36,694 nucleotides of DNA from Bacillota bacterium. GTDB lineage: Bacteria > Bacillota > UBA994. Shown here one piece after another: positions 1-36,694 of this stretch (position 1 is its first letter; each line of letters opens with the position of its first letter). The stretch covers positions 1-36,694 of the forward strand of contig WSXW01000025.1 in NCBI GenBank assembly GCA_009773495.1, in the 5' to 3' direction. Both the position numbers and the translations under genes were made by a program. Under the pieces are notes generated by a model. That model searched no databases. It was not told the origin of the DNA and saw only the letters and a program-made list of their open reading frames with translations.

Positions 1-2
1 CC

Positions 3-1283
3 TATAATATTAGTGACAAAGAGGACATTAAGTTGGTGCGCGAGGTAGAACTAGAAGGTTACCTAGTTACCAGTCGCAAGGTAGGATCCCATGTGTACTT
101 GCTTGCCAACAAAGATATGGGTTACTTTGTTAGGCCTAGGGTTCCTTTGTTTAGAGACAGCAATATCGGAGAAGATTATGTTGAGATTGGCTACAACGCC
201 ATTCAATACTTCCCTGAGCGTTCGCATCCGAATTATCTACTCATAGCTGCCTTTGACCTTAACGATATCGGTGGCGGTACAGTAGTAGATGCCTTTATTG
301 GGGCTAGCGAGAATGTCTATATGTCACACGACAGCCTATATATAGCGGTTGGTAGATACAATAACACCACCTCGGTGTACAAATTCGAAGTAGATGGAGT
401 TGATGTAGACTATGTGGCGAAAGGCGAAGTACCAGGTAATATTCTTAATCAGTTCTCTATGGATGAGCATAAAGGGCATTTCCGCATAGCCACGACTAAT
501 TGGAACAATAGCGGTACAACTAATAATGTATATATTCTAGACTCTGCCATGAAGCTCTCTGGTAAGATCGAAGATATCGCTCCCGGTGAGCGGATATACT
601 CCGCACGTTTCATGGGAGATAAGGGATACTTGGTCACCTTCGAGATGGTTGATCCTCTCTTTGTAATAGATCTGAGTAATCCGCAAAAACCAGAGATCTT
701 AGGAGCTCTGAAGATACCTGGGTTCAGTAACTACTTGCATCCACTAGATGAAAATCACCTCTTAGGTATCGGTAAGGACACCGACGTGATGGATCGTAAG
801 GACCACACGGGCAAGGTTGTGGGGCAGTTTGTAATAGAAAAGGGTATGAAGCTCGCCATCTTTGACGTCAGCGATGTGAATAATCCTAAAGAAAAGTATT
901 CTGAGATTATTGGCGGCAGGGGTACCCACTCCGAAGTTCTCTATAACCATAAGGCTTTGCTCTTCAACACCCAGAGCGGTACGCTTGCCTTCCCAGTTAC
1001 TATATACGAATCAGGAACGGAGACGAACTGGGGCGCATTTGAGTTCCAAGGCGCGATTGTGTACAAAGTAAGCTTAACCGAAGGATTTGACCTTGAAGGG
1101 AAGATTACGCACATTACGAGCGAAGAGTATAGTAAGATGGGCAATAACTACTACGATGGTAGCAGCGAAATAAAGAGAGCACTCTACATTGGTAATAATT
1201 TTTACGCAATATCCGATAGGGCTATTTCAGCTCATAATATGACAAACTTCAAAGAGGTTAACAGACTTATTCTCAGCAAATAG
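3..1283 (+). CDS. Secreted beta-propeller domain protein, C-terminal part (5' end outside window)
   Basis: The reading frame is open from the first bases of the window, so the start codon lies upstream. The first visible residues, YNISDKEDIKLVREVELEGY, already belong to a propeller blade. The sequence matches the style of the Beta_propel family (PF09826/COG4880, distantly WD40-like): repeated blades ending in D-(I/V)-S-(N/D)-x-x-x-P units such as VIDLSNPQKPEILG and IFDVSDVNNPKEKY, and a late GRGTHSEVLYNHKALLF segment. Family members are usually exported and carry an N-terminal signal and often a copper-amine-oxidase-like domain; that part cannot be seen here. The biochemical role of the family is unknown. 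The gene ends at a long hairpin and converges on the zinc-ribbon gene. The family call is fairly sure; the function is not. Confidence 0.8.
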   Translation, partial: YNISDKEDIKLVREVELEGYLVTSRKVGSHVYLLANKDMGYFVRPRVPLFRDSNIGEDYVEIGYNAIQYFPERSHPNYLLIAAFDLNDIGGGTVVDAFIGASENVYMSHDSLYIAVGRYNNTTSVYKFEVDGVDVDYVAKGEVPGNILNQFSMDEHKGHFRIATTNWNNSGTTNNVYILDSAMKLSGKIEDIAPGERIYSARFMGDKGYLVTFEMVDPLFVIDLSNPQKPEILGALKIPGFSNYLHPLDENHLLGIGKDTDVMDRKDHTGKVVGQFVIEKGMKLAIFDVSDVNNPKEKYSEIIGGRGTHSEVLYNHKALLFNTQSGTLAFPVTIYESGTETNWGAFEFQGAIVYKVSLTEGFDLEGKITHITSEEYSKMGNNYYDGSSEIKRALYIGNNFYAISDRAISAHNMTNFKEVNRLILSK

Positions 1284-1289
1284 TCTGGA

Positions 1290-1328
1290 TAACAATAGGC
1301 TGCTGGCGAAGCCAGCAGCCTATTGTTA
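1290..1328. terminator. Long perfect hairpin between convergent genes
   Basis: An 18-bp perfect inverted repeat (TAACAATAGGCTGCTGGC and its complement) with a 3-nt GAA loop starts 7 bases after the propeller stop codon. It sits between two convergent genes, so it probably ends transcription from both sides. There is no clear T-run on the plus side, so efficiency as an intrinsic terminator is uncertain. Confidence 0.7.
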
Positions 1329-1376
1329 TGTGTGATTTCTCTTTACTCTTGCGCCGTATCCTTTTAACCTCAACTA

Positions 1377-1988
1377 CTAGTGCGGAACCTGGCCCCAATC
1401 GGCGCTTCCACAGGTGATGCAGCTAGGAATTTCGTTTACGTTGATATCAATTTCCTCAATCCTACCACACTGAGTGCATTCAATCTTTTTTTTGGGTGCG
1501 GGATCAACTTCGCTGAGAGAGGACGTGGCATATTGTTGTGCCACATACTCATTGCTCACTTCTGGAGTAGGTGCAACTGCTGTGGAGAAGCCCGTCTCTG
1601 CCATATCGCTATTATACTCCGCACATTCGTCTTGATTCTCTTGTGGCTTAACTGGTGATACTTCTTCAATGGGCGGAAGCGCCATGCTAAGGCCTCCCAT
1701 CCAGGCCCAATGATGAGAGCCACACTCCGGACAATCTCCTATGTTGTAGTATAAGCCTTCTTCAAGAGCAGGTTGTTCTTGGATATGTTCTCCAGTGCAA
1801 TCCACACAGGGCTCGGTTGGCTTCTCTTCGGTCTCAAGCTCTAGGGGGAATACTTGAGCTTGCTCAACAAAAAAATGATCAATACTCATCTCTGGGGCCG
1901 GAACCACAGCGGCTCCGAACCCTGTATCTACCTCCGAAATCAGACCACATCCAACACATTTATAAGCTACGGTTTTCTTCTCTGTCAT
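1377..1988 (-). CDS. Multi-zinc-ribbon protein with internal repeat, function unknown
   Basis: The protein has 203 residues. It carries four CxxC pairs: CVGC (11-14), CVDC (61-64), CPEC (86-89) and CTQC (171-174), plus CITC (190-193), which pairs with the preceding one as a C-terminal zinc ribbon. Two segments are near repeats: TGFGAAVVPAPEMS at about 22-35 and TGFSTAVAPTPEVS at about 132-145. No signal peptide or membrane segment is visible, so it is probably cytoplasmic. The start at 1988 is chosen because AAGGTGAT lies just upstream; an in-frame codon at 2048 lies before the likely transcription start. I do not recognise a characterised family. Zinc ribbons suggest nucleic-acid or protein binding, or a rubredoxin-like metal role, but this is inference. 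Confidence 0.75.
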   Translation of the reverse strand: MTEKKTVAYKCVGCGLISEVDTGFGAAVVPAPEMSIDHFFVEQAQVFPLELETEEKPTEPCVDCTGEHIQEQPALEEGLYYNIGDCPECGSHHWAWMGGLSMALPPIEEVSPVKPQENQDECAEYNSDMAETGFSTAVAPTPEVSNEYVAQQYATSSLSEVDPAPKKKIECTQCGRIEEIDINVNEIPSCITCGSADWGQVPH

Positions 1989-2049
1989 TATTATCACCTT
2001 CCCTTTTTGATTGTAATTATAAACCATTAACATGGGAAATGCAACCATG

Positions 2050-2078
2050 ATTATAGGTTTAGCATTACAGTTTATGAG
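2050..2078 (-). promoter_or_regulatory. Promoter of the zinc-ribbon gene overlapping 10-bp repeats
   Basis: On the minus strand a perfect TATAAT (2050-2055) lies about 60 bases upstream of the zinc-ribbon start codon. The position 17 bp further upstream (2073-2078), where the -35 should lie, is poor and falls inside the first of three 10-bp direct repeats. A weak -35 next to an iterated site is typical of an activator- or repressor-controlled promoter. This is inference from spacing only. Confidence 0.45.
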
Positions 2079-2100
2079 CGTTTATGAGCGTTTATGAGCG
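2071..2100. repeat. Three exact tandem copies of TTTATGAGCG
   Basis: Three uninterrupted identical 10-bp units occupy the region just upstream of the predicted zinc-ribbon promoter. Ten bp is about one helical turn, so each unit faces the same side of the DNA. This suits cooperative protein binding, although simple slippage could also have made it. Confidence 0.9.
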
Positions 2101-2227
2101 TGGAAGTAATTTATGACTGTAGATCTATTTAGCGACGTAGTAACTTCAATACGTCTAGGTGTGGGAGTGGCGCAATAAGTTCGTCTTTGTGATCCAGGAA
2201 CTCACCTAGTTGTTATACCTTCTAATT

Positions 2228-3175
2228 CTACGTCAGTGCAGTAACGATGTCTTCTAGAGCCCTGAGCCCTGTGGCTTCGGCTACACGTGCTTTGCTCAAA
2301 GCATCACCTGCGCGCACACGGTCAGGTCTGCTTTGGTTGGGAGGGAAGGGATAAATATCTTTGACGAGGGCTAGTTCATCACGTACTTGTGTGTAGCTTT
2401 GGATAGCTTGATCTAGTGCGGGCAGAGGGTGGCCGCCAAGCCTCACCTTAGCCTCTTGCAGGAACTCCACTGCGTAGTAACGGCACTCATGCCAAACGGC
2501 CGCATTGTAAGCAAGGCCGAATACGTCTTGCTCTTCGTGGCGGACGGCTTCTATCCATAAGTCATAACCTGCGAGTCCAGCCTTGTAGTTAGGGTAAATC
2601 CAGTCAGCGGGGCTCTGCGCATGCTCTAAGGCAAACTCCAGCGCTTCTCTAATCACTATCCTGTCGTCTGCTGAGTATCCTGGCTCCACAACGTAAACCT
2701 CGAGCATACCTATTTGGGTTTCTCCCAACTCTGCCCATGGTTTAGGCCCGGCGATAGATGCACCTGTGGTTGGGCCGGAGTAATAAAAACCTGTGTTGTC
2801 ATAACCAATGATGGAGTAATATTCAGGGATATCTAGTTCCCACCCGTAACACGGAAGCCCATTCTCCACAGCAGCCTTGACGGTGTCGTAGGCTCGCAGC
2901 TTCTTAGTAGCGTAGTCTTTGTCTGACTTAGAGCCACACACACCCTGTACCGATAATCCTAGGTTATGGGCTAGATTAAGTATTCTCGGCATTCTCCAAG
3001 CAGTAGGACCGCTAGCACAGCCTGCCTTGTGTATGTTGATAATAAAGGCGTGGCCGGTACCCCCATATAGCCAACCAGGGGAGAGCGGAACGTTTAGGTA
3101 GTCTGCAGCAGCCTTGAGACAACCTAGTTGGGAAACCCAAGCTGGCTGCCACTTATAATTGTTTAGCATTGTCAT
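2228..3175 (-). CDS. BtrH_N/C39-like domain protein
   Basis: The product has about 315 residues. Its N-terminus (GCLKAAADYLNVPLSP, then WLYGGTGHAFIINIH and CASGPTAW) resembles the BtrH N-terminal/C39-peptidase-like fold, where a Cys near the N-terminus and a later His act in acyl transfer or peptidase chemistry. In BtrH itself this domain transfers an acyl group during butirosin synthesis. The C-terminal half is helical, with conserved-looking HECRYYAVEFLQEAK and TEATGLRALEDI-type segments. The start at 3175 (MTMLNNYK) is favoured by AGGAG eight bases upstream; a GTG at 3184 is less well placed. It lies downstream of a WYL-type regulator on the same strand. A second, broken copy occurs at 8376-8533. 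No antibiotic biosynthesis genes are nearby, so the substrate is unknown. Confidence 0.6.
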   Translation of the reverse strand: MTMLNNYKWQPAWVSQLGCLKAAADYLNVPLSPGWLYGGTGHAFIINIHKAGCASGPTAWRMPRILNLAHNLGLSVQGVCGSKSDKDYATKKLRAYDTVKAAVENGLPCYGWELDIPEYYSIIGYDNTGFYYSGPTTGASIAGPKPWAELGETQIGMLEVYVVEPGYSADDRIVIREALEFALEHAQSPADWIYPNYKAGLAGYDLWIEAVRHEEQDVFGLAYNAAVWHECRYYAVEFLQEAKVRLGGHPLPALDQAIQSYTQVRDELALVKDIYPFPPNQSRPDRVRAGDALSKARVAEATGLRALEDIVTALT

Positions 3176-3237
3176 AGTAACCACTCCTATCTTTTCTATA
3201 CCAATAGTGTAATGTAGGCACTACGACGTATGCTGTC

Positions 3238-3855
3238 CTAGTGAGACAGATCATGCAGAGCTTTTTCCACCATCTTGAGAAACTTAAGACGCAGCCAGTT
3301 TGGGGATACAATACTAAACTCACTTGGGCAACTGAGCAAAAAGATAAGCAGAGTTCGATAGTCAGGTGTGTGTATTCTGTAGGCACCTAAACCTAGCTCC
3401 TTTGCGTTTAGGCCTGAAAAATCTACCACACCCGGGTGGATGAGGGTGAGCGTCACGGAAAAAGAACCTGTAAGTAAGTGGGAATCGCTTGGTAACGCCA
3501 TATTCTCAGCTTCATGCTGTGAAGGAAACACTGTGAGGCGTTTAAATAATGAAGCCATGTTTTTGGCATGCTCTTCGGGAATTAACTCATACGTGCGACT
3601 TAGGCTTAAGAGGGTGGCGCTCTGCTCAGGGGTTACATGTACATTAGGCAGGGAAAAACTCTGTTCGGCGTAATAGTACCCTTTGTGGCGGTAGCAGTAA
3701 GCGAGCGGAGCACACAGAGAGTAGCGCAAATATTCGATATCCCGAGCACCCTGTCGGCTGGATAACTCAAACTCTTGGGCAAGTCGAGTCGCGTTGGGGA
3801 AGCGACCAGCTCGGACCTCAGCATCAAACCATATAAGTCTATGAAAATTGCTCAT
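3238..3855 (-). CDS. WYL-type helix-turn-helix transcriptional regulator
   Basis: The N-terminus (FHRLIWFDAEVRAGRFPNAT, then LAQEFELSSRQGARDIEYLR) is the DeoR-like winged helix seen at the head of WYL-domain regulators, which survey small ligands and bind DNA. It is followed by the typical YYYAEQSFSLPNVHVTPEQ linker and a C-terminal ligand-type region of about 120 residues. The protein has 205 residues, shorter than usual full WYL regulators (around 300), and a clear W-Y-L core is not seen, so the C-terminal domain may be a divergent or reduced form. The start at 3855 (MSNFHRL) has GTGAGG just upstream. It is transcribed towards the BtrH_N-like gene and away from an amidohydrolase fragment, and probably controls both. 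Confidence 0.65.
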   Translation of the reverse strand: MSNFHRLIWFDAEVRAGRFPNATRLAQEFELSSRQGARDIEYLRYSLCAPLAYCYRHKGYYYAEQSFSLPNVHVTPEQSATLLSLSRTYELIPEEHAKNMASLFKRLTVFPSQHEAENMALPSDSHLLTGSFSVTLTLIHPGVVDFSGLNAKELGLGAYRIHTPDYRTLLIFLLSCPSEFSIVSPNWLRLKFLKMVEKALHDLSH

Positions 3856-4169
3856 AACCTCACATCCTCTCACGACCACTATTCTCCACATTCCTTTAAC
3901 TTGCCTGCCTGTTATTAAAACCTTTAAGAAAGAAGGGAGTTAAAGACGTCGAGCGAATTGTTTAGATAGAAGAGGAGGGGCTAAACTATGCCAATCATTG
4001 ATGTACACAGTCACTTAGGGGACATTCTCTACCCCAACGGGGGAGAGTTAATATACAAGAAAAACGTGGTCATGCCAAAAATATTTGACTTTCAAGCATT
4101 TAATGAAAGGGCCTAAACAGGACTTATGGTCTAGGCTCCTTACCGTACAAGGTGCTGGGTTACTGGGCT
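3847..4169. repeat. Imperfect direct repeat, copy 1 (regulator/amidohydrolase intergenic block)
   Basis: This stretch matches 8534-8848 in the same orientation with scattered substitutions and small indels. It covers the start codon of the WYL-type regulator, the divergent intergenic region with its shared GACGTC and GCGAATTGTTTA motifs, and the first part of the amidohydrolase frame. Similarity stops at GGGCT, just before the stop codon of the glucosyltransferase gene. The two copies bracket about 4.4 kb holding the lipid genes, the group II intron and the integrase. Confidence 0.85.
3988..4116 (+). pseudogene. Amidohydrolase N-terminal fragment (copy 1)
   Basis: A good ribosome site (AGAGGAGGGG) precedes ATG and the peptide MPIIDVHSHLGDILYPNGGE, which carries the D-x-H-x-H metal motif at the start of COG2159-type TIM-barrel amidohydrolases. 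The frame stops after 42 codons. In the +1 frame, coding-like sequence continues (LNRTYGLGSLPYKVLGYWA) and is then cut at the repeat boundary near 4169, so the gene is both frameshifted and truncated. The same stop is present in copy 2 at 8667, so the frame change predates the duplication, or the short peptide is a real product. It is not expected to be an active enzyme. Confidence 0.7.
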
Positions 4170-4174
4170 ACATC

Positions 4175-5269
4175 TTAGATAGAAATGAGTTCGTGTAGCG
4201 AGTACTCGACATGGAGATTAGGTATATAATCATCCGACTGACTCTTTGAATTCTGACTCAAATTATACACATAGACAGGCAACGAATTGATGTCAGATAA
4301 ACCCACCCCATAGCCCTGCTCAATCATGTAAGAGTAGTTGTCGTCCTCCTGTCCTGGAAGTGGAGGCAGGAGTAGCATGGGTAGCCGCTTGGCGACGGCC
4401 TCTGTACAAGTGATACCACCAGGCTTGGTAATAAGTAGATCAGAGGCGTCCATGAGCATATCTATATTGTCAACAAACCCGTAGAGATGGAAGTTTGCGT
4501 GTTTTAATTTAATTGTCTCTGCAAGTCGGTCATACAGCACCCTATTCTTGCCGACCACAAATAAGACCTGTACCTGCTCTAGACATTGACTTAATGCCTG
4601 AATAAGTTCGTCCGAGAAGCCTTTACCAAGTCCTCCGCCCATGCAGAGAAGCGTAGGAATTGGCAACAAGCCTAGCTGTCGACGAGCCCCATCCTTGGGA
4701 TGTTTCCTTAGAAATTTGGCACTAATGGGGATGCCCGTTACAACCAGCTTGGCATCCTCAATACCCAAGGAGTTGATTTGCCGTTTTATAGCCTGAGAAG
4801 GTAAGAAGTAGATATCGACTTGAGGGCTTAGCCACGTAGCGTGGACCCCGTAGTCAGTGACCACAGTACATAGAAGCGCTGTGGTCTCTTCCGTTTGTTT
4901 GAGCCTAGACACAATTGCACTTGGAAAGGGATGAGTGCAGATAATGCAATCTGGCTGATATCGCCTGAGAATCGAAGCAACCTCAGCATAGATTAGGTGG
5001 TGCACAATAGTCCATAACTGCGGCCATACTCGTTGATAACGGGACTTGTGATAGAAGTAGCGCCAGATGTGAGGAGAATGCTGAATCGCCAGAAGGTAGG
5101 CACCACACATCCATTGACTCAACGTAGGCTTCAAATATCGCGTTAGCTCCAATATCTCAACCTGATAATCAGGCTCATGTTCATTAATATGCTCTTTGAT
5201 AGCGTTAGCGGCCATAGTATGTCCCATACCAAAAGGCTCAGATAAAATGAGTATGCGTTTTCGCGTCAA
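4175..5269 (-). CDS. UgtP/MGDG-synthase-like diacylglycerol glycosyltransferase
   Basis: This 364-residue GT28-type enzyme probably moves a sugar from a UDP-sugar to diacylglycerol at the inner membrane face, making glycolipids. The N-terminal MGDG-synthase domain shows GMGHTMAANAI (14-24), CTHPFP (111-116) and VTDYGVHATW (137-146). The C-terminal nucleotide-sugar domain shows LCMGGGLGKGFSD near 210 and TKPGGITCTEA followed by PPLPGQEDDN near 285-310. The start is TTG at 5269, with GAGAGGAG nine bases upstream. It lies 61 bases downstream of a phospholipase C-like gene on the same strand, with a hairpin between them. Its stop falls next to a repeat boundary, so the last residues may differ from relatives. 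Family members include UgtP and peptidoglycan MurG-like enzymes; the THP and PGG motifs favour the lipid enzyme. Confidence 0.82.
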   Translation of the reverse strand: MTRKRILILSEPFGMGHTMAANAIKEHINEHEPDYQVEILELTRYLKPTLSQWMCGAYLLAIQHSPHIWRYFYHKSRYQRVWPQLWTIVHHLIYAEVASILRRYQPDCIICTHPFPSAIVSRLKQTEETTALLCTVVTDYGVHATWLSPQVDIYFLPSQAIKRQINSLGIEDAKLVVTGIPISAKFLRKHPKDGARRQLGLLPIPTLLCMGGGLGKGFSDELIQALSQCLEQVQVLFVVGKNRVLYDRLAETIKLKHANFHLYGFVDNIDMLMDASDLLITKPGGITCTEAVAKRLPMLLLPPLPGQEDDNYSYMIEQGYGVGLSDINSLPVYVYNLSQNSKSQSDDYIPNLHVEYSLHELISI

Positions 5270-5300
5270 CTCATATTGCTCCTCTCACTTACTCCGCGAT

Positions 5301-5338
5301 CTAGCTAAAGAGAGTTGGTAGGAACTCTCTCTAGCTAG
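5301..5338 (-). terminator. Intercistronic hairpin between phospholipase and glycosyltransferase genes
   Basis: A 16-bp stem with one mismatch (CTAGCTAAAGAGAGTT against AACTCTCTCTAGCTAG, loop GGTAGG) overlaps the phospholipase stop codon. No T-run follows on the minus strand, so it may be a partial terminator or an RNA processing or stability element. Confidence 0.5.
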
Positions 5339-6092
5339 CGTCTGCAATAAAGCGCGTAAACAGTGCGATCGTGCTCTTAAGTGCTTGTGGGACTATGGCT
5401 AGAAGCACAGCATCGTAGGCAGGGACGCCTTCGCTTAATAATGAGGGAAGAAAGGCCGAGGAGAATAATGCATTATCCTTAACACTGTCTTCCAGACTAG
5501 AGACACCATCTGGACCACCTAGTGAGTCCCCTGAAAGAAATCGTTCGGCGTGTATCTCCGCATATTCTTCAAATACTCTATGCCCCAGGATAAGATGCGG
5601 TATGGTGTGAAAGGGCACACACACGTCTTGCACAAGATGTGATGATGCCCCCAGTAGAATCATTGCTTGTGATCTGTAGCCTGCTCTCCAGAGTTTGGTC
5701 GCAGAAGTGTAGTATAGAGAGCACTCTCTAGCAGCATTAGAAAAGAGCCACATTCCCTTTTCGAGCTTGGGATGATAATAGTGGTTACAGTTTTTCCAAT
5801 CCAAATCTGCCCACAACACTCCTTGGCATAACTGGCCCACGAATGGATCTAGCAAGTACAAGGCTGAATTACTACTTCTGCGAAGTTCTCCTATGGCCTG
5901 ATTAACCAAAGTAACGTGAGTCCTACCAGGACGATCTAGTTTCTGCTGCAGGAAGGAGAAAGACTTGACCATCGCTACGGCCAACGGATTGGCCGTCGTC
6001 TGCTTAGCGTTAACCATGGAAGTATAGGTCGAAGCAGGCATCATATTCACTGCCATATCCGCATATCTGATATTCGTGTACAGTAATGTCAT
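5331..6092 (-). CDS. Zinc-dependent phospholipase C family protein, possibly frameshifted in the leader
   Basis: The frame has 253 residues. It shows the spaced metal ligands of the zinc PLC/S1-P1-nuclease-like fold: H59 (RTHVTLVNQAIGEL), D96/D98 with H104 and H107 (DLDWKNCNHYYHP), H152 and D156 (SSHLVQDVCVPFHT, with H162), and H171/E175 (GHRVFEEYAE). Such enzymes cleave phospholipids to diacylglycerol and a phosphoryl head group, usually outside the membrane. No convincing signal peptide or ribosome site precedes the ATG at 6092. A strong GGAGGTGGGG with ATG at 6150 and a basic, hydrophobic leader (MIIANIKRHLTTLLILML) lie just upstream in a different frame. A one-base shift would join them, so the gene may be inactivated, or the sequence may hold an indel error. 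It lies directly upstream of the diacylglycerol glycosyltransferase gene. Confidence 0.72.
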   Translation of the reverse strand: MTLLYTNIRYADMAVNMMPASTYTSMVNAKQTTANPLAVAMVKSFSFLQQKLDRPGRTHVTLVNQAIGELRRSSNSALYLLDPFVGQLCQGVLWADLDWKNCNHYYHPKLEKGMWLFSNAARECSLYYTSATKLWRAGYRSQAMILLGASSHLVQDVCVPFHTIPHLILGHRVFEEYAEIHAERFLSGDSLGGPDGVSSLEDSVKDNALFSSAFLPSLLSEGVPAYDAVLLAIVPQALKSTIALFTRFIADAS

Positions 6093-6290
6093 TTCTGAGC
6101 ATCAGAATTAACAGCGTCGTCAGGTGCCTTTTAATATTGGCAATAATCATCTACCCCACCTCCTAATTACACTCTACAAAACCAACGTTAAGGTAGCACA
6201 AATGCTCTGTTAAGCACGTGTTAAATGAACAACTGCTGCGTTAAGCCCTGTTCTTCAATCCGACCGTCATAGAATAGACAGCATTGATAA

Positions 6291-7131
6291 ATAGAGTAGG
6301 GGACCCACTCTCGTGGCTCCCCCCTCGTTAAACCGTACGTGCCCTACTAAGGCATACGGCTTACCCATTGCGATTTCGATGCGAGTCTGCTTATGCCCTG
6401 TTGTGTGCAAAGTGCATCTTTCGAAGGCGGTCGGGAGTATAGTACTCCTAGCCTTTTTCTTTCATACGTTGCACTGCTCTGGACTTTTTCTTCTTGGCAA
6501 CTTCAGTGAGTTTCTCAAGATAACTCTGTAAGGTGAACCCAAATTGTTCCTTGTAGTAGAGCCAATAGGAAGGTATGAGACCTATCTTAACAAAGAACTC
6601 GTTGTTCCATTTAGTTTTCATGAGGTGCCCTTTCCGTTGGGAGGGGTGGTCATGAATCATGGCGACTCGTAGTCTTTGTCGGATGTACCCATCTATCGCT
6701 TTAAGCTCGTTGCCAAAGGAGTTTAGATGGCACCTGCTCTCCTGCCGGTATCTCCGGTTTTCCTGTATGGCTTTGTATATAATAACCTACCTTGCCACGT
6801 ATCACAGGTTCACTCGTTCTATCCATGCTTTTGAGTTGAGAGTCAGCGTCTTCTTGGTTTTCTCCTTTATCTTTGCCCGGAAGTCTTTTAGGCTCTCTTC
6901 TGACGGTCTGACCATGTAGTAGAGTGTGCTGTCTTTCTTCCTAGGGCGCCAGGGTTCGAAGGTAAACCCCATGAAGTTGAAGTCTTCTTTGTTAAAGTCC
7001 ACGAAACGGGTCTTTTCCATTGAAACTTCAAGTCCAAGCTCCTCAATTTTCTCTTTCGCTACCTTGGCCGCCTGTTCAATAGCTTGTGGGGTTTTCGCAA
7101 AGAGCAGGAAGTCTCCATCAAGCTCCCATCT
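6291..7131 (-). mobile_element. 5'-truncated group II intron (3' part only)
   Basis: The minus strand holds the 3' part of a bacterial group II intron: a maturase/reverse transcriptase C-terminus, then an RNA segment that folds as domain V and domain VI. Domain V (about 6330-6362) has the AAGCCGTATGC arm with the AGC triad and the complementary GCACGTACGGTTT arm. Domain VI (about 6296-6326) is a GGGGGAGCCAC/GTGGGTCCCC hairpin, and the element ends near 6291 with CTACTCTAT. Everything upstream of the polymerase active-site region, including RNA domains I-IV and the N-terminal polymerase fingers, is missing. The element cannot splice or move by itself. Confidence 0.8.
6448..7131 (-). pseudogene. 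Group II intron reverse transcriptase/maturase, truncated and frameshifted
   Basis: Read from 7131 downward: GDFLLFAKTPQAIEQAAKVA, then GLEVSMEKTRFVDF, FNFMGFTFEPW and MVRPSEESLKDFRAKIKEKT. These are the palm end and RT-7/thumb (X domain) of group II intron reverse transcriptases. After ERVNL (near 6802) the frame shifts to VIRGKVGYYIQSHTGKPE. It shifts again to FGNELKAIDGYIRQRLRVAM and the maturase tail, which ends RMKEKG with a stop at 6448. The YADD catalytic box is not intact: the visible sequence is ELDGDFLLF, and the gene is cut immediately upstream. At least two frameshifts and the missing N-terminus make it a pseudogene. Confidence 0.82.
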
Positions 7132-7213
7132 CTATTTACTTCGGATAATACTCATGCCCAAAGTAGTTATGGGAGACAAGGGAAAGTCTCACTAACTGCT
7201 CGGGGGGATATCC

Positions 7214-7822
7214 ATGAATACAATTACTTTCGGTCAACTCAGGTCCTTACTTGAGACAGAGCTACACCGCCTTCATTACAAGGAGCAAAGCATTAAGAGT
7301 TACCGGAGAATGTGGCTCCGGATTACAAAGTTCCTCGCTAACCAAGGGACAGCGTATTTGACAGAGAAACTAGGTATGGCTTTCTTAGAACGTGAATTTG
7401 ACTATTTCGAACTAGAGCGAGCAGGAAAGGTAACACAGTCAATCTGTAACGCCTTTCGTGTTGTCCGTATGCTACTGGATTTCCAGCAACATGGCTCGGT
7501 GCTACGCAGGTATTACAAGCAGAGGCAGCTTCTGAACACCGAAGGGCTAAAGCTAGTTTTAGGGCAGTACGCCCAATTCTGTCGCTTAAAAGACTACTCA
7601 CCTGTAACGCAAAAGCATTACTGCAACATCTGCGAGAAGTTCCTGAGCTCCGCTGAGTCTCAGGAGATAGTGCAGGTTGCTGACATTGATATCCGTCATG
7701 TAAGTGCATTCATCAATACATTGCTAGCCCAACTTTCGACCGGTCCCCTCCAAACACGCGGGGAACGGCTAGTTTTGAGTCATAGACCATTGATAGCGCT
7801 AGGTCCATATTCGCAAAAATGA
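7214..7822 (+). pseudogene. Tyrosine recombinase (phage-type integrase) lacking its catalytic domain
   Basis: This 202-residue frame has GGGGGGA before its ATG. It contains two SAM-like DNA-binding segments of tyrosine recombinases: LLETELHRLHYKEQSIKSYR with LRITKFLANQG near residues 12-46, and LVLGQYAQFCRLKDYSPVTQ with VADIDIRHVSAFINTLL near 114-172. After INTLLAQLST (about residue 175) the recognisable sequence ends and a short unrelated tail runs to the stop. The R-K-H-R-H-Y catalytic domain is absent, so it cannot recombine DNA. Integrases of this layout are often found in tandem sets; only this fragment is here. It lies beside the truncated end of the group II intron. Confidence 0.75.
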
Positions 7823-8375
7823 AAAGGTAGTGACCTAATAGTTAAATAGTCGGATAAGCTATTCCATTTTGGTTTTTGCTCTGGTAATGAGAGTATGTTT
7901 TAAGAGAAATTGTTACCAAGAACAAAACGACCAACAAAAAATACGTCAAGCATTCCTTGATGGAATCCCACAGTTAGCCTAGGGAAGATTCATCACATCA
8001 GGCTCTCCGGCACACCGGAAGCAGCCCACCAGGATATTTACCACAAACTAGGCATTAAGCAGTTGCCGCGCAAGCAAGTATCCTACGTGGCAACTAGATT
8101 GTAGTGACCAACACGAAAGTGAAAACCCTGTGTTTGCTGGCTCTTTCGCCTGTCTAGCCGAAAGTTCACCAATAAAAGGTATACCATCTCGATTATTGGG
8201 GCGACCTTCATTTGTCAAGGGGTTTAGCTAAAATTCTTAGTTTTTTTGAGAGTAAACTGTTAATCGTTTACAGCAACTGCATAGGTCCTGATAGGTCTTA
8301 TTACTATAAAAGATTTAGCAATTGTTTTACATAATAGAAATAAAGACTTAACCATCAGTCTATAAAATGAAATTG
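7823..8375. other. Decayed DNA with a probable IS1634-type transposase C-terminal remnant
   Basis: This gap holds no intact gene. From about 7966 to 8105 on the plus strand one frame reads HQDIYHKLGIKQLPRKQVSY followed shortly by a stop. This resembles the extreme C-terminus of IS1634-family transposases, whose N-terminal piece also occurs near 35685 in the window. An earlier piece, REIVTKNKTTNKKYVKHSL near 7900, may belong to the same gene in a different frame. The family call rests on recollection of that C-terminal style and is tentative. The remainder, from about 8110 to 8375, is AT-rich and shows nothing I can name. Confidence 0.4.
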
Positions 8376-8533
8376 AGTCTTTGTCTGACTTAGAGCCCCA
8401 CACGCCTTGTACCGATAAACCAAGGTTATGAGCTAGATTAAGTATTCTCGCCATCCGCCAAGCTGTAGGGCCGCTAGCACAGCCAGCCTTGTTCATGTTG
8501 ATAATAAAAGCGTGGCCCGTACCCCCATATAGC
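8376..8533 (-). pseudogene. Fragment of the BtrH_N-like gene (copy 2)
   Basis: About 52 codons match the N-terminal region of the gene at 2228-3175: LYGGTGHAFIINMNKAGCAS, then GPTAWRMARILNLAHNLGLS and VQGVWGSKSDKD. The active-site Cys region before it and roughly 240 residues after it are missing. On its upstream side it is fused to the translation-start region of the lost WYL-type regulator, in a different frame: the bases of ATTGCTCA and the ribosome site match copy 1 at 3847. Hence one deletion removed the regulator body and the 5' end of this gene. Downstream, the frame runs into unrelated AT-rich DNA. Confidence 0.85.
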
Positions 8534-8848
8534 ATTGCTCACTGGCACACCTCCCTCACGTCAACAATTCGCCACAAATGTTTGACTTGCCTGCTGTTCA
8601 GGCTAAATCCTCTAGGAAAAAAGGGAATTTAAGACGTCAAGCGAATTGTTTAAAGAGGAATAAACAATGCCAATTATCGATGTACACAGCCATCTAGGGG
8701 ACATTCTCTACCCTAACGGGGGAGAGCTAATATACAAAGAAAACGTGCGCATGCCAAAAATATTTGACTTTCAAGCATTTAATGAAAGGGCCTAAACAGG
8801 ACTTATGGTCTAGGCTCCTTACCGTACAAGGTGCTGGGTTACTGGGCT
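8534..8848. repeat. Imperfect direct repeat, copy 2
   Basis: This is the partner of 3847-4169. Conserved elements include ATTGCTCA, CTTGCCTG, AAGACGTC, AGCGAATTGTTTA and the amidohydrolase start MPIIDVHSHLGDILYPNGGE. Differences are scattered substitutions and short indels, so the duplication is not recent. Beyond 8848 this copy continues with more amidohydrolase-derived sequence, while copy 1 is cut off. Copy 2 therefore keeps the original downstream side, and copy 1 keeps the original regulator side. Confidence 0.85.
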
Positions 8849-8995
8849 GCAAACATCGCTAGATGAGGCTGATGTCAGCTACACTGTTTGCCTACCGATA
8901 GCACCTAACGTCACGTATGACGACCTGGCACTTTTGGACCAGAGCGAGTAATGTACGCTTCTGATTGGCCCTACGGGTATAGGCTGCCATCAAAT
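8667..8995 (+). pseudogene. Amidohydrolase remnant (copy 2), frameshifted with internal deletions
   Basis: The frame opens with MPIIDVHSHLGDILYPNGGE (D-x-H-x-H metal motif) and stops at 8793, as in copy 1. Pieces of the same enzyme follow in shifted frames: GLNRTYGLGSLPYKVLGYWA near 8789-8848, then TSLDEADVSYTVCLPIAPN and VTYDDLALLDQSE to about 8951, then MYASDWPYGYRLPS at 8951-8992. The last resembles the C-terminal (Y/C)-x-S-D-W-P-(Y/F)-G metal/active-site loop of COG2159 amidohydrolases. Most of the barrel between the second and third piece is deleted. The enzyme is dead, but the pieces show what family the intact ancestor belonged to. Confidence 0.7.
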
Positions 8996-9102
8996 GGATA
9001 CCAGGCTCCAGGGGCTAGGTCAGTCGCTCCTTCAGTGCCCTCAGTGACTTCAGTGGTTCAAATGTTTCGGAATCTAGCCCATCGAGAGTTTGGAGTTGAA
9101 TT

Positions 9103-9894
9103 ATGCAACCCTGGCTTAATGACCTACTTGTTCCAACTGCCCAGGCTCTGTGTCCTAACGCACAGGGTGTGCTCGATTTTACTGGCGGTGAACAGCTTTG
9201 GTCATCTATTGACCTCCGAATGCTAGATGACGAGGATTGGATTGCTCGCAACTGGCAGTTAGAGCGGGAGCATGCTTTGCATCAGCCCGCGCGACAACGT
9301 ATATGCGAAGCAGCCATCAGCACCGGGGGCCCAATTCTAGAGATTGCGGCTGGGCCAGGTGGTGGCAATCTATCGCCCTTGCTACATCTGGAGCCAGAGA
9401 TAAAAATAATAGTAAATGACCTTGAGTTCCGCATAGTTGAACGGTGGCAGCACTTTTTGGGCGACCGTTATTCTAATGTGGCTTTCGCTGCCTTTGATGC
9501 CAGCATGATTCCCCTGAAAGACAATTCCATGGGCTGTGTGTCATCACGAGGGGGGATAAGCAACTGCCGAGGCGATAGCAACGCTGTGCTCAGCGAGTGT
9601 GCTCGCGTGTTAAGACCAGGTGGGCTTCTCGTACTATATGAGATGTGTTTGTCACCGCGCACAGTCGCAAGCCTGCCTCAAGTCTTGCGTGAGGCGTGGG
9701 TTGTGAGCCCCTGGGTTTATGGTGATTGGGGAGATTTGCTCACCCGCCACAGCTTGGCCTTACTATCTGAAGATGTCGCGGAACGCACCACAGTCAGTCC
9801 GGAGGAAAGTGCCCTAGCCTACGACGCGGCTCAATTTGGCGTAGTGCTGGAGATAGAGTTTAGGGCTGTGATTGCCGTTTGGCAAACCGTATAG
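9103..9894 (+). CDS. Class I SAM-dependent methyltransferase
   Basis: This 263-residue protein has the Rossmann-type methyltransferase core. Motif I is ILEIAAGPGGGNLSPLL at about 78-94 (SAM binding). An acidic strand-2 residue lies in IIVNDLEF near 107. A motif-III-like segment is FAAFDASMIPLKDNSMGCVS near 128-147, and the post-II segment is ARVLRPGGLLVLYEM near 167-182. The start is ATG at 9103 with TTTGGAGTT upstream. The substrate cannot be told. The N-terminal 70 residues (WLNDLLVP, then VLDFTGGEQLWSSIDLRML) are not part of the core and may contact the substrate. It stands alone between the amidohydrolase debris and the gntR promoter, and no terminator is visible after it. Confidence 0.8.
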   Translation: MQPWLNDLLVPTAQALCPNAQGVLDFTGGEQLWSSIDLRMLDDEDWIARNWQLEREHALHQPARQRICEAAISTGGPILEIAAGPGGGNLSPLLHLEPEIKIIVNDLEFRIVERWQHFLGDRYSNVAFAAFDASMIPLKDNSMGCVSSRGGISNCRGDSNAVLSECARVLRPGGLLVLYEMCLSPRTVASLPQVLREAWVVSPWVYGDWGDLLTRHSLALLSEDVAERTTVSPEESALAYDAAQFGVVLEIEFRAVIAVWQTV

Positions 9895-9935
9895 GTATGC
9901 GGTATCTTTTTTAGGATATTTAGATCAGGTTCTGC

Positions 9936-9963
9936 TTGCACTGTAATTAATACAATGTATAAT
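9936..9963 (+). promoter_or_regulatory. Promoter of the gntR-type gene, with a 14-bp palindrome at the start site
   Basis: TTGCAC (9936-9941) and TATAAT (9958-9963) are 16 bp apart. The expected start of transcription, near 9970, falls in the perfect palindrome TGATATTAATATCA (9967-9980), a plausible operator. Because the -10 overlaps the ATG at 9962, that ATG cannot be the start codon of the gene made from this promoter. Confidence 0.6.
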
Positions 9964-10021
9964 GTATGATATTAATATCACATTGCCAGAGACTTGTTCT
10001 AACACTAGGGGGGAACCAGCA

Positions 10022-10714
10022 TTGAAGAAAGTATCGCCAGCATCATTGCGAGAGCAACTCTACGAATCAATTATGGATGCGATCCTGACCAACCAGTATC
10101 ATCCCGGAGAGGTATTACAGATTGACAAATTGGCAAATGATTTTGGTGTAAGTACCACTCCTGTAAGAGAAGCGCTGGTGAGGCTCGAAGGGACCGGTCT
10201 AGTCAAGTTGATGCCCAACAAGGGAGCCCAGGTAACTGCTGTAAGTAGCCAGGACGTCTCAGATATCTGGGAGGTCCGTATGATACTGGAGCCATACGCG
10301 GCTCGGTTAGCTGCTAAGACAGCTCATGAGTATGAAATGCAAGCAATGCGCAGTCGATTGCAGTACGTGTTAAATACACCTGAGGATTTCTCTAGTTACC
10401 TACAATCGGATTTAGAACTACATGGGCTACTTGCTAAACATTTAACTAATAGAGTTCTACTAGACATTCTAGAAAAATTAGGCAGGCATTATACCCGTAT
10501 ACGGTATTTCGCGGAAAGTGACCCCGTTGCTGGTCGTACCGATGTTATTAGGCAGGTTACTAGCGAGCATCTAACTATAGTAGAGTCACTTTTGACACGA
10601 AACGCCGATGGCACTGCATCAGCAGTCCTCGAACACTTGCGTAACGGTGAGAGACGCACTCTAGACGCGCTAGCTAGGCGGCAGCAAAATGGACACCTCA
10701 GTCTTCACATCTAA
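10022..10714 (+). CDS. GntR-family regulator, FadR/FCD subfamily
   Basis: The protein has about 230 residues. The N-terminal winged helix (SLREQLYESIMDAILTNQYH, then PGEVLQIDKLANDFGVSTTP and VREALVRLEGTGLV) is the GntR DNA-binding domain. The C-terminal helical FCD domain (VSDIWEVRMILEPYAARLAA, DLELHGLLAKH and VTSEHLTIVESLL) usually binds a carboxylic acid through Asp and His ligands and a metal. The start is taken as TTG at 10022, which has AGGGGGGA eight bases upstream; the in-frame ATG at 9962 overlaps the promoter. A strong terminator follows, so it is transcribed separately from the kor operon 290 bases downstream, which it most likely controls. The effector would then be an operon substrate such as a 2-oxoacid or amino acid. 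Confidence 0.88.
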   Translation: MKKVSPASLREQLYESIMDAILTNQYHPGEVLQIDKLANDFGVSTTPVREALVRLEGTGLVKLMPNKGAQVTAVSSQDVSDIWEVRMILEPYAARLAAKTAHEYEMQAMRSRLQYVLNTPEDFSSYLQSDLELHGLLAKHLTNRVLLDILEKLGRHYTRIRYFAESDPVAGRTDVIRQVTSEHLTIVESLLTRNADGTASAVLEHLRNGERRTLDALARRQQNGHLSLHI

Positions 10715-10725
10715 GGCCTCGGTTG

Positions 10726-10773
10726 ATAAAAGGGCAGGTATGACGATAAGTCATGCTTGCCCTTTTATTAATT
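10726..10773 (+). terminator. Terminator after the gntR-type gene
   Basis: The stem ATAAAAGGGCAGGTATGAC (10726-10744) pairs with GTCATGCTTGCCCTTTTAT (10750-10768), with two imperfect positions and a GATAA loop. It ends in a TTTTATTA stretch. It separates gntR from the kor promoter. Confidence 0.8.
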
Positions 10774-10813
10774 GCTACGTCTTAACATATAAAAGCATGA
10801 TGCACAGTGTATT

Positions 10814-10855
10814 ATATATTATATATTGACTGACAATATATAATATATGTATAAT
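10814..10855 (+). promoter_or_regulatory. kor operon promoter with overlapping 15-bp inverted repeat (probable operator)
   Basis: A near-consensus promoter has TTGACT at 10826-10831 and TATAAT at 10850-10855, 18 bp apart. A perfect 15-bp inverted repeat, ATATATTATATATTG (10814-10828) and CAATATATAATATAT (10834-10848), with spacer ACTGA, covers the -35 and spacer. A repressor bound there would block RNA polymerase. The centre ATTG-ACTGA-CAAT is the most specific part, since the outer arms are simple AT. The adjacent GntR/FCD protein is the obvious candidate to bind it. Confidence 0.7.
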
Positions 10856-11004
10856 GAAAAGGGGGAAAGGGCTTTTATAATTTGGTTAACATAGAGTGCA
10901 GTTAAGAAGAGAGATTATTATTACTGCCGATGAGGGGCCTATTCGTAACTTTGCCTCTAGCGTTGACCGTTGTTTCATCACAAGAATTGAGAGGAGTGAA
11001 AAAC

Positions 11005-12162
11005 ATGACTGCAGACGGGCAGAGGCAAAACTCACGAGTGCTTTCAGGTGTCCACTTTATGCTAGGCAATTACGCGACGGTAGAAGGTGCTTTGGCTGCA
11101 GGGTGTGACTTTTTTGCTGGTTATCCAATAACACCAGCAAACGAAATTTCTGAACGTATGGCTGAACGCTTACCGCAGGTAGGCGGCAAGTTTATACAAG
11201 GCGAAGACGAGCTGTGCTCGATCTACGCTATTGCGGCTGCATCTTTAGCTGGTGCTAAGGCCATGACCGCCACCGCAAGTGCGGGATACAACTATTATCA
11301 AGAGGGTATCGAGTATGCAGTGGCCGTTGAGGCTCCCTGTGTAATCGTAAACGTACAGCGGTGTCGCGGCGAGAATTTCGCCACACAGGCAGATATCATG
11401 CAAATGCGTTGGGGTGCAGCAGGTGACCACGAAATGATCGTTTTGGCCCCATCTTCGGTGCAAGAGTTGTTTGACTACACGGTGAGAGCTTTTAACCTAG
11501 CAGAGCAGTTCCGCAACCCGGTAATAGTGGCTTCGGAGACAACTATTGCTCTGATGCGCGAGAGGTTAGAGATTCCTGGTGCCGACCGCATCCCGGTTCT
11601 TAATCGCAAGTACACAGACTTAGGTCCAGACAAATACAAGACATTTGATGCTCCTGAAAACGGTGTGCCAGATTTCTCACCCTTAGGCAAGGGCTATCAT
11701 GGCCTCTACACTATCAACCCTCATGACATCGATGGCAGCATTGAGTGGGATCCAATTGTGTATGAGAAGTTGTATAAGCGTATTACTGGAAAGATCAGCG
11801 AGAATGAGCACATCATCTCTCATACTGAGTCCTTCCAGCTAGATGACGCAGATATTGCCCTTGTAACCTACGGTAGCGAAGTTCGCCCTACCCTCGACGC
11901 TATGGAGCTAGCTAGAAACTCTGGCCTGAAGGTCGGCGTGCTCAAGCTAGGTACCGTATGGCCTGTGCCTGAAACTAGAATTCGTGAGGTAGCTAAGCAG
12001 ATGAAAGCCGTGATTACCGTAGAAATGAGCATCGGCAAGTACGCTGGTGAGGTTGAGCGGGTAGTTGCTGGTCGTTGTGTAACCGCTCGCGCTACTAAGA
12101 ATCGTGGTATTGGGCACACAGCAGAAGAGATTCTTGAGGTCATAAAGGGGGTTAGGGCATGA
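11005..12162 (+). CDS. korA: 2-oxoacid:ferredoxin oxidoreductase, alpha subunit
   Basis: The product has 385 residues. It is the pyrimidine-binding/core subunit of a 2-oxoglutarate-type ferredoxin oxidoreductase, which converts a 2-oxoacid and CoA to acyl-CoA and CO2 while reducing ferredoxin. Seen here: GNYATVEGALAAGCDFFAGY, then PITPANEISERM (pyrimidine domain), GEDELCSIYAIAAASLAGAK, TATASAGYNYYQEGIEYAV, and a C-terminal transketolase-like domain (ALVTYGSEVRPTLDAM, GVLKLGTVWPVPE). No fused gamma domain is present, and none is needed because korC is separate. The start ATG at 11005 has GAGAGGAG upstream; an in-frame ATG at 10930 lacks a ribosome site. The stop overlaps the korB start (ATGA). 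The 5' leader is about 140 bases. Confidence 0.93.
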   Translation: MTADGQRQNSRVLSGVHFMLGNYATVEGALAAGCDFFAGYPITPANEISERMAERLPQVGGKFIQGEDELCSIYAIAAASLAGAKAMTATASAGYNYYQEGIEYAVAVEAPCVIVNVQRCRGENFATQADIMQMRWGAAGDHEMIVLAPSSVQELFDYTVRAFNLAEQFRNPVIVASETTIALMRERLEIPGADRIPVLNRKYTDLGPDKYKTFDAPENGVPDFSPLGKGYHGLYTINPHDIDGSIEWDPIVYEKLYKRITGKISENEHIISHTESFQLDDADIALVTYGSEVRPTLDAMELARNSGLKVGVLKLGTVWPVPETRIREVAKQMKAVITVEMSIGKYAGEVERVVAGRCVTARATKNRGIGHTAEEILEVIKGVRA

Positions 12163-12974
12163 GCCAGATGATTAATGCACAAAGACGGCATATTCGCTAC
12201 GGAAAACTGCCGCACTTCTTCTGCCCTGGCTGTGGTGACGGTCAGGTTCTAAACTTCTTCTTGCGCGCCATCGATGAACTTGGCATGAATCTAGAAGATA
12301 TGGTCGCCATCGGCGGCGTAGGTTGCACTGCACGTATACCTGTGTACCTTAACACAGACACCCTCCACGGCGTACACGGCCGTACCTTGCCTTGGGCCAT
12401 GGGTATTAAGCTTCATAAGCCGGAAATTCCGGTTGTTATATTTGCAGGTGATGGTGATGCAGCCTCAATTGGAGGCAATCACTTAATTCATGCTGCTCGC
12501 AGAAATCTCGATGTGACCATGATCGTAGTTAATAACCTTAACTTCGCAATGACTGGTGGCCAAGTTGCGCCAACAACACCAGCTAAGTTTGTCACCATGA
12601 CTACGCCTTACGGCAGTGGGGAGCCCCCGTTTGACATTTGTGAAGTAGCTCTTGCTGCCGGTGCGACGCATGTGAGTCGTAGTACTACTTCTAGGGGTCC
12701 ACAGACAATTAAAGCCATTAAGAAGGGGCTGCAGCACAGAGGTTTCTCATTGGTAGAGATTATATCCCAGTGTCCGACACATTTTGGCCGCTATGCCTTA
12801 GGCAGTGGCAAGCCAGAGGTAAACATTGAGTTTATCGACGATAATAGCGTGACTATAGCCGAGGCCAAGAACATGACTAAAGACGAACTGCGCGGCAAGT
12901 TCGTGATTGGCGAATTCATTGACGAACAGAAGCCAGTATTTGCTGGCAGCTCCGTCTACGAAGTGGAGGAGTAA
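12159..12974 (+). CDS. korB: 2-oxoacid:ferredoxin oxidoreductase, beta subunit
   Basis: This 271-residue thiamine-diphosphate and iron-sulfur subunit is partner of KorA. Visible features: HFFCPGCGDGQVLNFFL (first two cluster Cys), GGVGCTARIPVYLNTDTLHG (third Cys), VIFAGDGDAASIGGNHLIHA with VNNLNFAMTGGQ (the GDG...NN diphosphate-binding motif), and EIISQCPTHFGR (fourth Cys). All four Cys expected to hold the proximal 4Fe-4S cluster are present. HGVHGRTLPWAMGIKL is the usual active-site loop. It is translationally coupled to korA by a 4-base overlap and followed after 2 bases by korC. The subunit style (Kor/Vor rather than pyruvate enzyme) is clear; the preferred 2-oxoacid cannot be read from sequence. 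Confidence 0.93.
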   Translation: MSQMINAQRRHIRYGKLPHFFCPGCGDGQVLNFFLRAIDELGMNLEDMVAIGGVGCTARIPVYLNTDTLHGVHGRTLPWAMGIKLHKPEIPVVIFAGDGDAASIGGNHLIHAARRNLDVTMIVVNNLNFAMTGGQVAPTTPAKFVTMTTPYGSGEPPFDICEVALAAGATHVSRSTTSRGPQTIKAIKKGLQHRGFSLVEIISQCPTHFGRYALGSGKPEVNIEFIDDNSVTIAEAKNMTKDELRGKFVIGEFIDEQKPVFAGSSVYEVEE

Positions 12975-12976
12975 GA

Positions 12977-13522
12977 ATGAAAACTCTCAACATCGGCATT
13001 TGTGGCTTTGGTGGCCAAGGTGTAATACTGTCAGCCGTCATCCTCGGTACAACTGTAGTTACTAAGCGCAATATGTACGCGGTTCAGACTCAATCCTATG
13101 GTTCTGAAGCGCGAGGGGGACAGTGCCAATCTGAACTTGTTATCTCTGAGGGTCCGATTAACTCGCCCACAGCAGACAAGAAGGATATTCTAATCGCACT
13201 GTCTCAGCCTTCTTTGGAAAGGTATCTACCAACCCTAAAAGCGGGTGGTATTCTCATTGTTGATCCTAAGACTGTAACTGAAATCCCCACCGATGTTAAG
13301 GTAGTACAAGTCTCTGCCACTGATACTGCAGTGAATTTAGGCAACAGAATTGCTGCTAACATGGTTCTACTCGGTTTTATACAGGCGGCAACGAACCTCT
13401 TTAGCATAGAAGAACTGCTTGATGTTGTTAAGGACTATGTGCCGGCACGCTTTATTGACCTCAACTTAGCTGCTGTTCACGCTGGCGTGGAATTAGCTAA
13501 GAGTTACGGAGGTACTTTCTAG
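12977..13522 (+). CDS. korC: 2-oxoacid:ferredoxin oxidoreductase, gamma subunit
   Basis: The product has 181 residues and the POR_N/gamma fold: NIGICGFGGQGVILSAVILG (glycine-rich nucleotide/CoA-side loop), TQSYGSEARGGQCQSELVIS (the conserved S-Y-G-x-E-x-R-G-G motif of gamma subunits), and ILIALSQPSLERYLPTLKAG. It completes the catalytic trimer with KorA and KorB. It begins 2 bases after korB (GTGGAGGAG lies inside the korB end as ribosome site) and its stop is directly followed by the sucC-type ATG. Confidence 0.93.
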   Translation: MKTLNIGICGFGGQGVILSAVILGTTVVTKRNMYAVQTQSYGSEARGGQCQSELVISEGPINSPTADKKDILIALSQPSLERYLPTLKAGGILIVDPKTVTEIPTDVKVVQVSATDTAVNLGNRIAANMVLLGFIQAATNLFSIEELLDVVKDYVPARFIDLNLAAVHAGVELAKSYGGTF

Positions 13523-14659
13523 ATGAAGTTATTCGAATTTCAGGGCAAACGCCTGTTTAAGGAATTTGGGATTGCAGTTCCTGAAGGTACAGTGTTTACA
13601 GCGTCTCAACCGTTGCTGGAAAGCATGGCTGCACCAAAGGTTCTTAAGGCGCAGGTCTTAGCGGGTGGCCGTGGAAAGTCGGGTGGAATCAAGGTTGTTC
13701 GCTCCGGCGTAATCGATCAAGAGGCACTTAACGGGCTCTTTACTCAGATCATCGAGGATGAACCTGTGCAGGCTGTTTTGATAGAGGACATGGCCAATAT
13801 ACTGCAAGAGTTCTATTTATCTATGACTTTCTTAGGTTCTCTGGCAACCCCGGTGCTCATCGCTTGCCCCGCTGGCGGCATGGACATTGAAGAAGTAGCC
13901 CATAACACACCGGAGAAAATCCTTAGGATTCATCTGAATCCCTTGACCGGTCCTTCGGATTACCAAGTTAGAACTATTGCTAAAGAGTTTGGTTTGAAGA
14001 GCAGTAAAGAGCTCGCTCACATTATTAACCAATTATGGAAGATGTTCCGTCACTATGAGGCGAGCCTAGTAGAGATAAATCCGCTCGCCCTGACTAGCGA
14101 CGGCCTAATGGCTCTTGACGCCAAAGTCGTCCTAGATGAGAAAGCTGCTTTTCGCCACACTGCCGCCTACAACGCATTGTTGGCAGAGCAGGAGGATATC
14201 CTGCAGACCGGCGAAGAAGTATCATCCACCAAAGGTGACACCATCACTTATGTTCCACTAGATGGTACCGTGGGTCTAATCTCTGATGGTGCTGGGACAG
14301 GTATGTTGACCCTAGATCTGATTAAAGATTCCGGAGGAAACGCAGCTAACTTCTGCGAGATGGGCGGTCTGACTAGCCCCGAGGTTATGTACAAAGCCAT
14401 GGAAATAGTAATGGCTAACCTAGATATAAAAAGCCTGCTGGTGGTATTGATCGGTGGTTTTAACCGCATGGATGACATGGCCGAAGGCATCATCCGTTAC
14501 AGACAAGATCATGGTATGCGCGTTCCTATGGTAGTGCGCATGTGCGGCACCATGGAGGAAGTGGGCAAAGAGATGATGCGCCAGGCTGATATCCCCACTT
14601 ATGAAGATTTAATTGAGGCAGTGCGGAATGCTGTTTCCCTAGCCGGAGGTAACGCATAA
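13523..14659 (+). CDS. sucC: ADP-forming acyl-CoA synthetase, beta subunit (SucC family)
   Basis: The protein has 378 residues, close to the usual 385-390 of SucC. The ATP-grasp N-terminus begins MKLFEFQGKRLFKEFGIAVP and has KAQVLAGGRGKSGGIKVV at about 43-60; many SucC proteins have His where this has Leu (KAQVHAGGRGK). GGMDIEEVAHNTPEKI lies near 117-132, EINPLALTSDGLMALDAKVV near 180-199 (metal/nucleotide site), and the CoA-ligase domain is near 245-378, with DGAGTGMLTLDLI and GGFNRMDDMAEGII. Together with SucD it makes ATP from an acyl-CoA, ADP and phosphate. Sitting between korC and sucD, it should use the acyl-CoA made by KorABCD. Whether that is succinyl-CoA or another acyl-CoA is open. 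It starts immediately after korC and overlaps sucD by one base. Confidence 0.88.
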   Translation: MKLFEFQGKRLFKEFGIAVPEGTVFTASQPLLESMAAPKVLKAQVLAGGRGKSGGIKVVRSGVIDQEALNGLFTQIIEDEPVQAVLIEDMANILQEFYLSMTFLGSLATPVLIACPAGGMDIEEVAHNTPEKILRIHLNPLTGPSDYQVRTIAKEFGLKSSKELAHIINQLWKMFRHYEASLVEINPLALTSDGLMALDAKVVLDEKAAFRHTAAYNALLAEQEDILQTGEEVSSTKGDTITYVPLDGTVGLISDGAGTGMLTLDLIKDSGGNAANFCEMGGLTSPEVMYKAMEIVMANLDIKSLLVVLIGGFNRMDDMAEGIIRYRQDHGMRVPMVVRMCGTMEEVGKEMMRQADIPTYEDLIEAVRNAVSLAGGNA

Positions 14660-15531
14660 TGGCTATTCTGATTAATGAAAACACACAGATCCTCATCCAG
14701 GGGATAACTGGTAAGTCCGGTGCTCTACAAGCCAAGGTGATGAAGCAATATGGCACTAAGGTTGTGGCGGGAGTCACACCTGGCAGGGGTGGCCAAGAAG
14801 TTGAGGGGGTACCTGTATACGATTTGGTTAGTGAAGCCGTAAGGGCCCACCGCATTGATGCAGCTATTAGTTTTGTTCCAGCTGTTTTTGCCAAGGACTC
14901 TTGTATGGAGATATTCGATGTCGGCATTAAGTTTCTGGTTCTCACTACTGAAGGTATTACAGACCATGACATGGTTGATATCGTGGCTTATGCGCGTACT
15001 AAGGGTGCCCGTATTTTAGGACCTGGTACTGCTGGCCTAATTTCTCCAGGTAAGAGCAAGGCAGGAGCTCATCCACCGCGTATGTACACGGAAGGACGCG
15101 TGGGAGTTATTTCCAAAAGTGGCGCTCTCTCTTATGAGGTTGGCAAGAACCTAACCGAGGCCGGTATCGGCCAATCCACTGTTCTCTCAGTGGGTGGAGG
15201 TCCAGTTTGGGGCATGACGCAAAAAGATGTCGTCGAATTATTCCAAGCTGACCCAGAAACAGAAATCATAGTTCTACTGGGTGAAATTGGCGGAACCATG
15301 GAAGAGGAAGCCGCCGAGTATATTACGAATCACCTGAATAAGCCAGTGGTGACGATGATTGTTGGGAGGGCCGCTCCCGTAGGTAAATCGCTGGGTCATG
15401 CAGGTGCCATTATTGAAGGCAACAAGGGCACGGCTGCTGCAAAGCTCGAGCTACTACAGAAGGCTGGGGCGCGGATTGCGTCGTCGCCACGTGAGATCAT
15501 TCAGATTATCAAAGAGATGAGGGGGGAGTAA
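14659..15531 (+). CDS. sucD: ADP-forming acyl-CoA synthetase, alpha subunit (SucD family)
   Basis: This 290-residue protein has the SucD layout: a CoA-binding Rossmann domain (NTQILIQGITGKSGALQAK, VVAGVTPGRGGQEVEGVPVY) and a ligase domain with the phosphorylated histidine in GKSLGHAGAIIEGNKGTAAA. GEIGGTMEEEAAEYI is also typical. Two normally very conserved stretches differ. The usual GIMPG-H region reads GAHPPRMYTEG, and the usual GGDP-(I/V)-x-G reads SVGGGPVWGMTQKDVV. These may mean a different acyl substrate from succinate; I infer this and cannot prove it. The start overlaps the last base of sucC, and the korD start follows within 2 bases. Confidence 0.88.
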   Translation: MAILINENTQILIQGITGKSGALQAKVMKQYGTKVVAGVTPGRGGQEVEGVPVYDLVSEAVRAHRIDAAISFVPAVFAKDSCMEIFDVGIKFLVLTTEGITDHDMVDIVAYARTKGARILGPGTAGLISPGKSKAGAHPPRMYTEGRVGVISKSGALSYEVGKNLTEAGIGQSTVLSVGGGPVWGMTQKDVVELFQADPETEIIVLLGEIGGTMEEEAAEYITNHLNKPVVTMIVGRAAPVGKSLGHAGAIIEGNKGTAAAKLELLQKAGARIASSPREIIQIIKEMRGE

Positions 15532-15532
15532 G

Positions 15533-15745
15533 GTGACTGTACACATTGATACACCTTTGTGCAAAGGCTGTGCCCTCTGTGCCCGTTATTGTCCACGCGA
15601 CGTACTAGTTATGACCGAAGTAACTAACCGTAAGGGTTTTAATGTGGTTGGTGTGATTAACCCCGAGAATTGCATTAACTGCAGGTTGTGCGAAATGTAC
15701 TGCCCCGACTTGGCAATTGCCATTGAGGTCCCTGCTAAAAAGTAA
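15533..15745 (+). CDS. korD: 2-oxoacid:ferredoxin oxidoreductase, delta subunit (2x4Fe-4S ferredoxin)
   Basis: This 70-residue protein has two complete 4Fe-4S motifs, CKGCALCARYCP (near 10-21) and CINCRLCEMYCP (near 44-55), each followed by short beta structure. It carries electrons from the KorAB active site to free ferredoxin. The start is GTG at 15533, with GGGGGGAG upstream inside sucD. Its placement after sucD, rather than next to korABC, supports the idea that oxidoreductase and acyl-CoA ligase are made together as one functional unit. Confidence 0.92.
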   Translation: MTVHIDTPLCKGCALCARYCPRDVLVMTEVTNRKGFNVVGVINPENCINCRLCEMYCPDLAIAIEVPAKK

Positions 15746-15769
15746 ATTTAGTTTACAGGAGGTCGTAAA

Positions 15770-16738
15770 ATGCCAGTTACACTTAAAGACGTGCAAGTAG
15801 CTGCCGAGAGAATCCGGGAGCACGTTAAGCATACACCGCTGGTAAGGGCTGAAAAGCTAGACGAGAAGCTCGGCTGCCAAGTGTACTTCAAGCCAGAGTG
15901 CTTACAGGTAACCGGCTCCTTTAAACTACGTGGTGCAACAAACAAGATCCTTTCTCTTTCCGACAAGGATAGAGCTAAGGGAGTTATTGCTTCTTCCTCT
16001 GGCAACCACGCTCAAGGTGTGGCCTATGCAGCCCGTGCTCTTGATGTAAAAGCGACATTGGTTCTGCCTGTAAATGCTCCTAAGTCTAAGATTGAAGGAA
16101 CAAAGGCTTTCGGTGCAGAGGTAGTACTACACGGTTACGATTCCATCCAAAGATACGAAAAGCTTTACGAGATCCAGGCAGAAAAAGGCTACACCTTGGT
16201 ACATTCCTACAATGATCCTCAACTGATTGCAGGGCAAGGTACCGTTGGCTACGAGATCATGCAAGACCTTTCGGATGTAGATGTAGTAGTTGTTCCCCTG
16301 GGTGGCGGCGGTATACTCGCCGGTGTGGCTGTGGCACTAAAAGAGACAAACCCCAATGTAAGGGTAATCGGAGTTGAGCCAGCAGCTATCCCTAGGTACT
16401 CTGCGAGCCGTAAGGCGGGCAAGCCTGTAGAAGTACCCATGCAGGACACTTTAGCTGACGGTCTTATGATTACTAAGACTGGTGACAACACGTACCCGCT
16501 CATAGAGAAGTATGTAGATGAGATCGTTTCTGTTTCTGACGATCATATCTATCCAGCGTTGTGCGAGATTCTGTTCAAGACCAAATTGCTGGTTGAACCT
16601 TCCGCTGCTATTGGGGTGGCCGCGGCATTGGCGGGGCTTATTAGCTTTAGGCCCGAGGAGAAAGTTTGCTTTGTTCTTACCGGTGGCAACATTGACCCTG
16701 ATCGACTGATTAAGGTAGTAGCGCAAAGCATTATGTAG
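15770..16738 (+). CDS. tdcB: Threonine ammonia-lyase, catabolic type
   Basis: The product has 322 residues and the fold-type II PLP fold. The Schiff-base lysine is K52 in TGSFKLRGATNKI. SSSGNHAQGVAYAAR near 74-88 binds the substrate carboxylate, and GGGGILAGVAVAL near 176 binds the PLP phosphate. It lacks the C-terminal ACT-type regulatory domain of biosynthetic IlvA (about 510 residues), so it fits the short catabolic form. It turns threonine (or serine) into 2-oxobutyrate (or pyruvate) and ammonia. 2-Oxobutyrate is a natural substrate for the KorABCD enzyme encoded upstream, which would give propionyl-CoA. A strong CAGGAGG precedes the ATG, 24 bases after korD. Related serine/threonine dehydratases or racemases share these motifs. 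Confidence 0.85.
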   Translation: MPVTLKDVQVAAERIREHVKHTPLVRAEKLDEKLGCQVYFKPECLQVTGSFKLRGATNKILSLSDKDRAKGVIASSSGNHAQGVAYAARALDVKATLVLPVNAPKSKIEGTKAFGAEVVLHGYDSIQRYEKLYEIQAEKGYTLVHSYNDPQLIAGQGTVGYEIMQDLSDVDVVVVPLGGGGILAGVAVALKETNPNVRVIGVEPAAIPRYSASRKAGKPVEVPMQDTLADGLMITKTGDNTYPLIEKYVDEIVSVSDDHIYPALCEILFKTKLLVEPSAAIGVAAALAGLISFRPEEKVCFVLTGGNIDPDRLIKVVAQSIM

Positions 16739-16768
16739 ATAACCGCTGTGAGTAAAGGGGGAATAAGA

Positions 16769-17941
16769 ATGGTTAAGAAACAAGCCCATAAAATGGAGAA
16801 CGTGCCCTTCTCATCTATTCGCAAGGTCTTTGCTGAAGTAGACAAGCTTAAGGCACAGGGCAAGGACATCATTAGCCTAGGCATAGGCGAGCCGGATTTT
16901 CACACACCAAGGCATATTACCGAGGCCCTAGCAGAGGCAGCTCGCCGTGGCGAAACCCATTATACGCCTAATAAGGGTATTGCGCAGCTACGCGAGGCCA
17001 TTGTAGCGAAGATCCGCAAGGATGCTGGTGTGGAGTACGACAGCGAGGAAATTATCTGTACCGTTGGTGGAACGGAAGGAGTCTATGTTGCTCTGACGAG
17101 TTTTCTCGATCCAGGGGATGAAGTATTGGTTCCCGATCCAGCCTGGCTCAACTACGTCCATGTCCCTACTATGAATGGGGCAACTGCTGTCTCTTATCAG
17201 CTCAGGGACGAGAGCAACTTCCAGATCGACGTTGATGCTATGCGTAAGCTGATTACAGAGCACACCACAATGTTAGTGTTGATTGATCCTAGCAATCCTA
17301 CCGGAGGAGTTCAGTCCTACGAAACCCTAGAGAGAGTTGCCCAACTTGCTGTGGAACATGACCTGCTGGTAGTCACTGACGAAATGTACGAACAATTGAT
17401 ATTCTCTGGGGCCAAGCATACCAGTATCGCGTCCTTCCCAGGCATGCGAGAAAGAACCATCATGCTCAATGGGTTCTCCAAGTCTTATGCTATGACAGGA
17501 TGGCGCCTAGGGTACATTGCTGCACCGCTAGAGCTAATCCAAGTAATGACTAGAACTCACATGTACACGGTTACACACACTGCATCGATGGTGCAGTGGG
17601 CCGGGCTGGTAGCTTTACAAGGGTCGCAAGATTGTGTGTGCGACATGGTAGCAGAGTTCGAGCGCCGGCGTAACTTTATGCTTGAAGCTGTTAGGAACAT
17701 GAAGGGGTTTAAATGCAACAAGCCCGATGGAGCCTTTTATCTCTTCCCGGAGGTTAGCGGGACAGGCATGACAGGTGAGGAACTAACCAAGTTTCTCTTG
17801 ACTGAAGCCGGAGTTGCTGTTGTTCCCGGCACTGCCTTTGGCGCCTATGGCAAGTACCACATCAGGATCTCGTTTGCTACGTCATTTGAGCGACTAGAAA
17901 AAGCTGCTGAGAGAATGAAGTCGGCTCTAAATAAACTATAG
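16769..17941 (+). CDS. Class I/II PLP aminotransferase (aspartate aminotransferase-like)
   Basis: The product has 390 residues. Fold-type I features: ISLGIGEPDFHTPRHITEAL near 35-54, HYTPNKGIAQLREAIV near 69-84, VLIDPSNPTGG near 170 (PLP/substrate), DEMYEQLIF near 200, the Schiff-base lysine in MLNGFSKSYAMTGWRLGY near 230-247, and the C-terminal arginine in YHIRISFATS. It moves an amino group between an amino acid and a 2-oxoacid, commonly with glutamate/2-oxoglutarate. The ATG at 16769 is chosen because AAAGGGGG precedes it; an in-frame GTG at 16748 lies upstream of that site. In this operon it would feed 2-oxoacids to KorABCD. Sequence does not fix which amino acid is used. Confidence 0.87.
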   Translation: MVKKQAHKMENVPFSSIRKVFAEVDKLKAQGKDIISLGIGEPDFHTPRHITEALAEAARRGETHYTPNKGIAQLREAIVAKIRKDAGVEYDSEEIICTVGGTEGVYVALTSFLDPGDEVLVPDPAWLNYVHVPTMNGATAVSYQLRDESNFQIDVDAMRKLITEHTTMLVLIDPSNPTGGVQSYETLERVAQLAVEHDLLVVTDEMYEQLIFSGAKHTSIASFPGMRERTIMLNGFSKSYAMTGWRLGYIAAPLELIQVMTRTHMYTVTHTASMVQWAGLVALQGSQDCVCDMVAEFERRRNFMLEAVRNMKGFKCNKPDGAFYLFPEVSGTGMTGEELTKFLLTEAGVAVVPGTAFGAYGKYHIRISFATSFERLEKAAERMKSALNKL

Positions 17942-17953
17942 GAGGTGCAACAT

Positions 17954-19909
17954 TTGGAAACCGAACCGAAGAAGCTTATAACAGAAGCTACTCCTGATGG
18001 TGAAGCCCTAATTCGGGAAAAAGACCGTGAGTCGGACTACAGAAATAAGCTAGATAAGCATTGGAAAAAAATCGTTGCCGTAATCTCTTGTGTTTACATT
18101 GCCTACCATATGTACACATCGCGCATGGGAATGCCAGAAATCGTTAAGCATCGTGCCATCCACGTAGGTTTTATCCTCATACTAGTCTGGCTTTACTATC
18201 CTGCAACAAAGAAATCCCCTAAGAATAAACCAACTCCATTAGACTTAGGTCTGGTGGTAGCAACTGTAATTATGGTCGGCTACACATATCTTACACGAGA
18301 TGCTTTTGCACTACGCGGTGGTGTAGCGTTGCCGATGGATTATGTCATGGGTGCCATCGCCTTTGTATTGCTTCTTGAGTCTTGCCGCCGTGTGGTAGGG
18401 CCTCAGCTACTAATCCTAGTGCTGGTATTCCTGCTCTATGCGTGGGGCGGAAGTTTTGTACCTGGGGTGCTCTCACATCGCGGTTACAGCATACAGCGCA
18501 TTATCTATCAGAACTATTTAACTACCGGAGGAATATGGGGGCAGCCCATAGGGGTTTCGGCCACCTACCTTATTATTTTTATCGTCCTTGGGTCGGTCTT
18601 GGAGAAGAGTGGACTCGGTCAATTGTTTAATGACTTAGCCATGGCTGCGAGTGGCCGCATGGTTGGTGGACCTGCTAAGGTGGCTGTAGTTTCTAGCGCC
18701 TTGGTGGGTATGATCAGCGGCAGCGCTGCTAGTAACGTCGCTACCACGGGGGCCTTTACGATCCCTTTAATGAAGCGCGTTGGTTACAAGCCTTATTTTG
18801 CAGGCGCAATTGAAGCGGCAGCCTCTACAGGTGGTCAGTTTATGCCCCCGATTATGGGTTCGGTTGCATTTATCATGGCAGAATTCATCGGTGTTCCTTA
18901 CCTAACAATAGCTGCTGCCGCGGTTATCCCTGCCCTGCTGTACTTCGCGGGTGTGTTCTTCCAGATTGACCTGCGTGCCCGTCGTATGGGACTTAAAGGT
19001 TTGGACGACTCCGATATTCCCGATGCATGGGATACAGTGAAGAAATACGGTCATATGATCATTCCTATGTTTGTGCTAGTCTACCTGCTCTATATCGGTC
19101 GCACCCCTCTTTATGCCGCATTCTACACGGTTGTTTATACCGTTGCTCTCTCCTGGGTGCGCAAAGAGACTCGCATAGGGCTCAAAGAGCTCGTGACAGT
19201 CTGTGTCGCCTCAGCTCGAAGCAGTCTGGCCATTGGTGTGGCCATGGCTAATGCCGGTTTCGTGGTAGCGGTTCTTTCTATGACCGGTATTGGTATTATC
19301 TTAGCTGACAATATCGTGGCACTCTCTGGTGGTAACCTGATGGTTGCGTTAATCCTCTGTATGGTTGTTTCCATCATCTTAGGTATGGGTCTCCCAACTA
19401 CCGCCTGTTACGTCATTTCATCATCTATAGCAGTACCCATTCTGAGACAGATGGGTGTTCCAGTATTCCAAGCTCACTTCTTCGTGCTTTACTTTGCGTG
19501 TCTTTCAACGATAACGCCTCCCGTAGCGCTAGCAGCCTATGTTGGTGCCGGTATGGCTGGGGCAGATACCAACCAAGTAGGGTGGACAGCCTTTAAGCTA
19601 GCTCTTGCAGGTTTTATTGTTCCCTTCTTCTTTATCTACTCTCCGGCAATGCTTCTCATAGGTTCTAGCAACGGGATTGCATGGGCAGCGATCACCGGGT
19701 TGATTGGAACGGGCTTACTGGCTGTAACAGTTGAAGGTTTCTTGTTCATTGACCTGCCAATTTGGCTGCGTGCCCTCTTCATGGGAGCTGCAATAAATCT
19801 CATGGCTCCGGGCACCTTTAGCGATGCTATCGGTGCTGGATTAGCCGTCGTTGCCCTGCTGTGTGTCTATTTACTACGTCAAAGACACCAAAAAGCGCTC
19901 GTCGTTTAG
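17954..19909 (+). CDS. TRAP transporter fused small/large permease (DctQM-type)
   Basis: This integral membrane protein has about 651 residues. A charged N-terminus of about 40 residues is followed by four membrane segments (for example IVAVISCVYIAYHMY, AIHVGFILILVWLYY, DYVMGAIAFVLLLESC) corresponding to the small DctQ subunit. The large DctM-type permease follows, with PIGVSATYLIIFIVLGSVLE, AASGRMVGGPAKVAVVSSAL with SGSAASNVATTGAFTIPLMK, EAAASTGGQFMPPIMGSVAF, and ILGMGLPTTACYVISSSIAV. These last segments are the signature of 4TM/12TM TRAP fusions that work with TAXI binding proteins, using a Na+ or H+ gradient. The start is TTG at 17954, with AGGAGGTG seven bases upstream; it follows the aminotransferase by 12 bases. 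Confidence 0.9.
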   Translation: METEPKKLITEATPDGEALIREKDRESDYRNKLDKHWKKIVAVISCVYIAYHMYTSRMGMPEIVKHRAIHVGFILILVWLYYPATKKSPKNKPTPLDLGLVVATVIMVGYTYLTRDAFALRGGVALPMDYVMGAIAFVLLLESCRRVVGPQLLILVLVFLLYAWGGSFVPGVLSHRGYSIQRIIYQNYLTTGGIWGQPIGVSATYLIIFIVLGSVLEKSGLGQLFNDLAMAASGRMVGGPAKVAVVSSALVGMISGSAASNVATTGAFTIPLMKRVGYKPYFAGAIEAAASTGGQFMPPIMGSVAFIMAEFIGVPYLTIAAAAVIPALLYFAGVFFQIDLRARRMGLKGLDDSDIPDAWDTVKKYGHMIIPMFVLVYLLYIGRTPLYAAFYTVVYTVALSWVRKETRIGLKELVTVCVASARSSLAIGVAMANAGFVVAVLSMTGIGIILADNIVALSGGNLMVALILCMVVSIILGMGLPTTACYVISSSIAVPILRQMGVPVFQAHFFVLYFACLSTITPPVALAAYVGAGMAGADTNQVGWTAFKLALAGFIVPFFFIYSPAMLLIGSSNGIAWAAITGLIGTGLLAVTVEGFLFIDLPIWLRALFMGAAINLMAPGTFSDAIGAGLAVVALLCVYLLRQRHQKALVV

Positions 19910-19999
19910 GCAATAAGGTAGTTCAGATTTTTGGGGAGCGCACTATCCGTAAGCTATTTTGACGCCCCCAAAATAAGAAAATAAAAGGAGGTCAATTGA

Positions 20000-21007
20000 A
20001 TGTCACAGGGGTTAAAGAAATCTGCGTTGTTCGCTCTGATTCTGGTAATCGCTATGGTCGCTGTAGCATGTGCACCCAAAGCCCCGGTCACTCCGGGAAC
20101 GACAACCCCGCCTAAGACTGTCCATATTACTATGGGTACAGCTGGTGTAGGTGGCACCAACTATCCGCTTGGTATCGCTATGGCTTCCCTTTGGAATGCA
20201 AATATTCCCGGAGTTAAAGCAGTTGCTATTGCTACTGCAGGTTCGCCAAATAACATTGACCTGCTCCGTCAAAAAGAAGCTGAAGTTGCTGTATGCCGCT
20301 CACTTGAGGCTTACCGCGCCACAAACGGTATTGCGCCGTATCCAGAAAAGATGCCTTGGCTTCGCTCGATCACAGGTGGCTTGTTTGTTGACGCAATGCA
20401 AGTCGTGGGCGTAAACGGTAAGGTTAAAAGCATCTCAGAATTTAAGGGCAAGAGAATAGGCGTAGGTCCTATCGGTAGCGGTAGCGAAGTAGACGCCCGT
20501 GAGATTATTAAGGCTCATAATATGATTTACGAGGATATGCAAATCTTCTACGTTGAGCCTGCTCAAGCCATTGAAATGATTGACGATGGTTTGCTTGACG
20601 GTGCCGTTGTTGGAGTTGCTCTCGGTTCTGCTGCCATTCAAGAGTTGATGCTTGGCGGACACGTTACACTACTGCCGATAGAAGACGAGTTCTTTGCTAA
20701 TCTCAAGGCTGCTAACGAATTACTTGTGCGAACTACTATCCCGGCTAACCTCTATCCTAAGCAAGATTACACTGTAAAGACGGCCGCTGCTCCTCCAGAT
20801 ATTATTATCGCTCGTGCTGATCTGGATGAAGAACTCGCTTACAACATGACTAAGACACTCTATGAAAACCTCAACGCTATACACAATGTAGCTGTTCTTC
20901 TCCAGCAATTTACTTCTAACCTCGTTCTTCCAGAGAAGGATATGCTCATCCCTTACCATCCTGGTACCAAGAAATACTTCCAAGAGAAGGGTTGGTTACC
21001 TAAGTAA
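20000..21007 (+). CDS. TAXI-family TRAP transporter solute-binding lipoprotein
   Basis: The product has 335 residues. A lipoprotein signal (KKSALFALILVIAMVAVAC) has its lipobox Cys at residue 24, followed by a PTPGTTTPPK-type linker. The mature part begins VHITMGTAGVGGTNYPLGIA, the hallmark of TAXI (TRAP-associated extracytoplasmic immunogenic) proteins, followed by KEAEVAVCRSLEAYRATNG, FKGKRIGVGPIGSGSEVDAR and DGLLDGAVVGVALGSAAIQE. It captures the solute outside the membrane and hands it to the permease encoded just upstream. Characterised TAXI proteins bind glutamate or related acids, which fits the operon's 2-oxoacid enzymes, but this protein's ligand is unknown. AGGAGG precedes the ATG at 20000. 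A loose TTTTGGGG/CCCCAAAA hairpin lies in the 90-base gap before it. Confidence 0.92.
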   Translation: MSQGLKKSALFALILVIAMVAVACAPKAPVTPGTTTPPKTVHITMGTAGVGGTNYPLGIAMASLWNANIPGVKAVAIATAGSPNNIDLLRQKEAEVAVCRSLEAYRATNGIAPYPEKMPWLRSITGGLFVDAMQVVGVNGKVKSISEFKGKRIGVGPIGSGSEVDAREIIKAHNMIYEDMQIFYVEPAQAIEMIDDGLLDGAVVGVALGSAAIQELMLGGHVTLLPIEDEFFANLKAANELLVRTTIPANLYPKQDYTVKTAAAPPDIIIARADLDEELAYNMTKTLYENLNAIHNVAVLLQQFTSNLVLPEKDMLIPYHPGTKKYFQEKGWLPK

Positions 21008-21080
21008 ACCTCAACCAACTGCACCACAGTAATTCATCCTCGGTGGTGACCATGGCTAATACTTTGGAATAAAAAAAGGA

Positions 21081-21121
21081 AAAAGACCTCCGCTAGTACT
21101 TGTGGCTAGGGAGGTTTTTTG
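21081..21121 (+). terminator. Terminator at the end of the kor/TRAP operon
   Basis: ACCTCCGCTAG pairs with CTAGGGAGGT (one bulged base), with a loop of about 9 bases, followed by six T residues. It closes the operon after the TAXI gene. Confidence 0.9.
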
Positions 21122-21164
21122 CGCTGTGTTATGATTAGATGAGTTTAGGCTTGGAGGAGAGTAC

Positions 21165-22070
21165 ATGAAAAAAGCTATTCTTGTAATTGTGATAGCCCTA
21201 TTAATGGGGGGCGGAGGATGGTACTTTGGTTTACATCAAACTAACGGCGAGATTGCACGAGAGCACGTTGCTTTTTGGACTGAGCTTACACGTAGTAGCG
21301 GAGAAGATATTGTGTCCTTCACCAACTACTATGGCCTTGCGGCATATCAGGGTGACATGGTGTCACTAATAGAGTCGGGCCTGCAGTCGGCTAACCCAGT
21401 CGTACGTTGGCTTGCTGCATACGAGATAATAGAATACACGAGCACACCTTCTGCCCCCCGTCTAAGGGCTGCTGTGGCTAGGCTCAACGACGACCCGGTC
21501 GAAGAGGTAAAGCAGGCGGCTCGCTTGGCGATGTCGTTTATTGATGGAAACTATAAGTATCATTCTAGGGTAAAGGCGGCTGTAGATAACACTTTCTATA
21601 TCTATTACCGTTATCACGGGGCCCAATATAACGACGGGCAAGTGTGGATAGTCAAGAACGATAAAGTGTCGATACTAGAAGAAGTCGAAGGGAGCATTTA
21701 CAATTTGCATTTGTCCTTCGATTCTAATTTGATTGCAGTAAATTACGGTGGTCGTACTTGGGGGGCCCTCAGCCTAATTAACGTAACCTCGGGGACAATA
21801 ACAGATGTGCTACCTTGGATATTCCTAGAGTCACAGGGTATTGAGATCTTTGGCACACATCCGAGAACTGATCCCTACGTTGTGTTCCGTGAATGGGGCC
21901 AAGATTCTAGCCAGATGCTGCTGTATTATGCTTATCACACGTCGGACTATGAGCGTATGTATGGCCATGCGGTTTATGACGTGGCTACAAACAAGGTGCT
22001 CCGCGCTACCGCGCCACGACTACAGACTGATGTAATCATTATTGATAAGACGGCGCTTGACTGGAAATAA
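21165..22070 (+). CDS. Exported or membrane-anchored protein with HEAT-like repeats, function unknown
   Basis: The product has 301 residues. A single N-terminal hydrophobic segment (KKAILVIVIALLMGGGGWYF) serves as signal or anchor. Residues about 55-130 look like two HEAT/Armadillo-type helical pairs (GDMVSLIESGLQSANPVVRW, LAAYEIIEYTS, LRAAVARLNDDPVEEVKQAA). Residues 135-301 are beta-rich with blade-like units (IYYRYHGAQYNDGQVWIVKN, LHLSFDSNLIAVNYGG, LSLINVTSGTITDVLPW), recalling a partial beta-propeller. No catalytic motif is seen. GGAGGAG precedes the ATG at 21165. It is separated from the operon upstream by a terminator; a TATGAT element near 21128 may be its -10. I do not recognise the family. 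Confidence 0.7.
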   Translation: MKKAILVIVIALLMGGGGWYFGLHQTNGEIAREHVAFWTELTRSSGEDIVSFTNYYGLAAYQGDMVSLIESGLQSANPVVRWLAAYEIIEYTSTPSAPRLRAAVARLNDDPVEEVKQAARLAMSFIDGNYKYHSRVKAAVDNTFYIYYRYHGAQYNDGQVWIVKNDKVSILEEVEGSIYNLHLSFDSNLIAVNYGGRTWGALSLINVTSGTITDVLPWIFLESQGIEIFGTHPRTDPYVVFREWGQDSSQMLLYYAYHTSDYERMYGHAVYDVATNKVLRATAPRLQTDVIIIDKTALDWK

Positions 22071-22180
22071 ACCCGGGGTGCGGCACAATATGGAACCATT
22101 CAACCAAGGACTCACGGAAATCAGGGGAGTCGGGAGGTGGGGGCGTGGCTAGTAGGCATGAAAGTAAAGGAGGCTGGACA

Positions 22181-23764
22181 ATGCTCGATTTTATCGTTCG
22201 TAATGTGCAGATTGTGGATGGTACAGGTAGCCCTTGGTTTATAGGTGACGTAGGGGTGGCAGCTGGAAAGATAGTAAAAGTAGGCACTAACCTCACTGTT
22301 ACTGCCAAAGAGAAGATAGACGGCACTGGCCTGACTCTCACTCCCGGGTTTATCGACATTCACTCGCACTCCGATTTTTCCCTGCCCATTGATGGCAGCG
22401 CGGAGAGTCGGTTGCTACAAGGCGTTACCACCGAGATAGGCGGTAACTGTGGCCTTAGCCCCGCGCCTGTTGAACCGGAGCGTTTAGATATGCTTAAGAA
22501 GTATGCGGGATTCCTAACGCAAGACCTAGCGTGGGACTGGCGCTCCTTCGGAGAGTTCTTGACCGCTGTGGAAACAGCCCAGCCCGCAGTTAACTTCGCT
22601 TCTTTGGTTGGCCACGGTACCCTGAGAGTGGCCGCCATGGGGTTTGCTGATCGTCCACCGACAGAGCTGGAAATGAACCACATGAAGCGTTTGCTGTACG
22701 AGAGCATGGAGCAAGGTGCGCTAGGTGTCTCATCAGGGCTGATTTATCCCCCTGGCTGTTATTCAAATAGCGACGAATTAGCTGAGGTCGCTAGCGTAGT
22801 TGCGCCGTTTGGCGGTTACTATGAGACGCATATGCGTAACGAAGGTGATGACATCATTCAGTCTATTGAAGAAAGTGCCGAAGTGGGCCGCAAGGCCAAG
22901 GTTCCGGTGCAGATAGCTCATCATAAAGTAGTAGGTCGCTATAACTTTGGCAATAGTAAATATAGCCAAGCACGGATTATGGCGCTTCGTAGTGAGGGTA
23001 TAGATATTGTATGCGACCAATATCCTTATATCGCGGCTAGTACGACCATCACTACCATTTTTGCGCATTGGGCTCACGAAGGAGGGGTAGACGGCCTGTT
23101 GGCTCGCCTAATCAACCCCGAGACTAGAGCGCGAATTAAGTCAGAGGTTCTTAGCAATATGGATCGAACTGGGCGTCGTTTTGATGATATTCTTATTGCC
23201 GGGGTCAGTGGAGAGGCCAACAAGCGTTTCGAAGGGCTTACTGTCACAGAGGCGGCGGCCCAGGCCGGGAAAGAACCGTGTGATTTTGTGATGGATATAG
23301 TAGTGGAAGAGAAAGCAGGAGTAGCCGTGGTCACCTTTGGCATGGATGAGGCAGATGTCAAACACATTATGGTGGACCCTCTCACTATGATCGGCAGTGA
23401 TGGCATATCCGTACCCTTGGTTGGACCCGGCAAACCACATCCCCGCACATTTGGTACCTTCGTGCGCGTCCTGGCGAAATACGCTCTAGAGGATAAAATA
23501 TTCACTTTCGAGGAAGCTGTGCGTAAGATGACCTCGCTACCTGCATCCCGGGCGCGTCTATTGGAGCGGGGCCTAATTCGCCCTAGCTTTGCGGCTGACC
23601 TTGTACTGCTTAATCTCAATACACTTGCAGATAGGGCAACGTATGCCGATCCACGGCAAGCTCCCGCTGGAATTTGCAAAGTATGGGTCAACGGCCAATT
23701 GGCCGTAAGCGATGGTAAGATTGCTCCGACACGTGCAGGGCAGGTATTGCGTCTATGTAGATAA
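22181..23764 (+). CDS. N-acyl-D-amino-acid deacylase (D-aminoacylase family)
   Basis: This 527-residue protein belongs to the amidohydrolase superfamily. Features: DFIVRNVQIVDGTGSPWF at the N-terminus, the metal motif TPGFIDIHSHSD (H61, H63), the conserved Cys in TTEIGGNCGLSPAP (C90, a metal ligand in D-aminoacylases), YYETHMRNEGDDIIQSIEES near 220, PVQIAHHKVVG near 249, MIGSDGISVP near 407 (catalytic Asp) and ADLVLLNLNTLADRATYADP near 480. It hydrolyses N-acyl-D-amino acids to the free D-amino acid and a carboxylate, in the cytoplasm. The start at 22181 follows AAAGGAGG. It may supply amino acids to the catabolic operon upstream, though the two are separated by a terminator and one gene. Related enzymes act on dipeptides or hydantoins. 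Confidence 0.88.
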   Translation: MLDFIVRNVQIVDGTGSPWFIGDVGVAAGKIVKVGTNLTVTAKEKIDGTGLTLTPGFIDIHSHSDFSLPIDGSAESRLLQGVTTEIGGNCGLSPAPVEPERLDMLKKYAGFLTQDLAWDWRSFGEFLTAVETAQPAVNFASLVGHGTLRVAAMGFADRPPTELEMNHMKRLLYESMEQGALGVSSGLIYPPGCYSNSDELAEVASVVAPFGGYYETHMRNEGDDIIQSIEESAEVGRKAKVPVQIAHHKVVGRYNFGNSKYSQARIMALRSEGIDIVCDQYPYIAASTTITTIFAHWAHEGGVDGLLARLINPETRARIKSEVLSNMDRTGRRFDDILIAGVSGEANKRFEGLTVTEAAAQAGKEPCDFVMDIVVEEKAGVAVVTFGMDEADVKHIMVDPLTMIGSDGISVPLVGPGKPHPRTFGTFVRVLAKYALEDKIFTFEEAVRKMTSLPASRARLLERGLIRPSFAADLVLLNLNTLADRATYADPRQAPAGICKVWVNGQLAVSDGKIAPTRAGQVLRLCR

Positions 23765-23806
23765 TGGTGAGCTTCGAACCGCGGGTAGTGGTATCTTGTT
23801 GCTAGT

Positions 23807-23863
23807 CGCTAGGCACTTGTCGCTAGACGCTAGGCGCTAGGCATTAGAAGAACAGCGCTAGGC
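23807..23863. repeat. Cluster of CGCTAGGC octamers
   Basis: Four exact CGCTAGGC copies (23807-23814, 23828-23835, 23835-23842, 23856-23863) and one CGCTAGAC variant (23821-23828) lie within 57 bases. The same gap also holds GGAGACG/CGTCTCC (23865-23871 with 23886-23892) and the perfect palindromic stem CTGTTCGC-AA-GCGAACAG (23922-23939). No gene is seen between 23765 and 23983. Confidence 0.85.
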
Positions 23864-23983
23864 GGGAGACGTCCCTACCTGTGTTCGTCTCCACGAGGAA
23901 CTAGGAACACGGAACCTACCACTGTTCGCAAGCGAACAGCTTGCGGGCAGCGCCAGGAACGAGGAGCCCATGGAGGTGCAATT

Positions 23984-24634
23984 ATGAAAAAGGACCCAGA
24001 TATAGTTAGCGGCCTTACACACTTAGGCGGTGCCGTGCTCTCGCTTTTAGGGCTGATTTCTCTTGTCTACGTGGCGCATACCTACGGATCAATTTGGCAC
24101 GTGGTATCGTTTGCCGTATTTGGGGTTAGTCTGATTTGCCTCTACACGGCGAGCTCTTTGTATCACCTCATTCCTGCTACGCCACGAATCTACAAGATCT
24201 TGCGCAAGCTAGACCACATTATGATCTTTGTCCTTATCGCAGGCACCTACACCCCACTTTGTCTAGTTCCTCTGCGTGGGGCTTGGGGGTGGAGCCTCTT
24301 GGTCAGTATCTGGGGGATCAGTATCATAGGCATAGTGCTTAAAATCGTGTGGCTTGAAGCACCGCGCTGGCTCTACACGGGGTTTTACTTGTTCATGGGT
24401 TGGCTAGTTGTTATAGCTACCGGCCCTTTGATTAGAACCATGCCCCAGGGTGGGCTGTTGTGGTTCGCTCTAGGGGGGCTGTTCTACACTGTAGGTGCAG
24501 TGTTTTATGGGACCAAGTGGCCTAAACTTAAGCCGGGGGTATTTGGGTTTCATGAATTGTGGCACCTCTTTGTGCTAGCCGGGAGCGCTAGCCACTTTTG
24601 GGCTATACTCCGCTACGTCTCGCGAATAGGGTAG
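23984..24634 (+). CDS. trhA: Hemolysin III family (PAQR-like) membrane protein
   Basis: This 216-residue protein has seven predicted membrane segments. It has the family's metal-site motifs: SSLYHL (Ser and His) near 52-57, LDHIMIFVLIAGTYTPLCL near 71-89 (Asp), and the C-terminal GFHELWHLFVLAGSASHFWA near 185-204 with its H-x3-H pair. Bacterial members (YqfA/TrhA) influence membrane fluidity and are related to eukaryotic PAQR receptors; the hemolysin name is historical. AGGTG precedes the ATG at 23984. It appears to be a single-gene unit, followed by an IS-derived hairpin that could end its transcript. Confidence 0.9.
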   Translation: MKKDPDIVSGLTHLGGAVLSLLGLISLVYVAHTYGSIWHVVSFAVFGVSLICLYTASSLYHLIPATPRIYKILRKLDHIMIFVLIAGTYTPLCLVPLRGAWGWSLLVSIWGISIIGIVLKIVWLEAPRWLYTGFYLFMGWLVVIATGPLIRTMPQGGLLWFALGGLFYTVGAVFYGTKWPKLKPGVFGFHELWHLFVLAGSASHFWAILRYVSRIG

Positions 24635-24662
24635 AGGGTGATCAAACAGAGGGGAGAAAGGG

Positions 24663-24791
24663 CGTGTCGCAAAACAGCCTCACCGAATCATCCTCTGGGA
24701 TCATTACACCAATATCCATCGGAATTGCCAGTTGATATACACTCCCGAATGATGTATATTTCTGCTGTAAGATATTTTGTGTTATTAACAT
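24663..24791 (-). pseudogene. IS1182-type transposase N-terminal remnant
   Basis: On the minus strand, about 43 codons starting at 24791 read LQQKYTSFGSVYQLAIPMDI, then GVMIPEDDSVRLFCDT. This is the style of the opening segment of IS1182-family (IS5-like) transposases, which continue into a helical DNA-binding region. Here the match stops abruptly at 24663 and the rest of the transposase is gone. It lies between trhA and the queuosine-precursor transporter gene. Confidence 0.65.
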
Positions 24792-24802
24792 CCATTTACA
24801 GC

Positions 24803-24848
24803 AAAAGACGGCTCTTGGCATCTGCCAATCGCCGTCTTTTGTGTTTTT
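24803..24848 (+). terminator. Hairpin with T-run next to the IS1182-type remnant
   Basis: AAAAGACGGC (24803-24812) pairs with GCCGTCTTTT (24831-24840); a few further pairs form near the loop (TTGGC with GCCAA). TTTTGTGTTTTTTTTC follows. On the plus strand it could terminate the trhA transcript. Its position just upstream of the transposase start suggests it came with the IS as protection from outside transcription. Confidence 0.65.
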
Positions 24849-24859
24849 TTTCGGGTTGT

Positions 24860-25016
24860 TACTGCAACAGCCCATGGTCCCCACGCCCACGCTAAAGCCC
24901 AGTGTAGGGGCACGGCCAGGGACAACAGGGACAACAGGGGTTGTACCCTCCAGTGTAGGGGCACGGCACTGCCGTGCCCACGCCCACGTTAAAAGGTGCT
25001 ACTACTGCAACAGCCC
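24860..25016. repeat. Small repeat element (MITE/REP-like) flanked by 14-bp direct repeats
   Basis: TACTGCAACAGCCC occurs at 24860-24873 and 25003-25016. Between them are two copies of CAGTGTAGGGGCACGGC, two of CACGCCCACG followed by (C/T)TAAA, a palindrome GGGCACGGCA-CTGCCGTGCCC, and a tandem GGGACAACA pair. This nested structure resembles non-coding dispersed repeats. No gene is seen in it. Confidence 0.7.
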
Positions 25017-25050
25017 CTTTGATTTGTTTGCTTGCGTAATCACCTACCCT

Positions 25051-25128
25051 ACGTTATAGTTATTGAAGGTTTCGAGAAGGAACCCGTGAGGACATCCACG
25101 TAAACTAACCCATGAAAGGAAGACTGTC
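25051..25128 (+). promoter_or_regulatory. Leader of the queuosine-precursor transporter gene with two possible hairpins
   Basis: Two small stems can form: GGTTTC-GAGAA-GGAACC and CGTG-AGGACATC-CACG. AAACTAAC and AAAGGAAGA (ribosome site) follow. Genes of this family are often controlled by preQ1 riboswitches, but the sequence does not clearly match the preQ1-I or preQ1-II consensus, so this is only a candidate. Confidence 0.25.
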
Positions 25129-25782
25129 ATGAAAAAATCTGAAGTCTGGTTTCAGTTTTTACTCTCAACCTTTATTGCCTCCATCGTCGTAAGCAATGTC
25201 ATTACCGGGAAGCTTATTCAGTTCGGCAACTTTACCTTGCCAGGAGCAACATTACTCTACCCCATCACGTTCTTAATTACCGATATTGTGGGAGAGATCT
25301 GGGGTAAGGAAAGAGGGTTCCGGATAGTATTGTGGGGCTTTTATGGTAATGTCATTTTGCTTTTGGGCAGCTTGTTTATATTACGGGCTCCCGCGCCAGG
25401 ATTTTTTGAAAATCAGTCAGCCTACGAAATCGTCTTAGGCGCAACACCGCGTATCGTCCTCGCTAGTATGGTGGCCTATCTTTTTAGTCAGCTCCATGAC
25501 GTGTGGTCCTTTGCATTTTGGAAAAAAATTACCCGTGATAAACACAAATGGATTAGAAATAACTTTTCTACCATAGTATCCCAACTTATTGATACAGGTC
25601 TATTTGTTTTAATAGCTTTTGCGGGAGTCGTTCCTACAGCAGCGTTATGGCAGATAGCATTCTCTCAATATCTCTTCAAGTTTGCTATAGCTATTGCGGA
25701 CACCCCTATCTTCTATTATGCAACTGCAGCAATTGAGCGGTCTATTAGTAAGGAGGAGGAATCCTTGGGCAAGCAGCACTAA
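25129..25782 (+). CDS. yhhQ: Queuosine precursor transporter (YhhQ/COG1738 family)
   Basis: This 217-residue protein has about six membrane segments: FLLSTFIASIVVSNVITGKL, TLLYPITFLITDIVGEIWGK, VLWGFYGNVILLLGSLFI, IVLASMVAYLFSQLHDVWSF, TIVSQLIDTGLFVLIAF and the last near ALWQIAFSQYLFKFAIAIAD. The motifs SNVITGK, PITFLITDIVGEIWGK, SQLHDVW and SQLIDTGLF are hallmarks of the family that imports preQ0/preQ1 or queuine-type bases for tRNA modification. AAAGGAAG precedes the ATG. It is a single gene followed by a long hairpin. Confidence 0.9.
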   Translation: MKKSEVWFQFLLSTFIASIVVSNVITGKLIQFGNFTLPGATLLYPITFLITDIVGEIWGKERGFRIVLWGFYGNVILLLGSLFILRAPAPGFFENQSAYEIVLGATPRIVLASMVAYLFSQLHDVWSFAFWKKITRDKHKWIRNNFSTIVSQLIDTGLFVLIAFAGVVPTAALWQIAFSQYLFKFAIAIADTPIFYYATAAIERSISKEEESLGKQH

Positions 25783-25794
25783 GTAACACCCTTA

Positions 25795-25840
25795 GGTCTC
25801 ACCCCCTCTGCTTACATTAATGGGCAGAGGGGGTGAGACC
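25795..25840. terminator. Perfect 17-bp hairpin after the yhhQ-type gene
   Basis: GGTCTCACCCCCTCTGC (25795-25811) pairs perfectly with GCAGAGGGGGTGAGACC (25824-25840) around a 12-base loop. A clear T-run is lacking. It probably ends or protects the yhhQ transcript. Confidence 0.7.
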
Positions 25841-25934
25841 ATTGTATAGCCTATCTATCACTTCTCAGCAGGACTAAGGGGGTAGGTAGCAGAAATATAA
25901 CTGTTATACTCCTAAAGTCGAAGGCGGTGATCTT

Positions 25935-27077
25935 GTGATAGACATAAAATTGCTAGATAAAATTCTCAGTGAGACCGTAACGGTCATAGAGCAAAGCAAG
26001 GGTCGCATTTTTGATATAGCAGAGACAGCACGCACTGAGTACATGCGCTTAGAACAACAATTGCGCGAGGTCAAAGCCCAAGCAGGCAAGAGTATAGAGT
26101 ATGTAGACGCCAAGGAACGAGAATACCGCAATCGTCGCCTGCGCCTCATGGAAGTAAGCCGCGATTTTCGCCGTTTTACGGAGGCTGATATTAAAATTGC
26201 CTATGAAGATGCGCAAGCCTCGCAGGTGGACTTAGTGATGCTGCGAGAGCGGGAGCAGTATTTGCGTGTGCAGAGGGACGATCTCGAGAGATCACTGCGC
26301 GCCCTTCAAGATACTGTTAAGAAAGCGGAGGAACTCGTTTCGCAGGTGGGCATGGCCATGGAAGTCCTTAAAGGCAATATCCGTGAGTTAAGCGGGCAGC
26401 TAGACAACATGCAGCAGAGGCAGGCTTTGGGACTCCGGGTAATTAAGGCTCAAGAGGAGGAGAGGCGACGTGTAGCACGCGATATCCATGATGGTCCTGC
26501 TCAGACTTTAGCAAACGTTATGTTGCGTGCCGAGATTTGCGAAAAGTTGCTCGATACTGATGTAACACAGGTGCGCAGTGAACTTAAACTACTAAAAAAC
26601 GTGGTGCGGGGGAGTTTGCAAGACATTCGCAAGGTTATTTATGACTTGCGGCCCATGGCCTTAGATGATTTAGGGTTAGTACCAACCTTGCGTCGCTACA
26701 TCAATGATCTTAAGGAACAGCATAAATTACTGATTGATTTCTCTGTGCTGGGGGTGGACAGGCGTTTACCCTCTCACATAGAGGTGGGTGGCTTTCGGAT
26801 TATCCAGGAAGGGCTTAATAACGTGCTTAAACATTCGCGGGCCTCGAAAGTAGTAGTGCGGGTGGAGTTTGGTCAGGACACCCTAGGAATCTTAGTCAAA
26901 GATGATGGCCATGGTTTCTTGGTGGAAGAAGCTATTAATAGACAGGGGGACCATTTCGGTTTGCTGAGTATGCGCGAACGGGTGGAAGTGCTACAAGGCG
27001 CTTGGCAGATAGAATCTGCTCTAGGACACGGTACAAAAATAGCAGTGAGGATTCCGGTGAAGGAGGAGGAGAAATAA
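25935..27077 (+). CDS. degS: DegS-type sensor histidine kinase
   Basis: The product has 380 residues and no membrane segment, like cytoplasmic DegS. Residues about 1-165 form long coiled-coil helices (sensor/linker). The HisKA_3 dimerisation domain follows with the phosphorylated His at about 185 in RRVARDIHDGPAQTLANVML. The ATPase domain has GFRIIQEGLNNVLKHSRASK (N box), VKDDGHGF (G1), HFGLLSMRERVEVLQG and GHGTKIAVRIP. It phosphorylates the DegU protein encoded 2 bases downstream. The start is GTG at 25935, with GGCGGTGAT upstream. Its position immediately before the Tad pilus operon suggests control of adhesion. Confidence 0.92.
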   Translation: MIDIKLLDKILSETVTVIEQSKGRIFDIAETARTEYMRLEQQLREVKAQAGKSIEYVDAKEREYRNRRLRLMEVSRDFRRFTEADIKIAYEDAQASQVDLVMLREREQYLRVQRDDLERSLRALQDTVKKAEELVSQVGMAMEVLKGNIRELSGQLDNMQQRQALGLRVIKAQEEERRRVARDIHDGPAQTLANVMLRAEICEKLLDTDVTQVRSELKLLKNVVRGSLQDIRKVIYDLRPMALDDLGLVPTLRRYINDLKEQHKLLIDFSVLGVDRRLPSHIEVGGFRIIQEGLNNVLKHSRASKVVVRVEFGQDTLGILVKDDGHGFLVEEAINRQGDHFGLLSMRERVEVLQGAWQIESALGHGTKIAVRIPVKEEEK

Positions 27078-27079
27078 CC

Positions 27080-27730
27080 ATGGCAGTTAAGTTGCTGCTT
27101 GTAGATGACCATAAACTCTTCCGAGAAGGCCTGCGGCGTATCTTAGAGCTTGAGACTGATCTCAAGGTGGTGGGGGAGGCTGGGTCTGGTCGCATGGCGC
27201 TGGAAAAGTTGACTGTATGTGATCCCGATGTGGTGTTGATGGATATAAACATGCCGGATATGAACGGGGTCGAGGCTACCCGTGCGATTAAAGAGCTGTT
27301 TCCGAGTATTGCGGTGTTGGTCTTGTCTATTCACGACGATCGGGAGTACTTGCTCGAAGTGCTTAAGTCGGGCGCTTCGGGGTACTTGCTTAAAGACGTA
27401 GAGCCTAATAGCCTCATCGAGGCCATTCGCGATGTGGCCAAGGGAGGGTCAATTGTTCATCCGGGGCTTACGAGTAAGCTCATTAATGAACTAAACCGGC
27501 TTTCTAATCAGACTCTCTCTGTGGTAGAAAGCCCCCTAACCGGGAGAGAGGGCGAAATTTTAAGCCTCATGACTAAGGGCCTCAGCAATGGGGACATAGC
27601 TAAGAAGGTGTATATCAGCGAAAAGACCGTAAAGAACCACGTCACTAACATATTGCGTAAGCTCGATGTCACCGATCGCACTCAGGCGGTTATCGAGGGA
27701 GTCAAACGAGGCCTAGTATTTATAAAATAG
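27080..27730 (+). CDS. degU: DegU/NarL-type response regulator
   Basis: The product has 216 residues. The receiver domain has the acidic pair VDDHKLFREGL, the phosphorylated Asp near 54 in VVLMDINMPDMNG, and the lysine in SGYLLKDV near 105. The LuxR-type HTH at about 152-215 reads LTGREGEILSLMTKGLSNGD, then IAKKVYISEKTVKNHVTNIL. It is the DNA-binding partner of DegS. The ATG at 27080 follows GGAGGAGGAG within the degS end; an in-frame upstream codon at 27002 lies inside degS and is not needed. A terminator follows. Targets probably include the pilus operon 300 bases downstream, which is inference from position. Confidence 0.92.
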   Translation: MAVKLLLVDDHKLFREGLRRILELETDLKVVGEAGSGRMALEKLTVCDPDVVLMDINMPDMNGVEATRAIKELFPSIAVLVLSIHDDREYLLEVLKSGASGYLLKDVEPNSLIEAIRDVAKGGSIVHPGLTSKLINELNRLSNQTLSVVESPLTGREGEILSLMTKGLSNGDIAKKVYISEKTVKNHVTNILRKLDVTDRTQAVIEGVKRGLVFIK

Positions 27731-27755
27731 AGTCTACAGTTCCAGACAAAGTCAG

Positions 27756-27780
27756 ACCAGCGCCTGATGCGCTGGTTTTT
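27756..27780 (+). terminator. Terminator after degU
   Basis: ACCAGCGC-CTGAT-GCGCTGGT is a perfect 8-bp stem followed by a run of T. It separates degSU from the Tad operon. Confidence 0.9.
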
Positions 27781-27810
27781 GCTTTGCGGTAGTTTAATTG
27801 CCTCTAGTGC

Positions 27811-27913
27811 CCTAGCCGTTCTATCTGCACTTGGGATGGGTAGCGAGCTTAGGGCCAGATACCCGACTAAGCTAGGACCGTAGGCCTAATATTCAGATAA
27901 CTTCACTAGGACC
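27811..27913 (+). ncRNA. Candidate structured leader RNA upstream of the Tad pilus operon
   Basis: The 290-base gap before flp holds nested and alternative pairings: CCTAGC (27811-27816) with GCTAGG (27871-27876), and TATCTG (27822-27827) with CAGATA (27856-27861). There is also a pseudoknot-like alternative, GGGTA (27838-27842) with TACCC (27860-27864) crossed by AGCTTAG (27846-27852) with CTAAGCT (27867-27873). CTAGGACC occurs twice (27872-27879 and 27906-27913). The two sets of pairings exclude one another, as in a switch. I could not match it to the c-di-GMP or another riboswitch consensus. The promoter position relative to this region is not known. Confidence 0.35.
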
Positions 27914-28022
27914 TTGGCCTAGTCAAGATGAATCTCTAGTCTGATGTGCGGGCACCTGACAAGCAGTAGAATTAAACCAGAACACCCCGACAGATAAAAC
28001 AAAAAACGAGGAGGTAAGTTTA

Positions 28023-28202
28023 ATGAATTTAATCTCTAGGCTTTTGAAGGAAGAGTCCGGCCAAGGTATGGTGGAGTATGGTCTGATTATTGCGGCGGTT
28101 GCTGTGGTTGCGATTGTAGGCCTTGGTTTCTTCGGAGAGGGACTAAGCGAATTTTTTAATAATTTGCGTACAGAGCTTGGATTATCCCCAGTTACACCAT
28201 AG
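28023..28202 (+). CDS. flp: Flp/Fap-type major pilin precursor
   Basis: This 59-residue protein has a short basic leader and the class III (Flp) signal: SRLLKEESGQGMVEYGLIIA, then AVAVVAIVGLG. The Gly-Gln-Gly-Met-Val-Glu-Tyr stretch holds the prepilin peptidase site region and the Glu-Tyr pair typical of Flp pilins; the hydrophobic helix and a short tail (FFNNLRTELGLSPVTP) follow. It is processed by the TadV peptidase encoded next and assembled into the Tad pilus fibre. GAGGAGG precedes the ATG. A terminator follows directly, so pilin mRNA probably outnumbers the rest of the operon. Confidence 0.92.
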   Translation: MNLISRLLKEESGQGMVEYGLIIAAVAVVAIVGLGFFGEGLSEFFNNLRTELGLSPVTP

Positions 28203-28227
28203 GTAAAAGACAAAGCCTGCAAAACAA

Positions 28228-28262
28228 GCCCTACTTGCGGCTAACAAGTAGGGCATTTTTTT
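28228..28262 (+). terminator. Terminator between flp and the remaining tad genes
   Basis: GCCCTACTTG-CGGCTAA-CAAGTAGGGC is a perfect 10-bp stem followed by A and seven T. No separate promoter is obvious before tadV, so partial read-through is likely, giving far more pilin than assembly machinery. Confidence 0.85.
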
Positions 28263-28285
28263 CAAAGTAAGGGGGGAAGAAGAAC

Positions 28286-28750
28286 ATGCTACGCATCATC
28301 ACATACGCTCTGCTCGCTGGCTCGCTCTATTACGATCTGCGTGAGCGGCGCATACCCAATTTCCTCACATTAACAGGCATAGTGGTGGGTTTAGTACTCC
28401 AGGCCGTACTAAACGGCAGAGAGGGCTTGCTCGCTAGCTTTTTAGGGTTAGGGCTTGGGCTACTTGTACTCTTCCCCCTCTTTGCGGTTAGCAAATTCGG
28501 TGCCGGCGATGTCAAGCTGTTAGCGGCTATTGGGGCACTGCGCGGGCTTCAGTTCTTATGGCGGGCGGCGCTCCTCGGCGCAGTTTCGGGGGGAGTCATG
28601 GCCGTCTTGGCCTTAGCTTATCACCGGGAACTGAGTCACGTTACTTTAGGGATTATTACCGGTGTCTTGTATCGCACTCAGCGTACTTACCCCTATTCAC
28701 CAGCGATAGCCCTAGGGGTGTTGCTAGCAGATTTGGGGTGGTTATTGTGA
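28286..28750 (+). CDS. tadV: Prepilin peptidase (TadV/CpaA, A24 family)
   Basis: This 154-residue membrane protein is the short form without the N-terminal methyltransferase part. The two catalytic aspartates lie in LYYDLRERRIPNFLT (near 18) and GAGDVKLLAAIGAL (near 75). It cleaves the leader of the Flp pilin and of the TadE/G pseudopilins at the inner membrane. AAGGGGGGAAG precedes the ATG at 28286. Its stop overlaps the tadE start. Confidence 0.9.
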   Translation: MLRIITYALLAGSLYYDLRERRIPNFLTLTGIVVGLVLQAVLNGREGLLASFLGLGLGLLVLFPLFAVSKFGAGDVKLLAAIGALRGLQFLWRAALLGAVSGGVMAVLALAYHRELSHVTLGIITGVLYRTQRTYPYSPAIALGVLLADLGWLL

Positions 28751-29166
28751 GAAAGGCATTAGGCGTTAGGACTGCCGCGAGTACTAGGAGGAAAGAACGA
28801 GGTCAAGCCTTAGTGGAGCTAGCCTTAGTTCTGCCAATTCTGCTCTTGATCCTAATGGCGATAATAGATATGGGACGAATTTATCATGGATACCTTAGCG
28901 TTACAACAGCAGCCCGAGAAGGTGCCCGGCAGGCCTCGCTGGGGAGAACAGATGAAGAAATTCGGGCCACAGCTATTTTGTCGGCCACGCCACTCAAAGC
29001 AGACCACATCACTGTGGTAATTAGCCCAGACGCTAGGTTGCGCTACTCCGGCGCCAATATTGAAGTCAAGGTTGAGTATCAAATGGCAATTATTACCCCG
29101 GGCATGCAAGCCTTTTTCCCCAACCCCTATGTGGTAATTGGTAAGGCGGTGATGAAGCGTGAATGA
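28747..29166 (+). CDS. tadE: TadE-like pseudopilin
   Basis: The product has 139 residues. After a basic N-terminus, ERGQALVELALVLPILLLIL, then MAIIDMGRIYHGYLSVTTAA and REGARQAS form the TadE-like signature: G-Q-A-x-V-E, one hydrophobic helix and the A-A-R-E-G-A-R motif. The C-terminal part (VVISPDARLRYSGANIEVKV, then EYQMAIITPGMQAFFP) is the exported domain. The start is GTG at 28747, sharing bases with the tadV stop; GGGGTGG lies upstream. It overlaps the next gene by 8 bases. Confidence 0.87.
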   Translation: MRKALGVRTAASTRRKERGQALVELALVLPILLLILMAIIDMGRIYHGYLSVTTAAREGARQASLGRTDEEIRATAILSATPLKADHITVVISPDARLRYSGANIEVKVEYQMAIITPGMQAFFPNPYVVIGKAVMKRE

Positions 29167-30055
29167 AAAAAATAGTCAGCGCGGCTCAGTTACAGTCATT
29201 GTATTGGGAGCCATGGTGGCTATCCTGGGATTAGGAGCGATAGTCATTGACGGGGGAATGCTCTACTATGAGCAAGCCAAGCTGCAAACTGCGGTAGACT
29301 CGGTGGTACTGGCAGGTGCTAGAGTCTTACACGAGGGTCCTTTGGCCGTTTCAACGGCGGCAGAAAACGTAGCTATTGCCAATGGTCTCTCTCTACTAGA
29401 TTTGCAGCTATCGATAAATACAGCAACTGGAAAGGTCACTGCATCAGCAGTAAAACAGGTGGAGCTGGGTCTGGCTAAAATCCTCAATCATAGTCAAGCT
29501 GAGGTAGGCGCATTGGCAGAAGCTCAGGTTGGGGGGATTTCCGGATTGAAGGGCATGGCTCCTTTAGGAGTTATCTGGCAGGAATTTCTCTTTGGGCAAC
29601 TCTACGATATTAAGGTGGGGGCTGGGGATGGCGGCGGTGGCAATTACGGCGCACTGGCTTTGGGTGGCACTGGTTCGGCCAATTACCGGGATAATCTGCG
29701 CTACGGGTACCCAGGTTGGCTTCGGGTGGGGGACATTATTATGACAGAGCCCGGCAATATGTCTAACCCCACCAAACTTGCTATCGAGGGCCGAATTGAC
29801 GCCTGTCAACACGGTTGTACCTTTGACCGCTATGTTGCCAGTTGTTCTAAAGTGTTGTTCGTGCCGGTGATTAATAGCCTGCCAAATGGTAGAGGAGAGG
29901 TCACAATTATTGGATTTGCGGGCTTCTTTGTAGATGATTACACGGGGCAGGGTAACCAGAACTACATCCGCGGCAGGTTTATACAGTCATTTGCTAGCGG
30001 TGAAGCAGGGGCATCCTCGAGTTATGGTTTGACGATGATTAAGCTGACACGCTAG
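29159..30055 (+). CDS. TadG-like pilus-associated protein
   Basis: The product has 298 residues. The N-terminus (QRGSVTVIVLGAMVAILGLG, then AIVIDGGMLYYEQAKLQTAV and DSVVLAGA) is the TadE/TadG-like membrane helix and conserved D-x-A-A-L-A-G-A-type segment (here DSVVLAGA). The exported part contains two closely spaced Cys and a third (IDACQHGCTFDRYVASCSKV), which could form disulfides, and a Gly-rich AGDGGGGNYGALALGGTGSA stretch. It probably aids pilus anchoring at the cell surface. The start is GTG at 29159 inside the end of tadE. Gram-positive Tad operons carry this form instead of a large outer-membrane-linked TadG. Confidence 0.83.
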   Translation: MNEKNSQRGSVTVIVLGAMVAILGLGAIVIDGGMLYYEQAKLQTAVDSVVLAGARVLHEGPLAVSTAAENVAIANGLSLLDLQLSINTATGKVTASAVKQVELGLAKILNHSQAEVGALAEAQVGGISGLKGMAPLGVIWQEFLFGQLYDIKVGAGDGGGGNYGALALGGTGSANYRDNLRYGYPGWLRVGDIIMTEPGNMSNPTKLAIEGRIDACQHGCTFDRYVASCSKVLFVPVINSLPNGRGEVTIIGFAGFFVDDYTGQGNQNYIRGRFIQSFASGEAGASSSYGLTMIKLTR

Positions 30056-30065
30056 GAGGATACAC

Positions 30066-30770
30066 ATGGATCGCACTAGTAAACGTTTGGTACTGCTGGC
30101 AGTTTTCTGTGCCCTCGCTGTCGGACTTGGTGTTTATAGGTTTATGTCTAACCTTGAGACCATGTCTGTAACTCAGTACACGGAGGAAGTGGTGGTAGCT
30201 ATCAAAGATATCGCCGCACGAGTCGTAGTAACGTCCGATATGGTACGCCTAGAACGGGTACCTACAGGCACACGGCACGCCCGCGCTGCAGCTCAGGTGG
30301 CACAGATTATGGGGCATGTCACCACTCAGCCTATTGTCTCCGGAGAGCAGATCCTTACTACTCGTCTGTTTTCATCTGCTCAACAGTCCGGCCTGTCATA
30401 TCAACTGGCCACTGGATATAGGGCTATAAGCATTAGTATTAACCAAAAGATCTCTGTCGCTTATCAGGTTCGTCCGGGGGACTTTGTTGATGTGATTGTC
30501 TCGTACGAACAAGCGACCCAAGCTAGAGAATCAACCTCCACTATCATGCTGCAAAGCATTCAAGTGTTGGCGGTGGGCTCAGAAATGAAGGCAGGTGCGG
30601 CAGCACCTGTATCTGCTGAGACAATAACCTTGGCAGTAAAGCCAGATCAGGCCGAGCGCTTGGTGTGGGCAGAAGATTATGGCAAGATTAGGCTTGTGTT
30701 AAGACCTGTATCAGACAGCCAGACAGTACATACGCCAGGAGCAACAGTGCGTTCTGTTGCCGAGCGCTAG
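30066..30770 (+). CDS. cpaB: Flp pilus assembly protein CpaB/RcpC
   Basis: The product has 234 residues. One N-terminal membrane segment (LVLLAVFCALAVGLGVYRFM) precedes a SAF-like domain (VVVAIKDIAARVVVTSDMVR) and the CpaB/RcpC C-terminal domain (YRAISISINQKISVAYQVRP, then GDFVDVIVSY). In Gram-negative bacteria this protein aligns the secretin and guides the pilus through the wall. There is no secretin here, so it probably works within the cell wall. AGGAGGAT precedes the ATG. Confidence 0.9.
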   Translation: MDRTSKRLVLLAVFCALAVGLGVYRFMSNLETMSVTQYTEEVVVAIKDIAARVVVTSDMVRLERVPTGTRHARAAAQVAQIMGHVTTQPIVSGEQILTTRLFSSAQQSGLSYQLATGYRAISISINQKISVAYQVRPGDFVDVIVSYEQATQARESTSTIMLQSIQVLAVGSEMKAGAAAPVSAETITLAVKPDQAERLVWAEDYGKIRLVLRPVSDSQTVHTPGATVRSVAER

Positions 30771-30788
30771 TTAGAAGGAGTGAGAGCC

Positions 30789-32003
30789 TTGCCAGAGAAA
30801 AATATCACAGTTCTTGTGGTTGATGACGCCGCAGACACTCGTGACAGCATTCGCCGCTTACTAGGACTCAGCATCGGCATGCAGGTAGTGGGTGAGGCGG
30901 AACACGGAGAAGATGCAATTAAGAAAGTTGATCAGCTACATCCAAATATAGTGCTGATGGATATAAATATGCCTGGCATGGATGGTATTACAGCTACCGA
31001 GAAGATTTGCGCCGCGCATCCCCAGACTGTGGTAATAGTAATTTCGGTTCAGGGAGAAATGGAGTACCTACGCAAAGCCATGATAGCCGGCGCTAAGGAC
31101 TACTTGGTCAAGCCTTTTGGCGCCGACGAGTTGGTGGATTGCATTCACAAGACTTGGGAGCGGGAATCGCAGCGCAGGAGTAACATAGTAGGGATGCCGG
31201 GCATAGGTGCGGCAGAAAAGCGCCCCGGCAAGGTGATCTCCATATTTGGCCCCAAAGGTGGCGTAGGGAAGACTACTTTGGCGGTTAATTTAGGAGCTGT
31301 GCTGGCCTCCGAGCGCAAGCTGCGCACCTGCTTGGTGGACTTATCACTACAGTTTGGTGATGCCTGCGTTCTGCTCAGCCTAGTTCCCCGGAGGACTATT
31401 AGTGATTTGGTTAGTGAAAGCACCATTGATAAAGAGACCATCCTGCCGTACTTGCTTAATCACCCCTGCGGGATTAAGGTCTTGCCAGCACCACTGAGTC
31501 CTGAGTATGCCGAGTATATTACTCCAGAACATGTCTCGCGCATAATGTCTACCCTACGAGAGATGTTTGATTACGTAATTGTCGATATGCCAGCTAGTTT
31601 TCAGGATGTGGCTTTGGCCGCATTAGATGCGGCTGATCGCATCGTGATGGTGGGGAATATGGACATGGCTTCGCTTAAGAATATGAAGCTCTCGTTAGAG
31701 GTTATGAAGCGGCTGAGCTATTCTACCGATAAGGTCTTTATCATCGTAAACCGAGCTGGATATGATTACGGCATTAAGTTTAAGGACTTAGAGACTGCGT
31801 TAGGGCGCCCCGTTAACTTTTTTATCCAGACCGATGATATTACAGCAGTAACCTCCACCAACCGCGGCATGCCCTTTGTGCTTGATCAATCTGATTCTAA
31901 GCTTTCACGCCGCATTTTTGATTTAGTTGATGAGCACATCGAACCTAAGGCTCGCGAGAAGGAGGAAGCGGTTGGCCTATGGCGCCGCCGTAAAGCGAAA
32001 TAA
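30789..32003 (+). CDS. cpaE: Pilus assembly ATPase CpaE/TadZ with N-terminal receiver domain
   Basis: The product has about 404 residues. The first 120 form a response-regulator receiver (ITVLVVDDAADTRDSIRRLL, VLMDINMPGMDG with the acceptor Asp near 57, and DYLVKPF with the Lys near 105). A MinD/ParA-like ATPase follows with the deviant Walker A GPKGGVGKTTLAVNLG near 152-166, CLVDLSLQFGDACVLL and YVIVDMPASFQDVALAALDA. It places the Tad machine at its site in the cell. Here the acidic pair and the acceptor Asp are intact, so it could be phosphorylated, perhaps by cross-talk with the nearby DegS. The start is TTG at 30789, eight bases after GAAGGAG; an in-frame GTG at 30780 overlaps that site. 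Confidence 0.9.
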   Translation: MPEKNITVLVVDDAADTRDSIRRLLGLSIGMQVVGEAEHGEDAIKKVDQLHPNIVLMDINMPGMDGITATEKICAAHPQTVVIVISVQGEMEYLRKAMIAGAKDYLVKPFGADELVDCIHKTWERESQRRSNIVGMPGIGAAEKRPGKVISIFGPKGGVGKTTLAVNLGAVLASERKLRTCLVDLSLQFGDACVLLSLVPRRTISDLVSESTIDKETILPYLLNHPCGIKVLPAPLSPEYAEYITPEHVSRIMSTLREMFDYVIVDMPASFQDVALAALDAADRIVMVGNMDMASLKNMKLSLEVMKRLSYSTDKVFIIVNRAGYDYGIKFKDLETALGRPVNFFIQTDDITAVTSTNRGMPFVLDQSDSKLSRRIFDLVDEHIEPKAREKEEAVGLWRRRKAK

Positions 32004-33349
32004 TGTCACTATTAAAACGTTTGGAGACAGTGCAAGACAGGCCAACAACCATCGGCCCGGTAAAGAAGTTAGCGTCTTACGTGACTGACCCCGAAAAAGT
32101 GCTAAAACAGTCTATTCATCAAGCCATTATTTCTGAGGTCAAGCCCGAACTACTTAATGACGCAACCCGCGAAAGTGAACTCAAGGCGAGCATCTCTGAA
32201 ATTGCCGATCGCGTTATAGTGGACAGCGGTCTACTGGTTACCCGGCAAGACCGCCAGCGCATTGTGCAGCAATTAGGGGATGAAGTACTGGGTTTTGGCC
32301 CCATCACTAGCCTGTTGAATGACGATGATGTGACTGAAATTATGGTAAACAGTGCCCAGCAGGTGTATGTAGAGCGCAAAGGTCGACTAGAGTTGTCTGG
32401 GGTTACCTTTCGTGACAGCGAGCATGTAATCCAGGTCATCGAGAAAATTGTGGCACCCCTAGGCCGCCGCATTGATGAAAGTTCACCGATGGTAGATGCC
32501 CGTTTGCCTGACGGCTCTCGCGTAAATGCGATTATACCTCCGTTGGCCATAAAGGGGCCGACATTGACCATCCGAAAGTTTAGCCGCGATCCCCTGACCA
32601 TCGACAATTTAGTTAACTTCGGTACCGTGGGCCCGGCCATGGCTAAATTTCTGCAGGCCTGCGTGCTAGGCCGCCTTAATATCGTTGTATCAGGTGGTAC
32701 TGGTAGTGGTAAAACGACCACCCTCAACTGCCTTTCTTCCTTTATTCCCTCAGACGAACGCATTGTTACCATAGAGGATGCAGCCGAGCTACAGCTCAAG
32801 CAGGAGCACGTTGTGACTCTTGAGACGCGCCCCCCTAATATCGAAGGAAAGGGAGCTGTAACCATTCGGGACCTCGTGCGCAACTCTCTGCGTATGCGGC
32901 CTAACCGTGTAGTTATCGGGGAGGTGCGTGGCGGCGAGGCTTTAGATATGTTGCAGGCCATGAATACTGGTCACGATGGTTCGCTAACCACAGGTCATGC
33001 TAATACACCGCGTGACATGCTCTCAAGGCTGGAGACCATGGTATTAATGGCAGGGATGGAATTGCCGGTACGGGCAATTCGTGAACAAATCTCAGCGGCA
33101 ATTGACGTAATTGTTCAGCAAACGAGACTGCGCGATGGAAGCCGTAAGATAACGCATATCTGCGAGGTTGTGGGCATGGAGGGCGATATCATTACTTTGC
33201 AGGATATCTTTGTTTTTACGCAGACAGGGCGTGACCCTAACGGTAAGATCATCGGCGAGTTTAAGCCGACGGGCATTCGCCCTAAGTTCTACGAAAAACT
33301 GTTGGAAGCCGGCGCGCAATTGCCGCCTGACATCTTCCACCCACGGTAG
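32003..33349 (+). CDS. cpaF: Pilus assembly motor ATPase CpaF/TadA
   Basis: The product has 448 residues. It is the VirB11-like secretion ATPase that drives pilin polymerisation. The N-terminal domain (GFGPITSLLNDDDVTEIMVN, then PMVDARLPDGSRVNAIIPPL) is followed by Walker A GGTGSGKTTT near 231-240, the Asp box TIEDAAELQL, the Walker B region VVIGEVRGGEALDMLQAMNT near 303, and the His box SLTTGHANTPRDMLSRLETM. All motifs needed for ATP hydrolysis are present. Its ATG overlaps the cpaE stop (TAATG). Confidence 0.95.
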   Translation: MSLLKRLETVQDRPTTIGPVKKLASYVTDPEKVLKQSIHQAIISEVKPELLNDATRESELKASISEIADRVIVDSGLLVTRQDRQRIVQQLGDEVLGFGPITSLLNDDDVTEIMVNSAQQVYVERKGRLELSGVTFRDSEHVIQVIEKIVAPLGRRIDESSPMVDARLPDGSRVNAIIPPLAIKGPTLTIRKFSRDPLTIDNLVNFGTVGPAMAKFLQACVLGRLNIVVSGGTGSGKTTTLNCLSSFIPSDERIVTIEDAAELQLKQEHVVTLETRPPNIEGKGAVTIRDLVRNSLRMRPNRVVIGEVRGGEALDMLQAMNTGHDGSLTTGHANTPRDMLSRLETMVLMAGMELPVRAIREQISAAIDVIVQQTRLRDGSRKITHICEVVGMEGDIITLQDIFVFTQTGRDPNGKIIGEFKPTGIRPKFYEKLLEAGAQLPPDIFHPR

Positions 33350-33361
33350 GGGGTAGAGTTC

Positions 33362-34312
33362 ATGGCAACCTTTTTAGCTGTAGGGAGCACTTTAGTAGTA
33401 GGGCTTTTGCTTTGGGCCTTGCTGTGGGGGTTAGATCGCAAACGCCATGCTGTAGCCATAAGACTCAATGATTATAGTACTGAGAAACGCCACCCTACGG
33501 TAGACCGCTCACCCAAAGAGCAACGCCGGGGGGGGCTGCGCTCAGTCATAACTAAGTGGGCACCAAAACGCTTGAGCCAGCGCTACACCCCAATTTTTCA
33601 GCAGGCGGGTATTCCGCTTAAGGGTGAGGAAATGGCCGTGTTTATAGGCGTAAGCACATTATTGGGTGTACTTTTAGGCGGCTTGATGTTATCTATACCC
33701 GGTCACATTATTGGCGGCATCGTCGGTAACCAAGTGCCTGGGCAGGTGCTAAAAAACTATCTTAGGCGTCGCCTGCGAGCGGCGGAGGAGCAACTCGTAG
33801 ACTTCCTTACTTTAAGCGCTAACGCCATGCGAGCAGGCAATAGTCTGCTGCAGGCACTGGACTTGGCAGGGCGTGAAATGCCCGATCCTATTGGCACAGA
33901 GCTGAAGCGCACCTTGCGGGAGATTAACCTAGGCTTGTCGGTGGATGACGCATTACAGAGATTTGTAGTGAGAATTCCTAGTGCGGACCTGGACCTAGTG
34001 CTTACAGCAGTGATTATACAACGCCAAGTCGGCGGTGACTTAGCGGGCATACTCGATAATATTGCATCTACAATTCGCCAGCGCCAGCAGATGAAAGCCC
34101 AGGTGCGCACCCTTACTGCCCAAGGCAGATTATCAGGCATGGTTATTGCTGGTTTGCCGTTTGCCCTGCTATTGATCTTGCGTGCCACCAACCCGGATTA
34201 TGTAAGTCTGTTATGGACGGAGCCCTTAGGGCTGCTGCTATTAGGTGCGGGTTTGGTTAGCCAGATTTTTGGTATGGTCTTTATAAATAAAATCATTCAG
34301 GTTGAGATTTAA
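33362..34312 (+). CDS. tadB: Tad pilus inner-membrane platform protein TadB
   Basis: The product has 316 residues. There is a membrane segment at the N-terminus, two near the middle (VFIGVSTLLGVLLGGLML) and two near the C-terminus (GMVIAGLPFALLLIL, LLLLGAGLVSQIFGMVFI). The T2SF (GspF) domain lies between, with LVDFLTLSANAMRAGNSLLQ, then ALDLAGREMPDPIGTELKRT and QRQVGGDLAGILDNIASTIR. With TadC it forms the platform on which the CpaF motor acts. AGGGGGTAG precedes the ATG. Confidence 0.92.
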   Translation: MATFLAVGSTLVVGLLLWALLWGLDRKRHAVAIRLNDYSTEKRHPTVDRSPKEQRRGGLRSVITKWAPKRLSQRYTPIFQQAGIPLKGEEMAVFIGVSTLLGVLLGGLMLSIPGHIIGGIVGNQVPGQVLKNYLRRRLRAAEEQLVDFLTLSANAMRAGNSLLQALDLAGREMPDPIGTELKRTLREINLGLSVDDALQRFVVRIPSADLDLVLTAVIIQRQVGGDLAGILDNIASTIRQRQQMKAQVRTLTAQGRLSGMVIAGLPFALLLILRATNPDYVSLLWTEPLGLLLLGAGLVSQIFGMVFINKIIQVEI

Positions 34313-34330
34313 GGGCTAGGGGGTGAGTTG

Positions 34331-35254
34331 ATGGTAGGAATTATAGCTCTATCTTTCAGTTGCCTCACTCTATGTGTGGGACTGTTGCTCCTGCGTAGTA
34401 TCTATGGGGAGCGCCTGCAAATGGAGGCTCGCATAGAGACGGTTAGCGTACTGCAACTGACTGGCTTATCTGATGAGCCCGAAGAACTGCATTTGCCACT
34501 GATAGAACGCATTTTTTACCCACTCTTGCGCTCTGCTGGCCGTTCATTACAAGCCTTAGCGCCCTCTGGTCTCAAAACTAAACTGGCCAAGCGCTTAGGT
34601 CTGGCCGGTCTTAAAGTTACGGCAGAGCAATATTCAGGCTGGTACTTGGTAGGTGCCGCATGTGGGATGCTAATAGGCGTCTTTATGGTCCTGACAGGAG
34701 GTAAGACCGGAGCACAAGCATTCTTCCTGAGCCTAGTGTTGGCAGGTGGTGGGGCTATCCTGCCCGAATTAAAACTGCGACAACACATCACTAAGCGGCA
34801 GGTAGCTATTGTGCGCGCGCTGCCTGATGTACTAGATTTGCTCACCGTAAGCGTAAAAGCTGGGCTAGGTTTTGACAGTGCGCTATTAAAGGTTACGGAT
34901 AAAATGAAAGGCCCCTTGCCCCAAGAGATGGGACAGGTATTGCACGAGGTGAAGATGGGCGTAACGCGTAGGGATGCACTAAAATCCTTGGCGGAGCGAA
35001 CAGGTGTCAAAGAACTACAGTCGTTTGTCGGCACTATTATCCAGGCGGACCAGCTTGGTGTAAGCATTAGCAATGTCCTGCAACTGCAGTCCGAGGGATT
35101 ACGGGAACATCGTCGCCAGGTTGCGGAAGAAAAAGCCATGAAGGCGCCGGTTAAGATGCTTTTTCCCTTAGTCCTGTTCATTTTTCCTACGCTGTTCATC
35201 GTTTTGCTGGGCCCGGCTGTATTGCAGATAATAAAACAGTTTGCGAATATGTAG
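34331..35254 (+). CDS. tadC: Tad pilus inner-membrane platform protein TadC
   Basis: The product has 307 residues. Membrane segments lie at the N-terminus (IIALSFSCLTLCVGLLLL), in the middle, and at the C-terminus (MLFPLVLFIFPTLFIVLLGP). The T2SF domain has VRALPDVLDLLTVSVKAGLG, then FDSALLKV, and IIQADQLGVSISNVLQLQSE. It pairs with TadB. The ATG at 34331 follows AGGGGGTGAG; a TTG at 34328 is also in frame. It overlaps no neighbour; the DUF192 gene follows after 11 bases. Confidence 0.92.
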   Translation: MVGIIALSFSCLTLCVGLLLLRSIYGERLQMEARIETVSVLQLTGLSDEPEELHLPLIERIFYPLLRSAGRSLQALAPSGLKTKLAKRLGLAGLKVTAEQYSGWYLVGAACGMLIGVFMVLTGGKTGAQAFFLSLVLAGGGAILPELKLRQHITKRQVAIVRALPDVLDLLTVSVKAGLGFDSALLKVTDKMKGPLPQEMGQVLHEVKMGVTRRDALKSLAERTGVKELQSFVGTIIQADQLGVSISNVLQLQSEGLREHRRQVAEEKAMKAPVKMLFPLVLFIFPTLFIVLLGPAVLQIIKQFANM

Positions 35255-35265
35255 GAGGGCTGACA

Positions 35266-35604
35266 GTGATCTATAATCACACCAAGCGAAATATTGTGTG
35301 CCAAGAGGTGGAGACTGCCTTCACCTTTGTGGCGCGCTTTAAGGGTCTGATGTTTCGAGAGCAAATCAATGCCACTAAAGGTTTGCTACTAGCACCATGT
35401 GACAGTGTACATATGTTTTTTATGCGCTTTCCTATTGATGTCGTCTTTATCGATAAACATTATAAAGTGGTGGGTATAGAACTAGGGCTTAAGCCTTGGC
35501 GAATGAGCAGGAGGTACAAGACGGCGAGGTTCGCGCTAGAATTACCTGCAGGCAGGGCCAAAGATTCCGGCGTGGTAGTAGGAGATGTATTGGAGCTCAA
35601 GTAG
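35266..35604 (+). CDS. DUF192 family protein
   Basis: The product has 112 residues and covers the DUF192/COG1430 domain: ARFKGLMFREQINATKGLLL, then APCDSVHMFFMRFPIDVVFI with the conserved H-(M/T)-x-x-M-R-(F)-x-I-D core, followed by VGIELGLKPWRMSRRYKTAR and ALELPAGRAKDSGVVVGD. Its biochemical role is unknown. Many relatives carry a signal peptide; this one does not and should stay in the cytoplasm. It is the last gene of the pilus operon, 11 bases after tadC, with AGGAGG upstream of a GTG start. No terminator is visible after it. Confidence 0.85.
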   Translation: MIYNHTKRNIVCQEVETAFTFVARFKGLMFREQINATKGLLLAPCDSVHMFFMRFPIDVVFIDKHYKVVGIELGLKPWRMSRRYKTARFALELPAGRAKDSGVVVGDVLELK

Positions 35605-35684
35605 AGACTAAGCAACTGTAACACTGACTATCACTTAAACGTAGTCTCACCTATCCTTGATATAATATTGGCAAGACATAAGAG

Positions 35685-35894
35685 ATGGGAACCCATAATG
35701 GCAAAGTGTATGAAACCTATGCCCTGACTGAGTCCTATCGCGAAGGTGGGAAGGTAAAACATCGCAACATCGCTAGTCTCGGAGCTCTAGCTCCGGAGCA
35801 AATCCAGCGCATGCTGTTTGTCCTGAAAGCGCAACGGATCGACGGTGCGTTTGTAGGGCATTTGTCCGATGTAGTAGCCAAGCAGCATTTTCGC
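35685..35894 (+). pseudogene. IS1634-type transposase N-terminal remnant
   Basis: From the ATG at 35685, about 70 codons read HNGKVYETYALTESYREGGK, then VKHRNIASLGALAPEQIQRM and SDVVAKQHFR. This is the opening of IS1634-family (IS4-like) transposases. The match ends at about 35894, where the sequence turns into the reverse of an MFS transporter gene. A TATAAT at 35661-35666 may be the old IS promoter. No catalytic residues remain. Confidence 0.72.
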
Positions 35895-36034
35895 TGTCTT
35901 AGGTTTTGGTCCACCCCCACCTGTTGCAGAAGCATGGGGAGAAAGAGACTAACTAGTGAGAAGGAGATGCCTACGAAGACCGTGCCAATCCAAAGAACGA
36001 TGAGGTTGCGTCTCCGTACCCTATTAGAAACCAT
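35895..36034 (-). pseudogene. MFS transporter N-terminal fragment
   Basis: On the minus strand, the codons from 36034 read RRRNLIVLWIGTVFVGISFS, then LVSLFLPMLLQQVGVDQN. This is the first membrane helix and loop of a major facilitator (multidrug-type) transporter. The gene is cut after about 47 codons at the junction with the IS1634-type fragment. The other 11 or so membrane segments are absent from the window. Confidence 0.6.
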
Positions 36035-36110
36035 CCTCGTTTGGTGCGGGATATTTATCAGGGTCTAGCGCAACCACGGGGGCGCAGTTCCAATGTCTAC
36101 CCAAGAGTAT

Positions 36111-36257
36111 CTATCCCCATCCTGCCTCAGCCATACGTAATATATCTTTCTCCTTAATCCAGCCATCGTCCAGTATGCCGTTACTATCCAGCCAGCGCCT
36201 AAGCCCGCTAGTGGTAACGGTTAGCAACACAATTACTGTCGCTCTACTTTTATGCAA
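36111..36257 (-). CDS. Possible 48-residue protein between HTH and MFS fragments
   Basis: Starting at TTG 36257, a short frame encodes a basic N-terminus, a hydrophobic stretch and LRRWLDSNGILDDGWIKEKD, ending AEAGWG. AAAAGGGATC lies nine bases upstream. It begins 17 bases after the stop of the HTH fragment and ends 76 bases before the MFS fragment, so the three may once have formed an operon. I do not recognise the family. The length and the TTG start make this uncertain. Confidence 0.35.
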   Translation of the reverse strand: MHKSRATVIVLLTVTTSGLRRWLDSNGILDDGWIKEKDILRMAEAGWG

Positions 36258-36273
36258 TTGCAGATCCCTTTTC

Positions 36274-36477
36274 CTAAAAGTGTTTATTATAGAATATGGC
36301 CAACTGGGTCCTGTCCCTCAGGGTTAGTTTCTCTAACAATACGGAGACATAGTTTCGCACGGTTCCCGAGCTGAGATAGAGCTTCTCTCCAATTTCTTCA
36401 TTTGAGAAACCCTCGCCCACTAACCTCAATACATCAACCTCCCTAGGGGATAGACCCAGTGCTGCGGGCAATGTCAT
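36274..36477 (-). pseudogene. LuxR/NarL-type HTH domain remnant
   Basis: The frame carries LSPREVDVLRLVGEGFSNEE, then IGEKLYLSSGTVRNYVSVLL and EKLTLRDRTQLAIFYNKHF, a full LuxR-type DNA-binding domain like the end of a NarL-family response regulator. The receiver domain that should precede it is missing. The open frame extends upstream to 36573, but that part contains a plus-strand terminator hairpin and shows no domain. The ATG at 36477 has no good ribosome site. A free-standing HTH protein cannot be ruled out. Confidence 0.6.
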
Positions 36478-36509
36478 TAAGTTAACACACTTAGTCAAAA
36501 TCAAGTGTG

Positions 36510-36545
36510 AGAGCAGGTTATCGAAAAGATAGCCTGCTCTTTTTT
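36510..36545 (+). terminator. Rightward terminator-like hairpin
   Basis: AGAGCAGGTTATC (36510-36522) pairs with GATAGCCTGCTCT (36528-36540), with one G-U position and loop GAAAA, followed by TTTTT. It lies upstream of a gene that starts at 36637, so it could insulate that gene or act as an attenuator. No rightward gene directly upstream needs it. Confidence 0.7.
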
Positions 36546-36636
36546 CGTGCGAAATTTGTCTGGCGACATACAAAAAACACTTGACAAATTAATGAAAATA
36601 TGCGGCGAAGCCCCTTGAAAAAAGGAGGTTTCGCTA

Positions 36637-36694
36637 ATGAATGTGTACGCCTGTTCGCTAAAAGAAACACTTACATCTCTCATACGAGAAATGG
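36637..36694 (+). CDS. Start of a gene leaving the window
   Basis: AAAGGAGG precedes ATG and 19 codons (MNVYACSLKETLTSLIREM) before the window ends. The leader can fold so that GCGAA (36605-36609) pairs with TTCGC (36630-36634), with further pairing across CCCCTT and AAAGGAGG, which would hide the ribosome site. A TTGACA occurs at 36581-36586, but no well-spaced -10 follows. The product cannot be identified. Confidence 0.5.
   Translation, partial: MNVYACSLKETLTSLIREM

Follow-up and report, generated by a model that had tools for sequence, protein, structure and literature searches.

The window analysed here, 36,694 nt of contig WSXW01000025.1 (GCA_009773495.1, Bacillota; UBA994; positions 1-36,694, forward strand), includes ten open frames that all lie on the plus strand and match named families, in the order korA-korB-korC-sucC-sucD-korD-PALP-aminotransferase-TRAP-TAXI. 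The korA-like gene (11005-12162) for the alpha subunit of a 2-oxoacid:ferredoxin oxidoreductase, in which CRGEN stands in place of the GPxxG loop, is followed by korB-like (12159-12974; beta subunit, TPP domain) and korC-like (12977-13522; gamma subunit) genes, then by genes for the beta (sucC-like, 13523-14659, divergent clade) and alpha (sucD-like, 14659-15531, GHAGAI kept) subunits of an ADP-forming acyl-CoA ligase, and by a korD-like gene with a GTG start (15533-15745) for a ferredoxin subunit with two CxxCxxCxxxC motifs. The remaining genes encode a PALP-family enzyme, either an ammonia-lyase or a racemase (15770-16738), a class I aminotransferase (16748-17941), a fused TRAP permease (17945-19909) and a TAXI-family solute-binding protein (20000-21007). 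From korA through korD, neighbours overlap or are separated by no more than 2 bp, while korD and PALP are 24 bp apart, the next two pairs 9 bp and 3 bp, and TRAP and TAXI 90 bp. The single-direction gene row of the preliminary description is borne out. Its span was corrected, as position 10022, given as the first base, falls inside a separate GntR/FCD regulator gene (9962-10714, plus strand; Pfam FCD and GntR), and korA begins at about 11005. A longer korA frame opens at 10930, but 11005 appears to be the better start, given a GGAG upstream and homologous frames of similar length. The GntR/FCD gene is likely to form its own transcript and to encode a local regulator; GntR genes were found near kor genes in the window and in L052, L068, L069, L071, L007 and L135.

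A strong terminator-like hairpin (10720-10775, plus strand) follows the GntR gene, the fold of 10710-10790 reaching -42 kcal/mol (z -9.1). The sigma-70-type promoter TTGACT-18-TATAAT at 10826-10855 (plus strand) has 11/12 matches and is the best of 16 sites, a site count at chance level (16.1 in shuffles). Of the promoter and terminator said to flank the operon, the former is a good one; the latter was not listed by a pattern scan at ~21081-21120, where folding showed instead a plus-strand hairpin closing on a run of T (fold of 21070-21130, -21.2 kcal/mol, z -3.25). The fold of the 90 bp TRAP-TAXI gap was at chance level (z -0.33).

The placement of SucCD-type ligase genes inside the kor set, before korD, was confirmed as a recurrent arrangement, since the same core order was found in nine genomes (Clostridia, two Oscillospiraceae, a Spirochaetia MAG and others) spanning two phyla. 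The korC, sucC and sucD genes are adjacent in 9/9 module loci found, and korD directly follows sucD in all eight whose sequence runs on that far; adjacency in nine loci is more than chance. When 398 genomes were scored for the module SucC, four reached 553-656 bits and the next best 329. Module-type KorA exceeded 740 bits in three of the 398 (at most four candidates scored per genome), all three with the module SucC, and the next score was 382. The module SucC form one clade (SH-aLRT 100), as do the module KorA (support 100/100) and KorB (99/96). The gene set is conserved but rare. Linkage of kor and sucCD per se is not rare: of 39 non-module SucC regions chosen by hand, 11 show it.

In the module KorA, the YPITP motif (CPITP in L052) and the substrate-carboxylate Arg, equivalent to StOFOR Arg344, are kept. 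The GPxxG loop after this Arg is absent from 6/6 module KorA and from L126 (seven compared), and is present in 15/15 other KorA and in 8/8 next-best KorA, seven of them new (22 distinct comparators); the loop is of ordinary length in 5/5 PDB chains. In StOFOR, pocket residue Thr349 lies in the loop just after the carboxylate-binding Arg344, and its mutation is described as having little effect (PMC5020499). Against PRK08659, a model for general 2-oxoacid:acceptor oxidoreductase alpha subunits, the window KorA narrowly missed the cut-off (405.4 < 411), which three ordinary kor-linked KorA all passed (514.7, 562.3 and 512.7). The curated 2-oxoglutarate models gave 235.6 (cut-off 364) for KorB, with three of three ordinary KorB also below (269.7, 329.1 and 302.3), so that this cut-off is uninformative, and 60.5 (cut-off 125) for KorD. 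Six clade-specific columns were identified in KorB. The equivalents of StOFOR Lys49 and Leu123, at which mutation altered specificity, are Arg in 7/7 module and 13/17 other KorB and Met in 7/7 module and 11/17 other KorB, respectively; being like those of most ordinary KorB, they do not set the module apart. A second KorB in the same genome (L082) groups with ordinary KORs. As the key enzymes branch separately and their loops at the active site are altered, a non-textbook substrate is possible, and we infer that the module KorABCD acts on a 2-oxoacid other than 2-oxoglutarate.

The window SucC misses both curated cut-offs (PRK00696, 327.8 < 370; TIGR01016, 331.7 < 375.55), which are both passed by the E. 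coli and L100 proteins, L087 passing only the first. SucD scores above PRK05678 (338.3 > 336) and below TIGR01019 (332.7 < 353.2). The GHAGAI motif (with the active-site His of SucD), the ATP-grasp domain and the CoA-ligase domains were all found in the pair. That a SucCD-type ligase makes ATP from acyl-CoA is plausible, and reactions of this kind are known. Clade-specific columns number 9 in SucC and 12 in SucD, unchanged after six more rows were added. The oxidoreductase and ADP-forming ligase genes adjoin on the same strand. The concerted clade changes in the two enzymes bear only indirectly on whether Kor and SucCD might share one acyl-CoA. Besides this SucC and SucD, the only PF00549 match found in the genome is a separate frame of 570 aa, which, with a core kept across two phyla, agrees with the earlier view of a self-contained unit for import, 2-oxoacid oxidation and ATP formation. 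The further claim that SucCD serves instead of phosphotransacylase and acyl kinase holds for this operon, but not for the genome, which elsewhere encodes acetate kinase and a VOR beside a PTA_PTB gene that lies between two acetate-kinase-family genes.

In amino-acid fermenters, OFOR genes are clustered with phosphotransacylase/kinase or ADP-forming ligase genes (Jiang et al. 2026, PMC13285125). As described there, those clusters likewise lead from an amino acid via a 2-oxoacid to acyl-CoA and reduced ferredoxin, then to acid and ATP, with an ADP-forming ligase as the alternative to Pta/Ack. However, they are of IOR/VOR types from Peptostreptococcales, whereas the enzyme here is KOR-like and of a distinct clade, and the module differs in having sucCD before korD, TAXI-TRAP, and deacylase and racemase genes at sister loci. 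Clusters with ordinary loops (such as L073, L074, L087, L093 and L100) also have kor beside sucCD, some with TAXI-TRAP, GntR, Dac or a racemase; unlike in the module, their SucC and Kor fall in different clades, the GPxxG loop is retained, and korD comes first (in L087, between korB and korC) rather than after sucD. In another locus, L115, sucCD comes first with all kor genes downstream.

Both components of the transporter were identified, the permease by TIGR02123 (671.7 > 320.65) and Pfam DctM, and the binding protein by TIGR02122 (218.4 > 84.35). The latter belongs to the family of the glutamate-binding VcGluP and TtGluBP and was aligned with them along the entire mature protein, but the key glutamate residues of VcGluP (PMC11574862), Tyr45 and Gln93, are replaced by Asn and Arg. 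The same source gives mostly organic acids as TRAP ligands.

Accessory genes were compared at E <= 1e-10 among 7 module, 14 other kor-linked and 30 no-kor SucC loci. TAXI genes were found in 4/7, 4/14 and 0/30, and PF01177 racemase or DgcA-like genes in 5/7, 2/14 and 0/30, respectively; the module versus other kor-sucCD loci gave p 0.35 for TAXI, which does not distinguish them, and p 0.017 for racemase, in counts that are not independent, L071 and L007 being near-copies. Among the 30 no-kor loci, a partial match to Dac at 39% was seen in two and a weak match to TRAP at 24% in two. L071 also carries an ArgE/DapE deacylase and an alanine-racemase-family gene, and the Spirochaetia locus DgcN/DgcA-like genes. 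The racemase kind varies by locus (CuyB-like, glutamate, alanine/serine, DgcA-like), which leaves a single shared substrate unproved, and the glutamate racemase of L051, L074 and L100 could be murI with a housekeeping role. The window has a D-aminoacylase-family amidohydrolase gene, Dac, outside the operon (22145-23764, plus strand). Its best PDB match is D-aminoacylase (E 4.2e-93), and its best curated NCBIfam model, a general amidohydrolase subfamily, scored below cut-off (161.8 < 340). With homologues near kor-sucCD in L071, L007, L070 and L074, Dac is possibly linked to the operon in function. The sister-locus racemases, N-acyl-amino-acid deacylases and DgcN/DgcA-like genes point to acidic or N-acyl/D-amino acids as substrates. 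The aminotransferase has a 66% identical counterpart in sister locus L051.

The sequence itself shows which genes are present and how they are ordered, and also the transcription signals, the conservation of the clade, the altered loops and the accessory genes. The reading we favour, with confidence falling just short of even, is a catabolic module dedicated to gaining energy from an acidic and/or N-acyl/D-amino acid. TAXI-TRAP would import the substrate, deacylase and racemase steps (Dac, perhaps PALP, and the sister-locus racemases, deacylases and DgcN/DgcA-like proteins) would yield an L-amino acid, and the aminotransferase would convert this to a 2-oxoacid. Oxidative decarboxylation by KorABCD would then give acyl-CoA and reduced ferredoxin, and the SucCD-like ligase would release the free acid with formation of ATP. 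Oxidoreductase and ligase would have adapted jointly to a single acyl group, which is unlikely to be 2-oxoglutarate/succinyl-CoA or a branched acyl of the VOR type. The direction, substrate and each catalytic step are what we infer from these genes.

Ordinary glutamate/2-oxoglutarate catabolism, with KorABCD as 2-oxoglutarate:ferredoxin oxidoreductase and SucCD as succinyl-CoA ligase forming succinate and ATP, is rather unlikely. Loss of GPxxG from every module KorA compared, the KorA and SucC scores below cut-off, the other KorB among ordinary KORs and the two replaced glutamate residues of TAXI all argue against it, even though the closest family models are those for KOR-type enzymes and SucCD, and two specificity positions match most ordinary KorB. 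It would also suit the glutamate racemase in L051, the clusters with TAXI-TRAP and ordinary loops (L073, L087) and the Spirochaetia DgcN/DgcA-like genes, which resemble an acidic D-amino-acid pathway described elsewhere (PMC12363236).

A special case of the favoured catabolic module is a sulfonate route, in which transamination of D/L-cysteate would give 3-sulfopyruvate, KorABCD sulfoacetyl-CoA, and SucCD sulfoacetate and ATP. SauCD is a relative of SucCD. In Bilophila wadsworthia it is an ADP-forming sulfoacetate-CoA ligase (PMC12890257) and so, compared by description only, resembles the proposed ligase in acting on a non-succinate acid, but it occurs with a sulfoacetaldehyde dehydrogenase, not Kor. 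Scored against CuyB (cysteate racemase; cut-off 190), the racemases of L071 (223.1), L007 (220.7) and L068 (236.6) lie above the threshold and two controls, YgeA of E. coli (104.0) and the glutamate racemase of L100 (57.2), below it. The loops are altered in both KorABCD and SucCD. However, these three loci are all from one bacterial family, their racemases also pass a general amino-acid racemase model, and no CuyB-like gene was found in the window at E <= 1e-10; the sulfonate route is judged improbable.

Kor and SucCD reactions are reversible. An assimilatory 2-oxoacid synthase, in which an imported acid would be activated with ATP to acyl-CoA and carboxylation, driven by reduced ferredoxin, would then yield a 2-oxoacid for amination, would draw on this reversibility and on the prevalence of organic acids among TRAP ligands (PMC11574862), but the deacylases, racemases and PALP gene suit catabolism better, making this direction very unlikely.

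Co-occurrence of dehydratase and TAXI-TRAP genes with the korABC-sucCD-korD core, raised in the preliminary description, was seen in part: the core is present in nine genomes and TAXI in four of seven loci, but a dehydratase-like gene was found in the window only among the seven module loci (E <= 1e-10; L052 ends at sucD), and the proposed threonine/2-oxobutyrate/propionyl-CoA route is weakened by this. The PALP protein has catabolic threonine dehydratase as its best PDB match (E 1.4e-72) and falls below the threonine ammonia-lyase (TdcB/IlvA) NCBIfam cut-offs (349.9 < 378.75; 322.3 < 453, the models being used without a scored control). Immediately before GNH it has Ser, a residue shared with two serine racemases and with 1ve5, which is labelled threonine deaminase, where 2gn0 and 8y1j have Ala; this is ambiguous. 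With a conserved core independent of PALP, and with racemases and N-acyl deacylases at sister loci, conversion of threonine to propionate with ATP formation is highly doubtful despite that PDB match.

The labels assigned automatically (KOR, succinyl-CoA ligase, threonine dehydratase) could mislead on substrate in anaerobes of two phyla. This small, conserved and scattered enzyme set is a possible missing anaerobic route for D-, N-acyl- or sulfonated amino acids, and bears on how an oxidoreductase and a ligase switch acyl group together. More speculatively, and with little confidence, KorABCD-SucCD could be a new kind of OFOR/ADP-forming ligase pair that handles an unusual acidic 2-oxoacid, notably 3-sulfopyruvate from cysteate. 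If so, anaerobes including Yanshouia hominis would oxidise D/L-cysteate to sulfoacetate, gaining ATP and reduced ferredoxin.

The gene list and gene order given in the preliminary description were correct; the start coordinate assigned there to the operon falls within a gene for a GntR/FCD regulator (positions 9962-10714). A strong hairpin lies between this gene and a good sigma-70-type promoter (10826-10855). The gene korA (from 11005 or 10930 to 12162) is followed, in order, by korB, korC, sucC, sucD, korD, a PALP-family gene (15770-16738), a class I aminotransferase gene, a fused TRAP permease gene and, as the last gene before a terminator, a TAXI binding protein gene ending at 21007. A gene for a D-aminoacylase-family amidohydrolase (Dac; 22145-23764) lies outside the operon and is preceded by a gene with no Pfam match. 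Elsewhere in the window, a gene run at 28286-35254 resembles a Tad/Flp pilus system, with what we take to be genes for a prepilin peptidase, TadE-like, CpaB, CpaE, CpaF and TadB/TadC-like proteins, and short, presumably integrase-like and transposase-like frames were seen near the window ends (7214-7822 and 35685-36068).

The korA-korB-korC-sucC-sucD-korD core and its relatives with the same clade-specific SucC, KorA and KorB (hereafter the module; SucC and Kor proteins outside the clade are termed ordinary) were found in nine genomes by an initial locus scan of low sensitivity (7 loci out of 46 pattern matches) and by SucC profile searches. The carriers are the window genome, a Clostridia MAG (locus L004), a Spirochaetia MAG (L005/L069/L070), Ruminococcaceae bacterium D5 (L006/L071), Yanshouia hominis (L007), and genomes G295, G201, G272 and G1117, the last four not used in building the module SucC profile (A1), which was made from the window and L004-L007. 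Of 398 genomes searched in the window's phylum, 169 had a match to A1, and four SucC matches stood apart (655.6, 570.2, 569.1 and 553.5 bits; next 329.4). A module KorA profile gave three matches above 740 bits in the same 398 genomes (window, G201 and G272; next 382), all in genomes that also have module SucC; in G295, the fourth such genome, the contig stops inside korB. Seven same-family relatives of the window genome had no match to A1. Among 248 genomes drawn from the class to which the Spirochaetia MAG belongs, module SucC was present in one, that MAG itself; one of four genomes from the family of that MAG had it, as did two of 148 from the family that includes genome G400 (G400 and the new G1117); three of the eight genomes of family f23 exceeded 550 bits with A1. 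The genome draws overlap, and G400 and three matches returned from its phylum, identical in contig and coordinates to those of the 398-genome search, were counted once.

The korC-sucC-sucD adjacency was seen in all nine module genomes, and korD follows sucD in 8/8 module loci with sequence continuing there. The korA-korB-korC genes are contiguous in the window and at L006, L007, L052 and L068. In the Spirochaetia MAG, nine genes separate korA-korB from korC, encoding two DctP-type binding proteins, DctQ, a DctM-like permease, a carbon-nitrogen hydrolase, an M29-like peptidase, an aldehyde:ferredoxin oxidoreductase and a small iron-sulfur protein (L069, 9199-11142 and 8922-9209, respectively), and an aminotransferase. 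Ordinary SucC genes adjoin kor genes in 11 of 39 regions, and in 9 of these korD comes first; the 11/39 rate is biased, as the regions were hand-picked from the 398-genome SucC match list, favouring multi-copy genomes, and one (L102) was included because its kor genes had already been noticed. On one 9.1 kb contig (L052, G201:C25), the module set stands beside a second, ordinary-clade korC-sucC-sucD set. Genome G034 includes three kor-sucCD loci (L072, L073 and L074), of which L073 is complete (korDABC-sucCD-TAXI-TRAP) and has ordinary loops. No description of an operon with such a gene order was found among the listed titles and abstract openings from the part of the open-licence literature surveyed.

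In trees built after removal of L081 and L079 (copies of the window and L122), module SucC formed a single clade (9 of 81 rows; SH-aLRT 100) on a stem 1.15 changes per column long, and the other kor-linked SucC were scattered over the tree (6 changes). Module KorB (7 of 24 rows; support 99/96) and KorA (6 of 22 rows; 100/100) were likewise single clades, a long-branch warning applying to the KorA tree, which includes a single-chain PFOR (L080). By the rule applied, nine SucC and twelve SucD columns were clade-specific, e.g. GG(I/V)xxC replaced by GGFNRM in SucC, and GGD by GGG in SucD (D in 77/77 others), the GHAGAI motif of SucD being retained. Six ordinary SucC/SucD rows (L012, L013, L014, L016, L018 and L019) were absent from the trees and the first column comparison, and their addition left both column sets unchanged. 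In KorB, position 129 is Phe in 7/7 module proteins and Tyr in 17/17 others. In KorA, with the single-chain PFOR left out of the count, the segment after the Arg is QRCRGEN(F/Y)A in 6/6 module proteins, four residues shorter than in 15/15 others; GP at the loop start is kept in 15/15 non-module KorA, and TSGPG (SSPG in VOR) is changed to ASAG in the module. A seventh module KorA (L126) has the same altered loop. The ordinary loop is kept in all of the eight next-best KorA, of which seven are additional to the 15, and loop length is ordinary in 5/5 relatives with solved structures. These clade-specific changes in Kor, SucC and SucD suggest that both enzymes may share a changed acyl group.

In the Sulfolobus enzyme, the equivalent of this Arg (Arg344) binds the substrate carboxylate and the loop residue Thr349 lines the pocket, mutation of Thr349 having little effect (PMC5020499). 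The KorA loop comparison demotes the alternative that the operon is a plain KOR-SucCD system acting on 2-oxoglutarate. That alternative gains from the KorB specificity positions, Lys49 and Leu123 of the Sulfolobus beta subunit, at which mutation changed specificity (PMC5020499): the Lys49 equivalent is Arg in 7/7 module vs 13/17 other KorB, and the Leu123 equivalent is Met in 7/7 vs 11/17, neither setting the module apart. As for family models, window KorA scored narrowly below the general 2-oxoacid oxidoreductase cut-off (405.4 < 411), which 3/3 ordinary kor-linked KorA exceeded (512.7-562.3). Window SucC reached neither of the two SucC cut-offs; of the controls, E. coli SucC and L100 exceeded both and L087 one. 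Window KorB was under the 2-oxoglutarate cut-off, and because 3/3 ordinary KorB miss it too, this failure was dropped as evidence on substrate. Given this and the two specificity positions, 2-oxoglutarate was raised slightly, to a still rather unlikely substrate, and our preferred explanation, a catabolic module for an acidic and/or N-acyl/D-amino acid, was lowered slightly from an even chance.

Accessory genes were counted (E ≤ 1e-10) at 7 module, 14 other kor-sucCD and 30 no-kor SucC loci, short contigs (L004, L024 and L135) being left out. In that order, TAXI genes were present at 4, 4 and 0 loci, PF01177 racemase or DgcA-like genes at 5, 2 and 0, GntR genes at 6, 2 and 0, and fused TRAP genes at 4, 5 and 2 (both no-kor matches being weak, 24%). 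Fisher tests gave p 0.0003 (TAXI), 0.001 (racemase) and 0.0003 (GntR) for all kor-linked against no-kor loci, and 0.017 (racemase) and 0.35 (TAXI) for module against other kor-linked loci, values that serve as guides only, as the loci are related and L071 and L007 are near-copies. Dac-like genes occur in the window and at L071, L007, L070 and L074; two no-kor loci gave partial matches. L071 encodes on one side an aminotransferase, a deacylase of the ArgE/DapE type (253.1 > 217.6), a member of the alanine racemase family (257.3 > 168), TAXI and TRAP, and on the other, after korD, Dac and a racemase. This racemase and those of L007 and L068 exceed the CuyB cysteate-racemase cut-off (190), whereas both controls score below it (104.0 for E. 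coli YgeA, 57.2 for a glutamate racemase); all three racemases, and YgeA, pass a general amino-acid racemase model. In the Spirochaetia locus, Dac is accompanied by DgcN- and DgcA-like genes that score under the curated cut-offs (160.4 < 480 and 128.6 < 400). PMC12363236 describes a key role for dgcN in a pathway by which acidic D-amino acids are racemised.

The slot after korD holds the PALP-family gene in the window and a racemase gene at L068. The window PALP protein has Ser before GNH, as do two serine racemases and 1ve5 (labelled threonine deaminase), and two dehydratases have Ala; in racemases, this Ser acts as a base. The threonine/propionate route, proposed on reading this gene as threonine ammonia-lyase, was rejected as the common function of the core since the gene was found in the window only, of seven module loci, and threonine is an unlikely substrate. 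In VcGluP, Tyr45 and Gln93 are key glutamate determinants (PMC11574862). The aligned window TAXI protein has Asn for Tyr45, Arg for Gln93 and Asp for Glu125, and is unlikely to bind glutamate in the VcGluP manner.

In the window genome as a whole, three PF00549 matches were found: window SucC, window SucD and a 570-aa frame. The third (L055, G000:C1:70000-82000) presumably encodes an FdrA-like protein of about 560 aa and lies in a gene run that presumably includes a carbamate-kinase-like gene; the run may be an oxamate/purine-type cluster. Among five POR-gamma matches, one has a neighbouring KorB that falls with the ordinary KORs (L082), and another belongs to a VOR (575.3 > 399) next to which lie a PTA_PTB gene and two genes of the acetate kinase family. 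The suggestion that the organism has no acyl kinase was rejected, as PTA_PTB and acetate-kinase-family genes are present.

The window operon is thus a real, conserved energy module that joins an OFOR to an ADP-forming acyl-CoA ligase, a kind already known (compare PMC13285125). Within this kind it is a rare form, marked by a clade and gene order of its own, altered loops and deacylase/racemase links. As substrate we favour an acidic or D/N-acyl amino acid, cysteate being the boldest candidate; that the operon as a whole is an import and ferredoxin-reducing, ATP-forming catabolic module for such compounds falls just short of an even chance. Given the VOR beside the PTA_PTB and acetate-kinase-family genes, the conventional kinase route is also present in the organism, and the window operon is a second, separate route.
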